DNA of 64,000 nt from Lactobacillus sp. W8174. Lineage in GTDB: Bacteria; Bacillota; Bacilli; Lactobacillales; Lactobacillaceae. Every line of letters starts with the position of its first letter. Positions within the stretch are counted from its first letter, which is position 1. A program made the position numbers and the translations under genes. Below are positions 1 to 64,000 of this stretch, in pieces. The notes beneath the pieces were generated by a model that made no database searches, had not been told where the DNA came from, and saw nothing but the letters and a program-made list of their open reading frames with translations. The stretch is from NCBI RefSeq assembly GCF_016100975.1, contig NZ_JACFRN010000003.1:1-64000 (forward strand), read 5' to 3'.

Positions 1-12
1 GCTTTTTAGTAT

Positions 13-85
13 TCCGGCTTAGCTCAGTTGGTAGAGCGCTTGACTGTTAATCAAGATGTCGTCAGTTCGAGTCTGACAGCCGGAG
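13..85 (+). tRNA. tRNA-Asn (GUU)
   Basis: A complete cloverleaf can be drawn. The acceptor arms 13-19 and 78-84 pair perfectly, the anticodon loop is 44-50 with anticodon GTT at 46-48, the T arm is GTCAG/CTGAC, and G85 is the discriminator. CCA is not encoded. It is followed directly by a strong terminator, so it is probably the last gene of a transcript that begins upstream of the window. Confidence 0.95.
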
Positions 86-96
86 CGAGCAAAGAG

Positions 97-122
97 AAGA
101 GGACCATTTGGTCCTCTTTTTT
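97..122 (+). terminator. Intrinsic terminator after tRNA-Asn
   Basis: A nine-base-pair stem (97-105 with 110-118) closes a four-base loop and runs into an uninterrupted T tract. It ends the tRNA transcript. The convergent LysR gene stops at 140. Confidence 0.9.
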
Positions 123-139
123 GTGTATAAATTTGATAT

Positions 140-1066
140 TTAACTTATATTTGGTTCTATCTTAAGTTTCTTAAACGCTGAAATTAAGTTTTGAAGTCCG
201 GGATTTATTTTTTGTCCATGTTTAACTGCAATAAAATATTTAATTTGAATCAAATTATGATCAACTGGAAGTAAGTTAATAGGTGTTTGCGCCATTCGTT
301 TAATAATGCTTGCAGCTGAAATAGTTAAGCCTACTCCTTTTATTGCTAAGTTGGTTGCAGTAATAATGCTGCTGCTTTCTAAAATAATATTAGGTTTGAT
401 ATGGAACTTCTGAAATATTCCGTTAACTTGATGGCGAATTGCGGAGCTGTTTGAACTAACAACAAATGGTTCTTGTAAAATATCTTCAATGTTATATTCA
501 TTTGGCTCAAGTATGAATCGCCCGTTTTTAAAGTACTTTGATCTTGGTGAAATGATTACAAAATAGTTTTCTCCACCATTAACGTAAAAATCTAATCCTT
601 GGTTAAGAGATTCAGGAGTTTGCCCCAAATAACAATCAATTTGTTCATGTAAAAGATGCGCTTCACTCACACGAGGTGAATTTTCTGCAAGCTGAATTTT
701 GATATTAGGATTTTCCAGCATAAAGTTGGGTAAAAGCTCTGGCAGTAAAAACGTTCCCAAACTTTCCAATACTCCGATTCGGATTAATTCTTGATCAGGT
801 GATACATATGGGGTTAACTGCTCTTCTAACTTTTGCTTATTAGTGATTTTAGTTTCTAAGTAGTTATAGTAAATTACTCCTGCCTGAGTTAACGTAAATG
901 GTATTGTTTCGCGATCAATTATTTCAGTTCCCAATTTACGTTCGATTCGTTTAATTAGTTGCGTTAAATAGGGCTGCGATATATATAATTCGCTGGCAGC
1001 TCTAGTAAAATTACTTTCTTTTAATAGCACATCAATAAAATGTAGGACGGTTTCAGGATTGTTCAT
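140..1066 (-). CDS. LysR-family transcriptional regulator
   Basis: The 308-residue length and layout are standard for LysR. An N-terminal winged helix-turn-helix (about residues 5-60, with the FTRAASELYISQPYLTQLIKRIE helix pair shortened here to its position, roughly 21-43) precedes a periplasmic-binding-protein-like effector domain (about 90-295). GGAGG sits just upstream of the ATG. It is transcribed divergently from the flavoprotein gene at 1182 across a 115-bp spacer, the classic arrangement for a LysR protein controlling its neighbour, so it probably senses the substrate of that reductase. The effector cannot be read from sequence. Confidence 0.9.
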   Translation of the reverse strand: MNNPETVLHFIDVLLKESNFTRAASELYISQPYLTQLIKRIERKLGTEIIDRETIPFTLTQAGVIYYNYLETKITNKQKLEEQLTPYVSPDQELIRIGVLESLGTFLLPELLPNFMLENPNIKIQLAENSPRVSEAHLLHEQIDCYLGQTPESLNQGLDFYVNGGENYFVIISPRSKYFKNGRFILEPNEYNIEDILQEPFVVSSNSSAIRHQVNGIFQKFHIKPNIILESSSIITATNLAIKGVGLTISAASIIKRMAQTPINLLPVDHNLIQIKYFIAVKHGQKINPGLQNLISAFKKLKIEPNIS

Positions 1067-1135
1067 ATTTTGCCTCCGATAACAATTTTATTATAGCCTG
1101 CTTGCTAGAAAACTATTTCCTTTTAATCAGAAAAG

Positions 1136-1153
1136 TTAGTAAAATTTAACTAA
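1136..1153. promoter_or_regulatory. Candidate LysR operator in the divergent spacer
   Basis: The interrupted dyad TTAGT-8 nt-ACTAA has the T-N11-A shape bound by LysR proteins. It lies 28 bp before the ATG of the flavoprotein gene. The arms are short and AT-rich, so this is only a candidate. Confidence 0.35.
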
Positions 1154-1181
1154 TGAGCATTAAAAGAAAGGAAGTATATTA

Positions 1182-3065
1182 ATGATGAAATCAGGAACTT
1201 ATGAAGTAAAAGCTAAAGGTCATGGCTCTAGTTTTATGCCTATGAAGGTGTCACTTTCTGAAGATAAAATCAAAGAAATAGATATTGATTCCAGTGGTGA
1301 AACTGCAGGTGTAGCAGATGAAGTCTTTAAACGTCTGCCCAAGCAAATTATTGCTAATCAAACTTTAAATGTTGATGCTGTTAGTGGAGCTACAATTTCC
1401 AGTCATGGCGTGATAGATGGTGTGGCTCAGGCGATTACAAAAGCTGGTGGAAATGCACAAGAATGGCTTAACAGACCAAAGCCTCAGGCTGCTAATGATT
1501 CTGACAGAGAATACCAAACTGACGTTGTAGTTGTTGGAGCAGGTGGTGCGGGCCTCACTGCAGCCGCCAGAACCATTCAAAATGGTAAAAAAGTAATTGT
1601 ATTAGAAAAATTCCCTCAAATTGGTGGTAATACTACAAGGGCTGGTGGCCCTTTGAACGCTGCTGAACCAGAGTGGCAAAATAAATTTAAAGCCTTACCT
1701 GGTGAAAAAGAAAGCTTGGAAAAATTAGCCGCTACGCCAATTGCTGAAATTGATCCAGAATATCGTGATGACTTTAAAGAATTGCAAAAGCAAATTAAGG
1801 CTTATGTAGATTCTGGTAAAAATTATCTGTTTGACTCGGTTTTACTACATGAAATACAGACTTATTTAGGTGGTAAAAGAACTGACTTAAATGGTAATGA
1901 AATTCACGGCAATTATGCTCTAGTTACTGAACTTGTTAATAATGTACTTGATTCAGTTAAGTGGCTAACTGATTTAGGAGTGAAGTTTGACCGCTCTGAT
2001 GTCACCATGCCGGTTGGAGCTTTGTGGCGGCGCGGTCACAAGCCAGTTGAACCTATGGGCTATGCCTTTATTCACGTTTTGGGTGATTGGGTAAAAGAAC
2101 ATGGTGCTACAGTTTTAACAGAAACCCGGGCCCAACACTTAATTATTGAAGACGGTAAAGTTACAGGAGTTGTAGCTCAAAGCAGTGAGGGTAGTAAAGT
2201 TACCATTCATGCGCAAAAAGTAATTTTAACTTCTGGCGGTTTTGGTGCCAACACTAAAATGGTGCAAAAATATAACACTTACTGGAAACACATTGATGAC
2301 GATATTGCTACTACTAATTCACCTGCAATTACTGGTGACGGTATTGCCTTAGGTCAAGAGGCTGGTGCTGATTTAGTGGGGATGGGATTTATTCAATTAA
2401 TGCCTGTCTCTGATCCAAAGACTGGTGAATTATTTACTGGTATTCAAACTCCGCCCGAAAACTTTATTATGGTCAATCAAAAAGGTGAACGTTTTGTAAA
2501 TGAATTTGCTGAACGCGATACTTTGGCTAAGGCCGCTATTGCCAATGGCACTTTGTTCTACTTAATAGCTGATGAAAAAATAAAAGCTACAGCTTATAAC
2601 ACAACCGAAGAATCACTTGAGGCTCAGGTAAAAGCGGGTACTTTGTTAAAGGCAGACACTTTGGAGGAATTAGCTGAAAAAGCCGGTATGGATCCAGCTA
2701 CTTTGGTCAATACTATTAAAAAATATAATTCATATGTTGACGCAGGTAATGATCCAGAATTTGGTAAAAGCGCGTTTAACCTTAAATGTGAAGTTGCACC
2801 GTTTTATGCCACTCCGCGTAAGCCGGCTATTCACCATACAATGGGTGGCTTAAAGATCAACCCGAAAGCACAAGTATTAAATAAAGATGGACAAGTAATT
2901 ACTGGTCTTTATGCAGCAGGGGAAGTCGCTGGTGGCTTACATGCCGGTAATCGTCTAGGTGGTAATTCACTAGCTGATATCTTTACCTTTGGTCGCATTG
3001 CTGCTGACACTGCCTGTAGTGAAATTGCAGATAATGATGTGGTGACAGGTGCATCAAAGGAATAA
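1182..3065 (+). CDS. FMN_bind/FAD fumarate-reductase-family flavoprotein
   Basis: This 627-residue protein has an FMN_bind domain at about 5-90 with a flavinylation motif DAVSGAT (65-71), where ApbE would attach FMN to Thr71. An FAD_binding_2 reductase domain follows (GAGGAG dinucleotide fold near 118-123). There is no signal peptide, so it should be cytosolic. Compared with flavocytochrome c3, the catalytic Arg of the RFVNE..RD segment, the HHTMGG histidine and the NRLGGN arginine are kept. The His of the YIQAHP segment appears to be Met (FIQLMP), so fumarate may not be the substrate; urocanate-, acrylate- or cinnamate-type reductases are alternatives. The C terminus carries a further DVVTGAS motif (619-625). 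A Shine-Dalgarno AAGGA precedes the ATG. Confidence 0.85.
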
Positions 3066-3084
3066 AAATTATCTTGATTTTAAA

Positions 3085-3111
3085 AAAGGAAGGCTCGAGC
3101 CTTCCTTTTTT
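3085..3111. terminator. Bidirectional terminator between convergent genes
   Basis: A near-perfect hairpin (AAAGGAAGGC with GCCTTCCTTT around a minimal loop) is flanked by A and T runs on its two sides. It can therefore terminate the flavoprotein transcript and the convergent citG-like transcript, whose stop codon it touches. Confidence 0.85.
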
Positions 3112-3931
3112 ATATGTATCCACGTTCTAGAGCTACAAAAATGGTAACAATTAACAAATCTGCACAGCCGCCTAAACTATAATTCTGTTCTAGACAGTCA
3201 TCATTTAATTTTTGCAGACATTTTTTCCCAGCTGGAGAAACATAACCACCTAGCTCTAAATATTTGTTGGCTGCTTGATGTAGCCAATCAATTACATTAT
3301 AATTTCCAGCTCGCTTGATCAGATTACTGTCAACTGTAACTGTTGCTATTTTCATTAGGGTATCAAGGAGTCTCGTTTGGAGCGTTCCCTTACTGTTTTT
3401 TAAAAAAGGTAAAGCTACTTCACGTACAATGGGATAGCCTTGTTCCGCCTGAGCACGAGCCCCACCAATATGATACTGTTCAAATTCTTTTTCACCTGCT
3501 GTTTGTAACTCATTATTTTGAATCAGATCATGCTGTACAAGTCCTTTACACATCTTGCTGATAGTCAGAAATAGTTCAGTATTGTTTGTCATACTGTAGC
3601 TTTCAGCACAAACAAAAATGCCTAGAGCAAAAATTGCCCCTTTATGTGTATTAGCGCCGTGCGTTGCAGCAAACATTTCTTTTTCAGCAGTGATGCCTCT
3701 TTTCCTTAATTGCTGAAACATTTGCGTTAAATCAGTCGACTGAAAGGTTTGCCCAATTTCAACAGCAGTAGCAAAATATGTTTCCAAGCTTAAACTGCTG
3801 TCAATAAAAGTATAAATATTCATATCGGGATGCGGCCCTTGGCTGATAGGATCTACTAAACCAGGTTTTGGCGCGGTAACAACTTCATATAAGAGTGAGC
3901 GTAGAGCATTTTTTGTAATTGAATTAGTCAT
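3110..3931 (-). CDS. citG: CitG-like triphosphoribosyl-dephospho-CoA synthase
   Basis: The 273-residue protein matches the CitG/MdcB family throughout. It shows the N-terminal APKPGLVD segment (about 20-27) and the diagnostic NTHKGAIFALG segment near the middle. The family makes the 2'-(5''-triphosphoribosyl)-3'-dephospho-CoA prosthetic group of citrate lyase or malonate decarboxylase from ATP and dephospho-CoA. No carrier subunit (CitD/MdcC), lyase subunit or CitX is in the window, so its client protein must be elsewhere or it has another role. It lies 10 bp behind the NMO-like gene in a presumed LysR-NMO-citG operon. No good Shine-Dalgarno precedes its ATG, which suggests translational coupling. 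Confidence 0.82.
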   Translation of the reverse strand: MTNSITKNALRSLLYEVVTAPKPGLVDPISQGPHPDMNIYTFIDSSLSLETYFATAVEIGQTFQSTDLTQMFQQLRKRGITAEKEMFAATHGANTHKGAIFALGIFVCAESYSMTNNTELFLTISKMCKGLVQHDLIQNNELQTAGEKEFEQYHIGGARAQAEQGYPIVREVALPFLKNSKGTLQTRLLDTLMKIATVTVDSNLIKRAGNYNVIDWLHQAANKYLELGGYVSPAGKKCLQKLNDDCLEQNYSLGGCADLLIVTIFVALERGYI

Positions 3932-3941
3932 ATGTATAAAT

Positions 3942-4937
3942 TTAATTGTTATTAGTTAATTCTGCAATAGTTTCATGAGCAGTTTTAATAGTTTTGATGT
4001 TATAACTGTCTGCTGCAATATCAGTATACCCCATTTCAAGATCACCTTTTGCCATACCGTTTATTAATCCCTGATAACCGTCTGCAGCAGTAAAAATTTG
4101 CTTTTCGTCTTCGTTATCCTGTGTTAATTTTGCCAGTTTCTGGGGCAATTTTCCAGGTAAAGAATAGATAGTCCGCGAGTTCATTTTAAAACTAATTAGT
4201 TCATGTTTTTGTGCATTTATGATTTTGCCTTTGATTATTGGTGAAGTTGGAGCTTCTTTAGCAAGTGCAAAAACTGTCTTAAGAAAAACCCCTTGTGCAC
4301 CTTTTGTCAATGCGTCTTTCAAAACATGCGAGTCAGTAGTATCATACCCAGCTAAAACAGGTGTTTTTCCTGCTTGATGAACGAAATTTGCCAGCTCGAT
4401 GTTACTTTTGCAGATTAAAATGTCAATACCATTACTTTGAGCTGCACGAATATTATTAATATTATTAATAACTTGCATAATTTTAATGCCACTATTATGT
4501 AGTAGATTTACCCATGCTTTAGATGCAACTCTTCCAAAACCTTCAAACAGTGCAATAGTTAACCTTCTTTTTTGCATTAATTCTACTAATTCGGTTGCTC
4601 TATGATCATCTTCCGGGTTAGATGAGGTGCTAGCAATTTCCACTCCAAAAGACCTAAAGGTATTAGATAGAGTTTGATCAATTTGCTCATTCATCAAGTT
4701 TCTTTCTGTCATGGCATCAAGCAAAGAATTGTTGCTAATGGTACCTATTTTATTTGAATTAGAAATAGAAGCGCTTGATGTCGCGTCGCTTCTAACCTTA
4801 TAGCCTGCATTAATACCTAAAATGCCCAGTGCACCAGATTCTGAAATAGCAGCAACTAGTTTGCCATCTGTTAAGGTGTGGATAGGTTCGTGAACAATAG
4901 GGTAATTTGTTCCCAATAATTGACAAATTTTATTCAT
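3942..4937 (-). CDS. Nitronate monooxygenase / FabK-like FMN enzyme
   Basis: The 331-residue protein has the TIM-barrel pattern of the 2-nitropropane dioxygenase (NMO)/enoyl-ACP reductase II family. The N-terminal YPIVHEPIHTLTDGKLVAAI segment corresponds to the family's YPIIQAPM.G...P.LAAAVS start, and a late AGYDTTD...ALTKGAQGVFLKT segment corresponds to its flavin phosphate-binding part. I chose ATG 4937, where AAAGG lies upstream, over longer frames that overlap the LysR gene. It sits 22 bp after that LysR gene and 10 bp before citG. The catalytic His and the usual AGGI loop are poorly conserved, so the substrate is unknown. A flavin-dependent oxidoreductase is the safe call. Confidence 0.7.
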   Translation of the reverse strand: MNKICQLLGTNYPIVHEPIHTLTDGKLVAAISESGALGILGINAGYKVRSDATSSASISNSNKIGTISNNSLLDAMTERNLMNEQIDQTLSNTFRSFGVEIASTSSNPEDDHRATELVELMQKRRLTIALFEGFGRVASKAWVNLLHNSGIKIMQVINNINNIRAAQSNGIDILICKSNIELANFVHQAGKTPVLAGYDTTDSHVLKDALTKGAQGVFLKTVFALAKEAPTSPIIKGKIINAQKHELISFKMNSRTIYSLPGKLPQKLAKLTQDNEDEKQIFTAADGYQGLINGMAKGDLEMGYTDIAADSYNIKTIKTAHETIAELTNNN

Positions 4938-4959
4938 TAGTTTTATACCTTTTAAAATC

Positions 4960-5874
4960 TTATTTGACAGGAATATTATCGACGATTTTCTGAATATCTG
5001 GTTTATGGCCTTTAAGAAAGTCAATGAAATCAACTATTTCTGGTGAAAAGTTTTGACTTGAATCATATACCAGGTAAACCTGACGAGTATTTTTGGGCAA
5101 ATCCAGTTTGATGATGTGGATGTCGAAACCGCTCAAATAAATAGTTTTTGCTACTACACCAACGATATCGTTGGTCAAAACTTGTCCTGCAATTGCTAGC
5201 TCATCATGAAGCCTGTTCGTAATATTCAGATCAGAGGCATTAGCCAGTAAAGCATTAGTGATGTCTTTTCCAATTTGAATTTTTTTAGAATAGGTAATAA
5301 TTGACTCACCCTGTAATTCTTCGGGAGAGATTTCATTTATTTTTGCTAGATCATTTTCCTTTGAAACAATGGCAATGATTTCTTCAGTGTAAAGGGGAAT
5401 GTAAGTAAAATAACTAAATTCAGGTACGAAAGAAGAAATTCCGATATCATACCAGCCATTTTTGATACCTTCGCAAATCTGATATGAAGGGTTATCGTGG
5501 TATATAAAATGAGGTGAAATATTACTTTCTTGTTGATATTGCTTAGTTAAGTTAGGCAAAATGGTTCCAATTGCAGTGGGTATACCAGCAATATGTATAT
5601 TGCCTTGATCCTGACTGATACGCTGTTCAATTTTCTTTTTGCCGCGATCTAAAGAGTCTAAAGATTTGGTTACAGTATCGTAAAAAATACGTCCATATTC
5701 AGTTAACTGCACGTAATGACCATTGTGTTTAAACAGTTGGCAGTGTAATTCTTTTTCAAGTTGTTTAATCGATACTGAGAGGGTAGGCTGACTGATAAAT
5801 AAGCTGTCTGCTGCTTTAGTGTATTGTTTTTGATCTGCCAATTCACGAAAATAGTAAAGTTGATTTAAATTCAT
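4960..5874 (-). CDS. LysR-family transcriptional regulator
   Basis: This 304-residue LysR protein has its helix-turn-helix at about residues 15-42 and the effector-binding region at about 90-290. It is encoded upstream of, and co-directional with, the NMO-like and citG-like genes, and divergently from the acyl-CoA dehydrogenase operon at 6235, with a 360-bp spacer between them. It is therefore the best candidate activator of the CoA-dependent operon, with a phenolic or hydroaromatic acid or its CoA ester as a plausible ligand (inference). It is a paralogue of the LysR protein encoded at 140-1066, not a copy. Confidence 0.9.
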   Translation of the reverse strand: MNLNQLYYFRELADQKQYTKAADSLFISQPTLSVSIKQLEKELHCQLFKHNGHYVQLTEYGRIFYDTVTKSLDSLDRGKKKIEQRISQDQGNIHIAGIPTAIGTILPNLTKQYQQESNISPHFIYHDNPSYQICEGIKNGWYDIGISSFVPEFSYFTYIPLYTEEIIAIVSKENDLAKINEISPEELQGESIITYSKKIQIGKDITNALLANASDLNITNRLHDELAIAGQVLTNDIVGVVAKTIYLSGFDIHIIKLDLPKNTRQVYLVYDSSQNFSPEIVDFIDFLKGHKPDIQKIVDNIPVK

Positions 5875-5939
5875 GATATTACCTCAAAAATTATTTTAAT
5901 ATTCAATACCTATATAAATAAATGCTATACCTATTTTTT

Positions 5940-5954
5940 ATAAAACGCTTACAA
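5940..5954. promoter_or_regulatory. cre-like site (weak)
   Basis: Read on the minus strand the site is TTGTAAGCGTTTTAT, which matches the CcpA operator consensus WTGAAARCGYTTTCW with about two mismatches. It lies in the spacer 66 bp upstream of the LysR start. The second, better site at 6185 makes carbon-catabolite control of this spacer plausible. Confidence 0.4.
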
Positions 5955-6019
5955 AAATTATTTATAATAATATTGATAAAATTAATATTAGGTTATTAAT
6001 GTTGATTTTATTGTGATTT

Positions 6020-6046
6020 GACTCCCTAAATTTGGTGAGTCTTTTT
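6020..6046 (+). terminator. Leader terminator upstream of the acyl-CoA dehydrogenase operon
   Basis: GACTC (6020-6024) pairs with GAGTC (6037-6041), with two further pairs inside, followed by five T residues on the plus strand. It lies about 190 bp before the first ORF of the operon and after no plus-strand gene, so it ends either a short leader RNA or an attenuated transcript. The rest of the 5875-6234 spacer is AT-rich, and no ORF is seen in it. Confidence 0.55.
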
Positions 6047-6184
6047 AATTTGTGCAGGTAATAATAATAGAATTCCACCTTTTTCAATATATTTAGCCAT
6101 AAAGGTATTTATAAAATTAATAGTTCTGACTTTGTTATCAATTTTACAATCTAAACTTTTTAAAACATAATACAGCTGTTGATA

Positions 6185-6199
6185 GAAAAACGCTTTCAA
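6185..6199. promoter_or_regulatory. cre site (CcpA) upstream of the CoA operon
   Basis: Read on the minus strand, TTGAAAGCGTTTTTC matches WTGAAARCGYTTTCW except for its last two positions. It lies 36 bp before the ATG at 6235, downstream of any likely promoter, which is a position typical of CcpA roadblock repression. This predicts that the operon is repressed on rapidly used sugars. Confidence 0.6.
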
Positions 6200-6234
6200 A
6201 AGCATTTACTGAAAGTTTAAAAGGAGATTGTATT

Positions 6235-7485
6235 ATGACAGAACAAAAGAAATTACATGTATTACCACCATATGAAGAAACTCCGATTATGCACAAAACT
6301 AAACCAGGTGAATCAATGCCTGAAGAAGACTTTGAAAACTACTTAAAAGAAATTCGTCACTTGGCACAAAACGAGTTTGACAGAATGACCCCATACATAG
6401 AGGAAAATCGCAAGTTTCCGCAAGACTTTTTCCCAATTGCAATTAAGCATGATTTATATCGTTTTGCACTGCCTAAAGAATACGGCGGCTGGGGTCTTAG
6501 TGAAAAACAAATTCTGCAAGTTCAAGAAGAATTTTCAAGAACTCAGGGTGGAATTAGAATGCACTTGCACCATGCTTCAGATATGAACTGGCGGATTTTG
6601 GATAATTTTGGTAGTCAAGAACTTAAAGATAAGTACATGAACAAGTTCCAAGACAAATCAATTTATGCCAATTTTGCTTTAACCGAAAAGAGCGGTGGTA
6701 CTGGAGCAGACCTTCATACTTTAGCTGTTAAGGACGGTGAAGACTGGGTAATAAACGGTGAAAAAACACTGATTTCTCATGCAGATGTTGCAGACTTTAC
6801 CTACTTAATTGTGGTTACTGACCCAGATAAAGAAGGGGATGAAAGGTTATCAGCTTTCTTTGTCCCAACAAATACACCGGGATTTGAATCCAACGAGATG
6901 CCTTTAATGATGGGTTGTCGTGGTGCTGGACATGCCGATTTGAAATTCACTAATATGAGAGTACCTGATAAGTACATGCTTGGCAAGAGAGGAGAGGGTA
7001 TGAAAGTAGCTATTTCTTCACTTTCACTTTCTCGTGCTCATATTGCTGACTCCAATTTAGGTATGGCGCAACGGATGTTAGAAATGTCCATTGCTTATTC
7101 TAAAGACCGAGTAACTTTTGGTAAGCCACTGTGTAAACGGCAATCAATCATTTTTGAAATTGCTGACATGGGTGCACGCATTCATGCCCTTAGGTTAATG
7201 TTGTGGGACTTGGCAAAAGATTATGACGAAGGAAAGGATATTACCAAGAAAGCTTCTCTAGCCAAACTGGAAAGCATCAATACTGTCAAATTAGTTTCTG
7301 ATTACATGCTTGAAATCTTTGGTGGTATTGGCTACTTCCAGGACAATCCTTATGGACCTGCTGAAAGACTTTACCGTGATTGTCGTGCTATGTGGTTAGA
7401 AGAAGGACCTCGTTCCGTTCAAAGACTAACTGCAGGTCGTTTATTAATTAAAGACGGTGGCAATACACCAATAACAAGTCTTTAA
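6235..7485 (+). CDS. Acyl-CoA dehydrogenase/reductase (first of two)
   Basis: This 416-residue flavoenzyme has all three acyl-CoA dehydrogenase domains. The middle FAD-binding segment reads ALTEKSGGTGAD, and the C-terminal helical domain contains FGGIGYFQDNPYGPAERLYRD followed by LEEGP, whose Glu occupies the usual catalytic-base position. It has an N-terminal extension of about 35 residues compared with the second enzyme at 8845. Paralogous pairs of this kind occur in carnitine (CaiA) and aryl-acrylate operons, where the enzyme works as an enoyl-CoA reductase fed by ETF. It is the first gene of the operon and is preceded by AAAGGAG. The acyl group cannot be identified from sequence. Confidence 0.9.
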   Translation: MTEQKKLHVLPPYEETPIMHKTKPGESMPEEDFENYLKEIRHLAQNEFDRMTPYIEENRKFPQDFFPIAIKHDLYRFALPKEYGGWGLSEKQILQVQEEFSRTQGGIRMHLHHASDMNWRILDNFGSQELKDKYMNKFQDKSIYANFALTEKSGGTGADLHTLAVKDGEDWVINGEKTLISHADVADFTYLIVVTDPDKEGDERLSAFFVPTNTPGFESNEMPLMMGCRGAGHADLKFTNMRVPDKYMLGKRGEGMKVAISSLSLSRAHIADSNLGMAQRMLEMSIAYSKDRVTFGKPLCKRQSIIFEIADMGARIHALRLMLWDLAKDYDEGKDITKKASLAKLESINTVKLVSDYMLEIFGGIGYFQDNPYGPAERLYRDCRAMWLEEGPRSVQRLTAGRLLIKDGGNTPITSL

Positions 7486-7520
7486 AGTAATCAATTAAAT
7501 TAATTTGAGTAAATAAATCA

Positions 7521-7566
7521 AGGAGGGCTGAATCTAAAACTTACTTTGCAAGGTTCAATCCTCTTT
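7521..7566 (+). other. Intercistronic hairpin between first and second operon genes
   Basis: AGGA...TGAATC (7521-7534) can pair with GGTTCA...TCCT (7552-7562), followed by CTTTGTTG. The 106-bp gap is the largest inside the operon. The stem is interrupted and the T run poor, so it may be a partial terminator or an RNA processing site rather than a full stop. Confidence 0.35.
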
Positions 7567-7591
7567 GTTGTATATAGTTTTGGAGAAAAAA

Positions 7592-8836
7592 ATGGCTAAC
7601 GAAATATTATCAGGAATAAGAGTTATTGATCTCACACAATTTTTGGCAGCCCCAACCGTAGGACGAGTCCTTGGAGAATGGGGAGCTGATGTTATTAAAG
7701 TTGAAGCTCCTAAGGGTGATGCTGGAAGAACCCAAGGTGCAGTTTTTGGCATGAAGTATGAAGATGATGAGAATTTGGGCTTTGATGTTTCTAATATGAA
7801 TAAAAGATTCATTACTTTAAACATGAAAACTCCTGAAGGGATGCAAGCTTTTAAAGACCTATTAAAAACCGCAGATGTATTTTTAACATCAGTGAGAACA
7901 AAGAGTTTAGCTCATATGGGAATCACTTGGGAAGAGCTGCATAAAGAATTTCCTAAATTAGTGTTTGCACAAGATCGCGGATATGGTGAATTTGGTCCTA
8001 AAAAAGATTCTGCCGGCTATGACGCAACTGCTTATCAAGCACGTGGCGGAGTTCAGGGAACAACGGTAGATAAAGGAGGGAATCCATATAATCCAGTAAA
8101 TGGCTATGGTGATTTCCAAGTATCAATGACCTTAGCCGCAGGTATTTGTGCAGCCTTACTGAGAGCTCAAAGAACCGGGAAGGGTGATAAGGTTGTCGTT
8201 AACTTGAATCACGCAGCGATATTTATGCAAAATATCGCTATGGTTTCTGCACAATATGGCAATGTATATCCTAAGAGTCGTAAAGAAGTTACTAATCCTT
8301 TTAATGACACTTATAAAACCTCTGATGATCGCTGGTTTGTACTATGCGTTCCCGAATATGACCGTGATTTTGACAAAGTAATGCATGACATTGGTCGTGA
8401 TGATGTCAAAGGCGATGAAAGATATAACAAAATGGACACTTTGAATGCTAATGGTACCAGCAATGAAGTAATTGCCATTTTAGAAGATGCTTTTAAGAAA
8501 AAACCGTTGCAGTATTGGATAGACCTCTTTAATAAGGAAGACTTACCGCTTGAGGCTTGTCAGATACCAACGGAAATATACCAGGATCCTGAGGCTTTGG
8601 ATAATGATGAAATTAGACTGATGGAATTTCCATCTGGAAATAAGAGATTTATTCCCACTAATCCAGTACGCTTTTCATCTCAAGGCAAGCCTACGCTAAC
8701 TCCTTCTCGTGCTCAGGGATCTGATACACGCGAAGTACTCAAAGATGAGTTAGGCTACAGCGATGAAAAAATCAGTGAGATGTTTGCCAGTGGTGCTGCC
8801 AGTGGCCTGCGTCATATAGGAGACCCAATTAAATAG
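7592..8836 (+). CDS. Class III (CaiB/BaiF-type) acyl-CoA transferase
   Basis: The 414-residue protein is a CaiB/BaiF family CoA-transferase. It begins LSGIRVIDLTQFLAAP, has the ADVIKVEAPKGD segment near 40-51, and keeps the catalytic Asp in AGYDATAYQA. Family members move CoA between carboxylic acids through an aspartyl-CoA thioester; CaiB uses carnitine and crotonobetaine, and CarA uses hydrocaffeate and caffeate. I place the start at ATG 7592, which has GGAG eight bases upstream; the frame stays open further 5'. Lying between two acyl-CoA dehydrogenase genes, it would let the reduced acyl-CoA product activate the next substrate molecule without ATP. Confidence 0.92.
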   Translation: MANEILSGIRVIDLTQFLAAPTVGRVLGEWGADVIKVEAPKGDAGRTQGAVFGMKYEDDENLGFDVSNMNKRFITLNMKTPEGMQAFKDLLKTADVFLTSVRTKSLAHMGITWEELHKEFPKLVFAQDRGYGEFGPKKDSAGYDATAYQARGGVQGTTVDKGGNPYNPVNGYGDFQVSMTLAAGICAALLRAQRTGKGDKVVVNLNHAAIFMQNIAMVSAQYGNVYPKSRKEVTNPFNDTYKTSDDRWFVLCVPEYDRDFDKVMHDIGRDDVKGDERYNKMDTLNANGTSNEVIAILEDAFKKKPLQYWIDLFNKEDLPLEACQIPTEIYQDPEALDNDEIRLMEFPSGNKRFIPTNPVRFSSQGKPTLTPSRAQGSDTREVLKDELGYSDEKISEMFASGAASGLRHIGDPIK

Positions 8837-8844
8837 GTATTAAA

Positions 8845-9990
8845 ATGACATTACTTTATACACAAGAACAAAAAGAATATATTCATTTAGCACAAGAATT
8901 TGGAGATCGGTATCTAACCCCTGAAATTATTAAGAAATATGATTTAAAAGGTGATTGTCCTTCCAGCTTGTTTGAGCCTGCAATTAAAATTGGCCTTCAT
9001 ATGCTTGAGATCCCCAGAGAATATGGTGGTGCTGGCCTTTCTTATGAAGATTCTGCCCTCGTTTTTGAAAAACTGGCTGAATATGATGCAGGTTATGCAC
9101 TTACTTTAATTACCTCATTTGTTGCATTGCGGTGCGTAATGTTAGCTGGTACTGAAGAACAAGCACAAAGATTTGCCGATGTCATCAGACCAGGCCGTTT
9201 CGCTGCCTTTACAATGTCAGAAGCAGATGCTGGCTCTGACGCAGGTTCTGTGAAAGCAACAGCTGTTCGGCAAGGCAATGAATATATTTTAAACGGAAAT
9301 AAAGCTTTTGCTACTAATGGTGGAATTGCTGATATTTTTATTGGGATTTTTAGAACCTCTAATAATGGTAATCACGGCTTATCAGCTTTCATGATTGATA
9401 AAAATACGCCAGGTATTTGGGTAGGAAAGCATGAAGATAAAATGGGACTGCGTTTATCAAATACAGTACCGTTAGGATTTAAAAATGTACACGTGCCAGC
9501 TGAAAATCTGATTGGCCAAGAAGGAAGAGGAATTAATATTGCGTTAAACAGCCTTAACCTCTCACGTGCGTACGTTTCTACTTTGACCGTTGGTGTTATG
9601 CAACGGGCACTTAATGAAGCTGCCAAATATGCCAATCAACGTGAACAATTTAATCAACCGATTTCTCAATTTGAATCTGTGCAAAATATACTTGCTAATA
9701 TGGCAACGGCAGTTGAAACAGCCCGCTTATTAGTCAATAACACAATGAAAATGATGGATAAAGATTTGTCTGTACGTCAAGAAGGAGCAATGACCAAGCT
9801 TTATGTCACTGATGTGGCACAAAAAGTAACTTCTGATGCGGTTCAGATTCTTGGTGGTTATGGTTATACCCGAGCTTATCCGGTTGAAAAGCTAATGCGT
9901 GATGTCAAAGGATTTCAAATTCTGGAAGGAACTAATGAAATTCAGAGAATGACAATTGCACGTGAAGTTAGCAAAAAATATCAGGACTAG
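8845..9990 (+). CDS. Acyl-CoA dehydrogenase/reductase (second of two)
   Basis: This is a canonical 381-residue acyl-CoA dehydrogenase. The FAD and substrate segment AFTMSEADAGSDAGS lies near residues 125-139, and the C terminus reads ILGGYGYTRAYPVEKLMRD followed by ILEGTNEIQ, with the catalytic Glu just before GT. It is closest in style to short- and branched-chain enzymes and to butyryl-CoA dehydrogenase/CarC-type enoyl-CoA reductases that partner EtfAB. It starts 9 bp after the CoA-transferase gene and ends 12 bp before etfB. A beta-oxidation pathway is otherwise absent from the window, which favours reductive use. Confidence 0.93.
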   Translation: MTLLYTQEQKEYIHLAQEFGDRYLTPEIIKKYDLKGDCPSSLFEPAIKIGLHMLEIPREYGGAGLSYEDSALVFEKLAEYDAGYALTLITSFVALRCVMLAGTEEQAQRFADVIRPGRFAAFTMSEADAGSDAGSVKATAVRQGNEYILNGNKAFATNGGIADIFIGIFRTSNNGNHGLSAFMIDKNTPGIWVGKHEDKMGLRLSNTVPLGFKNVHVPAENLIGQEGRGINIALNSLNLSRAYVSTLTVGVMQRALNEAAKYANQREQFNQPISQFESVQNILANMATAVETARLLVNNTMKMMDKDLSVRQEGAMTKLYVTDVAQKVTSDAVQILGGYGYTRAYPVEKLMRDVKGFQILEGTNEIQRMTIAREVSKKYQD

Positions 9991-10002
9991 GAGGGTACCA
10001 TA

Positions 10003-10743
10003 ATGAAAATTGCATTAATTGCCAAGGCTGAAGCAGATAATCCTAAAACTTATACTTCTCATAAGAACAAAGTAACTTATCATCCAGAAAATTTATTTCT
10101 GAGTGAAGAAGACAAAAATGCCCTTGAGTTTGCCCTGCAATTAACAGAGTTAAAAAAAGGTGCTATTGATGTCTTTACTTTTGAACAAAGTGAAGTAGCT
10201 GAACGGATTTTGCATGAAGCACTGGCTATGGGAGCAACAACAGCTACTAAAATTTCAGCAGGTAATATCAATGATCCTTTACTGCAAAATCAAATTGCAA
10301 GTGAATTTGTCCATTACTTAAAAGAAAATAATGAAAATTATGACTTGATTTTAACGGGAAAAACAACATCTTCAGCTTTTCCGGCTGCTATTGCTGCAGG
10401 ATTAGGGATAGCATTTTATGACTATGTTTCTATGATTGATACTTCCCTCAATTATGAAATGAAACTTGAAAAAGGCAAAATTACTGGGCAATGTGTCTTG
10501 CCAGCTGTAATTGCCACGTTAGATTCAATCAATGTGCCACGCCTTGCTAGTTTCACGTCGTTAAGTACAGCAATAAATTCAAGTATTAATAACGTAAGTT
10601 TTAAAACTAGTGATGAAGGCGTTACAAGTGAAATTGTAGCTAAACCAGTTAAAAATGAAAAAACTATTTTCAATCTGGATCAAGATCCTAAAGCTACGCA
10701 AAAACTGGTTGAAATACTTAAGCAAAACGGGATGTTGAGGTAG
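10003..10743 (+). CDS. etfB: Electron transfer flavoprotein beta subunit (EtfB/FixA)
   Basis: The 246-residue protein fits the EtfB/FixA family. It has an N-terminal alpha/beta nucleotide-binding fold and a central DLILTGKTTSSAFPAAIAAGLG segment corresponding to the family's DLVLTG..A.D...GQ.G..LA.LLG, followed by VLPAVIATLDSINVPR. EtfB binds AMP in housekeeping ETFs or a second FAD in bifurcating ETFs; I cannot tell which from the sequence. GGAGG lies upstream of the ATG. It is encoded four bases before etfA and directly after the second acyl-CoA dehydrogenase, so it should pass electrons to one or both dehydrogenases. Confidence 0.9.
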   Translation: MKIALIAKAEADNPKTYTSHKNKVTYHPENLFLSEEDKNALEFALQLTELKKGAIDVFTFEQSEVAERILHEALAMGATTATKISAGNINDPLLQNQIASEFVHYLKENNENYDLILTGKTTSSAFPAAIAAGLGIAFYDYVSMIDTSLNYEMKLEKGKITGQCVLPAVIATLDSINVPRLASFTSLSTAINSSINNVSFKTSDEGVTSEIVAKPVKNEKTIFNLDQDPKATQKLVEILKQNGMLR

Positions 10744-10747
10744 AAAA

Positions 10748-11671
10748 ATGGTACCAATTTATTATATTCAGTTAGAAGATAAGAATATTGATGAAGGTCA
10801 TAACAGTAATAACTTAGCGGGTCTTGACAGCAATTTTAAAGGTAAGAAAGAAGTACTAGTTTTCAGTAATCACGCTAGTGAAATTAAAGATAAATATGCT
10901 TCTTCAGGAGTCAAGACTACCATATACCAAAATGAGAATTTTAGTGTGACAAACTTGCCAGCTGTGACTAATACCCTTAGAAAAATTTTTGTCGATAAGG
11001 AAAATAGTTTAATAGTATTTGATAAGAGTAATTTAGGTAACAGTCTTGGCAGTCAATTAGCTGCTGTACTGAATGTCCCATTTATTTATAATGCCAAAGA
11101 TATTTGCTGTGATCAAGATCATATAATAGTTAATCAGGATATCGGCAAAACACAAGCCTTAAGAAAAGTCACTCTTGATGACAAGGCGGTAATATCTCTT
11201 TCTTGCAATGGTGTCGTAAGCCATAGTAAGAATGAAGTTGACATAATTGACTGGGAATGTACAGAAACTAATGGAGCCGCATATGTACCCGAAGCTAATT
11301 CTGATAATGATTTGGCATATGCAAAAGTGATTGTAGCTGGTGGTAAAGGCCTGGGTTCCCCAGATAAATTTAAACCGTTAGCTACTTTAGCCCAAAAATT
11401 AAATGCCAGCGTGGGAGCAACTAAGGCAGTTACAGATCAAGGCTGGATTGATAAGAACCGCATGATTGGAATATCGAATTTGTCTGTTGCACCAGATGTT
11501 TACTATGCTTTTGGCATTTCAGGAGCTGTCCAGCACACTGCAGGAATGACAAAATCAAAATGTGTCATTGCTGTCAATACCGATGAAGCAGCACCAATTT
11601 TTAAATTAGCGAATTACGGTATTATCGGGGATGCCAACCAAGTAATAAAGCAATTAAATGAGCTTTTGTAA
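10748..11671 (+). CDS. etfA: Electron transfer flavoprotein alpha subunit (EtfA/FixB)
   Basis: The 307-residue protein carries the unmistakable EtfA FAD domain. A GGKGLGSPDKFK segment begins near residue 198, then come GATKAVTDQGW, then YAFGISGAVQHTAGM, and the C-terminal NTDEAAPIFKLANYGIIGD. The N-terminal half is divergent. Unlike CarE of caffeate respiration, there is no added ferredoxin-like N-terminal domain with CxxCxxC motifs, so an electron donor or acceptor other than an in-built iron-sulfur relay is needed. It lies four bases after etfB and ten bases before the CoA ligase. Confidence 0.93.
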   Translation: MVPIYYIQLEDKNIDEGHNSNNLAGLDSNFKGKKEVLVFSNHASEIKDKYASSGVKTTIYQNENFSVTNLPAVTNTLRKIFVDKENSLIVFDKSNLGNSLGSQLAAVLNVPFIYNAKDICCDQDHIIVNQDIGKTQALRKVTLDDKAVISLSCNGVVSHSKNEVDIIDWECTETNGAAYVPEANSDNDLAYAKVIVAGGKGLGSPDKFKPLATLAQKLNASVGATKAVTDQGWIDKNRMIGISNLSVAPDVYYAFGISGAVQHTAGMTKSKCVIAVNTDEAAPIFKLANYGIIGDANQVIKQLNELL

Positions 11672-11680
11672 GGTATAAAA

Positions 11681-13210
11681 ATGATTTCCAGTAAAAAGGT
11701 GCAAACCTTAAATGATTTATGGCAAAAGCGCTTAAAGCAAAGTGGTCAAAGTACTTTTGTCACTGAAGATGGTTGTAAATACAGTTATCAAGAAATAGAT
11801 TTTTTAGCCAATAAGCAGATGGACTTGCTCCGGAATAATGGCATTAAGAAAGGTGATTTAATTGCAATTCAGTTCGAACTGGATCTAGCAAATATTGTAA
11901 CGATTATTGCCTGTATCAAAATGGGAGTGGTTATTAATCCATTAAATCCGCATTTTGATATTGATGAGATTAATAGCATGATTAACAGGTTTAAGCCATA
12001 TGCTATCATTTCGCAAAAATCCGTGCGTGGTCGTGACACTCTTAGTAATATTGCTAATTTAGATAATTATCAGACTAAAAAAATAGCGGACCTGGTATTA
12101 TTTACCAGAAAAAAGCATTTACCATCTGAATTTATTGGAGGTGACGGATCAGATACTCCTGCACTGGTTCTCAATACTTCGGGTACTAGTGGACTTTATA
12201 AAGGCGTAGTTTTAACCAATAAAAATATTATTAGTGCAGAAAGTGCATATAACGACGCTTTTGGCATCACTAAAGATGACATGACTTTAATTCTTTCGGG
12301 GATGTATCATGCAATTGGATTTCATCATGGCTTAATTTCAACGATTATGGCAGGAAGTCATTTGGCAATAATTAAACATTATAATATTGAACAAGTGGTA
12401 AAAATGCTTGAAGAAGAACCAATTACATATATTGATAGTTTGCCTACAATTATGTATGATCTGCTATTTAAAGTTCAAAATTTGGGTAAGCTACGGATGC
12501 TCATTTGTGGAGGTGACAAAATTAAAGAAAGCATTTTGGTTCAAGCTAAAAAAAGAAATATTCCCCTTTACAACTGTTATGGTCTGACAGAAGCAGTGCC
12601 ATTTAGTTATACTCCTCAAGATTATTATTTAAGTAAAGGTGCAATGACCACGGCAGTCAAGCCAATGGCCAATATTAAAGTCAGACTTGTGAAGAACAAA
12701 AATATAATTACAGATAGTAATAAACAAGGTCAAATTGAAGTTGCTGGACCGATCATTTTTAAATGTTACTTGGATGATCCTGAAAAAACGGCTAAAGCAT
12801 TTGACGGTGACTGGTTTGTTACTGGAGATGTTGGTCACTATAATGAAGATAACTTATTGGAAATAGATGGCCGCAATAGCGATAAAATTATTCGTGGTGG
12901 TGAAAATATTTCCGCTCATATGGTTGAAGATAAGATTAAGGGCTGCCAAAATATTGAGGAAGTAGCAGTTTTAGGAGTCCCAGACGTCCGTTTAGGACAG
13001 AGAATTGGTGCCTTTATTGTTCTAAATCATGGCCAAAAAGTATTAACCAAAGCTGAGTTAATTTCAGAATTAAAAAAGCAGCATGTTGATAAAAAATTAT
13101 GGCCTGAAAAGCTATGGGTTGTTGATTCATTACCAAAAACGTCAAATGGCAAAATAAAGAAGTATCTTTTAAAAAATTGGCTGGAAGGTAAAAAAGTAAA
13201 TGAAGAATAA
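11681..13210 (+). CDS. AMP-forming acyl/aryl-CoA ligase
   Basis: This 509-residue ANL-superfamily enzyme has the phosphate loop LNTSGTSGLYKGVVLTNKN near 166-184, YGLTEAVP (A5 motif), TGDVGHYNEDNLLEIDGRNSDK (A7-A8 hinge) and a C-terminal PKTSNGKIKKY with the adenylation lysine. It would activate a carboxylic acid with ATP and CoA through an acyl-adenylate. Length and context resemble CaiC, CarB and 4-coumarate-CoA ligases. In such operons the ligase primes the cycle and the CoA-transferase sustains it. It overlaps the next gene by 11 bp, indicating translational coupling. Confidence 0.9.
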   Translation: MISSKKVQTLNDLWQKRLKQSGQSTFVTEDGCKYSYQEIDFLANKQMDLLRNNGIKKGDLIAIQFELDLANIVTIIACIKMGVVINPLNPHFDIDEINSMINRFKPYAIISQKSVRGRDTLSNIANLDNYQTKKIADLVLFTRKKHLPSEFIGGDGSDTPALVLNTSGTSGLYKGVVLTNKNIISAESAYNDAFGITKDDMTLILSGMYHAIGFHHGLISTIMAGSHLAIIKHYNIEQVVKMLEEEPITYIDSLPTIMYDLLFKVQNLGKLRMLICGGDKIKESILVQAKKRNIPLYNCYGLTEAVPFSYTPQDYYLSKGAMTTAVKPMANIKVRLVKNKNIITDSNKQGQIEVAGPIIFKCYLDDPEKTAKAFDGDWFVTGDVGHYNEDNLLEIDGRNSDKIIRGGENISAHMVEDKIKGCQNIEEVAVLGVPDVRLGQRIGAFIVLNHGQKVLTKAELISELKKQHVDKKLWPEKLWVVDSLPKTSNGKIKKYLLKNWLEGKKVNEE

Positions 13211-13649
13211 ATTTTTTAAACGTCAAATGGCAGATTATTTTGTAACTCCAAGGATGCTTAACCATATGGAAATTACTCATGGTGGAACGCTCTTAGATAA
13301 TGCAGACTCAGCAATGGGCTTGTTTGCAAATTCATATTGCCATAAGCGTACGTTAACTGGTCGAATAGATAAATTTATTTTTCATAAAAAAAGTTATGCT
13401 GGTGATCATATTTGCTTTTGCGTAACTTTATTAAAAACGACAGCAAAAACAATGACTATTTATGCGGAAGTGAACAGAATTTCTCTTGATAATTCATGTT
13501 CGGAATTAATCGGTGAAGCGGTATTTACCTATGTTGCAGTTAATGCAAACTTGGAGCCGATCTCAGGTTCTATTGAGCAATACCATGTTACTGATGCAGA
13601 AGAAAAAGAATATATTGAATCAGTCAAAAAGAGATTTGGCATTAAATAG
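13200..13649 (+). CDS. Hotdog-fold acyl-CoA thioesterase
   Basis: The 149-residue protein resembles YciA/ACOT-type hotdog thioesterases. The MEITHGGTLLDNADSAMGLFAN segment (about 22-43) corresponds to the central hotdog helix with its catalytic Asp, and a following beta-sheet core includes IDKFIFHKKSYAGDHICFCV. It would hydrolyse an acyl-CoA of the pathway, either freeing the reduced end product or recovering CoA from stalled intermediates. Its start lies within the end of the ligase gene. Specificity is unknown. Confidence 0.78.
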   Translation: MKNKFFKRQMADYFVTPRMLNHMEITHGGTLLDNADSAMGLFANSYCHKRTLTGRIDKFIFHKKSYAGDHICFCVTLLKTTAKTMTIYAEVNRISLDNSCSELIGEAVFTYVAVNANLEPISGSIEQYHVTDAEEKEYIESVKKRFGIK

Positions 13650-13811
13650 AGTCATTTTGAGTTGAGGTCCTGGTTTAATTTGTTTATTAGTAAAACTATT
13701 AATTATAACTATTTAAGTATTAAATTATTTAATAAATTATGGACCAAGTTATAGCGATTAATTACCCAATAAACACCAAATTCAAGACACTAACTTTTTG
13801 ATAAAGCAAGA

Positions 13812-13833
13812 AAGCATTGATATACCAATGCTT
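13812..13833. terminator. Hairpin, possible end of the CoA operon
   Basis: AAGCATTG pairs with CAATGCTT around a six-base loop in the 13650-13949 spacer. The T tract (TTATTTTTTA) starts about 12 bases downstream, so termination would be inefficient. Apart from this the spacer is AT-rich. The gap suggests that the MFS gene has its own promoter, although no clear -35/-10 pair stands out. Confidence 0.4.
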
Positions 13834-13949
13834 GTGGTTATAGTTATTTTTTATAATTTGGTAATCATAAATAATTATTCATATTCTTTGTAATAAGATA
13901 TATTTATTTATGAAATTATTAGCAAATCTTAATTTTGAAAGGTAAAGCT

Positions 13950-15149
13950 ATGAAAAAAGAAAAAAATTATGTTGGCGTTGCTGCCTCTGTGTACATCCAT
14001 TTTGCGGTTGTTGGAGCAGCTACCTTATTTATTAGTCAATATAGAGAAATCCTGGCACACTCTTGGAATGCCAATGAAACCCAAGTCTCGCTAGTAATCG
14101 CAATGGTGGGCTTAGGCAGAATTATTACAATTTTATTTGCCGGCGCTATTTCAGATAAGATAGGCCGGAAAAGAACTTTGTTAATTGCATTGCTCAGTGA
14201 CGCAGTTTTCCTTCTCGGCGCTGTTTTTGCTAACAATATCTGGGTTGCTGGCCTAGCGGCTATGTTTTTCGGGGCAACTAATTCATTTGGTGATACAGCA
14301 GGTTACCCTGCACTTGCAGACGCTTTTCCAGATAAAACAGCTACAATGAACTCATTTGTTAAGGCTGCAATGCAAGTGATGCAGATGCTGTTTCCTTTTT
14401 GTGTGAAACTAATTAAAAATCCAAAGATTACAGCATTTATTTTAGTTATTATTATTTTATTGGATGTTGTATTTACAATGAAGACTGCCTTTGCTCCCCA
14501 AGCTGAGGCAAAAGAGACTACTGAAACAGAAGAAGAAAAAGAAACCAGTTTAAGTAGTCAAAACCAACCTAAGTTAGCCGTTGATGGTCTAATGATCATT
14601 GGGTTGGGCTTTACGCTTTGCTTCACATTTTATATTTTTTCACTCTATGCTCCTTATTACGGACAGTATGTTTTAAATGAATCTGCTGCTAATGCCAATC
14701 AGCTTGTATCATGGTATTCAATTGCTTCCTTAATATCTGTATTTGTTACATCAGCTCTAGTTACTAAGGTAAAGAGATTGAATTTAATTATGGTTTATTC
14801 AGCTATTACTGCTCTTGGTCTGCTGTTTATGGTCTTAAAGCCATCCCTATTAGCTGGGGAAATAGGCGCATTAGCTGTTGGTTTCTTTACTGCAGGAGGA
14901 GTATGGCAAGTTGGACTTTCAGTTTTAACTTCTTATTTCCCCCAAAGTCACGGAAAGATTACATCATACTACAGTTTTGCACCAGCAGTAGTTTACTTCG
15001 TAGCACCACTTGTAGCTGCATTTGTATTAAAGGCCAATGCTGCAAGTACACTCATGGTATTTTGGATAACTACAGTGATAACGATTATTTCTGTAGTTCT
15101 GTGTGTTGTCTTAATTAGTCGTGGTAAAAATTTCAACATCAAAAATTAA
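13950..15149 (+). CDS. MFS transporter, probably organic or aromatic acid uptake
   Basis: This 399-residue protein has about twelve hydrophobic segments and the MFS loop-2/3 signature in GAISDKIGRKRTLL (about 68-81). An acidic central loop (about 185-210) separates the two halves. I chose ATG 13950, preceded by GAAAGG. It is the first gene of a tight group with a flavoprotein, a shikimate/quinate dehydrogenase and 3-dehydroquinase, so import of quinate, shikimate or a related plant acid, or exchange for the reduced product, is the likely role (inference from context). Confidence 0.85.
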   Translation: MKKEKNYVGVAASVYIHFAVVGAATLFISQYREILAHSWNANETQVSLVIAMVGLGRIITILFAGAISDKIGRKRTLLIALLSDAVFLLGAVFANNIWVAGLAAMFFGATNSFGDTAGYPALADAFPDKTATMNSFVKAAMQVMQMLFPFCVKLIKNPKITAFILVIIILLDVVFTMKTAFAPQAEAKETTETEEEKETSLSSQNQPKLAVDGLMIIGLGFTLCFTFYIFSLYAPYYGQYVLNESAANANQLVSWYSIASLISVFVTSALVTKVKRLNLIMVYSAITALGLLFMVLKPSLLAGEIGALAVGFFTAGGVWQVGLSVLTSYFPQSHGKITSYYSFAPAVVYFVAPLVAAFVLKANAASTLMVFWITTVITIISVVLCVVLISRGKNFNIKN

Positions 15150-15170
15150 TATAAAGTAGAAGGTGAAGTT

Positions 15171-16940
15171 ATGACAGAAAAAATAATTAAAGCAACGGCA
15201 GAAGGAAGAAATGGTCAAATTGACTTTGACATCAAAGTTGAAAATAATCAAATTGCAGATATTAATGTAACCAAAACTGCAGAAACCCCGGGTATCTTCA
15301 ATCAGGTTGTAGGTAAATTAAAAAAGAATATTATTAATAGTCAAAGTTTCAATGTCGATGCCATTTCTGGTGCTTCGATTATGACACAAGCCATGCTTGA
15401 TTCTGGAAAGAAAGCGTTAAAAGCAAATGGTGTAGATATTGTTGCTAAGTCTAGTGATAAGTCGCATCAAGATGTAACTTATGATGTGGATGTAGCTGTA
15501 ATTGGTTCAGGTATGGCAGGCTTGATGGCAGCTTCTCGGGCACTATCAATGGGTAAAAACGTTCTTTTAATTGAAAAGAATGGCTATCTCGGTGGAGCTA
15601 CAATTCTTAATGGTTCCAATGTGGTTGGTACTGGTTCAAAACTAGCAGCTGCTTTATTTGGCAAGGAAGCTAAAAAAGATTCTCCACAGCTCCTGGTTCA
15701 AGATATTGTTCGTGAATGTCGGGGGACTAATTATCCACTACTTTCAAATATACTTGCTCAAAATATTGGTAAAGCAGTTGATTTTATCACTGAATTTGCA
15801 GACCTTACTTATCAAAAAGCTGAAACACAGACTATTGAGCATTCTGTTGACAGGCAAATTGAAATGCCCTCAGAGAGTTCTTATGAAGTAGTTTCTAAAG
15901 TGGCAAATGCCTTTACCAAAAAGGGTGGCAAAATTTTACTTGAAACTCGGGTGGAACAACTTAATAAAAACAAACAGGGTCAGCTTGTTTCATTAGTTGC
16001 TGAAGGTAAGCACGAAACTGTTACTGTAAACTTTAAGTCCCTAGTTATGGCAGCTGGTGGCTGGGGCGCTCGTGATTATCGGCAGCATAAGACTAATATT
16101 CCTTATTACGGTCCGATGACTTCTACTGGTGATTATTTCGATTTTGCTAAAAATATGAATCTGGCTACACGCAATCTTGACTGGTATAAAGTATACCCTC
16201 ATGGTTTAGAAGTTGAACCTGGTATCGCCAAACTAACCACCTATTCAACAAAAGAAGCTACAGACATGGGTGCTATTTTTGTCAATACCAGTGGTAAGCG
16301 AATTGTAAATGAATCTGCCCCATACACTCATTTTCGGGATGCTATTGCTGAGCAAAAGGATAAAATTGCTTTTGTAGTAATGGATGAAAGAACATGGAAC
16401 AGATTCTATGAATTGCTTCTTAAATATGGTTTTACCAAAGATGAAGTTCAAGGTTTCTTTGATCTTGACGGCAAGAAGAGTCCGATTTTAGTAAGCGGAG
16501 ATTTGCAAACAGTGGCTCAAAAAGCTGGCATTGATTATGAAAACCTAAAGAAGACTTTAACTGACTACGAAAAATATGTTGCCTCAGGTAATGATCCTGA
16601 GTTTGGTCGCCCTTCTCAGTTTATGCATAAATATGAAGGTGATAACTACTTTGTGATTGAACAGAAATTACGCTTTTGTACTACTCTTGGTGGCTATGAG
16701 ACTAACCGGCATATGCAGCTTTTAGACCAAAACTTTGAAGCACTAGACAATTTCTATGCCGCTGGTGAGATTGTTGGCGGTGCTAATGGTCATGATTCAA
16801 TGCCAAGTATGATGAATTCTTGGTCCTATGCTTCAGGTTTTGTGGCCGGAACAGAGGCTGCTGATAATGCTAACTATCAAAAGCTGGCAAAAACTGCGTC
16901 CAATTCAACTGATACAGTGTCTGGTGCTTCTAAAAATTAA
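15171..16940 (+). CDS. FMN_bind/FAD flavoprotein reductase with atypical active site
   Basis: This 589-residue flavoprotein has the same layout as the one at 1182. An FMN_bind domain (about 3-85) carries DAISGAS at 63-69, where Ser69 replaces the usual flavinylated Thr, and the FAD domain begins GSGMAG. It has no signal peptide. The residues that hold fumarate in flavocytochrome c3 are not kept: the YIQAHP region reads WYKVYP, HHTMGG reads CTTLGG, and the NRLGGN arginine region reads HDSMPSMMNSW. The substrate is therefore unlikely to be fumarate. With AroE- and AroD-like genes directly downstream, a cyclohexene acid or cyclohexenone is a reasonable guess. A C-terminal DTVSGAS motif (581-587) mirrors that of its paralogue. 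Confidence 0.83.
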   Translation: MTEKIIKATAEGRNGQIDFDIKVENNQIADINVTKTAETPGIFNQVVGKLKKNIINSQSFNVDAISGASIMTQAMLDSGKKALKANGVDIVAKSSDKSHQDVTYDVDVAVIGSGMAGLMAASRALSMGKNVLLIEKNGYLGGATILNGSNVVGTGSKLAAALFGKEAKKDSPQLLVQDIVRECRGTNYPLLSNILAQNIGKAVDFITEFADLTYQKAETQTIEHSVDRQIEMPSESSYEVVSKVANAFTKKGGKILLETRVEQLNKNKQGQLVSLVAEGKHETVTVNFKSLVMAAGGWGARDYRQHKTNIPYYGPMTSTGDYFDFAKNMNLATRNLDWYKVYPHGLEVEPGIAKLTTYSTKEATDMGAIFVNTSGKRIVNESAPYTHFRDAIAEQKDKIAFVVMDERTWNRFYELLLKYGFTKDEVQGFFDLDGKKSPILVSGDLQTVAQKAGIDYENLKKTLTDYEKYVASGNDPEFGRPSQFMHKYEGDNYFVIEQKLRFCTTLGGYETNRHMQLLDQNFEALDNFYAAGEIVGGANGHDSMPSMMNSWSYASGFVAGTEAADNANYQKLAKTASNSTDTVSGASKN

Positions 16941-16983
16941 TGTTGATTAATTATTTTATTTTTAAATTTAATAAAGGAGAAAA

Positions 16984-17898
16984 ATGATGGCTAATAAAAT
17001 TACTGGTGTTAATGGTCCGATTACTGGCTGGCTAGATGGTCATACCTACTTAATTGGCTTAATGGCATATCCTATTCGGCATTCAATGTCACCTACAATG
17101 CACAATAATGCTTTTGCTAAATTGGGCTTGAATTATACTTATCTCTGTTTTGAAATTGGCAATGATAAATTAAAAGGTGCAGTTGACGCTATCCGCACTT
17201 TAGATATGCGGGGCTCCAACGTTTCGATGCCTAATAAAAAAGAGGTAATCCAGTACCTTGATAAATTGTCGCCAGCTTCTGAAATGTGTGATGCGGTTAA
17301 TACTATTGTGAACGACCATGGCGTTTTGACGGGCTACACTACCGACGGCATCGGCTTTGTCCAGTCGCTTAAGGATGAAGGCATTGACATTAAAGGCAAA
17401 GTGATGACTTTAACTGGTGCGGGCGGTGCCGCAACCCCGATAGCTGTTCAATCGGCTTTAGATGGTGCTAAAGAAATCAGAATTTTTAACATTAAAGATG
17501 ATAAGTGGGCTCAGGCTGAAAAGAACGTCAAAACTATTCAAGAAAAAACTGATTGCCAAGTTTCTTTAACTGAATTGACTGATCAGGAAGCATTTAAACA
17601 ATCAATTGCAGAAAGTGATATTTATTGTGATGCGACAAGCGTTGGTATGAAGCCACTTGAGGATAAGACACTAGTTTCAGATCCTTCCTGGTTCCATCAA
17701 GATATGGTGGTGTTTGACACAGTTTATGCTCCTAGAACTACCAAATTAATGAAAGTGGCTCAAAAAGCTGGAGTTAAGCATGTTTTTGATGGTATTGGCA
17801 TGATGATTGATCAGGGTGCAGCCTCCTTTAAGCTGTGGACCGGTAAAGAGATGCCAACTGATTATATTCGTGAAATTATGTTTTCAGACAATAATTAG
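16984..17898 (+). CDS. Shikimate/quinate dehydrogenase family protein
   Basis: The 304-residue protein has the AroE/YdiB signature set. HSMSPTMHN (33-41) is the substrate Ser-x-Ser-like site, NVSMPNKKE (79-87) holds the catalytic Lys85, TTDGIGF (119-125) holds the catalytic Asp121, and GAGGAATP is the dinucleotide loop. After the next strand the sequence is FNIKDD rather than the NRT motif of NADP-specific AroE, which hints at NAD use, as in YdiB and quinate dehydrogenases. No other aromatic biosynthesis gene apart from the 3-dehydroquinase is nearby, so a catabolic or redox role on quinate/shikimate is favoured. A strong AAAGGAG precedes two adjacent ATGs. Confidence 0.88.
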   Translation: MMANKITGVNGPITGWLDGHTYLIGLMAYPIRHSMSPTMHNNAFAKLGLNYTYLCFEIGNDKLKGAVDAIRTLDMRGSNVSMPNKKEVIQYLDKLSPASEMCDAVNTIVNDHGVLTGYTTDGIGFVQSLKDEGIDIKGKVMTLTGAGGAATPIAVQSALDGAKEIRIFNIKDDKWAQAEKNVKTIQEKTDCQVSLTELTDQEAFKQSIAESDIYCDATSVGMKPLEDKTLVSDPSWFHQDMVVFDTVYAPRTTKLMKVAQKAGVKHVFDGIGMMIDQGAASFKLWTGKEMPTDYIREIMFSDNN

Positions 17899-17913
17899 TT
17901 GAGGTATTAAATA

Positions 17914-18672
17914 ATGGCTACTGTCAAGATTAGAAATATTGTTTTAGGTGAAGGTCTGCCTAAGATTGCTGTGCCAAATGTCGGTTCAACTGAAAAAGAG
18001 ATTATGGCTTCAGCTAAGAAGATTAAGGCTGCCAAACCAGATTTAATGGAATGGCGTATTGATTATTATGCTGCAGGGATTAAGGATTTTAATATATTAA
18101 ATACTACAGCCAAGAAATTGCGCCAAGAAGTCGGCGAGTTACCCGTTTTAGTTACTTTTCGTACCAAAAATGAAGGTGGAGTTTGTCAGCTCGACGAGGA
18201 CCAGTATTTAAATTTAGTAGAATATGTAATTATTAACAGGCTGGGTGATGCTGTTGATATTGAACTTTTTCATGATGAAAAAAGAATAAAGTCTTTGGTG
18301 ACTTTAGCTCATAACTACAATGTTGTTGTAATTATGAGTAACCATGATTTTGAAAAGGTGCCAGCTAAAGATGTAATTGAATTTCGCTTACGAAAAATGG
18401 CACAACTTGGTGCTGATGTGCCAAAGTTAGCTTGCATGCCTCAAAGTGCCTCTGACGTTTTAACTCTTTTAACAGCAACGACAGAAATGAACAAAGAGAT
18501 TGCTAATCCCTTGATTACTATGGCTATGGGCGATATCGGTAAAGTCACTAGAGTAGCAGGCCAGGTTTTCGGCTCAAGTCTGTCCTTTGGCGCTGTTGGT
18601 CAAACTTCTGCACCCGGTCAGTTATCAATTGAGGATCTGCGTAATGCGGAAAACTACTTAGCATTACAGTAA
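17914..18672 (+). CDS. aroD: Type I 3-dehydroquinate dehydratase
   Basis: At 252 residues it is a full-length class I dehydroquinase. MEWRIDYY (45-52) supplies Glu46 and Arg48, VTFRTKNEGG (80-89) supplies Arg83, SNHDF (142-146) holds the catalytic His144, and PKLACMP (170-176) the Schiff-base Lys171. It interconverts 3-dehydroquinate and 3-dehydroshikimate. Directly behind the AroE/YdiB-like gene, it would link quinate (via 3-dehydroquinate) with shikimate (via 3-dehydroshikimate), a redox-neutral loop. It is the last gene before a terminator. Confidence 0.93.
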   Translation: MATVKIRNIVLGEGLPKIAVPNVGSTEKEIMASAKKIKAAKPDLMEWRIDYYAAGIKDFNILNTTAKKLRQEVGELPVLVTFRTKNEGGVCQLDEDQYLNLVEYVIINRLGDAVDIELFHDEKRIKSLVTLAHNYNVVVIMSNHDFEKVPAKDVIEFRLRKMAQLGADVPKLACMPQSASDVLTLLTATTEMNKEIANPLITMAMGDIGKVTRVAGQVFGSSLSFGAVGQTSAPGQLSIEDLRNAENYLALQ

Positions 18673-18697
18673 ATTTTATTAAGATAATAGATATTTT

Positions 18698-18732
18698 GAG
18701 TTAGCTTTAAGTATTGAGACTAACTCTTTTTT
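18698..18732 (+). terminator. Terminator after aroD
   Basis: GAGTTAG (18698-18704) pairs with CTAACTC (18720-18726), followed by six T residues. It closes the MFS-flavoprotein-aroE-aroD transcript. Confidence 0.85.
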
Positions 18733-18822
18733 GATGAAATCAAATTTATACGAAAAATACGTGTTAAACTTTTAATGACAACACTATGTATTTCTAGGGT
18801 AACTTTAGTAATGGAGAAATGT

Positions 18823-19848
18823 ATGACTGCAAACGAGAATATTGAATGGTTTAAAAATGCTAAATACGGCATGATGATTCACTGGGGTTTATATTCACTT
18901 CTTGCTGGTGAATATGAAGGAAAATCTGCAAGCAATTACGCTGAATGGATTCAGTCTAAACTGCAAATACCTGTTGCAAAGTACCGCCAGCTTGCTACCG
19001 CTTTTAACCCCATATATTTTGATGCTGACAAAATCGTATCTTTTGCTAAAAAATGTGGTATGAAATATCTGGTAGTTACAACTAAACACCATGATGGCTT
19101 TGCAATGTACCATTCACAAGTAGATTCATATAATGTGTATGATGCAACACCATTTCAGCGGGATGTAATCGGTGAATTTGCAACAGCTTGCCAAAAATTC
19201 GGCTTAAAGCTGGGCCTTTATTATTCCCAAGATTTAGATTGGCATGAACCAAATGGGGGAGGCTACCTTTCAAATGATATTGAATCCTCTGGCACTACTT
19301 GGGACAATAGCTGGGATTTTCCGCAGAAAAATAAGAATTATGATCAATGCTTTACAGACAAAATTCTGCCCCAGATTAAAGAAATAATGAGTGATTTTGG
19401 GGAGATAGCTGCTGCTTGGTTTGATGTGCCGATGACATTAACTGCAAGCCAAAGTCAGGAAATTTATGAGGCAGTGAAAAAATTGCAACCAAATTGCCTA
19501 ATAAATTCACGTCTTGGTAACGGCAAATATGATTATGTTTCCCTTGGCGATAATGAAATTCCAAGTGAAAAAGAAAAGGTAACTAAAAATAATAATTTTA
19601 ACTCACTCAATGGCCTTAAACCTTCACCATATGGGTTATATGAGTCAGCCGGTACCACCAATGATTCTTGGGGCTTTTCTTACCGTGATCAAAATTGGAA
19701 ATCCCCTGAAACTATTTATTACAACCGTAAATATTTAAACAGCTTAGGAATCAATTATTTATTAAATATTGGGCTTGATGGTTTAGGAAGGATCCCCTTG
19801 CCCGCACAGCAAAATATTGCAGCGGCAGCAAAATTGGCTGAGAAATAA
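18823..19848 (+). CDS. GH29 alpha-L-fucosidase
   Basis: The 341-residue protein is a compact GH29 catalytic domain. It opens with WFKNAKYGMMIHWGLYSL, has the conserved TTKHHDGFAMY segment, and AAWFDVPM, whose Asp is at the position of the nucleophile. I placed the start at ATG 18823, preceded by GGAGA; an upstream in-frame ATG would add 16 unlikely residues. No signal peptide is present, so it would act on imported fucosylated oligosaccharides in the cytoplasm. It is monocistronic between terminators, with no fucose catabolism genes nearby. Confidence 0.9.
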   Translation: MTANENIEWFKNAKYGMMIHWGLYSLLAGEYEGKSASNYAEWIQSKLQIPVAKYRQLATAFNPIYFDADKIVSFAKKCGMKYLVVTTKHHDGFAMYHSQVDSYNVYDATPFQRDVIGEFATACQKFGLKLGLYYSQDLDWHEPNGGGYLSNDIESSGTTWDNSWDFPQKNKNYDQCFTDKILPQIKEIMSDFGEIAAAWFDVPMTLTASQSQEIYEAVKKLQPNCLINSRLGNGKYDYVSLGDNEIPSEKEKVTKNNNFNSLNGLKPSPYGLYESAGTTNDSWGFSYRDQNWKSPETIYYNRKYLNSLGINYLLNIGLDGLGRIPLPAQQNIAAAAKLAEK

Positions 19849-19884
19849 TAAAAATTGGAATATTGTGGTTTAACACTACAAAAG

Positions 19885-19909
19885 AGGCGCATCCATTTAG
19901 GATGCGCCT
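19885..19909 (+). terminator. Terminator after the fucosidase
   Basis: AGGCGCATCC (19885-19894) pairs perfectly with GGATGCGCCT (19900-19909). The T tract is short (TTAATT), but the GC-rich stem is strong. It also faces the convergent toxin gene. Confidence 0.75.
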
Positions 19910-19912
19910 TAA

Positions 19913-20233
19913 TTAATGAAAGTAATTTTGGATTTTTTTAATGAGGTCTTCTTTGGTACTTAATATAAGTTCGATATAAATTATTTTCTCTTTTTCATCT
20001 ACACGGTAGAAGATATATTCATATTTATCAATTAGAACATAATAACCATTAAGTAATTCAGAAAACTTAGCAGCTTTAATGCCCAGATATGGAAATGACT
20101 TTAAATTCTCCAGTTTTTCTTCTTCCCTAGCCAAAACTTCTTTTTTTACTTTTTCACCAAACTTAGCCAATAAGTATGTTTTTAGGTTTTCAAAATATTC
20201 TTTAGAAGGGCTAGATAATTTTAATGAGAACAT
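19913..20233 (-). CDS. RelE/ParE-family toxin
   Basis: The 106-residue protein has the RelE/ParE pattern: a basic, helical N-terminal half and a C-terminal strand pair GYYVLIDKYEYIFYRVDEKEKIIYIELIL. RelE members cleave mRNA in the ribosome, while ParE members poison gyrase; the sequence does not decide between them. Its ATG shares one base with the stop codon of the upstream antitoxin gene (TAATG), the usual coupling in such modules. Confidence 0.8.
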   Translation of the reverse strand: MFSLKLSSPSKEYFENLKTYLLAKFGEKVKKEVLAREEEKLENLKSFPYLGIKAAKFSELLNGYYVLIDKYEYIFYRVDEKEKIIYIELILSTKEDLIKKIQNYFH

Positions 20234-20466
20234 TAGCTGAATAGTTTTCCTTTAATTTCATCAAAATTATAATGCTTTGATTTTTCAGCTTTTTTCAGCT
20301 TAGTTACCAGCTCAAGAGCAGTAGTAAATTCATCATAGTCCTCAATATCTATGAGCGCAAATTTGCCATAGCCGTTTTTGGTAAGAAAAACTGGATTATC
20401 TTTTTTAACTTTATCAAGGACTTTATTGTAATTTCTTAATTCTGAAACAGGTCGAATTTGTAACAT
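20233..20466 (-). CDS. Phd/YefM-type antitoxin
   Basis: The 77-residue protein begins MLQIRPVSELRNYNK, the Phd/YefM start (..I.P.SDLRNNY..), with a typical LTKNGYGKFALIDIEDYDEF core. I chose ATG 20466, ten bases after AAGGA. The N-terminal part would bind its own promoter, and the acidic/lysine-rich C terminus would mask the toxin. It is the first gene of a two-gene module. Confidence 0.82.
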   Translation of the reverse strand: MLQIRPVSELRNYNKVLDKVKKDNPVFLTKNGYGKFALIDIEDYDEFTTALELVTKLKKAEKSKHYNFDEIKGKLFS

Positions 20467-20655
20467 GAGCATCACTTCCTTTGACAAATATTGTACATTA
20501 TTTTTCTAAAAATTTACAGTATAAACAATAATGTTGTTTTTTAATTTCTCACTACTTTATAGTAGAGACACTAACTAGTTTTTAGAGTATAGGATTTTGT
20601 AATTTGTATAATATTGAAATATACGGAATGCTCTTAAATATATTTCGGAGTTTTT

Positions 20656-21783
20656 TTATGCTTGAAATTTACTGCGGTATTGTTTAGGAGATAAGTGCGT
20701 ATATTTTTTAAATGTTTTAGAAAAATAGCTTTCACTGGTAAAACCTAATGAATTAGCAATATCAGATAAGTTCTTTTTCGAAAAAATAATCTGATTTTGT
20801 GCTTCAGTGATTCTTAATTCGTTTATGTATTGAACAATGGTTTTACCAGTTTCTTTTTTAAAAGTCGCACATAAATAATTTTTGGAATAATTTAATTGTA
20901 GGGCCAAGTCAGTTAAGTTGGTTCTGGAATTTAAATGATGGTATACAAAGTCTTGAATGCTGTAGATTAGCTTAAAGTGCGGATAGCCTTGGTTAATTCT
21001 AATATGTTTGATAAAAAGTTTACCTATATCAAGCATTATTTCATAATGATTTCCAATTGTACTTAAAGCCTCTACTTTTTGAATACATAAGTCACTTAAG
21101 TCATATGCGGCTTCAGGGCGCATCCCTCCGTGAATTGCAGCTCTGGTAAAAAGAGTTATTGATACTATCAATAGGTCTTTCTTTTCTCGTAAATCATTAC
21201 CTTTAATCATTTTTCCAGGTGATCCGCTCGGAATAAAAGTTTTTAATTGTCTTTCAAATAAAGCAGGATTGCCCAGTTTAATAGCATTCATCATTGACTG
21301 CTCTTTTAAATAATTTCCATGATCAGTATTAATTTCATTTTGCACTATTTTATTGTTTTTATTACTACTAAGATATGCATGTTTCAAGATGCTTATTGGC
21401 TGGTTAATAATAGGCTTCTTCTGATAAATACTAAAATAAAGTATTGTACTATACTCGATCAACAATTCGATATTTACTTCCGTGAAATTAGAGATCGGTG
21501 TTTTCATGTTGTTCAAGTTGTGAGAACTAGACCAAAGCACAATGATATCATTTTGGGGATTATCTAGATAAATGACGCTGAAGCTGTCCTGCTCTTGTGT
21601 AACATATAAATAAATAGTATTTGTTTGACCTAACGGATTAATGCGATTCAAATATAATCTCGGAAAAACTGGAGTCAAACTATTTTGAAATTTTTTAATG
21701 ATATGTTTTTTATTGTCAAATAAGAGTATTGGCAGTTTAAAAGCTGAACTAAAATGCTTTAATACGTACTTTAAATCATCCAT
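20656..21783 (-). CDS. AraC-family transcriptional regulator
   Basis: The 375-residue protein ends in an AraC DNA-binding domain (about 275-372). Both helix-turn-helix units are visible: LTDLALQLNYSKNYLCATFKK and ISDIANSLGF-type LSDIANSLGFTSESYFSKTFKK (given by position, about 291-311 and 340-360), closing with THLSPKQYR. The N-terminal 250 residues are a sensor region that I do not recognise. It is divergent from the MFS-GH78-ROK-GH1 operon and is its likely regulator, responding to the glycoside or a product. A cre-like site overlaps its leader. Confidence 0.85.
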   Translation of the reverse strand: MDDLKYVLKHFSSAFKLPILLFDNKKHIIKKFQNSLTPVFPRLYLNRINPLGQTNTIYLYVTQEQDSFSVIYLDNPQNDIIVLWSSSHNLNNMKTPISNFTEVNIELLIEYSTILYFSIYQKKPIINQPISILKHAYLSSNKNNKIVQNEINTDHGNYLKEQSMMNAIKLGNPALFERQLKTFIPSGSPGKMIKGNDLREKKDLLIVSITLFTRAAIHGGMRPEAAYDLSDLCIQKVEALSTIGNHYEIMLDIGKLFIKHIRINQGYPHFKLIYSIQDFVYHHLNSRTNLTDLALQLNYSKNYLCATFKKETGKTIVQYINELRITEAQNQIIFSKKNLSDIANSLGFTSESYFSKTFKKYTHLSPKQYRSKFQA

Positions 21784-21786
21784 TTT

Positions 21787-21801
21787 TTGAAAGCGCCTTC
21801 T
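21787..21801. promoter_or_regulatory. cre site (CcpA) between araC-type gene and glycoside operon
   Basis: TTGAAAGCGCCTTCT fits WTGAAARCGYTTTCW with one mismatch. It lies just upstream of the AraC-type start codon, in the divergent spacer, and predicts glucose repression of the glycoside regulon. Confidence 0.6.
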
Positions 21802-21930
21802 TTAATAATAATATAATACAAAAAATATTAATATTGAGCAAATATTTCTGTGAAATTTTGACTATAGTTATTGCAGAATCTAAGTGCACTGGGATTGATC
21901 AGAATTAATATTTATAGGAAGGTGAAGATA

Positions 21931-23109
21931 TTGAGTAAAACAAGAAAAATAATGTTGATTATTGCATTATTGTTTTTAAATATTGTTGAACAGGCAGCTA
22001 GTGTTATTACTGCTACTATACCAGGCATGGCGAAGACTTTTAGTAATGTTTCTCTAACAAATGTAGAAATGTTAACGACTATTGTCTCAATGTTTGTAAC
22101 AGTATTTGTACTAGTCAGTGGAGTAATTGTTAAAAAAATAGGGCAAAAGCAAACAGCTCTGTTAGGGATGGTAATAGCAGCCGTGAGCTCAATTGTTCCT
22201 GCTTTTTCTGATTCATACATGGTAGTTTTAATTTCTCGTGCAGTTTTGGGTATAGGTATTGGTTTAGCTAACCCTTTAGCAATTAGTTTAATCGGGACCT
22301 TTTTCAAAGGTGATGAACGAGCAAAACTAATGGGCTGGCGTTCAGCCGTTGCCGGTGTCGGTACCTCTCTTATGACTTATTTTGCTGGACAATTGTTAAA
22401 AATTAGTTGGCATGCTTCGTATTTAGTTTATTTATTGTTTATTCCAGCCGTTATTCTGTTTGTCATTTTCGTACCTGTTCCTGAAAAGGAAGGTTACATA
22501 GATGAAGAAAGTAATACTGAAACAGATGGTAAGAAATCAGGTCAAAGTCAAACAGGGAAAGGGCTACTTATTACTTTAATGTTCCTCATGTTTATGGCAA
22601 TGGTTTGCTTTATGATTCTTTCAGTCAAATTACCAACTTTTCTAGTTCAAAACAAAATTGGTACTGCTCCTCAAGCAGCAACAGCTTGGAGTATCCATAA
22701 TTTAGCCGGATTATTAGGTGGAATGTGTTTTGGCTATTTATACAAACATTTAAGGCAATATTTATTACCAGCCGGTTTAGCATTAGTAGGACTAGGTTTC
22801 ATAATGATTGGTTTTACTAAGGTAATGGGCATAATTTATTTGTTAAATATTTTAACTGGTTTTGCTGCTTCTAATGTAACTCCGTATATTTTTAACCGTA
22901 TAAGTGAAGTTGCTTTACCACAAAATGCGCCATTTTATACATCCTTAGCTTTAGTTGGATCTAATTTTGGCTCATTCATTTCGCCATATGCCGGTAGTTT
23001 CATTGGTAAAACTGGCAAGTTTGCTATTATTAACGCTGGAATAATTTTAGTTATTTTGGCAGTAATTACATTAGTAGCAGCTTTTAGAAAAGTAAAAACT
23101 GTAAATTAA
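21931..23109 (+). CDS. MFS transporter, probably glycoside uptake
   Basis: The 392-residue protein has about twelve membrane segments. The first, near residues 5-25, is followed by the MFS motif in GVIVKKIGQKQTALLG. I chose the TTG at 21931, which has AGGAAGGTG seven bases upstream; earlier in-frame ATGs lack a ribosome binding site. It is the first gene of an operon with GH78, ROK kinase and GH1 genes. Import of an unphosphorylated rhamnosyl or beta-glucosyl compound is inferred from these neighbours. Confidence 0.83.
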   Translation: MSKTRKIMLIIALLFLNIVEQAASVITATIPGMAKTFSNVSLTNVEMLTTIVSMFVTVFVLVSGVIVKKIGQKQTALLGMVIAAVSSIVPAFSDSYMVVLISRAVLGIGIGLANPLAISLIGTFFKGDERAKLMGWRSAVAGVGTSLMTYFAGQLLKISWHASYLVYLLFIPAVILFVIFVPVPEKEGYIDEESNTETDGKKSGQSQTGKGLLITLMFLMFMAMVCFMILSVKLPTFLVQNKIGTAPQAATAWSIHNLAGLLGGMCFGYLYKHLRQYLLPAGLALVGLGFIMIGFTKVMGIIYLLNILTGFAASNVTPYIFNRISEVALPQNAPFYTSLALVGSNFGSFISPYAGSFIGKTGKFAIINAGIILVILAVITLVAAFRKVKTVN

Positions 23110-23127
23110 GTATAAGGAGGTAATTTC

Positions 23128-24696
23128 ATGCATTTTCAAACAGGTAAAAAAATAGATTTTGTCAGAAATAACAAGTTTTTGGAAAAAGCTAAAGATGCAC
23201 AAAAACCTTTGTTAACAGAAACAGTGGTGCCGCAAAAACTGGTAACCGTTACTAAAGGCAAGGGAATAGACGATATAACCATTAAAGCTTCAAATCAAAA
23301 GTTGGAGAACCTTAGTCACATTAAATTGGGTAAAGGCGATTCTATTATTTTAGATTTAGGCAATCATCATGTGGGCTATTTTAGTGTCGAAATTTCTTCT
23401 GTAGGCTCGCCAATGGATGCACCTTTATTTTTACATTTGGTTTTTGCTGAACAACCAGTTGAGTTTGTAAAAATAACAGAACCATATGATGGCGCACTCA
23501 GTAAGTCTTGGCTTCAAGAAGACTACGTCCATGTTGACCAACTCCCTACAGTTTTAAAATTAAATAGAAGATATTCATGCAGGTACATCAAACTAGAAGT
23601 AATCGATACTTCGCCTAAATGGAAAGTTGTATTCCATAATCCCACTTTTGAAGCTAAGAGTGCAGTTTCGTTAGCCAATGTAACAACTTTTAAAACAGAT
23701 GATGATCAATTAAATAAAATTATTGCAGTAAGTGCAAAAACTTTGCAGGACTGTATGCAAGATGTTTTTGAAGATGGGCCAAAAAGAGATCGAAGACTGT
23801 GGCTAGGTGATTTGCGCTTGCAGGCATTAGCAAATTATGCTTCCTTTAACGATCAGAACTTAGTAAAGCGGTGTTTATATTTATTTGGAGCTTTGCCGAC
23901 CAGTAGTGGCAGAATTACCAGCAATTTATTTACAGGTTCAGAACCTATTCCTGATGATACTTTCTTATATGATTATGGTTTATTTTTCATTTCAACTTTG
24001 TATGATTATTATCAACAATACCATGACAAAGAGACTGTAAAAGATTTGTTTCTTCCGGCTAAACGAGAATTGGCACAAGCACTGCTTTACTTAAATAAGC
24101 AAAATTTAGTTGAGCTAAAATCGGATTGGCCAATATATGTTGATTCTGGTAATAACTTTGATAAATCAACATGTGCAACTGCTATTTTAATTTATGCACT
24201 TAAGCAGTTCATTTCTTTGGGTCAGGTTGTTAATGAAGATATGACAGACTATACTAATAAATTACAAGATATCGTAGAAGCTGCTCTTAATAATTTATAT
24301 GATAAAAAAACTGGCTTTTTTGTTAGTGGAAAAAGCAAAGAAATTAACGTAGCAAGCCAAGTTTGGATGGTGTTAGCCCACATTTTAACAGATGAAGAAA
24401 ATCAGCAACTTATGGCTGTAAGTATGAAAAAGTTTTATCCGTTTAAAGATATTACTACACCATATATGTATCATCATATTGCCGCAGCGCTTTTTGAATC
24501 GGGTAATAATGAGCTGGCTATAAAATTAATTAAAAAATATTGGGGAAGTATGCTTGACTTAGGTGCTGATACTTTTTGGGAAGCCTTTAAGCCAGATGAT
24601 CTAGACTTTTCGCCATATAATAATTTAGCAATAAATAGTTATTGTCATGCATGGAGTTGCACACCAATTTACTTGTTAAAGAAGTATTATAAGTAA
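23128..24696 (+). CDS. GH78-type alpha-L-rhamnosidase-like hydrolase
   Basis: The 522-residue protein has an N-terminal beta-sandwich (about 1-185) and a six-hairpin barrel (about 190-500) as in GH78. The signature region reads DGPKRDRRLWLGD, where canonical rhamnosidases have DCPxRDExLGWxGD; the putative catalytic Glu is thus Arg, and this variant subgroup may have a shifted specificity. No secretion signal is present. Its place between a transporter and phospho-beta-glucosidase genes suggests cytosolic trimming of a rhamnosylated glucoside such as a rutinoside (inference). GGAGG precedes the ATG. Confidence 0.75.
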   Translation: MHFQTGKKIDFVRNNKFLEKAKDAQKPLLTETVVPQKLVTVTKGKGIDDITIKASNQKLENLSHIKLGKGDSIILDLGNHHVGYFSVEISSVGSPMDAPLFLHLVFAEQPVEFVKITEPYDGALSKSWLQEDYVHVDQLPTVLKLNRRYSCRYIKLEVIDTSPKWKVVFHNPTFEAKSAVSLANVTTFKTDDDQLNKIIAVSAKTLQDCMQDVFEDGPKRDRRLWLGDLRLQALANYASFNDQNLVKRCLYLFGALPTSSGRITSNLFTGSEPIPDDTFLYDYGLFFISTLYDYYQQYHDKETVKDLFLPAKRELAQALLYLNKQNLVELKSDWPIYVDSGNNFDKSTCATAILIYALKQFISLGQVVNEDMTDYTNKLQDIVEAALNNLYDKKTGFFVSGKSKEINVASQVWMVLAHILTDEENQQLMAVSMKKFYPFKDITTPYMYHHIAAALFESGNNELAIKLIKKYWGSMLDLGADTFWEAFKPDDLDFSPYNNLAINSYCHAWSCTPIYLLKKYYK

Positions 24697-24718
24697 GATA
24701 AAAGATGGGAAAGGTAAT

Positions 24719-27086
<2,368 letters not shown>

Positions 27087-27092
27087 TTATCA

Positions 27093-27132
27093 AAAAAACA
27101 GGCATATCATCACATTGATGTGCCTGTTTTTT
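27093..27132. terminator. Bidirectional terminator after the GH1 gene
   Basis: AAAAAACAGGCA (27093-27104) pairs with TGCCTGTTTTTT (27121-27132). It serves the GH1 operon and, on the other strand, the convergent cytochrome b5-like gene. Confidence 0.85.
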
Positions 27133-27148
27133 TATTTATATTATCTAA

Positions 27149-27379
27149 TTAATCTTCGTAGGTACCGACCTTTTTCAGGTTGCCTAAGACACTTTCACCA
27201 TGAGGTGATTGTCCTATTGCAACAGTCAAATCGCGTCCTGCCAAGTTACCATGGTGTTCACCATTAGTCCAGTGTGGATTACCAGTGACATCATAAACAA
27301 CACCTTTAATAGCAACATAAGCTGGATTACCATTTTTACCATCATATTTTGCTAAAGATTCTTTTGTAAACTTCTCCAT
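27149..27379 (-). CDS. Cytochrome b5-like heme/ligand-binding domain protein
   Basis: The 76-residue protein is a bare cytochrome b5-type domain. FTKESLAKYDGKNG corresponds to the family's first strand-helix, VVYDVTGNPHW to the strand before the first heme loop, and later histidines (GEHHGN, SPHGE) could be ligands. There is no membrane anchor. Lactobacilli generally lack heme synthesis, so it may take up exogenous heme or bind another planar ligand, as MAPR-type relatives do. It is a single gene between terminator and spacer. Confidence 0.78.
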   Translation of the reverse strand: MEKFTKESLAKYDGKNGNPAYVAIKGVVYDVTGNPHWTNGEHHGNLAGRDLTVAIGQSPHGESVLGNLKKVGTYED

Positions 27380-27455
27380 TGGAGATATCCCCTTTCCAAA
27401 TACACTTACTTATTGTCACCTATATTATAGCTCAAAGAATCAACAAGTCTAACTT

Positions 27456-28337
27456 TTACTTTGATTTTTTTTTATAGTTAAAACGCCAGCCAGCAATATC
27501 CCAGGGGGTAAAAGCTGAATCTAACTTACGCTGGTAAGCCTTTTCATAGGCTGCTACTTTTTGTTGGTAATCGCGCTTCATCATTAGCTTGGAATTTTCA
27601 TTGGCATTCAGTTTAACATCAGGAAAGATAGGTGGCAAAACGTGAACTACATATTTAGTTTGGTAAAAATTAGGGTGGTCCTTTTCTAATTTGTCAGTTG
27701 TTTGAATTTCAATAAAAGTTGAAATAACCGGCACATTTTGCTTGGCAGCAAAGTAATAGGCGCCTCGTTTTAATTCGCGGGGCTTGCGGTAATTCCACCA
27801 CATTTCTTGTTCAGGATAAATTAAAACCCAACTGTTTTGTTCTAGCGCATCATGCAGGTGACGCGGAAATTCGTTACCGATATAGCTGGGAGTTTCTATT
27901 AAAGGAATTGTGCCAACGTAGTTCATTAGGTAACATAATATACCTGGCAATTTTAAGTTGGTATCTTCAATAGCAATAGTTAAAGAATGGTGGGTTTTAT
28001 TTGCTAGGTGCTTAATAGGTAGGGAATCAATTTGATTAAAATGATTAGCAGTAATAATTGCTCCGCCTTGTGGCAAATTAGCCAAATTTTCCAGTCCGGT
28101 AAATGTCGTGGACGATGTGAGAATGTGCATCAAAGAATTGAAAAGTAAATGACCAATCCGATTGTTAACTTTTCCCTTAATAGTTTTTTGCTCTTGCCAA
28201 AAAGCATTGACTAGTTTTTTACTTTCCTTTATAGAAAGAACAGGATCACCAACTTCGACTTTAGCATCCCATTTGCCGTTATTAACGGCTTCTTTAATAT
28301 TTTGAATAACTTGTTCACGATTGTCGCCAATAATCAT
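27456..28337 (-). CDS. PlsC-like acyltransferase
   Basis: The 293-residue protein has the lysophosphatidate-acyltransferase fold. After an unfamiliar N-terminal 80 residues, GGAIITANHFNQIDSLP carries a variant of the NHxxxxD motif, and a later YPEQEMWWNYR segment corresponds to the acceptor-binding EGTR region. It lacks clear membrane spans, so it may act at the membrane surface. It is the last gene of an acyltransferase-GT8-GT8-acyltransferase operon and overlaps the preceding GT8 gene by four bases. Transfer of acyl groups to a glycolipid or wall glycan is inferred from this context. Confidence 0.78.
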   Translation of the reverse strand: MIIGDNREQVIQNIKEAVNNGKWDAKVEVGDPVLSIKESKKLVNAFWQEQKTIKGKVNNRIGHLLFNSLMHILTSSTTFTGLENLANLPQGGAIITANHFNQIDSLPIKHLANKTHHSLTIAIEDTNLKLPGILCYLMNYVGTIPLIETPSYIGNEFPRHLHDALEQNSWVLIYPEQEMWWNYRKPRELKRGAYYFAAKQNVPVISTFIEIQTTDKLEKDHPNFYQTKYVVHVLPPIFPDVKLNANENSKLMMKRDYQQKVAAYEKAYQRKLDSAFTPWDIAGWRFNYKKKSK

Positions 28338-29281
28338 AAACTGACAGGTCCTTGCTTTTTCACATTAGCCCAGTTGTGTGGGTCATTAATAGTTTTATCT
28401 TCTTTAGCCAGCATGTGATCTAATTTATGCCGATCTTCATCACGTTGCTTATCAGTATAATTATTTAGTCCAGTTAGCAATTCATTATAAAACTTTGTTT
28501 CTTTTGCGCTCTTCCAGAAATATTCTTCATATTGAACATTTTTAAAATGCCATGGTTTAAAGAAGAGGTTGTAGTGGATCAAACTGGGATTAGTTAAGGG
28601 CTCAGTATTATCATTTGGCATGGCATCCCATTTGGGATCTAAGTGTAAAATTCTTTTATCGCCAATTTCGTTTAAATAATCTTGATCTGGGGCAATACAG
28701 TCAAAATGATATTTACTGAGTAAACGCATGAAATGATCAATGAAATTCTCATCGCGAAAGGCTTTACAGTTTAAAACCAGCATGCCGGAATTAATGTATT
28801 TTTTAGGATCAAGAACTAATACTTCTTTAATATAGGCAACCATTTTTGTTACAAATTGAATGGAGGAATCGGTACAAGCTGCAAAGAGGTTATTGCCAAG
28901 TTCTGTATCATACAATTTACCAATATCGTCATTTACGATTGTGTCACTGTCGATATAAATTGCCTTATCATATTGGGGAAACAGATCAGGAATAAATAAG
29001 CGGTAAAAAATTGACATTGTAAAGAAGTCAGCCCGTAAATAGTTTTCGGTACGATTTTGAATTGGTGCAACTATTTCATCGTTAATCTTAAAGAATTTAA
29101 CATGAACATTAGAAGAACCTATTTCTAATAGATCTTGTTTGTGCTGCGCTGATAAGTCCTGACTTAAAAAATAGATAGTATAATCTTTATCCTCAGCAGC
29201 ATTCTTTACTAAAGAGTTCAGCGAAACTGCTGCGTATTTTGTAAAATCATCACTAATTGCATAAAAAACTGGAATTGTCAT
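28334..29281 (-). CDS. Family 8 glycosyltransferase
   Basis: The 315-residue protein is a GT8 member. IPVFYAISDDF opens the Rossmann-like fold, KAIYIDSDTIV holds the DxD metal site, and INSGMLVLN and a C-terminal LIHYNLFFKPWH are further family hallmarks. It should transfer glucose or galactose from a UDP-sugar. I prefer ATG 29281, preceded by GGAG, although the frame is open seven codons earlier with an ATG overlapping the upstream stop. It lacks a signal or membrane span and is therefore cytosolic. Confidence 0.87.
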   Translation of the reverse strand: MTIPVFYAISDDFTKYAAVSLNSLVKNAAEDKDYTIYFLSQDLSAQHKQDLLEIGSSNVHVKFFKINDEIVAPIQNRTENYLRADFFTMSIFYRLFIPDLFPQYDKAIYIDSDTIVNDDIGKLYDTELGNNLFAACTDSSIQFVTKMVAYIKEVLVLDPKKYINSGMLVLNCKAFRDENFIDHFMRLLSKYHFDCIAPDQDYLNEIGDKRILHLDPKWDAMPNDNTEPLTNPSLIHYNLFFKPWHFKNVQYEEYFWKSAKETKFYNELLTGLNNYTDKQRDEDRHKLDHMLAKEDKTINDPHNWANVKKQGPVSL

Positions 29282-29301
29282 ATATTTATTTTCTCCAAAC
29301 A

Positions 29302-30141
29302 TTATTTTTGTACTAAATTGCTTTTCACATTGAGATAGTAATTCAGAATGTCATCATATTCGTGCAATTTTAGTACTGTATGTACCCGCTTAACATCCCA
29401 GGGCTTAACAGTCAGAGTATGAAAAACGGGCCAGAAACGGAAACTGGTAGTAAAATGCTGAATTACGGTGTCCGACTGTAATTTATACTGTTCATTATAA
29501 CGACGCGGGGCAATTTTCTTATTTCTGGCATAACGGTTAATTGCAGTTTGATCAGGCATTAATACGGTTCGGGTTTGCAGAAGATGCCTGATTCTAGCGA
29601 ATAATTTAGTTTTTCTAATTTCTGGGAGATTAAGCAGCAAGACGCCGGAATTAATGTAGTCAAATACTTTATGCTCGTGCAGATTGTGGAAAAAGAACCG
29701 TCCCCAGTAATCAAGAACACCAGCAAATTCATAATTAGTTAGATCTTGTTGGTAAAAACTAACGAGACTTCGCCTGACTATTACATCAGCGTCGAGGTAC
29801 AGTATTTTATTTGGCAACTGGGGTATTTCGTCAGCGAAGAGCCTGAGCATAGCATAAGGAGTAAAATGGGTACTCATGTTAGCTATTAGCGGCTCTCTGA
29901 CGAATAGTCCCGTGCAGTCCATTAATTTTAACGTATTGTGCGGATTTTGTTTTACCAAAAGTTCTTTTAAATAGTCGGCAGCATGCTTGCTGAAAGGCTT
30001 AAATTTCTTGTGATAGCTTTGAGTGTACATTGTTAGGATATAGATATGGAGTTCCTTTGCACTGCTATTTTTTATTAATGAAAGTGTAGCGATAAGAATG
30101 CCATCTTCGGCGTTATGATCACCGCAAAAAAGAATATTCAT
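29302..30141 (-). CDS. Family 8 glycosyltransferase
   Basis: The 279-residue GT8 protein has FCGDHNAEDGILIATLSLIKN at its N terminus, the DxD site in ILYLDADVIV, INSGVLLLN, and a C-terminal HFTTSFRFWP...KPWD. It is a distant paralogue of the GT8 encoded next to it; two GT8 enzymes in sequence suggest a two-sugar addition. It lies ten bases after the first acyltransferase gene of the operon. Confidence 0.86.
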   Translation of the reverse strand: MNILFCGDHNAEDGILIATLSLIKNSSAKELHIYILTMYTQSYHKKFKPFSKHAADYLKELLVKQNPHNTLKLMDCTGLFVREPLIANMSTHFTPYAMLRLFADEIPQLPNKILYLDADVIVRRSLVSFYQQDLTNYEFAGVLDYWGRFFFHNLHEHKVFDYINSGVLLLNLPEIRKTKLFARIRHLLQTRTVLMPDQTAINRYARNKKIAPRRYNEQYKLQSDTVIQHFTTSFRFWPVFHTLTVKPWDVKRVHTVLKLHEYDDILNYYLNVKSNLVQK

Positions 30142-30151
30142 TGAGAACTCC

Positions 30152-30916
30152 TTAATTTATTTTTTGATACATGCAATATTCGAAATCACTTGTTAAGGCT
30201 CGTTTTTGCATTGTCTGATAAACCTGCTGATGCAGCTTTTCTTGCGCCTGCTTTTTAGTAAGACGTTTATCTGGATAGAAGGGTCCGTCGATATAGACAG
30301 TTATCTGCGGTTTCTTACCCCATCTGGGCTTAGAATAAGTTGTAGTCATAGTAAAGCTGGCAGAATCAAGTGCAACAGGAAAATGCATGCTGTTCACTGG
30401 AAAGGGCCTGATTTTAGTGTAATAAGGCCAAACATGTGATTCAGGATAAATGACAACTACCTTTTTGGCTTTAATAACCGCAGTGATTGCTTTAATCAAT
30501 TTGGCAGATTGTTCTATGTTTTGACCAACAGGAAGTCCAAAATATGGTAAAACTAGTTTTCCTAAAATAGGAATACCCCAATTGGATTGTGCTGCAATAG
30601 CGTAATAGTTTTTTGCAGGAACAATACTGAGTGGCAAAACCACATCACCAAAAGTTTGGGTATGATTACCATAGATAAAAAATCCCTGATCATTTATAGC
30701 TTGCAATTTTTCTTTGCCAACTATTCGTACTCTTAGGATCAAATTAATATAGACTATACTAATTAGATGTCCTAAAGGACGTACAATCTTAGACCAAACT
30801 TTTCCACCTAATGATTTCGGAAAAATAGCATAACTATTTGGTAAATGATAATCTTGGTTCAGGCTAACTACCAAATCATCTGTTAAATGATGATAGAAGA
30901 ATTTTCGCTTGCCCAT
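30152..30916 (-). CDS. PlsC-like acyltransferase, first gene of the GT8 operon
   Basis: The 254-residue protein contains FFIYGNHTQTFGD (variant of the HxxxxD catalytic motif, His and Asp kept), one hydrophobic segment around 45-65, and VVIYPESHVWPY in place of the PEGTR site. It differs clearly from the acyltransferase encoded at 27456. Both flank the two GT8 genes, which makes an acylated glycolipid or glycan the likely product. The 215-bp spacer upstream (30917-31131) is AT-rich and holds only the terminator of the PTS operon. Confidence 0.77.
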   Translation of the reverse strand: MGKRKFFYHHLTDDLVVSLNQDYHLPNSYAIFPKSLGGKVWSKIVRPLGHLISIVYINLILRVRIVGKEKLQAINDQGFFIYGNHTQTFGDVVLPLSIVPAKNYYAIAAQSNWGIPILGKLVLPYFGLPVGQNIEQSAKLIKAITAVIKAKKVVVIYPESHVWPYYTKIRPFPVNSMHFPVALDSASFTMTTTYSKPRWGKKPQITVYIDGPFYPDKRLTKKQAQEKLHQQVYQTMQKRALTSDFEYCMYQKIN

Positions 30917-31068
30917 CGAACCCTTCTTTCAATAACGCCATTAAGTAATTTTATCATGAATTGTCCAAGATTAAAAAGATTGCTAAACCAGTTTAAACTA
31001 CCATTTAATCTATCAACATATATAGAAATAAAAAATATTTTTTGTAATTTTAAATATTATATATAAAA

Positions 31069-31094
31069 AGAGCACACTAATCAAAGTGTACTCT
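31069..31094 (-). terminator. Terminator of the mannose-family PTS operon
   Basis: On the minus strand AGAGTACACT pairs with AGTGTGCTCT, followed by TTTTT. It lies 38 bp after the EIID stop. Confidence 0.8.
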
Positions 31095-31131
31095 ATTATC
31101 TGCCAAAAAGCAGTGTAAAAATGAACTTTTA

Positions 31132-31968
31132 TTAAAATAACCCAATCAAACAACCGATAGTTACAATCACAACCATGATGATAATTACTTTAGTAGCTGT
31201 CATTTGTTTACTGGAAACAAGCCACCAGCCTAAAATAACCATAGCTAATGGTAAGAGTCCAGGGAAAATACCGTCAAGGACTGTTTGTAAAGGCTGTGAT
31301 TTGCCTCCTAAAGGAATTTTAGCCACAGTTTTTAAGACAATTGTATTTGCGGCTAAGGCTCCTACAACCATTACGCCTAAGATGTTAAACGCATCAGTAA
31401 TTCTCTTGGAATTTTCACCTACAATAGTGTCAATTGCGCCAACACCTAATTTATAGCCACTGTGAAAAGCAATGTAGGAAATTGTAGGCCCAATTATGCC
31501 ATAAGCAATAATGTAAAATAATGGTCCGACGGGACTGCCGCCTTTAGCCAAGCTCATTGCAATTGATAACAAAATAGGAACGATAATGCCTTGAATAATT
31601 GAATCCCCAATGCCAGCTAAAGGACCCATTAAAGTGGCTTTAATGTTAACGGGCATTTCTTCAGAAACATCGTTACCCAAAGCAATTTGTTCTTCAAGGG
31701 AAGCAACAATCCCATTAATAATTTGACCTGTTTGCGGTTCGGTATTGTAAAACATGGAATGACGCTCAAGCAAGCGTCTTTTTTTCTCAGGATCATTTTT
31801 ATAATATTTGCGCGCAAATGGTAAATAAGAATATGCCCAAGCATGTCCCTGCAACTTTTCATAACTCATTGAACTGAGGTGTGTAAACCCCCACCGGTAC
31901 CAAATTTGATTAAGTTCATGCTTTGATAGTAGCTTTTGTGGTTCAGTATTATTTTCTTTTGTAGCCAT
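31132..31968 (-). CDS. PTS mannose-family EIID component
   Basis: The 278-residue protein matches EIID. LNQIWYRWGFTHLSSMSYEKLQG near the N terminus, then MGPLAGIGDSIIQGIIVPILLSIA, and a C-terminal pair of hydrophobic helices are all family marks. I chose ATG 31968, preceded by GAGAGGTG. It forms the membrane transporter with EIIC. Substrate is not deducible from EIID; see the DeoC context. Confidence 0.92.
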   Translation of the reverse strand: MATKENNTEPQKLLSKHELNQIWYRWGFTHLSSMSYEKLQGHAWAYSYLPFARKYYKNDPEKKRRLLERHSMFYNTEPQTGQIINGIVASLEEQIALGNDVSEEMPVNIKATLMGPLAGIGDSIIQGIIVPILLSIAMSLAKGGSPVGPLFYIIAYGIIGPTISYIAFHSGYKLGVGAIDTIVGENSKRITDAFNILGVMVVGALAANTIVLKTVAKIPLGGKSQPLQTVLDGIFPGLLPLAMVILGWWLVSSKQMTATKVIIIMVVIVTIGCLIGLF

Positions 31969-31983
31969 CTTTAACACCTCTCA

Positions 31984-32829
31984 TTAAAATAGATCTTCAT
32001 CTTCATATTCGTCATCATTATCAACCGCCTGTTCTGCATTATTGGCAGAGCTGGTAGCAGTCGGAGTACTGCTTTTACCAGTTGACATGTAATACAGATA
32101 TGCGACTAAAGCAGAAATAAAGACAATTGCAATCATGCTTAATTTGGCAAAAGCAAGTAAAACAAAGCCGACAAAGAAGAAAATAAAGTGTGATTTGTTT
32201 TTGATTACTATGCTCATTAACATGGCAATACCTAAGGCTGGTAAAACACCGCCCAAAACCTGAATAATGTGGGTTACAATAGCGGGAATGCTGTCAATTA
32301 ACCAATTGACTAAACCCTTGCCATAATAAATTGCCAGAAAAACTGGTACAGCACGTAAAAGGAAGGTAGTGATTTGTGGATAAACTAGATGGTTCAGAAC
32401 AATACCGCGATCATCATTATTATGAGCAGCGTTTTCTGCGCGGGTATTCCAGAAAGAGTAGAGAGCCATTCTGCCGTTATAGAAAATTAAGCCAAATGTC
32501 TGACCAATAAGAATGGCTAAGGTAACAGCGATTGCAGGATTTTTAGTGGTCGCCATAGCTAAGCCAATGCCACCATAAGCTGCATAAGTAATTTCACTGT
32601 TAGTGGCGCCTCCAGTTGACAGGTTGGCAATGAAAACCGCTTGGACAGCTAAGCCGCACAAAATACCATTTTTAATGTCACCAAAGGCCAGGCCGACTAG
32701 TAAACCGGCTACCAAGGGCCTACCAACAATGTAGAAACCTCCGGACATACCAAATAGCCAAGGTGTTTCAATCGCTCCCAGGTAACAGAAAATTCCTGTT
32801 AAAAGTGCGGGAAAAAATAAATTATTCAT
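31984..32829 (-). CDS. PTS mannose-family EIIC component
   Basis: The 281-residue membrane protein has the EIIC-Man features GRPLVAGLLVGLAFGD and LAVQAVFIANLSTGGATNSE, about eight hydrophobic segments and an acidic C-terminal tail. The ATG at 32829 has a perfect GGAGG; the frame continues 15 bp upstream only through a TTG. It lies 15 bp before the EIID gene and 18 bp after EIIB. Confidence 0.92.
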   Translation of the reverse strand: MNNLFFPALLTGIFCYLGAIETPWLFGMSGGFYIVGRPLVAGLLVGLAFGDIKNGILCGLAVQAVFIANLSTGGATNSEITYAAYGGIGLAMATTKNPAIAVTLAILIGQTFGLIFYNGRMALYSFWNTRAENAAHNNDDRGIVLNHLVYPQITTFLLRAVPVFLAIYYGKGLVNWLIDSIPAIVTHIIQVLGGVLPALGIAMLMSIVIKNKSHFIFFFVGFVLLAFAKLSMIAIVFISALVAYLYYMSTGKSSTPTATSSANNAEQAVDNDDEYEDEDLF

Positions 32830-32847
32830 TTTTATTGCCTCCAAAAA

Positions 32848-33342
32848 TTAGGACATAGAATCATATTTCTTTTTCATGGTTGACCAAGGCTTAATTTCAT
32901 CATCAGGTAATAGCTGAAATTGAATATCAATGCCATGCTTGGCAATATCTTCAAAAGCGTTATAGTCATCTTGATCAATAGCTACGGTTCGTCCGAGCAC
33001 CTTAGTTCCTGGACGGGTATTCATCGGACCAACATTTAATACTTTGCCAAAATCAATTCCCATGTCTGCCATTTGGGCAAAAGTCTTGGGAGAGTCACTG
33101 ATTAAGAAAAATTTCTTCTTAGACTCAATTCCTTTTTTAATTTTGTCGCCAGCCTCAGCAACCGTGTAAATTCCAACTTTTAAATCGTTAGCAGCTGCTT
33201 TTAAGACCTTGCGGCGCAGCTTGTCGTGGGCAATATTATCACCGACAACTAAGATGCCATTCACTGGACGTGCCTTTGTCCACCGGGTCATAGTTTGACC
33301 GTGAATTACCCGATCATCAATTCTTACTACTGAAATACTCAT
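32848..33342 (-). CDS. PTS mannose/sorbose-family EIIB component
   Basis: The 164-residue cytosolic protein begins ISVVRIDDRVIHGQ; His14 is the phosphorylated residue of EIIB-Man. The rest follows the EIIB-sorbose/mannose fold (VGDNIAHDKLRRKVLKAA). It accepts phosphate from EIIA and passes it to sugar bound by EIIC/EIID. Confidence 0.93.
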   Translation of the reverse strand: MSISVVRIDDRVIHGQTMTRWTKARPVNGILVVGDNIAHDKLRRKVLKAAANDLKVGIYTVAEAGDKIKKGIESKKKFFLISDSPKTFAQMADMGIDFGKVLNVGPMNTRPGTKVLGRTVAIDQDDYNAFEDIAKHGIDIQFQLLPDDEIKPWSTMKKKYDSMS

Positions 33343-33366
33343 TATTAATACACCTTTCTTATTTAC

Positions 33367-33780
33367 TTAAAATTCAATCTCGTCATCATCATCTTGCTGG
33401 TCTTGAGCAACTTCAATGCCATTGGTTCCTGCCTGCAAAACTGTCTGCACGGCTTCATCAAGCGTTGTGTTGTCAGAAAGCTGAGGGATAAGTTCTAAAA
33501 GCATTGGTAAATTTAACCCACTGACTACTCGTATTCTTTCTGTATGAGCTAAGTAGTACTTAAAGGATTCATTGTATGGAGTTCCACCTTTTAAATCTGC
33601 CAGAATTAAGACTAACTCTGTTTCATTGTCAAGCAGCTCTTGCAGACGATCACGGTATGAGCCAATTCCTCTTTCATCTAATTCAAGTGTCATGATATGG
33701 TCTGATTTGCCGGCAATAAATTCAAAACCAGAAGCGATGCCTTGTGCTAGATGTCCATGTGAAGTTAATAATATTTTCAC
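33367..33780 (-). CDS. PTS mannose-family EIIA component
   Basis: The 137-residue protein begins MKILLTSHGHLAQG with the phosphorylation site His8, and contains the EIIA hallmark ADLKGGTPYNES. I place the start at the GTG 33780, eight bases after AAGGAG; a GTG three codons earlier overlaps that ribosome binding site. It is the first gene of the operon and ends in an unusually acidic tail (DQQDDDDEIEF). Confidence 0.92.
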   Translation of the reverse strand: MKILLTSHGHLAQGIASGFEFIAGKSDHIMTLELDERGIGSYRDRLQELLDNETELVLILADLKGGTPYNESFKYYLAHTERIRVVSGLNLPMLLELIPQLSDNTTLDEAVQTVLQAGTNGIEVAQDQQDDDDEIEF

Positions 33781-33795
33781 TAAAATCACTCCTTT

Positions 33796-33926
33796 TGTAA
33801 ATACATATTAATTTACAACACAATTATATGTAATCGCTTTATATAAGTCAAACACTATTTTTTATAAAAAAATCAGGCGGTTGACATTATAAATTTCTGT
33901 GGTTAAAATCAGTTTATGTAATTACA
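33796..33926. promoter_or_regulatory. Divergent promoters and GntR-type operators between PTS and deoC
   Basis: Plus strand: TTGACA (33881-33886), 17-bp spacer, TAAAAT (33904-33909) toward deoC. Minus strand: TTGACT (33846-33851), 17-bp spacer, TATAAT (33823-33828) toward EIIA. The perfect palindrome TGTAATTACA (33917-33926) lies at the deoC transcription start, and a near copy TGTAAATACA (33796-33805) lies at the start of the PTS transcript. Both are in repressor positions, probably for the GntR protein encoded at 34764. Confidence 0.7.
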
Positions 33927-33941
33927 AAAAGGAGAATAACA

Positions 33942-34649
33942 ATGAAATATACAATAGATGACTTTGCACGATTAATTGATCATACTAACTTACATGCGGA
34001 TGCTACTGAAGACGACATGAAAAAGTTGTGCGATGAAGCTAAAAAATATCATTTCAAGATGGTAGCAATTAATGAGGTCCAGTCAGAATTTTGCGCCCAA
34101 CAGTTAAAGGGGACTGATATTGATACCGGAGCTGCAATTAGTTTCCCTTTGGGTCAAACAACGGTAGCCTGCAAATTGGCAGAAACTAAAGATGCGTTAC
34201 AAAATGGTGCTAATGAGATTGATTATGTTGTTAACTTAACGCAAGTGAGGGCTCATAATTGGTCTTATATTGAAGATGAAATGACTCAAATGGTTAAGCT
34301 TTGCCATGATCACGATGTACCATGTAAGGTTATTTTTGAGACCTGTTACTTAACTAAAGCTGAAATTAAGCAGCTAGCTGTAATTGCAAAAGAGGTGAAG
34401 CCTGATTTTGTCAAGACTTCAACTGGCTTTGGTACTGCTGGTGCAAAAGTAGAAGATGTTAAGCTGATGAAGGAAAATGTTGGCCCGAATGTTAAAGTCA
34501 AAGCAGCAGGAGGAATCCGTAATACTGATGATTTCCTGGCAATGATTGCAGCTGGGGCCGAACGGATAGGCACAAGCTCTGGCGTCAAAATCATTGAAAC
34601 CTTTAAGCAAAGGTTTGAAAAAGACGGTATCAGTGCAATTGAAATTTAA
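33942..34649 (+). CDS. deoC: Deoxyribose-phosphate aldolase
   Basis: The 235-residue protein is a complete DeoC. EIDYVVNL holds the proton-relay Asp, [12 protein letters not shown] the Schiff-base Lys and KAAGGIR the second Lys; GTSSG is the phosphate-binding loop. It splits 2-deoxyribose 5-phosphate into glyceraldehyde 3-phosphate and acetaldehyde. AAAAGGAG precedes the ATG. None of the usual nucleoside genes (deoA, deoD, deoB, pdp) lies beside it. It is instead divergent from a PTS, with which it shares operators, which suggests that the PTS product is its substrate (inference). Confidence 0.93.
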
Positions 34650-34663
34650 GCGTAAATAAAAAG

Positions 34664-34706
34664 TCAGTGTAAAGTAGTAGATTGCAGATCTTTACACTGA
34701 TTTTTT
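34664..34706 (+). terminator. Terminator after deoC
   Basis: TCAGTGTAAAG (34664-34674) pairs perfectly with CTTTACACTGA (34690-34700), then six T residues. It separates deoC from the downstream regulator gene. Confidence 0.88.
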
Positions 34707-34763
34707 GCATGGTATAGTATTTTTATAATGGTATAATTAACAGAATGAAAGTGGTGGGGTTAA

Positions 34764-35483
34764 TTGGCAGAAAAAGAACTCCCTAAATACCAAGTAATTG
34801 CCAGTGATCTTTTGAACAAAATACAAACTGGTTTTTATCCGCAAAATACTATTATTCCAGCAGAAACTGAATTAGCGGATAAATATCAAGTGAGCAGGCC
34901 AACAATGCGACAAGCAATCTCATTGTTAGTTAATCAAGGCTATCTGGAACGTCGACGTAAACGAGGGACATTAGTTAAAAAGGTTAAAATTGAGCAAGAA
35001 TTCACTCATTTGATTGAAAGTTATAGCGAAGAAATGAGTGCCAAGGGAATATACCCTAAAACTAATTTGCTTTATTTTGATGAAGAAAAAGCCACGCCTG
35101 AAGTGAGCAAGAATTTAAAGTTGCCTGAAAAAGCACCGGTCTTTAAGTTGGTACGATTGCGCTATGCTAATGACCAACCGATTGTTTTGGTTGCAACCTA
35201 TGTGCCCAAGCAGCGGATACCGGAATTAATCAATTATAATTTTGCCCAGGATTCTTTATATAGTACTCTAGAAAAATACCATTTAAAAGTCACACGGGTA
35301 ATTAGAAAGCTGGAAGTAATGCAAGCAGATGAAACTACTGCTAACTTGCTTAACATTGCAGTTAACAAGCCGATCTTTTACTTTCATACTCAAGGCCTAA
35401 CTGCCGATGAACGACCTATTGAATATTCAATTGCGGAATACCGCGGTGATATTAATTCGTTTGTCATTGATGTCCAGCGCTAA
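34764..35483 (+). CDS. GntR-family regulator with UTRA domain
   Basis: The 239-residue protein has a GntR winged helix (about 8-75; ELADKYQVSRPTMRQAISLL) and a UTRA effector domain (about 95-235, ending PIEYSIAEYRGD). This HutC-type class usually binds phosphosugars or related metabolites and represses adjacent catabolic genes. Translation starts at TTG 34764 behind GTGGGG. It is encoded 115 bp after deoC; the TGTAATTACA palindromes in the PTS/deoC spacer are its likely target. Confidence 0.9.
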   Translation: MAEKELPKYQVIASDLLNKIQTGFYPQNTIIPAETELADKYQVSRPTMRQAISLLVNQGYLERRRKRGTLVKKVKIEQEFTHLIESYSEEMSAKGIYPKTNLLYFDEEKATPEVSKNLKLPEKAPVFKLVRLRYANDQPIVLVATYVPKQRIPELINYNFAQDSLYSTLEKYHLKVTRVIRKLEVMQADETTANLLNIAVNKPIFYFHTQGLTADERPIEYSIAEYRGDINSFVIDVQR

Positions 35484-35493
35484 TTTTGGTATC

Positions 35494-35538
35494 AAAAAAG
35501 TCTTACCTTTGCCTGAATAGGTTAGGGTAAGACTTTTT
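35494..35538. terminator. Bidirectional terminator
   Basis: AAAAAAGTCTTACC pairs with GGTAAGACTTTTT (35526-35538). It lies between the convergent GntR and DUF4097 genes and has A/T tracts on both sides. Confidence 0.85.
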
Positions 35539-36265
35539 ATATAATTTTGATTGAGCCCACTTCGCATTGAACAGTCACTTGGTTTTGCTCATCCCCTGGG
35601 CAATAAAAGCTCTGGCCTTCTCTATTACCATGAAAATATATTGTCCCGATATTAGCAGATAAATCATAACCAGTCTTAGTATTATTGTTGTCATTCATTT
35701 TAAATGATCCGCTAGAGAGTATAAATTGACTTTTTCCTTGCAAATTATCAATTTTAACCGAACCAGCAGAAAGTTTTGCTTTTAGGTTTATACTGCAGTG
35801 GCTGATTGACAAACTGCCTGCTTCTAAATTAAGTTTTGCCTCTTCAGTTATAGTAACGTTGAGCAATTTGGTTGAACCGGCTTCATTTTTTAATTTAAAC
35901 TGTCGCAGATTAAGGCCAGATAAAAAAACGCTTCCAGCATGTTCGTTTGCTTGCAGTGTGTTAAGCGGTGCATCCTCTGGAACAGTAACTATTATTTTAT
36001 TTATTTTGAAAGAAGTATCAAAAGTAAAACTATGAGAATTATGTCCTTTTTCACGAATAAATAAAGTTTGCTCTTTAACTTCAGCAGTTACATAGTCTTT
36101 GTCATTACCACAAATTGTTACATGATAATTTGTTCCAGAATGAATATCAATGCTAAAGGCATAAAGATCCGTTATGATGTTGGTAAATGAAGATAGGTCA
36201 ATTTCATGTGGTTCAGGATCCGGTTTATTTTGAAAGTCAAGCGACCCGTTAAAATGAATTTTCAT
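35537..36265 (-). CDS. DUF4097-type beta-solenoid protein, cytosolic
   Basis: The 242-residue protein consists of a repeated strand-turn pattern (AGSVFLSG, AGSTKLLN, AGSLSISH, AGSVKIDN, SGSFKMND, VGSIKII) typical of DUF4097 putative-adhesin beta-solenoids. It has neither signal peptide nor membrane segment, unlike the two paralogues encoded upstream. The turn residues are A-G-S rather than D-G-D. It is separated from them by 160 bp and has its own AT-rich inverted repeat upstream. Function is unknown. Confidence 0.72.
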   Translation of the reverse strand: MKIHFNGSLDFQNKPDPEPHEIDLSSFTNIITDLYAFSIDIHSGTNYHVTICGNDKDYVTAEVKEQTLFIREKGHNSHSFTFDTSFKINKIIVTVPEDAPLNTLQANEHAGSVFLSGLNLRQFKLKNEAGSTKLLNVTITEEAKLNLEAGSLSISHCSINLKAKLSAGSVKIDNLQGKSQFILSSGSFKMNDNNNTKTGYDLSANIGTIYFHGNREGQSFYCPGDEQNQVTVQCEVGSIKII

Positions 36266-36291
36266 TGTAATTTTCTTTCTTTAATCTAGAT

Positions 36292-36317
36292 CTAATATTA
36301 TATTTAGTAAATATTAG
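36292..36317. promoter_or_regulatory. AT-rich inverted repeat, possible PadR site
   Basis: CTAATATT (36292-36299) and AATATTAG (36310-36317) form eight-base arms around ten bases, 27 bp upstream of the DUF4097 gene start. The arms share TAATATT-type sequence with the dyad in front of the padR gene. The remaining part of this spacer holds nothing recognisable. Confidence 0.4.
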
Positions 36318-36424
36318 CACCACAACTTGATTTAGACAATATAGAAATAAAAAATAATGCCTTTTTTATTCTTATATTTATTTTAATGTGACAAAAGCTT
36401 CCCAACTCAAGTCTTTTGGAATTT

Positions 36425-37315
36425 TTAATTAATAACTATATCCCCATCCCCGCTTGTAACTTTAAGCAAAGGCAAACCCTTTAATTTTTTAGAAAAGTGT
36501 TTGCGATGATTATTGCCATGAAAGACAAGATCATCATCTGAAGCGGTTGAAAGCTGGTAACTGATCTTGGGAGACCTGCTCATTTGGAAATCTCCTTCAC
36601 TCAAATTAAAGGAACTGTCAGCCAGTAATTTTGAATCATTGACTCTGACATCACCGTCACCCAAAGTTGCCTTAATTTTAAATTGACTATTTGTAACAGT
36701 TAAATTACCTTCACTCAAGTTCAAGATACCACTTGTTAAAGTTGAATTAGTAATTTTTAAGTCACCGTTTACCAGGTCAAAATTGGCTTTGTGAGTTGTA
36801 ACGTTTTCAGCACTGACATTACCGTCTTCAACCTGCAAGTCGAGGTCAGTAACTGTCAAATCAGCTAAATGAACATTGCCCTCAGAAGATGATCCAGTTA
36901 TTTCTTTTAGCGAGCTTGCTTCTGGAACAGTGACAATTACCTTATAATTACCATCCTCATAAGCACCATTGTCTGAAATGGTCAGTTTCTCATCATGAAC
37001 CTTGGCACTGATCTTTTTTACATTAGGACCGCTAACTTTAACTTGGAAGTTGTCTCCTTTAGCAATTTGGATGTTGGGTTCTTCAGCGTCAATATTAATT
37101 TTAGAGAATTTGCCTACATTGAAGGTACGGGATTTTGCTGGTACATGATGTGAGTCTGCGTGAGTTTGATTACGATTAAAAAAGTTTTCAATATTGGTTG
37201 TTATGCCTGAATGGATATTATTGATATCTTCTCTGCCGCCATTTGTTTCACCAATACCAAGCAAAATTATACCGATAGTAATGATGGCAATACTGATTAG
37301 GTAAAACTTTTTCAT
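36425..37315 (-). CDS. Membrane-anchored DUF4097 protein
   Basis: The 296-residue protein has an N-terminal membrane anchor (about 4-22) followed by an extracytoplasmic DUF4097 solenoid. Successive turns read EGNV, DGNV, NGDL, EGNL, DGDV, EGDF, and it ends in SGDGDIVIN. I use ATG 37315, which has AAGGAG seven bases upstream; the frame is open 19 codons further. It is closely related to the protein encoded at 37403 (both share a YxLST/YVLTN..DDDL/FHGxxHxxHF segment). Likely part of an envelope-stress or surface system controlled by PadR. Confidence 0.75.
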   Translation of the reverse strand: MKKFYLISIAIITIGIILLGIGETNGGREDINNIHSGITTNIENFFNRNQTHADSHHVPAKSRTFNVGKFSKINIDAEEPNIQIAKGDNFQVKVSGPNVKKISAKVHDEKLTISDNGAYEDGNYKVIVTVPEASSLKEITGSSSEGNVHLADLTVTDLDLQVEDGNVSAENVTTHKANFDLVNGDLKITNSTLTSGILNLSEGNLTVTNSQFKIKATLGDGDVRVNDSKLLADSSFNLSEGDFQMSRSPKISYQLSTASDDDLVFHGNNHRKHFSKKLKGLPLLKVTSGDGDIVIN

Positions 37316-37402
37316 TTTGAATCTCCTTATTTTAGATAAGTTTTTAATTTTAAAATGGGTATTACTAACCAAGAAAACATCTAAGTAAAATTTTATTACC
37401 TA

Positions 37403-38212
37403 CTAATTAATTAGAATATCGCCATCCATGCTGGTAACTTTTAGTACGGGTTTATTTTTAACTTTTTTTGCAAAATGATTCGAATGGTGAGAGCCTTTAA
37501 ACATGATTTTATCATCCGAATGGTTTGTCAATACATAGTTGATTTTAGGGGCGTTTGACATTAAAAAGTCACCGTCATTCAACATAACCGAGCTGTTACC
37601 TAGTATTTGTGAGTCGCTAATTTTGGCATCGCCATCGTTTAAGCTAAGTGAACTACGTGAAAAAGTCGACTGATTTACTTTGAGGTCACCGTCATTTGAT
37701 TTTAGGTCAAGGCTTTTCGCAGTAAGCTTATTAAGCAAAACGTCGCCATCTTCTATTGTCAAATTGATGTGGGGAACAATTAAACTGTTGATATAAAAAT
37801 CGCCTTCTTCACAGAAACCAGTTATCTTTTTTATGGCGCTTTTAGCAGGAACATATACATCAACGCTATAATAACCATCGTTATAATGATGTTCTGGCTG
37901 ATCCGAAATAGTGAGCTGATTGTTAGAGACATTAGTTTTTATTTTTTTGATGTCTGCTCCGTGACCACCTCTAACCACCACTTTAAACTTGTTAATATCC
38001 TTAAGTGAAATTCGGATATCGGGTCTGTAACAGGCTAACTTAATATTGTCGAACTTATTCACGTAAAAAGTCTTGCTTTCATTATAATGAGCGTGTTTAC
38101 CATTATAATCATGTGATGGGTTATCGTTTAATCTAAATACGACTAGTAGAATCAGCCCGATAAGCACTACCAGTCCAAAGATTAGTCCACAAATTTTATA
38201 AAACTTTTTCAT
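37403..38212 (-). CDS. Membrane-anchored DUF4097 protein
   Basis: The 269-residue paralogue of the previous protein has one N-terminal membrane segment (about 7-27) and a solenoid with turns EEGDF, EDGDV, NDGDL, NDGDA, NDGDF and a C-terminal MDGDILIN. It lies two bases after the DUF1700 gene, so it is translationally linked to padR and DUF1700. The regular acidic-Gly-Asp turns could bind cations or pack against another solenoid; this is inference. Confidence 0.75.
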   Translation of the reverse strand: MKKFYKICGLIFGLVVLIGLILLVVFRLNDNPSHDYNGKHAHYNESKTFYVNKFDNIKLACYRPDIRISLKDINKFKVVVRGGHGADIKKIKTNVSNNQLTISDQPEHHYNDGYYSVDVYVPAKSAIKKITGFCEEGDFYINSLIVPHINLTIEDGDVLLNKLTAKSLDLKSNDGDLKVNQSTFSRSSLSLNDGDAKISDSQILGNSSVMLNDGDFLMSNAPKINYVLTNHSDDKIMFKGSHHSNHFAKKVKNKPVLKVTSMDGDILIN

Positions 38213-38214
38213 TT

Positions 38215-38859
38215 TTATTTTTCCTTATCTGTATTTTTTCCGGTATTAGTTTGAAAATAATTTTTCTTTAAAATATTTTTACCAAGGTTACGCATAAACT
38301 GGGTACACTTGGCAATTAAAATTTTCCCTAATTTGATAATAAATGGGAGTAATAAAAGAATAATGCCAATGCAAATTAAGGATTTACCCAAATAAAGACA
38401 GCCGACTGGCCAGTTGTGAGTGAATAGCAGGGTTAATGACTTAAGAAAGTTTAAGCCACCACCGACAAAGAATTTAAACAAAAAGGCTATTATCGTAAAA
38501 AATAAGCCAAAGAAAACTGCTAGTATAAAGAAGAGCACGAATAAAATTGCTAAAGCGAGCGGGATGCCAATTGGAGCAGCACAAATTCCTAATAAAATGT
38601 ACCAGCTGGCCTTTAGGTTTGACTTCGGAGTCTCCTTTGCTAGAGAAATAGAATCATCTTTGCTTGAATAATCGGCTAATATATTGATTGCTAATTGTTT
38701 AGGTGTTCCTAGTTCAGCTTCGATGGTAGAACGTCTGATGAAGTCGCCGTCCAATAAAAATTCGTGGTAAAATTCGACAACATCTTCGCGATCTTTGGCA
38801 GGTAAATCAGCTAAGTTTTGTTCTAGTTCGGAAATATAATCATCAATTACTTTGGTCAT
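38215..38859 (-). CDS. DUF1700/HAAS-domain membrane protein
   Basis: The 214-residue protein starts with the HAAS helical domain (about 1-65; ...ISELEQNLADLPAKDREDVVEFYHEF, here described by position 8-33, then ELGTPKQLA), followed by about four hydrophobic segments between 85 and 190 and a basic tail. HAAS proteins are regularly encoded with PadR regulators. Its start overlaps the end of padR by 17 bp. Confidence 0.85.
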   Translation of the reverse strand: MTKVIDDYISELEQNLADLPAKDREDVVEFYHEFLLDGDFIRRSTIEAELGTPKQLAINILADYSSKDDSISLAKETPKSNLKASWYILLGICAAPIGIPLALAILFVLFFILAVFFGLFFTIIAFLFKFFVGGGLNFLKSLTLLFTHNWPVGCLYLGKSLICIGIILLLLPFIIKLGKILIAKCTQFMRNLGKNILKKNYFQTNTGKNTDKEK

Positions 38860-39166
38860 TTTGCCCTCCTAATACTTGATTAACTCTTGCACTAAAATCT
38901 TGCCATTCATCTTGAATTGTATTTAGCAACCTTATCCCTTCGTCAGTAATGTGATAATAGCGCCGGTTACGTCCTTGATAAGGCTCATCATAAGTTGTTA
39001 AGCAGTTATTCTTTTTTAATCTGCGTAAAACAGGATAGATAGTTGACTCGGAGATAGAAAAAATCTTTTGCACATTTTGTGTCAAAGCGTAGCCATACAG
39101 ATCTTCTTGCTTTAGAAAAGCTAAAACCGCACCGTCTAACAAACGAGTTGGTATTTGGATTGCCAT
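38843..39166 (-). CDS. PadR-family transcriptional regulator
   Basis: The 107-residue protein is a small PadR (winged helix, about 8-85; LYGYALTQNVQ...SESTIYPVLRRLKKNNCL). It is the first gene of the DUF1700-DUF4097-DUF4097 operon and probably represses it, with derepression by an envelope-active compound as for LadR/LmrR relatives. An AT-rich inverted repeat directly upstream is the likely autoregulatory operator. Confidence 0.9.
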   Translation of the reverse strand: MAIQIPTRLLDGAVLAFLKQEDLYGYALTQNVQKIFSISESTIYPVLRRLKKNNCLTTYDEPYQGRNRRYYHITDEGIRLLNTIQDEWQDFSARVNQVLGGQNDQSN

Positions 39167-39181
39167 GCTTTGCCTCCCCTA

Positions 39182-39202
39182 ATATTATATGATATATAAT
39201 AT
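39182..39202. promoter_or_regulatory. PadR operator candidate
   Basis: An inverted repeat with nine-base arms (ATATTATAT and ATATAATAT) and a three-base centre lies 16 bp upstream of the padR ATG. This spacing and AT-rich symmetry are usual for PadR boxes. Confidence 0.6.
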
Positions 39203-39264
39203 TTTAATTTAGCTTTAAAATATTAGCAAGTCTTAAAGTGAAAATTTTTGATGAATAATACAAA

Positions 39265-39295
39265 AAAATAAGACTCACCGTGGAGTCTTATTTTT
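39265..39295 (-). terminator. Terminator of the DUF1700-DUF4097 fusion gene
   Basis: AATAAGACTC pairs with GAGTCTTATT across a short loop; A/T tracts lie on both sides. It overlaps the stop codon of the gene at 39294. Confidence 0.8.
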
Positions 39296-40379
39296 ATTTG
39301 ATGATTATATCCCCATCTCTTAGAGTTGCTTTTAACGAGTCGCTTTGCATGCTTTGACTATTAAAACTACTGCCAATACTGGAATTGCGATAAATAATGT
39401 CGCCTTCATTGGCCTTTAGCTGCACGCTAATGTCGTGGGCAAGTTGACTTAACTTCAAGTCACCATTCGTACTTTTAACATTATTTTGACCGGTTAGCTG
39501 GCTTTTCCTGATCAGAATATCTCCATTTTGTGCTTGTAGACTGATGTTAGCATGGCACTGGTTAATTTCTATGTCCCCATCATCTGTTTGGGCAATTATT
39601 TGCTTAAGGATACTGCGTTTAAAACTGCCATCTCCGTTTTGAACTTTACTGGATAATTGAGCAATTTTTGACTGAGTAACAAAGCAGTCAGCATTTTTGC
39701 TGGAAAAAATAAATTCATCTGAGACACTAACATTATTGATATATATGTCACCATTATGGAGATTAAGTACGATACTTTTAAGTCTTAGATTTTGCAACAT
39801 AATATTGCCATTGTGGTTATGTCCGCTAATTTTAGTTAAAGAATCTATTTTAGGAACAGTAATTTCCACGCGACTGGCATTAGTGAGCCTGTTGAACATG
39901 ATCACATGGCTTTTTTCCTCAACAGGAGCCTCTTTAACAACTAACGTTTGCTTGACTAAATTTACCTCTACAGGTCTGCTGCTGTAGTCTGCTACTGTTA
40001 TTTGAAACTGACTGCCTTGATAGATGACGACATCGGTGTTGTGAACAGCCAGCTTTACTTGATTAAAGTTTTCTAGGGTAATAGTACGTTTTCTGCGAGG
40101 GTATCTTTTAACCCACAATCCATTAAAATAATTATCACTGGCATTAGGGTCATTAGCAGAGGCAGTAACTGCTGTTAGGAATTTAACATAATCCTGCTTG
40201 ATTTCTTTTGCCAAATCATCTGGGGTTCCTAGTTCTCTAACTATTTCTTCTTTTGTTTGAAAATCACCGTCGAGCAGAAAATCACGGTAGAAATCAAGCG
40301 TAGATTTTTGTTCTGATGGAGATAAAGATGTCAAGTTCAGAGCCAATTTGGAGATGAAATTTTCGATTAATGGAGTCAT
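39294..40379 (-). CDS. HAAS (DUF1700) - DUF4097 fusion protein
   Basis: The 361-residue protein joins an N-terminal HAAS domain (about 1-65; LSPSEQKSTLDFYRDFLLDGD, ELGTPDDLAKEI) to a DUF4097 solenoid (about 95-361) with turns HNGNI, HNGDI, NGDG, DDGDI, NGDI, NGDL, EGDI and a C-terminal RDGDIIIK. No membrane span is visible. It thus combines in one chain the two protein types that are separate in the neighbouring PadR operon, which suggests that HAAS and the solenoid work together. The gene is monocistronic. Confidence 0.78.
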   Translation of the reverse strand: MTPLIENFISKLALNLTSLSPSEQKSTLDFYRDFLLDGDFQTKEEIVRELGTPDDLAKEIKQDYVKFLTAVTASANDPNASDNYFNGLWVKRYPRRKRTITLENFNQVKLAVHNTDVVIYQGSQFQITVADYSSRPVEVNLVKQTLVVKEAPVEEKSHVIMFNRLTNASRVEITVPKIDSLTKISGHNHNGNIMLQNLRLKSIVLNLHNGDIYINNVSVSDEFIFSSKNADCFVTQSKIAQLSSKVQNGDGSFKRSILKQIIAQTDDGDIEINQCHANISLQAQNGDILIRKSQLTGQNNVKSTNGDLKLSQLAHDISVQLKANEGDIIYRNSSIGSSFNSQSMQSDSLKATLRDGDIIIK

Positions 40380-40473
40380 CGTGTTTCTCCTGTCACTAAA
40401 ATATATCCTTTTTCTTTTTATTATACGCTATAATTTATGAAAAAAATATTAAAATTATTTATAGAATTAACAA

Positions 40474-41352
40474 CTATTTAGGCCATAGAAATTGACCAAT
40501 AATCTGATCTACTTTGTAGTTGTCATGCAACTTGCTGTGTTGTCCACCTGCACCTTTAATTTCAACTTCATGGTAATTTACTTTACCGCGCAACAAGTAT
40601 CGTAAAGATTGGGCTGAAACGCAACTGACGTCATCATCAGAATTAGTACCATTTTCTTTATTGCCAAAGATATTTAATACTGATACATTGTTTGGAAAGT
40701 TATGACGATGCGCTAAAAAATACCGGTAGGATTGGGTCATGTATTTTGGTTTGCCATTTTTAAGCAGGTAATTATGATTAGGCTTTTCATCTAAACCAAT
40801 AATACCATTAAATGGTGCACCAAGATTGACCTGCTTTTTTAGTCGAGGCAAATTGCGCTCCTGCCCGTATTTTAGTTGATAAGAAAGAGTCATGATATTT
40901 CCCATAGAATGAGCTACGGTATTATATTGCTTAATATGGTATTTTTGTTTTAAACATAATATCAGGTTGTGAAACCACTCTCGCGTTGTATAATAGTTAC
41001 TGTTTTTGTTATCTTGCAAAATTACCTGGATAAGCGGTCTTTTAGTTTTACGGGGCCAATTTCCCTGTAATTCAACCTTACCGGCAGGGGAAATTTTAGC
41101 TGTTAAAACTTTGTGTGCACCATTATGGCGTTCGGCATAAGCGATCATCCCGGCACTTGAATGAGCACCAGCACCATAGCCATGCAAATAAATGGTAGGC
41201 GTAGCTATAAAATGAGTTTTTTTCATGTTACCAGAACTGACTTCTTCCGTAGCCGTATGCGAATTTTTTTGTTCATAAGTATGAAACAGAACGGTTATTA
41301 TTAATAATAAAACAAAAATGCTGCTTAATCCTATTAACCATTTTTTCTTCAT
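40474..41352 (-). CDS. DUF915-family alpha/beta hydrolase, membrane-anchored
   Basis: The 292-residue protein has an N-terminal signal anchor (about 4-24) and then an alpha/beta-hydrolase domain. PTIYLHGYGAGAHS contains the oxyanion region, VAHSMGN the nucleophile Ser, a DD pair near 230 and a C-terminal GGQHSKL the His. DUF915 proteins are exported hydrolases common in Firmicutes; substrates are unknown, with esters or acylated glycans likely. A single gene with AT-rich spacers on both sides. Confidence 0.83.
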   Translation of the reverse strand: MKKKWLIGLSSIFVLLLIITVLFHTYEQKNSHTATEEVSSGNMKKTHFIATPTIYLHGYGAGAHSSAGMIAYAERHNGAHKVLTAKISPAGKVELQGNWPRKTKRPLIQVILQDNKNSNYYTTREWFHNLILCLKQKYHIKQYNTVAHSMGNIMTLSYQLKYGQERNLPRLKKQVNLGAPFNGIIGLDEKPNHNYLLKNGKPKYMTQSYRYFLAHRHNFPNNVSVLNIFGNKENGTNSDDDVSCVSAQSLRYLLRGKVNYHEVEIKGAGGQHSKLHDNYKVDQIIGQFLWPK

Positions 41353-41494
41353 TAATATTGCCTACTTTGATAATTTGATGTATTAATTATATCTTATATA
41401 TATTATTCTAATATTAAAAACGTAAAAGCTTAATAATATAATTTAAATAATAGCGTTAGCTTTTAAGCACCAGTATTGAAAGGAAAAAGATTCA

Positions 41495-42004
41495 ATGACA
41501 CCAATATTGATTTTAATTAGAGGAAATTCAGGCAGTGGCAAAACTGTCTTAGCCAATTATTTGCAAAATCATTTCGGCCGCCAGAGATGTTTACTTTTGC
41601 ATGAAGACTTATTGCGTCTTGATATTTTGCATGTTAAGGAAAAAAAGACGGCACCAACTGCCAGTCTGATAGAATTAATGGTTGAGTGGGGCAAACAATA
41701 CTATCCTATAATTATATTGGAAGGGATCTTGCCTAAAAGAATTTATGGCGCGGCTTTAACTAAAATAATTCATGAATTTGGTGCAGGAGCATTTGTTTAT
41801 TACTTAGATGTTCCTTTCGCGCAAACCGTAAAATATAATGAAGAAAAGGAAAAACCCTTTTCACTTGCTAATCTCGAAAAATGGTGGCTTGAACAGGATA
41901 CACTTGGTGAACAGGAACGCAAGCTGACCAATGCTAGTGTTAAAGATCTGGCAGAACAGATTTTGACGGATATTGCAGATTATGAAAACAAAAAAGGAGA
42001 CTAG
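41495..42004 (+). CDS. P-loop kinase (zeta-toxin/uridine-kinase-like)
   Basis: The 169-residue protein has a Walker A loop GNSGSGKT (9-16), a following HEDLLRLD and IIILEGIL as Walker B-like strand, then a lid-type EKEKPFSLANLEKWW. This resembles small nucleotide-kinase or zeta-toxin-fold ATPases that phosphorylate small molecules. No antitoxin gene accompanies it. GAAAGG precedes the ATG. Substrate unknown. Confidence 0.7.
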   Translation: MTPILILIRGNSGSGKTVLANYLQNHFGRQRCLLLHEDLLRLDILHVKEKKTAPTASLIELMVEWGKQYYPIIILEGILPKRIYGAALTKIIHEFGAGAFVYYLDVPFAQTVKYNEEKEKPFSLANLEKWWLEQDTLGEQERKLTNASVKDLAEQILTDIADYENKKGD

Positions 42005-42030
42005 AAAGTCTCCTTAAAAGCAATAAAAAA

Positions 42031-42052
42031 AGCACCGACTACTTGCAGTGCT
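42031..42052 (-). terminator. Terminator after distal tRNA-Lys
   Basis: On the minus strand AGCACTG pairs with CGGTGCT, followed by seven T residues, 14 bp after the tRNA 3' end. It also lies behind the convergent kinase gene. Confidence 0.8.
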
Positions 42053-42065
42053 ATTTTTATTATGG

Positions 42066-42138
42066 TGGGTGGCCAGGGGCTCGAACCCTGGACCCACGGA
42101 TTAAGAGTCCGTTGCTCTGCCAACTGAGCTAGCCACCC
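42066..42138 (-). tRNA. tRNA-Lys (CUU), copy 1
   Basis: A full cloverleaf on the minus strand with acceptor GGGTGGC/GCCACCC, anticodon loop CTCTTAA (anticodon CTT) and discriminator A. It differs from the copy at 42509 at only two positions, one in the D arm region and one in the T loop. CCA is not encoded. Confidence 0.95.
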
Positions 42139-42469
42139 GTCACCATTTCTGTTGACAGTTAATTATAATAACAATTAATTTGGCTTTTGACAAGGCTTTT
42201 GGATAAAAAAGTATAAAGAATTCTACTCAGCTTTTGCTTAAAGCAAAGTTTGCGGTTAAGAGGCTATAGTCTTGCCCTTTTGTATGCTAATTTCCTGAAA
42301 TTTTGCAAAAGTAAGCCCAAAATAAAATAAGTAGTTAAAATACTGTTAAGGCAGTATTTCTATTGAAAATCATCAAACTATTCAACAGCAACAAAAGTAA
42401 ATCAACACGAATTGACAACTAAAAATGATCTGATATTATATAAAGGTTTAATGTCTTTTGACAAACAAA
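42139..42469. other. Spacer between two tRNA-Lys genes
   Basis: About 330 bp with no ORF of note. The sequence outside the tRNAs is not duplicated, so the tandem pair is not a recent local duplication of a longer segment. It probably contains the promoter of the first copy; no convincing -35/-10 pair was identified. Confidence 0.5.
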
Positions 42470-42499
42470 AAAGGTAGCAACCAAGTGATTACTACCTTT
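42470..42499 (-). terminator. Terminator after tRNA-Lys copy 2
   Basis: On the minus strand AAAGGTAG pairs with CTACCTTT, followed by TTTG. It lies ten bases after the tRNA, so each tRNA-Lys gene has its own terminator. Confidence 0.8.
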
Positions 42500-42508
42500 A
42501 ATTATCAA

Positions 42509-42581
42509 TGGGTGGCCAGGGGTTCGAACCCTGGACCCACGGATTAAGAGTCCGTTGCTCTGCCAGCTGAGCTAGCCACCC
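42509..42581 (-). tRNA. tRNA-Lys (CUU), copy 2
   Basis: A full cloverleaf on the minus strand with anticodon CTT and discriminator A, almost identical to copy 1. It is transcribed divergently from walR, which starts 141 bp away. Confidence 0.95.
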
Positions 42582-42721
42582 ATAAGCGTTATTACAAATA
42601 ACCAACGGAGACTATTATGCTATTATTTTCACTGAAATGCAAGTTTTTTTATTAAATTTTGGTGACTTTTTTGGCTAATAAACTAAAAACCAGTATAATG
42701 ATCACAAAAGGGGGCTTTTCG

Positions 42722-43438
42722 ATGTCAAAGAGAATTCTCGTTGTTGATGATGAAAAACCAATTTCTGATATTATTAAATTTAATTTGACAAAAGAAGGGT
42801 TTGACGTCGACACTGCGTATGATGGCGAAGAAGCTATCAAAAAAGTTGACGAATATAATCCTGACTTAATGATTTTAGACTTGATGCTACCCAAAAAAGA
42901 CGGTTTGGATGTAGCACGTGAAGTAAGGCAAACTCATGATATGCCTATCATTATGGTGACAGCAAAAGATACTGAAATTGATAAAGTTTTGGGTCTGGAA
43001 ATGGGCGCAGATGATTATGTGACTAAGCCTTTTTCTAACCGTGAATTAGTAGCGCGGGTAAAGGCTAATTTGCGTCGGCGCAATATCGTTAAAAAAGATG
43101 AAAGTGCCAGTGAAGATAGTTCAACTAAAAACATTACTATTGGCAATTTAGTCATTATGCCAGATGCTTATATTGTCGAAAAAGAGGGCAAAAAAATCGA
43201 ACTGACTCACCGTGAATTTGAGTTGCTCTATTATTTAGCCCAGCACATGGACCAAGTGATGACCAGAGAGCATCTTTTGCAGACTGTTTGGGGTTATGAC
43301 TATTTTGGCGATGTCCGGACAGTCGATGTTACTGTACACCGTTTGCGTGAAAAAATTGAAGATAATCCAATCCAGCCGCAGATTTTAGTAACTCGGCGCG
43401 GTGTTGGCTATTATGTGAAACAGCCTAATGAAGACTAG
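42722..43438 (+). CDS. walR: Response regulator WalR (YycF)
   Basis: The 238-residue OmpR-type regulator has the receiver acidic pair DD9-10, phosphoacceptor Asp53 ([11 protein letters not shown]), the TAKD threonine and KPF lysine, then a winged-helix DNA-binding domain (about 135-235, ending [11 protein letters not shown]). I start at ATG 42722 ([11 protein letters not shown]) rather than an upstream in-frame ATG. WalR controls cell-wall hydrolase genes and is essential in most Firmicutes. Gene order with walK, yycH, yycI, yycJ and htrA confirms the identity. Confidence 0.97.
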
Positions 43439-43440
43439 CA

Positions 43441-43482
43441 AAGAAAGCCCCGCAATGTTTAACAAGCGCGGCTTTCTTTTTA
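43441..43482 (+). terminator. Hairpin terminator between walR and walK
   Basis: AAAGAAAGCC (43441-43450) pairs with GGCTTTCTTT (43471-43480), extended by three more pairs inside, and runs into TTTTTATTT. It sits two bases after the walR stop and 18 bp before the walK ATG, so much of the transcription from the walR promoter would stop here. Confidence 0.8.
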
Positions 43483-43499
43483 TTTAATTTTGTAAAGCT

Positions 43500-45353
43500 A
43501 TGAAAAAAATCAAGAATAAGTTTAAACATTTAACTATTTCTATTAATACCACTTTAGCTATCGTGTTTATGGCGATGATTATTGCCACAATTGAAGTTAT
43601 CGGTGCCTATTTTACCCGTCAATTAGAGCAAAACAGTATTGACAATTTTCAATCTTCGATTCAGGTTTTGCCTATTGTATCTAATCAGTTGTCGACACAG
43701 TTAGTAAAGGATAATAAACATACTGACAGCAACTTGAGCAGAATTGTTAACGATTATAGCAGTGGTATTGGCACAATTAGTGAAATTATTGTGGTGGATA
43801 ATAAAGATATTATTCGTGCAGTATCAAATTTAAATGATAAAAATCGTATTGGCCAACGAGTTAATAATACTTTAGTGAAGCAGGTAACTTCCACCGGCAG
43901 ACAGGCAACTAAAGTAATTAATGATCATGGAGACTACATGGTGCAGGTTACCCCATTAAGTGCCGGTAATGGTTCTGCTAATATAGTTGGCGCAATATAC
44001 GTACGAGCGTCAATGCAGGGAGTTTTCAATGATTTGCGTAATATTTCACTGATGTTCTTGGTTACTTCTTTAATTGCGGCGGTAATGGGTGCCATTTTGT
44101 CGCTAGTTGTCTCCCATGCGATTACTAAACCGATTGAGGAAATGCAAAGGCAGGCTCTTAGTATTGCTGACGGTGACTATTCAAGTCAAGTAAAAATCTA
44201 TTCAAATGATGAGCTGGGTCAATTGGGACAGGCTTTTAACACATTGTCTGTCAGAATTGAACGCTCGCAAGAAGAATCTGAAAGTGAACAGCGCAGACTA
44301 GACAGCGTCCTGTCCCATATGAGTGATGGGGTCCTTGCCACTGACAGGCACGGCAATGTTAACGTTGTCAACCAAATGGCGCTCAACTTTTTAAACCAAA
44401 CAGAAGAAGAAATTATTAATAAGCCAATTGCTGAAGTTTTAGGTTTGAAAGAATCCTCGCAGGATCTGATTGGCAGCCAAAAGGGAATTGTGATTACAAT
44501 TGGCCAGGGAACACGTGACGAGGTCATTTTACATGCCAGTTTTTCTCTTATTAAAAGGGTGACAGGCTTTGTTTCCGGTAGTGTTTGCGTTTTGCACGAT
44601 ATTACCGAACAACAGAAAAATGAAAATTCGCAAAAGCAATTTGTTTCTAATGTCTCCCACGAGTTGCGTACCCCGCTTACCAGTCTGCATGCTTATATTG
44701 AAACTTTAAATGAAGGGGCCTGGAAAGATCCCAATGTTGCTCCTAAATTTTTGCAAGTTACACAAGAAGAAACCGAGCGCATGATTAGAATGATTAGCGA
44801 GCTGCTCAGCTTGTCGCGCATGGACAGAGGAGTTTCTAAAGTTGATGTGGAATGGGTTAATTTTAATGACTTTGTAGCTCATATCCTTGATCGTTTTGAC
44901 ATGATTGTCAAAACGGATAAAAAAGAAAACAAAAAGTACACTATTAAGCGTGAACTAGGTACGCAGGCATTGTGGGTAGAAATCGATACTGATAAGTTTG
45001 CTCAAGTAATTGATAATATTATGAATAATGCAATTAAGTATTCACCTAATGGTGGGACAATCACAGTTAAACTTCATTCTGAACAAAAGCAGATTGTTCT
45101 CAGTATTGCTGATCAAGGTCTAGGTATTCCTCGTGAAGATCTGACTAAAATATTTGATCGCTTTTACCGTGTTGACAAAGCCCGTTCAAGGGCTCAAGGA
45201 GGCACCGGTTTAGGTCTTGCGATTGCTAAAGAAATTGTGGAAGAACATCATGGTCATATTTGGGCAAATAGTAGTGAAGGCAATGGCTCTACTTTTTATA
45301 TTGCACTGCCTTATGAACCGATGAGCGAAGGGGATGAGTGGGATGAAGTCTAA
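43500..45353 (+). CDS. walK: Sensor histidine kinase WalK (YycG)
   Basis: The 617-residue kinase has two membrane helices (about 14-36 and 180-203) enclosing an extracellular PAS-like sensor, then HAMP (about 205-255), PAS (about 265-370), HisKA with FVSNVSHELRTPL (phosphoacceptor His) and a HATPase domain (N box NIMNNAIKYSP, DQGLGIP, GGTGLGLAI). It pairs with WalR. The ribosome binding site is weak (GTAAAG), and a terminator precedes the gene, so WalK may be made at much lower levels than WalR. Confidence 0.97.
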   Translation: MKKIKNKFKHLTISINTTLAIVFMAMIIATIEVIGAYFTRQLEQNSIDNFQSSIQVLPIVSNQLSTQLVKDNKHTDSNLSRIVNDYSSGIGTISEIIVVDNKDIIRAVSNLNDKNRIGQRVNNTLVKQVTSTGRQATKVINDHGDYMVQVTPLSAGNGSANIVGAIYVRASMQGVFNDLRNISLMFLVTSLIAAVMGAILSLVVSHAITKPIEEMQRQALSIADGDYSSQVKIYSNDELGQLGQAFNTLSVRIERSQEESESEQRRLDSVLSHMSDGVLATDRHGNVNVVNQMALNFLNQTEEEIINKPIAEVLGLKESSQDLIGSQKGIVITIGQGTRDEVILHASFSLIKRVTGFVSGSVCVLHDITEQQKNENSQKQFVSNVSHELRTPLTSLHAYIETLNEGAWKDPNVAPKFLQVTQEETERMIRMISELLSLSRMDRGVSKVDVEWVNFNDFVAHILDRFDMIVKTDKKENKKYTIKRELGTQALWVEIDTDKFAQVIDNIMNNAIKYSPNGGTITVKLHSEQKQIVLSIADQGLGIPREDLTKIFDRFYRVDKARSRAQGGTGLGLAIAKEIVEEHHGHIWANSSEGNGSTFYIALPYEPMSEGDEWDEV

Positions 45354-46677
45354 ATTTAAGCTCGGTGACGCGCTGCTTTTACTGGGAACGTTAGCAGTTT
45401 TCGTTCTCTCAATTGTTCTTTGGATTTTTATCATGACTAATGACCAGTATTTTAATCATATTAATCAAACGGGCAGAGTAACTGAACAGGCAAAAAATAA
45501 GCGTGACCGCATTGTTTCCAATCTGTATATCCCTACTAATTCTTATGGCTTTAGAAATGGTCAGCTATATCGTTTATATGATGCTAAAAAGAATTTGCCA
45601 CTGGAGTTTGTCAAAGAAGTAAAAGGGGTAAAATATCGCAGTATTAATAAAATCAGTACGGGTAAAACGCAGTATGAAAAAATGCTGCATGATGAAAATT
45701 GTATTCAGTTAAGCTTTCCTAAAGAGGTTAGCATCAACTTGTTTACTAGGAAAAACGTAAAAAAGGATGATGTGCAATTTCGACGCGTTTTTGTGACAGA
45801 CAGCAATAATTACCTTTATCTAGGAAACGATAAGACTTTCACCGTTTACCGGGTTCATTTAATTAAAGGCAATTTTTCTAAACTACGCAATTATGCCAGC
45901 AGGGCTCAAGGCAGAGTTCCGGTGGAGTTTGTACGTTTAAAAAATTGTTATGAAGTGTTCTTTACTAAGCAAGACCATTGGAAAATATACAGCTACCTTA
46001 CTAATACCCAAACTGATTCATATTTTGTATCTCGGCTCCTTGGTACTACTAACGTGACAACCCGCTCCAATAAAAAGGGTTGGACTACATACTCGCTAAA
46101 TTACTATACCAATTTGCGTGTCCCTAAGGCTAAAACTGAACGACACGATTTTCACTATACTCGTTATGAGAAACGCAAAGACATATCACTTAATGATCAG
46201 CTTCTAGAGAGCGTAGATTTTGTTCATAAACTAGGTTTAAGCGAGCAGGATTTGCGTTACTTTGATACTATAAATGATTCTATAAGCTACATTAACTATA
46301 TTGAAGGCATACCAGTCTTTTGGGATAAAAGCAGTCCACAGGTTGCAACAACTTTCACGGAAGATGCAGTAAAAGTTGATTTTAATAATACAGATTTGCA
46401 AATTCCAATACCTTTTGATGGGCAGACGAAAACTTTGCCGACAAGCGCAGCAGTGATGCAAAGATTAGTAAATGCTGGTATGAGAAAAAATGAAATTCAA
46501 CGTATAATAGTAGCCTTTAATGTTGAAAAGGACAAATCACATGACCACCTGGTTAACCTAGTACCAGGATATTATGTTAAAGCATATGATGAGTGGAAGA
46601 GTTTAGCCGAATGGGAGAAAGTAGATTTTCTTGCCCTGAATAAATATAGGCAGACATTAACGGAAGAAGGGAAGTAA
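45343..46677 (+). CDS. yycH: WalK accessory regulator YycH
   Basis: The protein (444 residues from ATG 45343, three codons longer from 45334) has one N-terminal membrane helix (about 8-30) and a large extracytoplasmic YycH domain. It overlaps the walK end in another frame. Spacing from AAGGGG favours the inner ATG. YycH and YycI modulate WalK at the membrane. Sequence is poorly conserved in the family; assignment rests on size, topology and position. Confidence 0.9.
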   Translation: MKSKFKLGDALLLLGTLAVFVLSIVLWIFIMTNDQYFNHINQTGRVTEQAKNKRDRIVSNLYIPTNSYGFRNGQLYRLYDAKKNLPLEFVKEVKGVKYRSINKISTGKTQYEKMLHDENCIQLSFPKEVSINLFTRKNVKKDDVQFRRVFVTDSNNYLYLGNDKTFTVYRVHLIKGNFSKLRNYASRAQGRVPVEFVRLKNCYEVFFTKQDHWKIYSYLTNTQTDSYFVSRLLGTTNVTTRSNKKGWTTYSLNYYTNLRVPKAKTERHDFHYTRYEKRKDISLNDQLLESVDFVHKLGLSEQDLRYFDTINDSISYINYIEGIPVFWDKSSPQVATTFTEDAVKVDFNNTDLQIPIPFDGQTKTLPTSAAVMQRLVNAGMRKNEIQRIIVAFNVEKDKSHDHLVNLVPGYYVKAYDEWKSLAEWEKVDFLALNKYRQTLTEEGK

Positions 46678-46678
46678 G

Positions 46679-47506
46679 ATGGACCGTAAAAGAATAGAAT
46701 GGTTGTTTTTCATTGTTTTCTTGTTAATCGATATTTATTTAGGAATTGAAATTTGGCGTTCGCCTATTAGTTTGAGCAATACTGCCGGTTCTACTGCAAC
46801 GAGCATTCGTGCTGAGATGCGTGCTGATGGTATTGATGTGCCATTGCATATTTCACATAAACAACAGTCCGGCTATTATTTAGCCGTTAAAAATCGTGAC
46901 TATCTTTCTGGTAAAAGCAGTGGTCTCACACAAGTTACTACACATTATTCCAAAAGTGACAATTCTTTGACTGGTACACCCAAATCCATGATTTTGCTCA
47001 GTGGCAATCGTAAAAATAATATGCAGCAGCTGGAGGATTTTAAAAATGATCCTAAAAATGTTCCTTATGGTAAAACATTTAAGTTTGAACCCAGCATGTC
47101 TGGTGACAATACCTATTGTTATGTGCAAAATACCGATTACGGTCGCATTTATGACAGTGACGCGCAATTAACAATTAATGTGCGCGATAATCAAATTACT
47201 AACTATACTATTTCTTATATGGGCCCTATTAAAGCAGTTCGAGAACCGCAGTTAATTATCAGTGCGTGGCATGCTGTTAAGGCCATGTATACTGACAGGG
47301 AAATTGCCAACAATTCACGGGTAATGCGGGTTAGTTTAGGCTATTCTAGATTGACAGATGTTCGTGGCAGCACAATTTTATTACCTACATGGTTAATTCA
47401 AGTTGAAAATAAAACTACTAAGAACATCACTGTTAAAAGAGTTAATGCATTTACAGCACAAATCTTGCAGGGCAGCTCATATAATGTTAATGTACAGAAA
47501 AATTAG
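46679..47506 (+). CDS. yycI: WalK accessory regulator YycI
   Basis: The 275-residue protein has one N-terminal membrane helix (about 8-25; WLFFIVFLLIDIYLGIEIW) and a YycI extracytoplasmic domain that includes TQVTTHYSKSDNSLTG and a C-terminal LLPTWLIQVEN. It follows yycH by one base, and the two proteins are expected to form a heterodimer at the membrane with WalK. Confidence 0.9.
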   Translation: MDRKRIEWLFFIVFLLIDIYLGIEIWRSPISLSNTAGSTATSIRAEMRADGIDVPLHISHKQQSGYYLAVKNRDYLSGKSSGLTQVTTHYSKSDNSLTGTPKSMILLSGNRKNNMQQLEDFKNDPKNVPYGKTFKFEPSMSGDNTYCYVQNTDYGRIYDSDAQLTINVRDNQITNYTISYMGPIKAVREPQLIISAWHAVKAMYTDREIANNSRVMRVSLGYSRLTDVRGSTILLPTWLIQVENKTTKNITVKRVNAFTAQILQGSSYNVNVQKN

Positions 47507-47520
47507 GAAGGGATAATGCG

Positions 47521-48318
47521 GTGCAAGTTTCTGTTTTAGCCAGCGGTTCGACTGGTAACACCAGCTTAATTGAAACTGGTCAGCATAAAATTTTAATGGA
47601 TGCAGGTTTATCAGGTAAAAAAATTAAGACTTTATTGAGTGAAGTTGGCGTTGACATTAAAGACATTGATATGGTCTTTTTAAGTCATGATCATTCAGAT
47701 CACAGCAAAGGACTGGGAGTTTTAATGCGTCGCTACCCTCAAATTGCGGCTTTTGCCAACAGTGGTACTTGGGAATATTTAACTGAAACACAAAAAATTG
47801 GGCAAATACCGGTTGAACAAATTAATATTATTGAGCCGGGGCAAACCAAGACTTTTGGCGATTTGGATGTGACAGCATTTGCGACTAGTCACGATGCGGC
47901 CCAGCCGCAATATTACGTTTTCACCAGTGGTGGTAAGCGCATCGCTTTTTTGACAGATACCGGCTATGTCTCTCGTAAAGTAAAAAGCGTGATCGAGGAT
48001 GCGGATGCCTATCTCATGGAATTTAATTATGACGACATGATGTTGCGTAATGGCCCGTATTCCTGGGGCTTAAAGCAACGTATTCTGTCAGATGTTGGTC
48101 ACTTATCAAATGATGATGCCGGTCAGGCTTTGCTCGATGTAGTGACAAGTAAAACCGAACACATTTTTTTAGCACATAGAAGTCAGCATAATAATACAGC
48201 AAAATTGGCTTATAATGCTGCTAAAAAAATAATGGTTGACGGGGATGCTAACTTGCCGAGTGATGTTAAAATTGTTCTGACCGATCCGATCCAGCCAACT
48301 AATTTAGTACAAATTTAA
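47521..48318 (+). CDS. yycJ: Metallo-beta-lactamase-fold exonuclease YycJ (WalJ/VicX)
   Basis: The 265-residue protein starts at GTG 47521 (MQVSVLASGSTGN) and holds the metal-binding motif FLSHDHSDHSKG (HxHxDH) near residues 55-66, with later TDTGY and LAHRSQHNN metal ligands. Family members act on DNA ends in repair. It is encoded 14 bp behind yycI and completes the wal operon. Confidence 0.95.
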   Translation: MQVSVLASGSTGNTSLIETGQHKILMDAGLSGKKIKTLLSEVGVDIKDIDMVFLSHDHSDHSKGLGVLMRRYPQIAAFANSGTWEYLTETQKIGQIPVEQINIIEPGQTKTFGDLDVTAFATSHDAAQPQYYVFTSGGKRIAFLTDTGYVSRKVKSVIEDADAYLMEFNYDDMMLRNGPYSWGLKQRILSDVGHLSNDDAGQALLDVVTSKTEHIFLAHRSQHNNTAKLAYNAAKKIMVDGDANLPSDVKIVLTDPIQPTNLVQI

Positions 48319-48381
48319 GGAAACTTTTTATCTTTTTTCAAGATTTGTTAGTATAGTAAAAAGATGTGTAAAGGAGATTAA

Positions 48382-49590
48382 ATGATGAATAATCAAAACT
48401 CTGGTCATCAGCAGCATGGTTTTATGAAAACTGCTATTGTTGGTGTTGTTGCCGGATTAATCGGTGGTGGTGCTTCATATGTGGCCTTAGATCAAATTAA
48501 TAACGCTAATATGAATAATAATGCTGAAACTAGTATTAGTTCAAATAGTGCCAAGACTTCCAGAAATAGTGCCAAAACCAGCGGAACAATGACGCCAGCT
48601 TATAATGATGTCAAAGGTGCTGTGGTTTCAGTTATTAATATGAAACGGCAATCAAGCAGCAGCAACTCGATTTTCGATATTTTTGGCGATGACGATAATG
48701 ACAATAAAGGCAAGGGAAAATTGCAGACCTATAGCGAGGGCTCAGGCGTAATCTACCAGAGATCTGGCAATAAAGGCTATATTGTAACTAATAATCACGT
48801 TGTTTCTGGCAGTGACAAAGTGCAAGTCATGCTGTCCAATGGCAAAACAGTTAATGCACGTATTGTAGGTACGGATGCTACAACAGACTTAGCTGTTCTT
48901 TCCATTGATAGCAGCTATGTAACCCAAACAGCTGAATTTGGCGATTCTAAGAGTTTACAGGCCGGTCAAACGGTAATTGCAGTTGGTTCTCCTCTTGGTA
49001 GCGAATACGCTTCTACGGTTACTCAAGGAATAGTTTCGGCTCCGGCACGGAGTATCACTACTTCTTCTGCTAATCAGCAGACAGTTATTCAAACGGATGC
49101 CGCTATTAATCCGGGTAATTCGGGTGGTGCCCTAGTCAATTCTGCAGGCCAAGTCATTGGCATCAACTCAATGAAGCTTTCACAATCAAGTGACGGCACA
49201 TCGGTTGAAGGCATGGGCTTTGCTATTCCATCAAATGAAGTGGTAACTATAGTTAATCAACTGGTTAAAAAAGGCAAGATTGTCCGTCCGCAGCTAGGTG
49301 TTAAAGTGATTGCTTTGCAAGGCATACCTTCTAGCAACAGAAAGCAACTTAACATTAAGTCTAATTTGAAAAATGGCATTTACATTGCTTCGGTTTCTAA
49401 GCACAGTGCAGCATCTGCGGCAGGAATTAAAACTGGTGATGTGATTATCAAAGTTGACAACAAGTCTGTGTCAGATGTGGCTTCGTTACACAGCATTTTG
49501 TATAATCACAAAGTCGGAGATACCATCAATTTGACCATTAACCGTAACGGTAAAGAGATTAATTTACGCGTAAAATTACAATCTGATTAA
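48382..49590 (+). CDS. htrA: Membrane-anchored serine protease HtrA
   Basis: The 402-residue protein has an N-terminal membrane anchor (about 13-35), a low-complexity Ser/Asn linker, a trypsin-like domain with the triad His (TNNHVV), Asp (TTDLAVL) and Ser (NPGNSGGAL), and a C-terminal PDZ domain (about 305-400). It degrades misfolded exported proteins. Its place after yycJ is the common order in lactobacilli. Confidence 0.96.
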   Translation: MMNNQNSGHQQHGFMKTAIVGVVAGLIGGGASYVALDQINNANMNNNAETSISSNSAKTSRNSAKTSGTMTPAYNDVKGAVVSVINMKRQSSSSNSIFDIFGDDDNDNKGKGKLQTYSEGSGVIYQRSGNKGYIVTNNHVVSGSDKVQVMLSNGKTVNARIVGTDATTDLAVLSIDSSYVTQTAEFGDSKSLQAGQTVIAVGSPLGSEYASTVTQGIVSAPARSITTSSANQQTVIQTDAAINPGNSGGALVNSAGQVIGINSMKLSQSSDGTSVEGMGFAIPSNEVVTIVNQLVKKGKIVRPQLGVKVIALQGIPSSNRKQLNIKSNLKNGIYIASVSKHSAASAAGIKTGDVIIKVDNKSVSDVASLHSILYNHKVGDTINLTINRNGKEINLRVKLQSD

Positions 49591-49617
49591 GCAAATAATA
49601 TTCTAGAATTAAGTGAT

Positions 49618-49662
49618 AAAAAGGCTATACTATGCGATTCTAAACATAAGTGTAGCCTTTTT
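49618..49662 (+). terminator. Terminator after htrA
   Basis: AAAAAGGCTATACT (49618-49631) pairs with AGTGTAGCCTTTTT (49649-49662), with a T tract following. It ends the wal-htrA transcript. Confidence 0.88.
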
Positions 49663-49747
49663 ATTAACATTAATAATGGGAAACATAAAAAAGTTCGCAA
49701 TTTAATGCTGTCAAGCAAAAAACATAGCTAAAAATTTTGTTGACAAC

Positions 49748-50040
49748 TGTGGATAACTTTGTGGATTGTGCATAAACTGCGCAAAAACGGTTGGGACTTA
49801 TTGTGGACAACCTGTGAATTGTGTGTAAATAATAGTGAAATTTAATTAGTACAAACAGTTGTTCAAGGCTTAACAGCAGTATTTGAGGTCCAAAAGTTTG
49901 TGAAAAGCTACTATGAAAAATCTGTATGTGGGTAAGTTAAGGATGATAAATACCAAAAAATTTGCAAAACACAATTTGTTCGCTTACTAAAGGTCAAAAC
50001 CACAAAATGTAGTTTTGAACTTTACACAGCTGTGGAAAAA
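49748..50040. other. DnaA-box-rich spacer between htrA and rlmH
   Basis: Two exact matches to the DnaA box on the minus strand (TTATCCACA as TGTGGATAA at 49748-49756, and TTATGCACA as TGTGCATAA at 49767-49775) lie within 28 bp. Several one- or two-mismatch copies follow (49760-49768, 49802-49810, 49820-49828, and TGTGGAAAA at about 50031). All are in the same orientation. The 49663-50081 spacer contains no convincing ORF. Confidence 0.6.
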
Positions 50041-50081
50041 GTAGGTGGAAACTTTGGGAATTGGGGGATAAAATAGCTATT

Positions 50082-50561
50082 ATGAATATTAAAATTGTTT
50101 GCGTAGGCAAGTTAAAAGAAAAATATTTTAAAGATGCGATTGCTGAATACCAAAAAAGGCTGAGTAGATTTGCCAAAGTGCAGGTGGTTGAAGTGGCCGA
50201 TGAGAAGACACCGGAAAAGTTTAGTCAAGCAGAACAGGATAATGTCAAAGAAGTCGAAGGGCAAAGGATCCTGAATAAAATTAAAGACAAAGAATACGTT
50301 TTTGTAACTGCAATTAAGGGTAAACAGCGCAGTAGTGAAGAGTTTGCTCGTGAACTAAGGGATTTGGCAACTTATGGGCATTCTGATTTAACTTTTGTAA
50401 TTGGTGGCAGCTTAGGTACTAGTCCAGCAGTAAACCAGCGGGCCAATGATCTGCTGAGTTTTGGCAAGTTGACTTTGCCACATCAGTTAATGCGGGTCGT
50501 TTTAATTGAACAAATTTATCGCGGCTTTATGATTAATAGTGGCAGTCCTTATCATAAGTAA
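50082..50561 (+). CDS. rlmH: 23S rRNA pseudouridine-1915 N3-methyltransferase RlmH
   Basis: At 159 residues from ATG 50082 ([14 protein letters not shown]) it has the standard RlmH length. The SPOUT-fold core includes [16 protein letters not shown], the SAM-binding [13 protein letters not shown], and the C-terminal [20 protein letters not shown]. It methylates pseudouridine 1915 of 23S rRNA using SAM. The frame is open seven codons upstream, but the shorter start fits the family. Confidence 0.96.
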
Positions 50562-50628
50562 ACTAAGTGGCATTTTATAAAGTGCATAGGATTAATTTTT
50601 AAAATTATATTTAGGATGGAATTTTAGT

Positions 50629-51609
50629 ATGAAAAAAATTGGAATCCGCGAAGTTGCTGAAGAAGCACAAGTTTCTACTGCCACGGTTTCGCGAGTTTTA
50701 AATAATAGGGGCTATATTAGTAAAGAAACTCGTGATAAAGTCCAGGCAGCTATGAAAAAATTAGAGTATTATCCCAACGATTTGGCTCGTGCGCTTTATC
50801 AAAAAAGAACATATACAGTCGGTGTCATTTTTCCGTCAAATGTTCATCCTTTTCAAGCTGAATTAATACAGGATATTGAATATTTGTTGTCTCAAAAGGG
50901 CTACAAAATGCTTCTTTGCAACAGTCTAAATAATCCCCAAAAAGAAATTGCTTATTTGACAATGCTCCGTAAAAATCAAGTAGACGGCATTATTGTTGGC
51001 ACGCATAATAAGCATGTTTCCGGCTATCAAAATTCTAAATTGCCCATAGTTGCTATTGATCGTGACTTGGGAGAAAATACTACAACTGTTGCCTGTGATA
51101 ATTATGCTGGTGGCAAAATGGCGGTGCAATTGTTAATTGACCATGGGTGTAAGCAAATACTGGATATTAGGGGCGATAGTTCGGTCAAATTGCCGGCTAA
51201 CGATCGCTCAACTGCATATTTAGATTTGATGAAAAAGAATAATTTACCTGAAAATGTTCTGGAAGTCCCATTTGTGTGGAGTGCTGCTAAAAAGAAAGAA
51301 ACTATTGAAAATTATTTGCAGAAACATCCCCAAATCGATGGCATTTTTGCTGGAGATGACTTATTAGCTTCACTAGCTATTTTTTATCTAGAGATGCATG
51401 GTAAAAGAGTACCGGAAGATGTCAAAGTTATCGGCTTTGATGGGGCAAAGCAAACTTTATTATATAATCCCAGATTAACAACAATCAGACAACCAATTGG
51501 TCAAATAGCACAAGTAGCAACGGAAAAATTAATAAATAAAATTAACGGTAAAAAAGAATCAGATTGCCTTGACCTTCCTGTAAGCCTTTATATAGGCCAC
51601 ACAGTGTAA
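50629..51609 (+). CDS. LacI-family repressor of the sucrose/fructan operon
   Basis: The 326-residue protein has the LacI helix-turn-helix at the N terminus (IREVAEEAQVSTATVSRVLNN) and a periplasmic-binding-protein-like ligand domain (about 60-326). It lies just upstream of the GH32-PTS-GH32 operon, whose promoter has two LacI-type operators, so it is a ScrR-like regulator responding to fructose- or sucrose-phosphates. The gene is preceded by AGGATGG. Confidence 0.9.
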   Translation: MKKIGIREVAEEAQVSTATVSRVLNNRGYISKETRDKVQAAMKKLEYYPNDLARALYQKRTYTVGVIFPSNVHPFQAELIQDIEYLLSQKGYKMLLCNSLNNPQKEIAYLTMLRKNQVDGIIVGTHNKHVSGYQNSKLPIVAIDRDLGENTTTVACDNYAGGKMAVQLLIDHGCKQILDIRGDSSVKLPANDRSTAYLDLMKKNNLPENVLEVPFVWSAAKKKETIENYLQKHPQIDGIFAGDDLLASLAIFYLEMHGKRVPEDVKVIGFDGAKQTLLYNPRLTTIRQPIGQIAQVATEKLINKINGKKESDCLDLPVSLYIGHTV

Positions 51610-51615
51610 TAATAG

Positions 51616-51640
51616 CCAGTTTTTTTAACTGGTTTTTTTA
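51616..51640 (+). terminator. Terminator after the lacI-type gene
   Basis: CCAGTT pairs with AACTGG around a T-rich loop, followed by seven T residues, directly after the repressor stop. Confidence 0.8.
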
Positions 51641-51649
51641 TTTTATATA

Positions 51650-51687
51650 TGTAACCGGTTGACATATGTAACGGGTTGCAGTATATT
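51650..51687 (+). promoter_or_regulatory. Promoter with two LacI-type operators
   Basis: TTGACA (51659-51664), a 17-bp spacer and TATATT (51682-51687) make a good promoter. TGTAACCGGTTGACA (51650-51664) overlaps the -35 and TGTAACGGGTTGCA (51667-51680) fills the spacer; both have the GTAAC-CG-GTT core of LacI-family operators. Repressor binding would directly block RNA polymerase. Confidence 0.75.
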
Positions 51688-51722
51688 CAATAGTAAATGT
51701 AAGTGCTAACAAGGAGGAAACG

Positions 51723-53135
51723 ATGGATTTAAAGTCGACTAATAATCAACAAATTTATTATCAACCTAAAGACGTTTGGGTGGGAGATATTATGCCTTAC
51801 GCTCAGGATGGTAAGTTTTATATTTACCATCAACGAGATAAACGGATTCATGGCCCAATTACTGATCCGTTTGGCTGGTCGCTGGCAACCACCACAGACT
51901 TTGTGCACTACCAAGATTATGGGGAAGTATTAAAGCGGGGCAGCAATCAAGACTGGGACCAATTTGTTTATGCTGGGTCTGTTTTTAAAGCTAAAGATAC
52001 TATTCATGCCTTTTATACAGGTTTTAATAAGGAATTTTTAAAAGAAGGAAAGACATCGCAAATCTTACTGCACGCCACCAGCAAAGACTTTATTCACTGG
52101 ACGAAATCAAAGAATGCTTTAAAGCTTGAGCCACAACCCGGCTATGATAACCGTAATTGGCGTGATCCATCAGTCATTTATGATGATACCAAAAAGGAAT
52201 ACCTGTTGATTTTAGGAGCGCGTAAAGGTCAAGATAAGCATCAGTTGACTGGAAGACTTGTCAAATATACTTCAAAAGACCTCGAAAATTGGCACTTTGA
52301 GGGTGACTTCTGGGCTCCAAATTTATATACCATGTTTGAAATGCCGCAGCTTTTTAAAATGGGTGACTGGTGGTATCTGCTTTATTCAGAATATAGCGTC
52401 AAAAACAAGGTCTTTTACAGGATGAGTAAAAGCCTGAATGGTCCGTGGCTCAAACCTAAAGATGAAGCTTTTGACGGTCGAGCTTATTATGCTGCCAGAA
52501 CAGCTTTTGACGGCAAGCGCCGAGTACTCTTTGGCTGGGTTCCCACTAAAGTTGGCCTGAATGATATGAACAATTATGAATGGGGCGGTACTTTTGTACC
52601 GCAAGAAATTTACCAACGTGCGGATAATACGCTGGGTGTGCGTCCTGTTGCAGAAATTTGTGCAGCTTTTGCAAATAAAACAGCAATTGCGTCGCAGCAA
52701 TTGCAAACCAAAGACACTCTTGAAGAAAAAGAACTTATTGAAGATACGGGAGAACACTTTTATCTCCATACTAAAATCAGTTTTAGCAAATCTGTTAGTG
52801 ATTTTTCTATTCGACTTTACCGAAATCCTGTAACAGATGAATCTTATGAGTTTAGATTTAATTTGGATGAGAACTACTTAACTTTGGATAAAAATCCTTG
52901 TTACAGATGGTACCAAATGATGAATAAAGGACTTAACAGACCAATCGATTTAAAGGCTGGTAAAGTATATGATCTAAAAGTAATTGTGGATGATAATATC
53001 CTAACGATTTATCTAAATGGTACTGCGTTAAATGCTCGCGTTTACCACAAGTTCGGTCATACTTTAAGTGTGACCGTAACTAACGGAACGCTTCGACTTG
53101 AACAAATTGAATTTTCCAATGATTATCGTAAATGA
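51723..53135 (+). CDS. Divergent GH32 beta-fructosidase-like hydrolase
   Basis: The 470-residue protein has a five-bladed GH32 propeller (about 10-310) and a C-terminal beta-sandwich. The canonical WMNDPNG is replaced by VGDIMPYAQDGKFYIYHQRD, whose Asp would be the nucleophile; NWRDPS supplies the transition-state Asp and FEMPQLF the acid/base Glu (canonical ECPDLF). It belongs to a variant GH32 group. No secretion signal, so it should cleave internalised fructosyl compounds, perhaps phosphorylated fructo-oligosaccharides. AAGGAGG precedes the ATG, and it is the first gene of the PTS operon. Confidence 0.82.
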   Translation: MDLKSTNNQQIYYQPKDVWVGDIMPYAQDGKFYIYHQRDKRIHGPITDPFGWSLATTTDFVHYQDYGEVLKRGSNQDWDQFVYAGSVFKAKDTIHAFYTGFNKEFLKEGKTSQILLHATSKDFIHWTKSKNALKLEPQPGYDNRNWRDPSVIYDDTKKEYLLILGARKGQDKHQLTGRLVKYTSKDLENWHFEGDFWAPNLYTMFEMPQLFKMGDWWYLLYSEYSVKNKVFYRMSKSLNGPWLKPKDEAFDGRAYYAARTAFDGKRRVLFGWVPTKVGLNDMNNYEWGGTFVPQEIYQRADNTLGVRPVAEICAAFANKTAIASQQLQTKDTLEEKELIEDTGEHFYLHTKISFSKSVSDFSIRLYRNPVTDESYEFRFNLDENYLTLDKNPCYRWYQMMNKGLNRPIDLKAGKVYDLKVIVDDNILTIYLNGTALNARVYHKFGHTLSVTVTNGTLRLEQIEFSNDYRK

Positions 53136-53154
53136 TAAAAGAGGAACAAAATAA

Positions 53155-55062
53155 ATGGCAGATTATAATAAAATTGCACAAGAAGTTTTAAAAAATGTTG
53201 GTGGTGCAGATAATGTAGTTAGTGCAACCCACTGCGTTACCAGGTTAAGGCTAGTTTTAAAAGATGTTAATAAGGCCGACCAAGATGCCCTTAATAACAT
53301 TGAGGGCACTAAAGGAGTAATATACAACAGCGGGCAACTGCAAATAGTATTTGGTCCGGGAGCAGTAGAACAAGCTTATGATGCTTTTGTAAAAATCTCT
53401 GGGACTAAAGAAGTATCAGTCGATCAAATTAAAGATGAAGGTATCAAAAACAAAAATAAATTTCAGCAAGCATTTAAAGTTTTTGGCGATATCTTTATTC
53501 CTATAATTCCAGCTTTTATTGGCGCTGCTATGATCTTAGGCTTAAGATCACTGCTTGCTACTCCGGGCATGTTTGGTATAACCAAGTCACTGGCCCAGCA
53601 GAGTGCGTATGTGGGCGATTTTTGTAAATTTTTAAATGTTATTGCCACTACATTTAAAATTTTGCCCGTTTTAGTAATGTATTCAGCCACTAAGCGCTTT
53701 GGTGGTAATCCAATTTTGGGGATACTAGTCGGCTTTGTCATGATTTCACCTGATTTGGCCGATAGAAATGCTTTTGTCTTGGGACAAGTTCATCCAGCAT
53801 ACTGGAATTTGTTTGGTCTAAAAATAGCTGCTGTCGGTTTTCAAGGCGGTGTCTTTGCGGCAATTTTAACTGCGTGGTTTCAGGCCAAGGTTGAAAAAAT
53901 AGCTACTAAATATATACCTCAGGTTGTTTCGTATATACTCGTGCCTGCTGTTACTTTGCTGGCGGCCAATTTATCACTATTTCTAATTTTTGGACCTCTT
54001 GGTCTCTGGATTGGGAATATTTTAGGCGGCATTATTAATTTCCTTTATATGAAAATGAGTGCTTTTGGTGCCTTTGTCTTTGCTGCAGGTTTGCAACCGT
54101 TAGTGGTAACTGGAACGCATCAAGCTATCCAGGGAATTGAAGCTAATTTAATTGTACAGACAGGATTTGATTATATTCAACCTATTTGGTCAGTTTCCAT
54201 TATTGCCCAAGGTGGTGGCTGTATTGGGATGTACTTAATTTTAAAGCAAAAATCCAAAGATCGTGATATTGCTATTTCCAGTTTTATCCCTACGTTAGTC
54301 GGAATTACTGAGCCCGCTATCTTTGCTGTTAATCTTAAATACAGTATTGTGCCTTTCGTATGTTCGTTTCTGGGAGCTGGATTTGGCGGAGTTTACATGA
54401 AGTTGTTAAATGTTAAAGGTTTAGCACAGGGTCTTACTGTACTTCCCGGTTTAACGGTTGCCAGACCGATTGGACCGTATGTTATTGGTAACCTCATTGC
54501 ATTTGTTTTGCCAATTATTTTTATTCTGGTTTGGAATAAATTTAAACCGATATTACCGGAAAACAAAAGAAGAGTGGACCACAAAGAAAGCAAAATACTA
54601 GTTGCTACTGATGATAATTCTGTCTTAGCACCTGTTGATGGTGAGTATTTACCCCTTGAAAAAGTTAATGATGAAACTTTTTCCCAAAAATTAGTTGGAG
54701 ATGGTTTTGCTATTCAGCCGACTACCGGTGACATTTTTGCACCCGTTAATGGAAAAGTAGTATCTGTTTTCCCGACTAAGCATGCAATTACCTTAAAGAG
54801 TGAAAATGGTGTACAAATATTATTGCATATGGGGATTGATACTGTTGATTTAGGTGGCAAAGGTTTCACAATTTTAGTAAAAGATGGTCAAGAAATTGCA
54901 GCAGGCGATCCCTTGGCTAAGATGGATTTAAAAGCTATTCAAGCAGCTGGTAAACAAACTACCGTCATGGTATTATTCCCCGAATATAAAAATGGCTTTG
55001 CCATCAAGAACAAGGATACAGAAGTAAATCACGGCAATTTAATTTTGCAATTAAACAAGTAA
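53155..55062 (+). CDS. PTS EIIBCA, sucrose/beta-glucoside family
   Basis: The 635-residue transporter has EIIB at the N terminus (ATHCVTRLRLVL with the phospho-Cys near 27), a ten-segment EIIC (about 105-460) and a C-terminal glucose-type EIIA (about 490-635; LLHMGIDTVDLGG with the phospho-His). Domain order B-C-A and the flanking GH32 genes support sucrose or short fructan specificity. It delivers a 6-phosphoglucosyl-fructoside to the cytosol for the adjacent fructosidases. Confidence 0.92.
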   Translation: MADYNKIAQEVLKNVGGADNVVSATHCVTRLRLVLKDVNKADQDALNNIEGTKGVIYNSGQLQIVFGPGAVEQAYDAFVKISGTKEVSVDQIKDEGIKNKNKFQQAFKVFGDIFIPIIPAFIGAAMILGLRSLLATPGMFGITKSLAQQSAYVGDFCKFLNVIATTFKILPVLVMYSATKRFGGNPILGILVGFVMISPDLADRNAFVLGQVHPAYWNLFGLKIAAVGFQGGVFAAILTAWFQAKVEKIATKYIPQVVSYILVPAVTLLAANLSLFLIFGPLGLWIGNILGGIINFLYMKMSAFGAFVFAAGLQPLVVTGTHQAIQGIEANLIVQTGFDYIQPIWSVSIIAQGGGCIGMYLILKQKSKDRDIAISSFIPTLVGITEPAIFAVNLKYSIVPFVCSFLGAGFGGVYMKLLNVKGLAQGLTVLPGLTVARPIGPYVIGNLIAFVLPIIFILVWNKFKPILPENKRRVDHKESKILVATDDNSVLAPVDGEYLPLEKVNDETFSQKLVGDGFAIQPTTGDIFAPVNGKVVSVFPTKHAITLKSENGVQILLHMGIDTVDLGGKGFTILVKDGQEIAAGDPLAKMDLKAIQAAGKQTTVMVLFPEYKNGFAIKNKDTEVNHGNLILQLNK

Positions 55063-55099
55063 GTGAACTGAAATTTATAAATATAAGGAAGAAACAAAA

Positions 55100-56515
55100 A
55101 TGCGGGTTCCAGCAAAAATTACCAACGAGCGTTATCGCCTTAATTATCACGTTTCAACGCCTTCCGGATGGATGAATGATCCTAATGGCTTTTCGTATTA
55201 TCAAGGCTACTACCATATTTTTTACCAGTATTATCCCTATTCATCTGAAAGAGGACCAATGCATTGGGGACACTATCGCAGTCAAGATTTGATTCACTGG
55301 GAAGAACTACCAATTGCGCTGACACCAGACAGCCCTGAAGATGACAATGGCTGTTATTCCGGCAGTGCGATTGCAAAAGATGGCCGTTTATATCTGATCT
55401 ATACTGGTAATCATTATTATGATGTGAATGATCACAGCCGTTTTTGCCAAACGCAAAATGTTGCATATAGTGATGATGGTATTCATTTTACAAAATACAG
55501 TGGTAATCCAGTGATTGCCGTACCACCGGCTGATAACTCACAGCACTTTCGTGATCCGAAAGTATGGCAACATGGGGATTCATATTATATTATTGTTGGC
55601 AGTCAAGATAAGGCAGGTTTGGGTCGTGCAATTACTTATAAATCAACTGATTTATTGCACTGGGAATATTTAGGACCAATTGCGGTTTCTCAGGAAAGAG
55701 ATAATGAAGGATATACCTGGGAGTGTCCGGATCTTTTTTCACTAAATGGGCAAGATGTTCTGTTATGTTCACCGCAGGGAATTGCAGCAAAAGGTAAAAA
55801 GTATCTTAATCTTTACCAAACGGGATATTTCATCGGCAAGATGGATTATCACCAAAACCAGTTTGAACACGGAGCGTTTCAAGAACTTGATCATGGCCAC
55901 GACTTTTACGCAGCGCAAACCATGTTAACGCATGATAATAGGCGCATTGTCTTGGGCTGGCTTGATATGTGGCACGCAGATTTTCCCGAACAGGCTGATG
56001 GTTGGTGTGGTGCTTTAACCGTGCCCAGAGAATTAACTTTAAAGAACAATCAGCTGTATATGAAACCCATTGAAGAATTAAAACAGCTGCGGCAAGAAAA
56101 AGTAATTGAGGAAAAGCTAATTACTGCGTTAAAGCAGATTAATGTTTCCGATTCGCAGCATCTGGAATTGCTTTTGACAGCTGAAACTGAAAATTGGTCT
56201 GGCAGTGAGATTAATTTTGTACTCAAAAATAAGCAGAAAAATTTGGTAACACTCACTTGGAACAAAAGGAATAACGAAGTGGTTTTAACTCGAGCTGATA
56301 AGCCGGCAGATGATTCTCGACGTTATGGTAGATTAAGACCAAAGCCAAATTTGAAAATCCAGGTATTTATTGATACCAGTTCAATTGAGTTTTTCATAAA
56401 TGACGGTGAGCTGGTATTTTCAGAACGGTATTATACTTCTGAAAAACCTCAGATTTTCGTCAATGCAGATCAGTCAGTCAAAATAAATGTCACAGGCTAT
56501 ACTATGGCAAAATAA
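55100..56515 (+). CDS. GH32 sucrose-6-phosphate hydrolase / beta-fructosidase
   Basis: The 471-residue enzyme is canonical GH32: GWMNDPNGF carries the nucleophile Asp (about residue 27), FRDPKVW the transition-state Asp and WECPDLF the acid/base Glu; a C-terminal beta-sandwich follows (about 330-471). No signal peptide. Next to the EIIBCA gene it should hydrolyse sucrose 6-phosphate to glucose 6-phosphate and fructose. It is the last gene of the operon. Confidence 0.93.
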   Translation: MRVPAKITNERYRLNYHVSTPSGWMNDPNGFSYYQGYYHIFYQYYPYSSERGPMHWGHYRSQDLIHWEELPIALTPDSPEDDNGCYSGSAIAKDGRLYLIYTGNHYYDVNDHSRFCQTQNVAYSDDGIHFTKYSGNPVIAVPPADNSQHFRDPKVWQHGDSYYIIVGSQDKAGLGRAITYKSTDLLHWEYLGPIAVSQERDNEGYTWECPDLFSLNGQDVLLCSPQGIAAKGKKYLNLYQTGYFIGKMDYHQNQFEHGAFQELDHGHDFYAAQTMLTHDNRRIVLGWLDMWHADFPEQADGWCGALTVPRELTLKNNQLYMKPIEELKQLRQEKVIEEKLITALKQINVSDSQHLELLLTAETENWSGSEINFVLKNKQKNLVTLTWNKRNNEVVLTRADKPADDSRRYGRLRPKPNLKIQVFIDTSSIEFFINDGELVFSERYYTSEKPQIFVNADQSVKINVTGYTMAK

Positions 56516-56529
56516 ATTAGGCTAAAGAA

Positions 56530-56554
56530 AAAGTGGACACAGGAGGTCCACTTT
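56530..56554. terminator. Bidirectional terminator between sucrose and ECF operons
   Basis: AAAGTGGAC pairs with GTCCACTTT around a seven-base loop and has A/T tracts on both sides. It serves two convergent operons. Confidence 0.85.
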
Positions 56555-56555
56555 T

Positions 56556-57215
56556 TTATTTTAATGTGAATAATGCCAGGTTAACTAAAAACAGGATAAC
56601 AATCGACTTAAGCCAATCACTTTTTTGAACAGGAACGGGTGCAATAATTGAGCGCTGGGCACTCTCACGGTAGCCGTGAGATGCCATGCCCTGAGCTAAG
56701 TTTTCTGCCGAATTAAGCGCAACAAGAATAGCTTTAAAGTATAAAACAGGTGACCAAAAGCTCAAGTAAACGCCCCTCATCATGCCGGCAGTGCGTATTT
56801 GTTTAACTGCTTCCTTCATTCTGGGGACGATGTTTAGGGCGGCTAAAACTCCATAGGCAAACTTACTGGGTAAATGAAAATTCTGCTCAAAAGAACGTGC
56901 TAATTCCGTGGCAGTAGTTCCTATTGCTACACAGTAGATAGTCAGCGTATAGACGTAAATACGACTGGATAAACTCAGTGCATTTTGCAAATTAGGCTGA
57001 GGTGCAAACCAATATAAAGTAGCAAAAACCGTAAATGCAGCAATTAAAGGCATTAATAAAGTTAAAAGCAGATTCTTTACTTTGATGTGTTTGTAGATTA
57101 GATAAATTATGGAAAAAAAGATGATTAAAAGATTGGTTAACAAGCTTGATTTAAGAGATATTTCTATCGAAATAATCAGTGCTAGAAAAAATTTAAAACT
57201 GGGATTCATGATCAC
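56556..57215 (-). CDS. ECF transporter T component (EcfT/YkoC-like)
   Basis: The 219-residue membrane protein has about five hydrophobic segments and two cytoplasmic coupling motifs: AGMMRG and GMASHGYRE, the latter replacing the usual AMEARGYG of EcfT. It should join the ATPase encoded upstream to a substrate-binding S protein. It lies three bases after the ATPase gene in a TPP-riboswitch transcript, pointing to thiamine or its hydroxymethylpyrimidine precursor as in YkoFEDC of Bacillus. Confidence 0.87.
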   Translation of the reverse strand: MIMNPSFKFFLALIISIEISLKSSLLTNLLIIFFSIIYLIYKHIKVKNLLLTLLMPLIAAFTVFATLYWFAPQPNLQNALSLSSRIYVYTLTIYCVAIGTTATELARSFEQNFHLPSKFAYGVLAALNIVPRMKEAVKQIRTAGMMRGVYLSFWSPVLYFKAILVALNSAENLAQGMASHGYRESAQRSIIAPVPVQKSDWLKSIVILFLVNLALFTLK

Positions 57216-57218
57216 ACC

Positions 57219-58577
57219 TCATTTATTCACATAGGTTAAATGCTGGTCTTTAAAGATGAGGTGATAGTCACACCAATCTGCCAGATTCCTTAGTTCATGA
57301 CTAATAATTAAAAGCGTTTGACTGCGTGCTTTCTGACTTTCTTTTAATAAAGCCATCACCTTGGTAGCGGAGTCCGCATCTAACCCATTAAGGGGCTCAT
57401 CAATTAGCAATACATCCTGATCGGAGATCAACATTAGTAAAATTTGCAGTTTCTTTTGTTGCCCGCCAGATAATGAATAAACCACGTGATCGAGCAGTGA
57501 ATCAAGCTTAAGGGTGGCTAAAGCCTCATTTATCCTGTCATCAGTGAAATAATTATTGGTTCGTTGCTTTTTGCTTAAATTGATTTCATCCGCAACGGAA
57601 ACGTTGATAAACTGATCGGTCGCATTTTGAAAAATTTGCCCTACTTTAAGGAGATACTTGCGAGCTGATAATTTACTGATTTCCTGCTTGTGATAAGTTA
57701 AACTGCCTGCATATGGGATCATTTTGGTCAGTGCGTTAAAAAGTGACGTTTTGCCAACCCCGTTTGCTCCAGTAATAAGAGTAGTTTTACCAGAAAAGAT
57801 ATTTAGGTGTTCCTGCTCTAAAAGCAAACGATTTTGTGTAATCTCTGTATTTTTGAGTTTAAAGCAAATTTCGTTATTTTCTTCAGGTAAGGCAAATTTA
57901 TAAGAAACGGATTCCGTATTTTTTTGCAGCAGTTTTTCTTTTTCACTAGCAGAAAGTTGCACCAAATCTTTACCTTGAAATTGAAACAGGTTATCACAAT
58001 GGCCTTCATAGTCAGTTAATACATGATCACTTAAAATAATTGTTTTCCCCTGATCGCGCAGGTGAGCTAATTTAGCAATTAAGAATTTGCGAGCGGCTGG
58101 ATCACAGCTGGCAAAGGGTTCATCAAGTAAAAAAAGATCGACATTCATCGCAACAAGTACAGCTAAAGCAACTCTTTGCTGCTCGCCGCCAGACATTGTA
58201 TTAATTTTTTGATCAAGCAAATAATCAATTTGTGTAAACTGAACAGCTTCATTTAAACGTTTTGTATACTGCGTTTTATTAAGACAAAGATTTTCAAGTG
58301 CAAAAATAATTTCTTCTCGCGGTGTTGTCATCGTAAACTGTTCACTGGCATTTTGAAACATCATAGCCGATTTTAATCCGCCTAAATTAACGCTGCCGCT
58401 TAATTGGCCCGCAAATTCCGGATATAAATTTGCTAGAATTTTTAATAACGTAGATTTGCCACAGCCGGTTGGACCAACTAATAATGAAAGTTCTCCAGTG
58501 GGAATAGTGAGATTAATATCTGTTAAAATTTTGTTTTGCTTATCGTATGAAAAATTTAGGTTGTTTAATTTAATCAA
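57219..58577 (-). CDS. ECF transporter ATPase, two fused EcfA domains (YkoD-like)
   Basis: Two ABC ATPase domains are fused. The first has Walker A GPTGCGKST, signature MSGGEQQR and Walker B LFLLDEP; the second has GANGVGKTS, LSGGQQKK and VLLIDEP. The frame stays open back to 58718, but that part is the riboswitch, so translation should start at the TTG 58577 (MIKLNNLNFSYD, 452 residues) or TTG 58589 inside the terminator T run. Neither has a strong ribosome binding site; GGTAA is the best. It powers vitamin uptake with EcfT. No S-component gene is adjacent. Confidence 0.88.
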   Translation of the reverse strand: MIKLNNLNFSYDKQNKILTDINLTIPTGELSLLVGPTGCGKSTLLKILANLYPEFAGQLSGSVNLGGLKSAMMFQNASEQFTMTTPREEIIFALENLCLNKTQYTKRLNEAVQFTQIDYLLDQKINTMSGGEQQRVALAVLVAMNVDLFLLDEPFASCDPAARKFLIAKLAHLRDQGKTIILSDHVLTDYEGHCDNLFQFQGKDLVQLSASEKEKLLQKNTESVSYKFALPEENNEICFKLKNTEITQNRLLLEQEHLNIFSGKTTLITGANGVGKTSLFNALTKMIPYAGSLTYHKQEISKLSARKYLLKVGQIFQNATDQFINVSVADEINLSKKQRTNNYFTDDRINEALATLKLDSLLDHVVYSLSGGQQKKLQILLMLISDQDVLLIDEPLNGLDADSATKVMALLKESQKARSQTLLIISHELRNLADWCDYHLIFKDQHLTYVNK

Positions 58578-58586
58578 TTTAGTTAC

Positions 58587-58703
58587 CAAAAAAATCGTCA
58601 GGACAAAGCCTGACGATGTAAAATCTTTCGTTTTCCCTTCGCTGGCATTATCCAAAGCAGGTTCGACGGGTTTGTTCTCAGCCTTTGCGGGCACCCCGAT
58701 ATT
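58587..58703 (-). promoter_or_regulatory. TPP riboswitch with terminator expression platform
   Basis: The minus strand shows the THI-box core: GGGGTGCC, then GGCTGAGA, ACCC, GAACCTG, GGATAATGCCAGCGAAGGGA, covering about 58627-58703. A terminator follows at once: CGTCAGG and CCTGACG (58596-58615) then seven T residues. TPP binding should favour the terminator and switch off the ECF genes. The 58704-58849 spacer contains the promoters of this operon and of the divergent AraC-type gene. Confidence 0.95.
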
Positions 58704-58849
58704 AAATTTATTATACATAAAAGTAAAATAGATGTCTACATTTACTAGTATTCTCTCCTTAATCTAAATAACAAAATTCTATTAGTAAGATGAAATTTTG
58801 CTATATAATAAATCTATATATTCTAAAATTTGCATAAGAAGGTGAAATA

Positions 58850-59788
58850 ATGGCAGCTGTTAAACTTGAACAATATTTAGCCAGTATTTTGGATTCGACT
58901 AAGTCCGACACTAATGAAGTAAAAATCAAACCCAAAAATATTAATTTTGATTTATTCAGAGTATTTTTGGAAAATCGCAATACTGGAGTTCACCGCTATC
59001 AAACTACAGCTTCAACTATTTTATATGAAGCTCAGGGGTCGGTAAAAGCCAGAATTAATGATCAGGACTTTTTGCTTAAAGCTGGCAATATCGTGTTTTT
59101 ACAGAGAAAAAGTGATTATGAAATATTGCGGCAGGGAGAAAACGATATATTAGTTAAGTTAGAATTTGACCATAATTTCAAGATGCTGGATTTTCTCGGA
59201 AGCTATTCTGCCATGAGTCATCGTGAAAAAAAGGTGTTTAAGGCAATTACTGACGCTTATAATCAAAGACGCTTATTATTTTTGAATAGTACATCTCTGT
59301 CTAAATCTGCAAATGCACTAAAAAAAGTAATTGATGAATATCTTAATCAGGATCTTTATACTCGTCAGGTGATTTTGGCAGAGTTAAACTTGCTATTAAT
59401 TGCTGCAGTTAGAAATCAAGATTTAGCGACAGCACCTGTGACTAATCATCAATTTGTTCAAACTGATTTAGAAAATTATATTGATGCGCATTTTACTGAC
59501 ATAACGCTTAATGAAACTGCTAAACATTTTGGCTTCAATCCTAATTATTTTTCAAGTTTGGTTAAACAAAAAACTGGTAAAAGTTTCGTCGAACATGTTG
59601 ATGAAAGACGTATGCAGGAGGCGCGCAATTTGCTTGCACGACCAGATATTTCCGTCAAAGAAATAATTGCGCGGGTAGGTTACAGTGGCAAGTCCTTCTT
59701 TTATAAAAAATTTAGTGAATATTATCATGAAACGCCAGTCCAAATGCGGGCCGAGCTTTTTAGACAGGCAAACATCAACTTAAAATAA
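58850..59788 (+). CDS. AraC-family transcriptional regulator
   Basis: The 312-residue protein has a cupin-like sensor domain (about 35-135; ARINDQDFLLKAGNIVFLQRKSDYEIL region) and a C-terminal AraC DNA-binding domain (about 205-308) with LNETAKHFGFNPNYFSSLVKQ and VKEIIARVGYSGKSFFYKKF. No obvious target operon is adjacent: it is divergent from the ECF genes and convergent with htpX. GAAGGTG precedes the ATG. Confidence 0.86.
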   Translation: MAAVKLEQYLASILDSTKSDTNEVKIKPKNINFDLFRVFLENRNTGVHRYQTTASTILYEAQGSVKARINDQDFLLKAGNIVFLQRKSDYEILRQGENDILVKLEFDHNFKMLDFLGSYSAMSHREKKVFKAITDAYNQRRLLFLNSTSLSKSANALKKVIDEYLNQDLYTRQVILAELNLLLIAAVRNQDLATAPVTNHQFVQTDLENYIDAHFTDITLNETAKHFGFNPNYFSSLVKQKTGKSFVEHVDERRMQEARNLLARPDISVKEIIARVGYSGKSFFYKKFSEYYHETPVQMRAELFRQANINLK

Positions 59789-59816
59789 AAAGCAGCCTCG
59801 AGTAAAAGGTTGCTTT
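59789..59816. terminator. Terminator between araC-type gene and htpX
   Basis: AAAGCAGCC pairs with GGTTGCTTT around a ten-base loop. T tracts are modest on either side; it serves two convergent genes. Confidence 0.7.
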
Positions 59817-59822
59817 AGTTTA

Positions 59823-60719
59823 TTACATTTTTTCTAAGCGACTAATCCTGTCAGCTGTTGGCGGATGACTGTCAAATAAATGAGCAAAACTGCGCTTTTT
59901 GCGTACAGGATCTTCAATATACATGCCGGCGCTGCTAGGGTCGGCTTTTTTCATTGGCTCAGAACCGTCAATCTTTTCTAAAGCAGAAATCAATCCTTGC
60001 GGGTTGCGCGTTAATTCTACTGAAGAGGCATCAGCCAGATATTCACGATTTCGCGATAATGCCATTTGGGCTAAACTGGCACAAATAGGTCCCAGAATTA
60101 ACACAAACACAATGGCCACAATCTTAAAAATAACAACAATAGTACCACCACTATCGTTATCGCTGTCGCGATCATCATCAATCCACCAAATATAACGGCT
60201 GGCAATACCGGATAAATAAGAAATGACGCCGACTAATACCGCGGCAATAGTAGAAACTAAAATGTCGTAGTTCCTAATGTGCGAAATCTCGTGACCCAAA
60301 ACCCCTTCCAGTTCCTCCCGGTTCATCATGTCCAGCAGACCTTGGGTAACTGCCACAGCAGAGTGGTTGGGATCGCGTCCAGTCGCAAAAGCATTAGGAC
60401 TGGGATCATCAATAATAAAAACCCGAGGCATTGGGACCCGGCCGACCAGTGCCATATCTTGTACAACGTGCCACAGTTCCGGATTATCTTGCTCATGGAC
60501 TTCTTGAGCGTGGTTAAGACTCATAACCATGTTGGCCGGGTTAGGCAGGACAATTAACATGTAGATTAAGCTAAAAACCACGGCAACAATTAATCCTAAA
60601 ACAGGACGATCACCAAAAAGATAACCAAGTCCTGCCCCTACAAGTGCCAAAATAATGACAAATAATCCCATAATCCCAACGGTTTTACGTTTATTGCTGG
60701 CAATTTGTTGAAATAACAT
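59823..60719 (-). CDS. htpX: Membrane zinc metalloprotease HtpX
   Basis: The 298-residue protein has two N-terminal membrane helices (about 14-32 and 37-57), the zinc motif GHEISHIRN, two further membrane helices, and the downstream SRNREYLADASSVELTRNP with the third zinc ligand. It degrades damaged membrane proteins. It lies 17 bp behind lemA, the usual pair in lactobacilli. Confidence 0.96.
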   Translation of the reverse strand: MLFQQIASNKRKTVGIMGLFVIILALVGAGLGYLFGDRPVLGLIVAVVFSLIYMLIVLPNPANMVMSLNHAQEVHEQDNPELWHVVQDMALVGRVPMPRVFIIDDPSPNAFATGRDPNHSAVAVTQGLLDMMNREELEGVLGHEISHIRNYDILVSTIAAVLVGVISYLSGIASRYIWWIDDDRDSDNDSGGTIVVIFKIVAIVFVLILGPICASLAQMALSRNREYLADASSVELTRNPQGLISALEKIDGSEPMKKADPSSAGMYIEDPVRKKRSFAHLFDSHPPTADRISRLEKM

Positions 60720-60736
60720 AAAAACTGACCTGGTAT

Positions 60737-61297
60737 TTAAAATTTAACTTTAGGTACTTCTTTTTCCGATTCATTAGTTTGTAAGTAGTCAACTTTCTTA
60801 AAACCGTGAATGTGAGCAACAATATTAGACGGGAAAGTTAACAACTTTTGGTCGTAAAGTGCAGCAGATGAATTGTAAAGTTGTCTCGAATAAGCAATCT
60901 TGTTTTCTGTGTTAGTCAATTCTTCTTGCAGTTTCAAGAAGTTTTGGTTGGCTTTAAGGTCAGGATAGTTTTCTGATAAGGCAAAAATTGATTTAAGTGC
61001 ATCAGAAATCTGATTGGAAACTTTTAAAGTTTGAGCGTGATCATCGCTGGGAATATTAGTTAACTGATTACGCAACTGCACAACATTTTCCAATGTTTCT
61101 TTTTCGTGTTTGGCATAGCCCTTAGTTGTTTCGACTAGGTTGGGAATCAAGTCGTTACGCCGCTTCAGTTGTACATCAATCTGACTCCAAGATTCATCGG
61201 TGTATACTTTGGCTTTTTGTAAACTGTTGTAAACTGTAATATAAAGTGCAATTAATAAAACAACAATAATTACAATTACCCAAGTTAAACTATTCAT
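60737..61297 (-). CDS. lemA: LemA family protein
   Basis: The 186-residue protein has one N-terminal membrane helix (about 4-22), then the LemA helical domain: WSQIDVQLKRRNDLIPNLVETTKGYAKHE and ENYPDLKANQNFLKLQEEL are strongly conserved family segments. The bulk faces outward. The role of LemA is unclear; it is regularly co-transcribed with htpX, as here. GGAGG precedes the ATG. Confidence 0.95.
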   Translation of the reverse strand: MNSLTWVIVIIVVLLIALYITVYNSLQKAKVYTDESWSQIDVQLKRRNDLIPNLVETTKGYAKHEKETLENVVQLRNQLTNIPSDDHAQTLKVSNQISDALKSIFALSENYPDLKANQNFLKLQEELTNTENKIAYSRQLYNSSAALYDQKLLTFPSNIVAHIHGFKKVDYLQTNESEKEVPKVKF

Positions 61298-61406
61298 AGT
61301 ATTCCTCCTTATATGTATCTCTTAATTATAACTGATTAAGGACCTTTTGAATATAAAAAAGAAGCTTATACTATCTTTCATTAGCAAAGCTTTACTAAAT
61401 TGTATC

Positions 61407-62507
61407 TTAAATTAATAAAAGTCCCCAGCCTACAACGGTTAAAACAATTAAGCCAATAAACTGCATTACAGACCATTTCTTAAAAAATTCGCTTCTGGAA
61501 ACTGTCGCATTTTGAGTAAAAGTTTTTAAGACCAGCATATTGGCCATTGAACCGATAGGAGAACCAAAGCCGCCAATGTTAGAACCTAAAAATAGTGCTT
61601 CAGCGTAAGGAGTAAACTTACCAACTAAAATAGTCGCAGGAACATTGCTGATAATCTGACTGGAGATAATCGAAGTGAAGTAGGTTGAGCTTTCCGAATT
61701 AATCATCGTATGAATGATGCTGACAATCATCGGGATCTGTTGAATATCACTAATGAAGATGAAGAAACAGGTAAAGGTTAATAGCAAAGCAAAATCAACT
61801 TTGAGCAGAATTCTGGGATTGATTAATAAGGCTAAGATAATCGCAACAATCATTGGAATTGCCACATTAATGACCTTAAATACCCCTAAGAAAAATAGGG
61901 CAAATACTGCTGTAGTAATGATTGTCGGTCTTAAACTGATATTAATCTGTTTAATATCTTGTCTGGGAATTTTTTTACGAGGGATAAAGTAGAAAATAAT
62001 AAACGTAATGACTAACGCCATTAATAAATAGGGCAAAGACCAGGAGAAAAACTGCAGAGCACTAACAGAATATTTACTGACCAAAAAGATATTGTGGGGA
62101 TTGCCCCAAGGAGTAAAGGCCGCCCCAATGTTTGCGCCCATTCCAATTAGAGTGACAGGTAAAATTTGCGGAAGGTTACATCTTTTGGCAATATTTAAAT
62201 ACAGGGGAATCAATGTAAGCGCTGTTATGTCATTGCCAAGAAACATCCCGGCAATAATCGCTAGAAGCGTAAACAAAATGTTTAATTTCTGCATATTATC
62301 GGCAATACTGGTCAGTTTATACGCCAGCACGTCTAACACGTGCAAGTAAGCGTATATTTGAATAATGATTAGCATCGCGGCGACTGAAAAAATCGTATGT
62401 AAGTTGATATCCTCAAGCCGCGGCCTAGCAAAAAAAAGACTGATAATCGTTATTACAAAAGTAATCTGCAGGATTTTATCACTAAAAACCTTTTTCAAGA
62501 CGGTCAT
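61407..62507 (-). CDS. ArsB/NhaD-superfamily (SLC13-like) permease
   Basis: The 366-residue membrane protein has about ten hydrophobic segments. The paired signature segments ANIGAAFTPWGNPHNIFL and GSNIGGFGSPIGSMANMLVL are the inverted-repeat ion/substrate sites of the ArsB/NhaD/CitM family. I use ATG 62507, preceded by AAAGGGG. It could carry an organic anion, Na+/H+ or arsenite; no arsR or arsA is near, so arsenite is not supported. Confidence 0.82.
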   Translation of the reverse strand: MTVLKKVFSDKILQITFVITIISLFFARPRLEDINLHTIFSVAAMLIIIQIYAYLHVLDVLAYKLTSIADNMQKLNILFTLLAIIAGMFLGNDITALTLIPLYLNIAKRCNLPQILPVTLIGMGANIGAAFTPWGNPHNIFLVSKYSVSALQFFSWSLPYLLMALVITFIIFYFIPRKKIPRQDIKQINISLRPTIITTAVFALFFLGVFKVINVAIPMIVAIILALLINPRILLKVDFALLLTFTCFFIFISDIQQIPMIVSIIHTMINSESSTYFTSIISSQIISNVPATILVGKFTPYAEALFLGSNIGGFGSPIGSMANMLVLKTFTQNATVSRSEFFKKWSVMQFIGLIVLTVVGWGLLLI

Positions 62508-62696
62508 AAAATGTCCCCTTTCACAAGTTATAATCATCTATAATCGCTATATACATTTTGACCTTTTTTTTTGTTATACGCAATAATAAATTTTTCATGG
62601 TGAAAAGCACTTTTACTATAAACATAATTTTTGACACTATAACTTAATATATCCTATACTTGAGAAAATTGCTAAAGATTAGGAGGAAATATTAAA

Positions 62697-63056
62697 ATGA
62701 GTAATTCCGAATCAGTTAAGATGAATATTAAAGCAGGTGCTGCTGAGAAAATCAAGAAAAGTGTGCAAGACGGACAAGTTGTTTTGCTTTCATTAAATGA
62801 CGGCTCCAACAAATATTCTAACATTGCCGGTAGCTGTGCTGCCGGGACTCGTTTTCAATTTGTAGTATTGGATAAGCAAGATCCAGATTTTGCAATTAAA
62901 GTTGAAAATAATGCCGGCTTAGACTTATATACCAGTCCAGCAGAAATGCAATATTTAGGCAATGATTTAGTAGTAGATGAAAAAAATGCTGCAATCAGTT
63001 TGGCAGATGATAGTGGCGTAATTGATGCTGCCATGACAGTTAGTGAAAATAATTAG
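62697..63056 (+). CDS. HesB/IscA-fold-like small protein lacking the cysteines
   Basis: The 119-residue acidic protein resembles the short iron-sulfur biosynthesis (HesB/YadR) family of lactobacilli: KAGAAEKIKK at the start, a VVLLSLNDGSNKYS strand and a VENNAGLDLYTSP segment comparable to HesB's V......L. strand. Only one Cys (GSCAAG, about residue 47) is present; the C-terminal CxC of IscA is missing, so iron-sulfur transfer is doubtful. A strong AGGAGG precedes the ATG. Single gene, function unknown. Confidence 0.65.
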   Translation: MSNSESVKMNIKAGAAEKIKKSVQDGQVVLLSLNDGSNKYSNIAGSCAAGTRFQFVVLDKQDPDFAIKVENNAGLDLYTSPAEMQYLGNDLVVDEKNAAISLADDSGVIDAAMTVSENN

Positions 63057-63099
63057 TGTATTTAACTAATAATATGTACTCAAAAATCACTTTATTTTT

Positions 63100-63126
63100 A
63101 GCGTTCCAAAATGGAGCGCTTTTTAT
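63100..63126 (+). terminator. Terminator after the HesB-like gene
   Basis: AGCGTTCC (63100-63107) pairs with GGAGCGCT (63113-63120), with one G-T pair, followed by a T tract. Confidence 0.85.
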
Positions 63127-63234
63127 TTTAAATGGTAAAAGATAATGGCGCAATATCAGCAAATCTTGCTTCAAAAAGTCCTAAGTGTTAAACTATATAA
63201 GATTTTCGAAAATCTTGAAAGGAAGTATAGTACT

Positions 63235-63375
63235 ATGCGTAAAGGTGAAAATTACAACACTGGTTGTGAACCAAACCAAAGACCTAAGAACAAGAAGAAC
63301 GGCAAGAAACGTGTTGCGCACGTGGCAGCAGTTGTTGCTTTCTTGAACAAGGCCAAAGCAGACGAAAATAAATAG
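63235..63375 (+). CDS. Small basic protein of unknown function
   Basis: A 46-residue ORF starting at ATG 63235 behind GAAAGGAAG. It is rich in Lys/Asn/Arg in the middle (RPKNKKNGKKRVAH), followed by a short Ala/Val-rich helix and a charged end. It is bounded by a promoter-like region and a strong terminator, so it is probably a real gene. No domain is recognised; RNA or nucleoid binding would suit its composition but is a guess. Confidence 0.7.
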   Translation: MRKGENYNTGCEPNQRPKNKKNGKKRVAHVAAVVAFLNKAKADENK

Positions 63376-63396
63376 TTTGTTTTTAATTAAGACTAA

Positions 63397-63429
63397 AAGG
63401 TGGATGAAACTTTCGTCCGCCTTTTTTTA
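63397..63429 (+). terminator. Terminator after the small basic protein gene
   Basis: AAGGTGGA (63397-63404) pairs with TCCGCCTT (63416-63423), then six or more T residues. Confidence 0.88.
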
Positions 63430-63495
63430 TTGCTCTAAATTGAGTAGAATTAGATTAATGATACATACATTTTGCTCTAAGGAGAATGCTTAAAA

Positions 63496-64000
63496 GTGAA
63501 GTTTCAATGCAGCGCGTGTGGATTGCGCATAAATGCCAAACATTTTAAACAAACGGGTCTGATTAATCCTAAACTGACCAGTATTTGCGATCTATGCATT
63601 CAAAGAGGAGAAAAGCCGGAAGACTTTGCCAATATTGCGGTTAATGTTTTTGCACAATGCCTACTGTTTACTTTTGTAGGAAAAGATGAAGTCGCAGATA
63701 ATTCAACATTTTTGGTTGCTAAAAATGACCTGCGTAAGCGTTATGAAGCCTTTATTCAGGATTATGATGGGAATGAATTAGCCCAGCAACAACTATCAGC
63801 ACATAATTTTAACCAGGCAGTAATTGACAGCGAGACAGGTCAAACTGACTTTGTGCCCAGCAGCGAATTTACTTTTGCCGAAAATCTGAGTAAATTAGGA
63901 TTAACCGTCGACTTTAAACTCAATGAAGTGGATTATATTGACCGTGAGCGCATTCGCGCTAAATACCATTATCGCTGCCAATATTGCGGCAGGCGCGGAC
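63496..64000 (+). CDS. HNH-type zinc protein, 3' end outside window
   Basis: An open frame from GTG 63496 (AAGGAGA ten bases upstream) runs off the window after 168 codons. The N terminus has two CxxC knuckles (CSACG, residues 5-8, and CDLC, 30-33) that could bind zinc. The last visible residues, YHYRCQYCGRRG, are the typical first Cys pair of an HNH nuclease domain after an R-x-x-I-R segment. A DNA-nicking or restriction-type nuclease is likely, but the catalytic His-Asn-His part lies beyond the end, so it cannot be confirmed here. Confidence 0.65.
   Translation, partial: MKFQCSACGLRINAKHFKQTGLINPKLTSICDLCIQRGEKPEDFANIAVNVFAQCLLFTFVGKDEVADNSTFLVAKNDLRKRYEAFIQDYDGNELAQQQLSAHNFNQAVIDSETGQTDFVPSSEFTFAENLSKLGLTVDFKLNEVDYIDRERIRAKYHYRCQYCGRRG

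Follow-up and report, generated by a model that had tools for sequence, protein, structure and literature searches.

A candidate CoA-dependent electron sink for hydroaromatic acids in the shikimate locus of a honeybee-type Lactobacillus

Introduction

A compact set of CoA-dependent redox genes in a Lactobacillus raises the question of which acid it acts on, and where its electrons come from. The DNA analyzed comprises positions 1–64,000 of the forward strand of contig NZ_JACFRN010000003.1 of Lactobacillus sp. W8174 (GCF_016100975.1), a 64,000-nucleotide stretch referred to here as the window. The host is a Lactobacillus of the honeybee type. A first-pass annotation had described seven of its genes as a caffeate-respiration-like operon, remarking that lactobacilli normally lack acyl-CoA dehydrogenases. 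That remark is roughly right, as 94 of 397 genomes of the family gave a match at E 0.001, 11 of them to the type of the first dehydrogenase of the set (ACAD1).

Results

The seven-gene cassette

The cassette at 6235–13649 consists of seven intact genes, all on the forward strand. Their frames, place and strand were verified as first annotated, and their Pfam domains scored over cut-off.

6235..7485, + strand: ACAD1, acyl-CoA dehydrogenase, the marker gene of the system (Pfam acyl-CoA dehydrogenase N, M and C domains)
7592..8836, + strand: class III CoA-transferase (PF02515, CoA_transf_3, 284.5 bits; ATG at 7592, TTG start at 7565 possible)
8845..9990, + strand: ACAD2, second acyl-CoA dehydrogenase (Pfam N, M and C domains; contains LEGTNEIQR)
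10003..10743, + strand: EtfB, with a degenerate and shortened nucleotide loop (PF01012, 41.6 bits)
10748..11671, + strand: EtfA with ETF_alpha FAD-binding domain, 307 aa (PF00766, 102 bits; ETF domain also)
11681..13210, + strand: AMP-forming acyl-CoA ligase (PF00501/PF13193)
13200..13649, + strand: 4HBT thioesterase (PF03061)

The first gene is separated by 106 bp from the ATG of the second, the following gaps are 8, 12, 4 and 9 bp, and the last pair overlaps by 11 bp. The cassette is not a chance arrangement, since gene order and content are kept in relatives. Within ACAD1, Glu390-Gly391, His110, His112, His182, His233 and His269 were invariant in all 45 aligned rows. Promoter-like sites numbered 40, compared to 30.1 (sd 5.3) in shuffles, and terminator-like sites 6, compared to 5.3; no conclusion is drawn from either count.

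ACAD1 and ACAD2 were the only acyl-CoA dehydrogenases found in this genome with PF00441, and the EtfA and EtfB of the cassette the only ETF genes found with PF01012. Enoyl-CoA hydratase (PF00378) gave no match in the genome, with 13 of 14 control genomes positive, which upholds the earlier view that beta-oxidation is unlikely. The CysP model also gave no match in this genome, in a search run without a positive control.

Shikimate genes around the cassette

The cassette is embedded in the following genes.

140..1066, − strand: LysR regulator 1 (Pfam LysR_substrate, HTH_1)
1182..3065, + strand: FRD1, FMN_bind and FAD_binding_2 flavoprotein of the shikimate locus (Pfam)
3110..3931, − strand: CitG-family gene (PF01874, 232.4 bits)
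3942..4937, − strand: NMO-family flavoenzyme (PF03060, 66.4 bits, cut-off 28, for a query extended by four codons 5′ of the ATG at 4937)
4960..5874, − strand: LysR regulator 2, oriented divergently to the operon (Pfam)
13950..15149, + strand: MFS transporter (PF07690; TTG start at 13935 possible)
15171..16940, + strand: FRD2, FMN_bind and FAD_binding_2 flavoprotein of the flavocytochrome c type
16984..17898, + strand: AroE, shikimate dehydrogenase (NF001313, 478.5 bits, cut-off 431)
17914..18672, + strand: AroD, type I 3-dehydroquinate dehydratase (PF01487, 238.2 bits)

The open frame of the NMO-family gene extends upstream of its ATG to a TTG at 5033. The genes for the MFS transporter, FRD2, AroE and AroD continue 3′ of the cassette on the same strand and had not been used in the first-pass annotation. 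Two markers of aromatic biosynthesis were searched for: shikimate kinase (PF01202) was absent from the genome, with 12 of 14 controls positive, and chorismate synthase (PF01264) was also absent, with all 14 controls positive. Aromatic amino acid biosynthesis is therefore unlikely to be the purpose of AroE and AroD, and their presence without these two enzymes fits a shikimate/quinate catabolic locus. Of the substrates that had been listed for growth tests, shikimate is the only one favored by this setting.

Carriers and non-carriers within the genus

ACAD1 was carried by 10 of 75 Lactobacillus genomes; carriers include Lactobacillus kimbladii and L. huangpiensis. In nine of these, AroD lies on the contig and strand of ACAD1 at a distance of 11–14 kb; the tenth, G418, gave no AroD match. 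Full-length AroD (E 2.5e-70 or better) was found in 9 of 10 carriers versus 21 of 65 other genomes (Fisher p 0.0008, uncorrected for kinship).

Six AroD-bearing loci of non-carriers were read. Three of them (L143, L144 and L145) have the order LysR1-FRD1-CitG-LysR2-MFS-FRD2-AroE-AroD without the seven genes; the NMO-family gene, which accompanies the cassette, is also missing from these three. By blastn, L144 aligned on either side of a gap of 7848 bp.

5990..13837, no strand: stretch missing from non-carrier L144, which has approximately 209 other bases there between conserved flanks (blastn)

As AroE, AroD, FRD1 and FRD2 are retained in non-carriers, the shikimate locus works without the cassette, and FRD2 could itself be the ring reductase of the locus, which speaks against the role proposed below for the cassette.

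Relatives of the operon elsewhere

The ACAD1 type was found in 80 loci examined, mostly together with the transferase, the ligase and a second dehydrogenase, and a LysR gene was present in 61 of them. Judging by organism names, relatives of the cassette occur in gut-type anaerobes, acetogens and bee-type lactobacilli. A plasmid search at E 1e-60 returned five records, with no lactobacillus among them. AroE was located in the flank of 13 loci across two phyla, five of which also had AroD, and the AroE-linkage label requires at least nine changes in a rapidly built ACAD1 tree (85 rows). Together with the comparison of non-carriers, this indicates that linkage of cassette and shikimate genes occurs in separate lineages.

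Another enoic acid (medium-chain, branched, aliphatic, or crotonobetaine) might instead be reduced by enzymes that merely share a regulator and locus with shikimate use. Consistent with this, AroE was not found within the flank of the remaining 67 loci, including the acetogens and 20 of 21 GntP-bearing loci (the exception being L134), and the best model for the ligase was medium-chain fatty-acid--CoA ligase (NF004758, cut-off 736). The ligases of the two relatives tested (L075 and L117) pass it with 770.7 and 756.9 bits, whereas that of the window scored 352.5 bits. The recurrence of the AroE/AroD neighborhood in separate lineages argues against this explanation, as do the CaiA, CaiB and CaiC models for crotonobetaine, none of which reached its cut-off, and we regard it as unlikely.

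ETF and electron donor

The DGDT motif, common to five EtfB structures, is retained in 35 of 66 EtfBs (clostridial types) and lost in all 17 distinct EtfBs of Lactobacillaceae and Bifidobacterium asteroides, in a comparison aligned without a known non-bifurcating EtfB as control; human EtfB was among the matches. The EtfB of the window lacks DGDT and has a shortened loop, and no POR_N gene was found in the genome. The earlier proposal of an NADH-fed ETF of the Car type is thus unsupported, and the EtfAB of this genome may have lost bifurcation. If so, it would be a naturally occurring example of an ETF from which the bifurcation motif has disappeared, at any rate in this genome, where the search gave no POR_N gene. 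ETF classes are treated in PMC6085437.

Outside the genus Lactobacillus, a GlcD-type dehydrogenase adjoins the operon in 9 of 10 DGDT-less cases, which suggests that in Lactiplantibacillus, Agrilactobacillus and Bifidobacterium asteroides the electrons may come from lactate by way of this enzyme. For the genome of the window, lactate is no more than a possible donor: a chromosomal GlcD homolog, 39–44% identical in L137 to the operon-linked GlcDs, is present in 48 of the 75 genomes of the genus and in 8 of 10 carriers, and is missing from carriers G359 and G417.

Discussion

Proposed role

On balance, the reading favored here is that the cassette serves as a CoA-dependent electron sink for hydroaromatic acids of the shikimate/quinate type. 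Its substrate, its reductive direction, the order of the steps and the division of labor between the two dehydrogenases are proposed from the sequence. Quinate or shikimate would be imported by the MFS protein, and dehydroquinate, dehydroshikimate and shikimate would be converted into one another by AroD and AroE. Priming of the acid as a CoA thioester would fall to the ligase, and the class III transferase would move CoA from the product onto the next substrate molecule. With electrons delivered by EtfAB, the acyl-CoA dehydrogenases would reduce the C=C bond of the ring that is in conjugation with the thioester, and the reduced acid would be released by the thioesterase or the transferase. 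The CoA-dependent, ligase-primed and transferase-recycled logic of the first-pass annotation is kept here on the basis of gene content; its caffeate-like identity is not.

A wider proposal has two parts. The operon family would represent the missing reductive removal of quinate/shikimate hydroxyls by gut bacteria, proceeding through CoA esters and dienes with two dehydrogenases acting in turn and giving dihydroxycyclohexane- or cyclohexane-carboxylate before hippurate is formed by the host. In addition, the ETF of lactobacilli would have turned from a bifurcating form into a carrier with one flavin, which in some lineages would receive its electrons from a GlcD-type lactate dehydrogenase. Taken jointly, the two parts are considered doubtful.

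Lactobacilli reportedly reduce quinate/shikimate, as in the classical physiology of Whiting and Coggins, with the same substrate and hydrogen-acceptor role as expected of the cassette; we know of no genes for this reduction. Among titles and abstract openings of the CC-licensed PMC literature, no paper tying the gene set to quinate or shikimate was found, which is no proof of novelty, and that literature also yielded no genes for the microbial step from shikimate to cyclohexanecarboxylate. In favor of the reading preferred here, an ion annotated as quinate is depleted by bee gut bacteria in vivo and in vitro, though the text seen does not state which species use it (PMC5726620); against it, a rise of quinate and shikimate in winter bees is tied to bacterial synthesis (PMC9600256). 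According to a later paper (PMC7558350), Brewster et al. (1978) found that gut flora convert shikimate to cyclohexanecarboxylate, with aromatization and conjugation to glycine following in host tissue, and a possible origin of hippuric acid in microbial change of quinic acid is mentioned in PMC6331829. Quinate and shikimate are absent from the main text of PMC8456714 on niches of bee Lactobacillus, and PMC10054779, PMC8706239 and PMC12248444 were, from the portions accessible, false leads. If the favored reading is true, lactobacilli would have a further electron sink. A conserved cassette with relatives in several groups makes the gene question for the shikimate to cyclohexanecarboxylate step testable.

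Comparison with known CoA-dependent systems

The Car system of Acetobacterium woodii shares with the cassette a CoA ligase, a CoA-transferase, an acyl-CoA dehydrogenase-type reductase, EtfB and EtfA, CarA and CarB being taken by their described functions. This match of functional classes would suit a process in the manner of caffeate respiration, with NADH reducing caffeate, p-coumarate, ferulate or a similar hydroxycinnamate through ETF. In a structural search with the ACAD1 model, CarC (6fah_C) ranked second with Z 45.6, tied with several others. By sequence, however, CarC ranked only 12th of 47 solved structures for ACAD1 (172.6 bits) and 6th of 47 for ACAD2, and the cassette differs from Car in having two dehydrogenases and shikimate genes as neighbors. 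CarD (6fah_B) carries DGDT, which the EtfB of the window lacks. The CarE chain has 396 aa compared to the 307 aa of EtfA, whose residues 184–304 align to CarE 267–388; the extra length of CarE is presumably an additional N-terminal domain. Four Acetobacterium loci (L070, L072, L074 and L084) have the present operon type, with DGDT in EtfB. A caffeate-type function is accordingly given little probability for the window.

The NCBIfam equivalog models of the Acr, Cai and cyclohexane systems all scored far below cut-off, including the Acr and Cai families to which the first-pass annotation had pointed. The acryloyl-CoA reductase AcrABC of Clostridium was the top NCBIfam model for both dehydrogenases (238.8 and 327.4 bits, cut-off 640), but its setting differs, and AcrB (30.2 of 475 bits) and AcrA (110.6 of 600) also fell short; the acrylate pathway was set aside. 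Cai/Fix has in common a CoA ligase, a class III CoA-transferase, a dehydrogenase and ETF. CaiA (120.3 and 172.6 of 540 bits), CaiB (111.2 of 413) and CaiC (156.2 of 651) were all under cut-off, and PF00378, the family of CaiD, is the hydratase family absent from the genome. Carnitine reduction was likewise set aside.

The cyclohexanecarboxylate/cyclohexene-carboxyl-CoA pathway of Syntrophus, Geobacter and Rhodopseudomonas acts on a C6 ring acid with two dehydrogenases, ETF and a CoA ligase, all of which the cassette has. By analogy, a hydroaromatic CoA ester might be desaturated towards an aromatic acid, in an oxidative or disproportionating cassette with electrons passing via ETF to FRD1/FRD2 or another acceptor. 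A fermenting lactobacillus needs electron sinks rather than sources, no acceptor was identified, and acryloyl-CoA reductase is the top-scoring model, albeit below cut-off. The cyclohexane-1-carbonyl-CoA dehydrogenase model was second-best, and structure 7p9a gave Z 43.6 with the ACAD1 model. The cut-offs of both cyclohexanecarboxyl-CoA dehydrogenase models (NF043006, 197 and 293.9 of 650 bits; TIGR03207, 120.9 and 179.7 of 575.35) were not reached, again in a genome without PF00378. A fragment query of ACAD1 gave seven matches, cyclohex-1-ene-1-carboxyl-CoA dehydrogenase 7p98 not among them. That enzyme has a catalytic aspartate, which was sought in ACAD1; Asp116, close to the region in question, is present in 40 of 45 rows, and nothing was drawn from it because Thermus 1ukw has an aspartate in the same column. 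Formation of benzoate/hippurate from shikimic acid by gut flora is described as reported and disputed in PMC7558350. An oxidative or disproportionating role is judged improbable.

The proposed electron sink for hydroaromatic acids resembles in its manner of working, with no membership claimed, the Bai operon of bile-acid dehydroxylation, which also combines ligase priming, recycling by a class III CoA-transferase, flavin reductases and an MFS transporter, and differs in dehydrogenase families and substrate.

The cassette and its genome

The first-pass annotation's seven-gene operon was upheld, with the plus-strand genes at 6235–13649 all intact, closely packed and carrying the domains it had named: two acyl-CoA dehydrogenases (ACAD1 and ACAD2), a class III CoA-transferase (CoAT), EtfB, EtfA, an AMP-forming acyl-CoA ligase (LIG) and a 4HBT thioesterase (TE). 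Judged by sequence and neighbourhood, this is a real and conserved shikimate-linked cassette, probably for CoA-dependent reduction, a narrower identity than the caffeate-respiration-like one proposed. Profile searches of the 2.05 Mb genome (completeness 99.99) found no acyl-CoA dehydrogenase (PF00441) or ETF (PF01012) genes beyond those of the cassette and no match to the enoyl-CoA hydratase family (PF00378). Approximately 17 kb of the window shares 94–95% DNA identity with Lactobacillus huangpiensis and L. kimbladii, both honeybee gut species.

Against carrier genome G359, identity over 6235–13210 was 94% for ACAD1, 91% for CoAT and 91% for ACAD2, but 56% for EtfB, 63% for EtfA and 61% for LIG, a split that represents either a strong rate contrast or a mosaic origin. 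Elsewhere in the window, 35537–40379 holds a run of neighbouring, alike predicted proteins (DUF4097-like by eye) and a short DUF1700-like gene.

Shikimate genes and proposed chemistry

Downstream on the same strand, and unused by the first-pass annotation, lie an MFS transporter gene, beginning 300 bp past the thioesterase gene, and genes for an FMN_bind/FAD_binding_2 flavoprotein, shikimate dehydrogenase (AroE; NF001313, 478.5 bits against a cut-off of 431) and 3-dehydroquinate dehydratase (AroD). As neither shikimate kinase (PF01202; 12 of 14 controls positive) nor chorismate synthase (PF01264; 14 of 14 positive) was found in the genome, a role for AroE and AroD in aromatic biosynthesis is, on these two markers, unlikely. 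The locus also contains a gene of the CitG family (3110–3931), a family of citrate-lyase prosthetic-group enzymes, which is retained in three non-carriers; no citrate lyase gene was spotted by eye among the window's frames.

Shikimate is a cyclohex-1-ene-1-carboxylate, and its CoA ester therefore has a thioester-conjugated C=C, the type of bond that such enzymes reduce. The two dehydrogenases could perform two successive reductions, one following loss of an allylic hydroxyl, which would give 3,4-dihydroxycyclohexanecarboxylate, a product of lactobacilli growing with quinate. ACAD1 retains a Glu-Gly pair at the position of the usual catalytic base, and several histidines, invariant in 45 of 45 aligned rows, would fit a polar substrate. 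Its predicted structure (pLDDT 87.3) is uninformative on substrate because many dehydrogenases score within a few Z units (CarC, 45.6; cyclohex-1-ene-1-carboxyl-CoA dehydrogenase, 43.6).

Published work places an ion annotated as quinate among the pollen compounds that bee gut bacteria deplete most, an effect of several members that is also seen in vitro (PMC5726620). A second bee study found quinate and shikimate raised in winter and connects this with bacterial synthesis (PMC9600256), and a pharmacokinetics paper credits Brewster et al. with finding that gut flora convert shikimate to cyclohexanecarboxylate (PMC7558350).

Distribution of the cassette

Within the genus Lactobacillus, ACAD1 was present in 10 of 75 genomes (carriers). 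In nine of them AroD lies on the ACAD1 contig, in the same orientation and 11–14 kb away; the tenth, G418, has no AroD. Full-length AroD (E 2.5e-70 or better) was found in 9/10 carriers against 21/65 other genomes (Fisher p 0.0008, ignoring kinship). Six loci from these 21 non-carriers were examined (L140–L145). Three of them (L143–L145) match the window's gene order of LysR1, FRD1, CitG, LysR2, MFS, FRD2, AroE and AroD (LysR, regulators; FRD, the flavoproteins) without NMO, a PF03060 flavoenzyme, or any of the seven cassette genes; the remaining three have FRD, LysR, AroE and AroD homologues arranged differently. The L144 alignment covers 4942–5989 and 13838–18695; 5990–13837 is missing, about 209 other bases occupying the gap, as is 4077–4941, most of NMO. 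Since non-carriers retain AroE, AroD, FRD1 and FRD2, the shikimate locus must be able to function without the cassette, which would either extend it or substitute for a step possibly done by FRD2. This comparison fits acquisition by the carriers and loss from the non-carriers alike. It should also be noted that the NMO-family gene (3942–4937) accompanies the cassette in Lactobacillus carriers and is absent from three non-carriers.

The supposed rarity of acyl-CoA dehydrogenases in lactobacilli roughly holds: among 397 family genomes, sampled evenly from a larger group, 94 had some ACAD1 match and 11 the cassette type (64–100% identity; G033 copy broken). The order ACAD1-CoAT-ACAD2-EtfB-EtfA-LIG is retained in all 10 family carriers besides the window's, with a split ligase frame in G342.

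A search of species genomes gave 162 ACAD1 relatives, of which the best 80 were used. Labelled with profiles built on those same loci, over flanks of at most 10 kb with some contigs ending early, these contained ACAD1 (80), CoAT (74), LIG (72), ACAD2 (72), EtfA (58) and EtfB (56), some Actinomycetota EtfB, EtfA and ACAD2 labels being low-scoring, along with CysP (52), TE (40), GntP (21), AroE (13), AroD (5) and GlcD (5).

AroE-bearing loci among the best 80 of 162 ACAD1 relatives
L057–L060: Lactobacillus
L071, L073: unclassified MAGs
L076: Eubacterium
L077: Flavonifractor, low score
L087: Oscillospiraceae
L105, L110: Slackia
L133: Eggerthellaceae
L134: Lachnospiraceae

These 13 loci span Bacillota and Actinomycetota. 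Chance would be expected to give roughly 0.6–1.1 of 80 (estimated at 1–2 AroE per 3-Mb genome), and mapping the linkage onto a quick ACAD1 tree (85 rows) takes at least 9 changes. AroE and AroD also appear when the loci of Agrilactobacillus composti (L035) and G050 (L041) are read further out. Counting against the shikimate reading, AroE is not within reach in 67/80 loci, and in L075 and L117, the only relatives tested for this, the ligase scores above the medium-chain fatty-acid–CoA ligase cut-off; the window ligase falls below it (352.5 bits against 736).

CysP, a small Cys-rich protein (e.g., L068:17140–17664), is absent from the window and accompanies the ligase in many relatives. Four cysteines are invariant in 39/39 rows. 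The predicted structure of CysP resembles folds of the superoxide reductase/desulfoferrodoxin type (best E 1.1e-05, probability 1.00), and Pfam Desulfoferrod_N scores slightly below cut-off. Plasmid pSPTER of Sporomusa termitida (L148) encodes an ACAD1 homologue (58%), a CysP-sized hypothetical protein, LysR, two MFS proteins, an SDR, an alcohol dehydrogenase, a CaiB-type transferase, a UbiD decarboxylase, a second ACAD, EtfBA and a ligase.

ETF and electron donor

In alignments, the EtfB motif DGDT is visible in chains 6fah_B (CarD), 5ol2_B, 4kpu_B, 7koe_A and 7qh2_B, which come from bifurcating ETFs. It occurs in 35/66 EtfB rows, from clostridia, acetogens, Lachnospiraceae, Halanaerobium and similar; the other 31 are 21 Lactobacillaceae (17 once four likely duplicates are removed), Bifidobacterium asteroides and nine low-scoring Actinomycetota. 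The loop in genus Lactobacillus is additionally 3–4 residues shorter, and that of the window reads GKTTSSA, its aspartates missing. As the label takes 3 changes on the ACAD1 tree, DGDT may have been lost in separate events. No POR_N was found in the genome by profile search (10 of 14 controls positive), and this together with the loss of DGDT suggests that the cassette ETF probably does not bifurcate.

A GlcD-type dehydrogenase adjoins the operon in 9/10 distinct non-DGDT Lactobacillaceae and Bifidobacterium loci outside genus Lactobacillus (exception G332), in 0/8 genus Lactobacillus loci, some with short flanks, in 0/9 Actinomycetota non-DGDT rows and in 0/35 DGDT rows. Lactate is a plausible electron donor where GlcD adjoins the operon; energetically, electron transfer from lactate to an enoyl-CoA does not require bifurcation. 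In the window's own genus lactate is a less certain donor: two carriers, G359 and G417, have no copy of the chromosomal GlcD homologue.

Comparison with Car and Cai

The cassette appears to function similarly to the caffeate-reducing Car and carnitine Cai systems, to which it was first likened, yet on the tests performed it belongs to neither.
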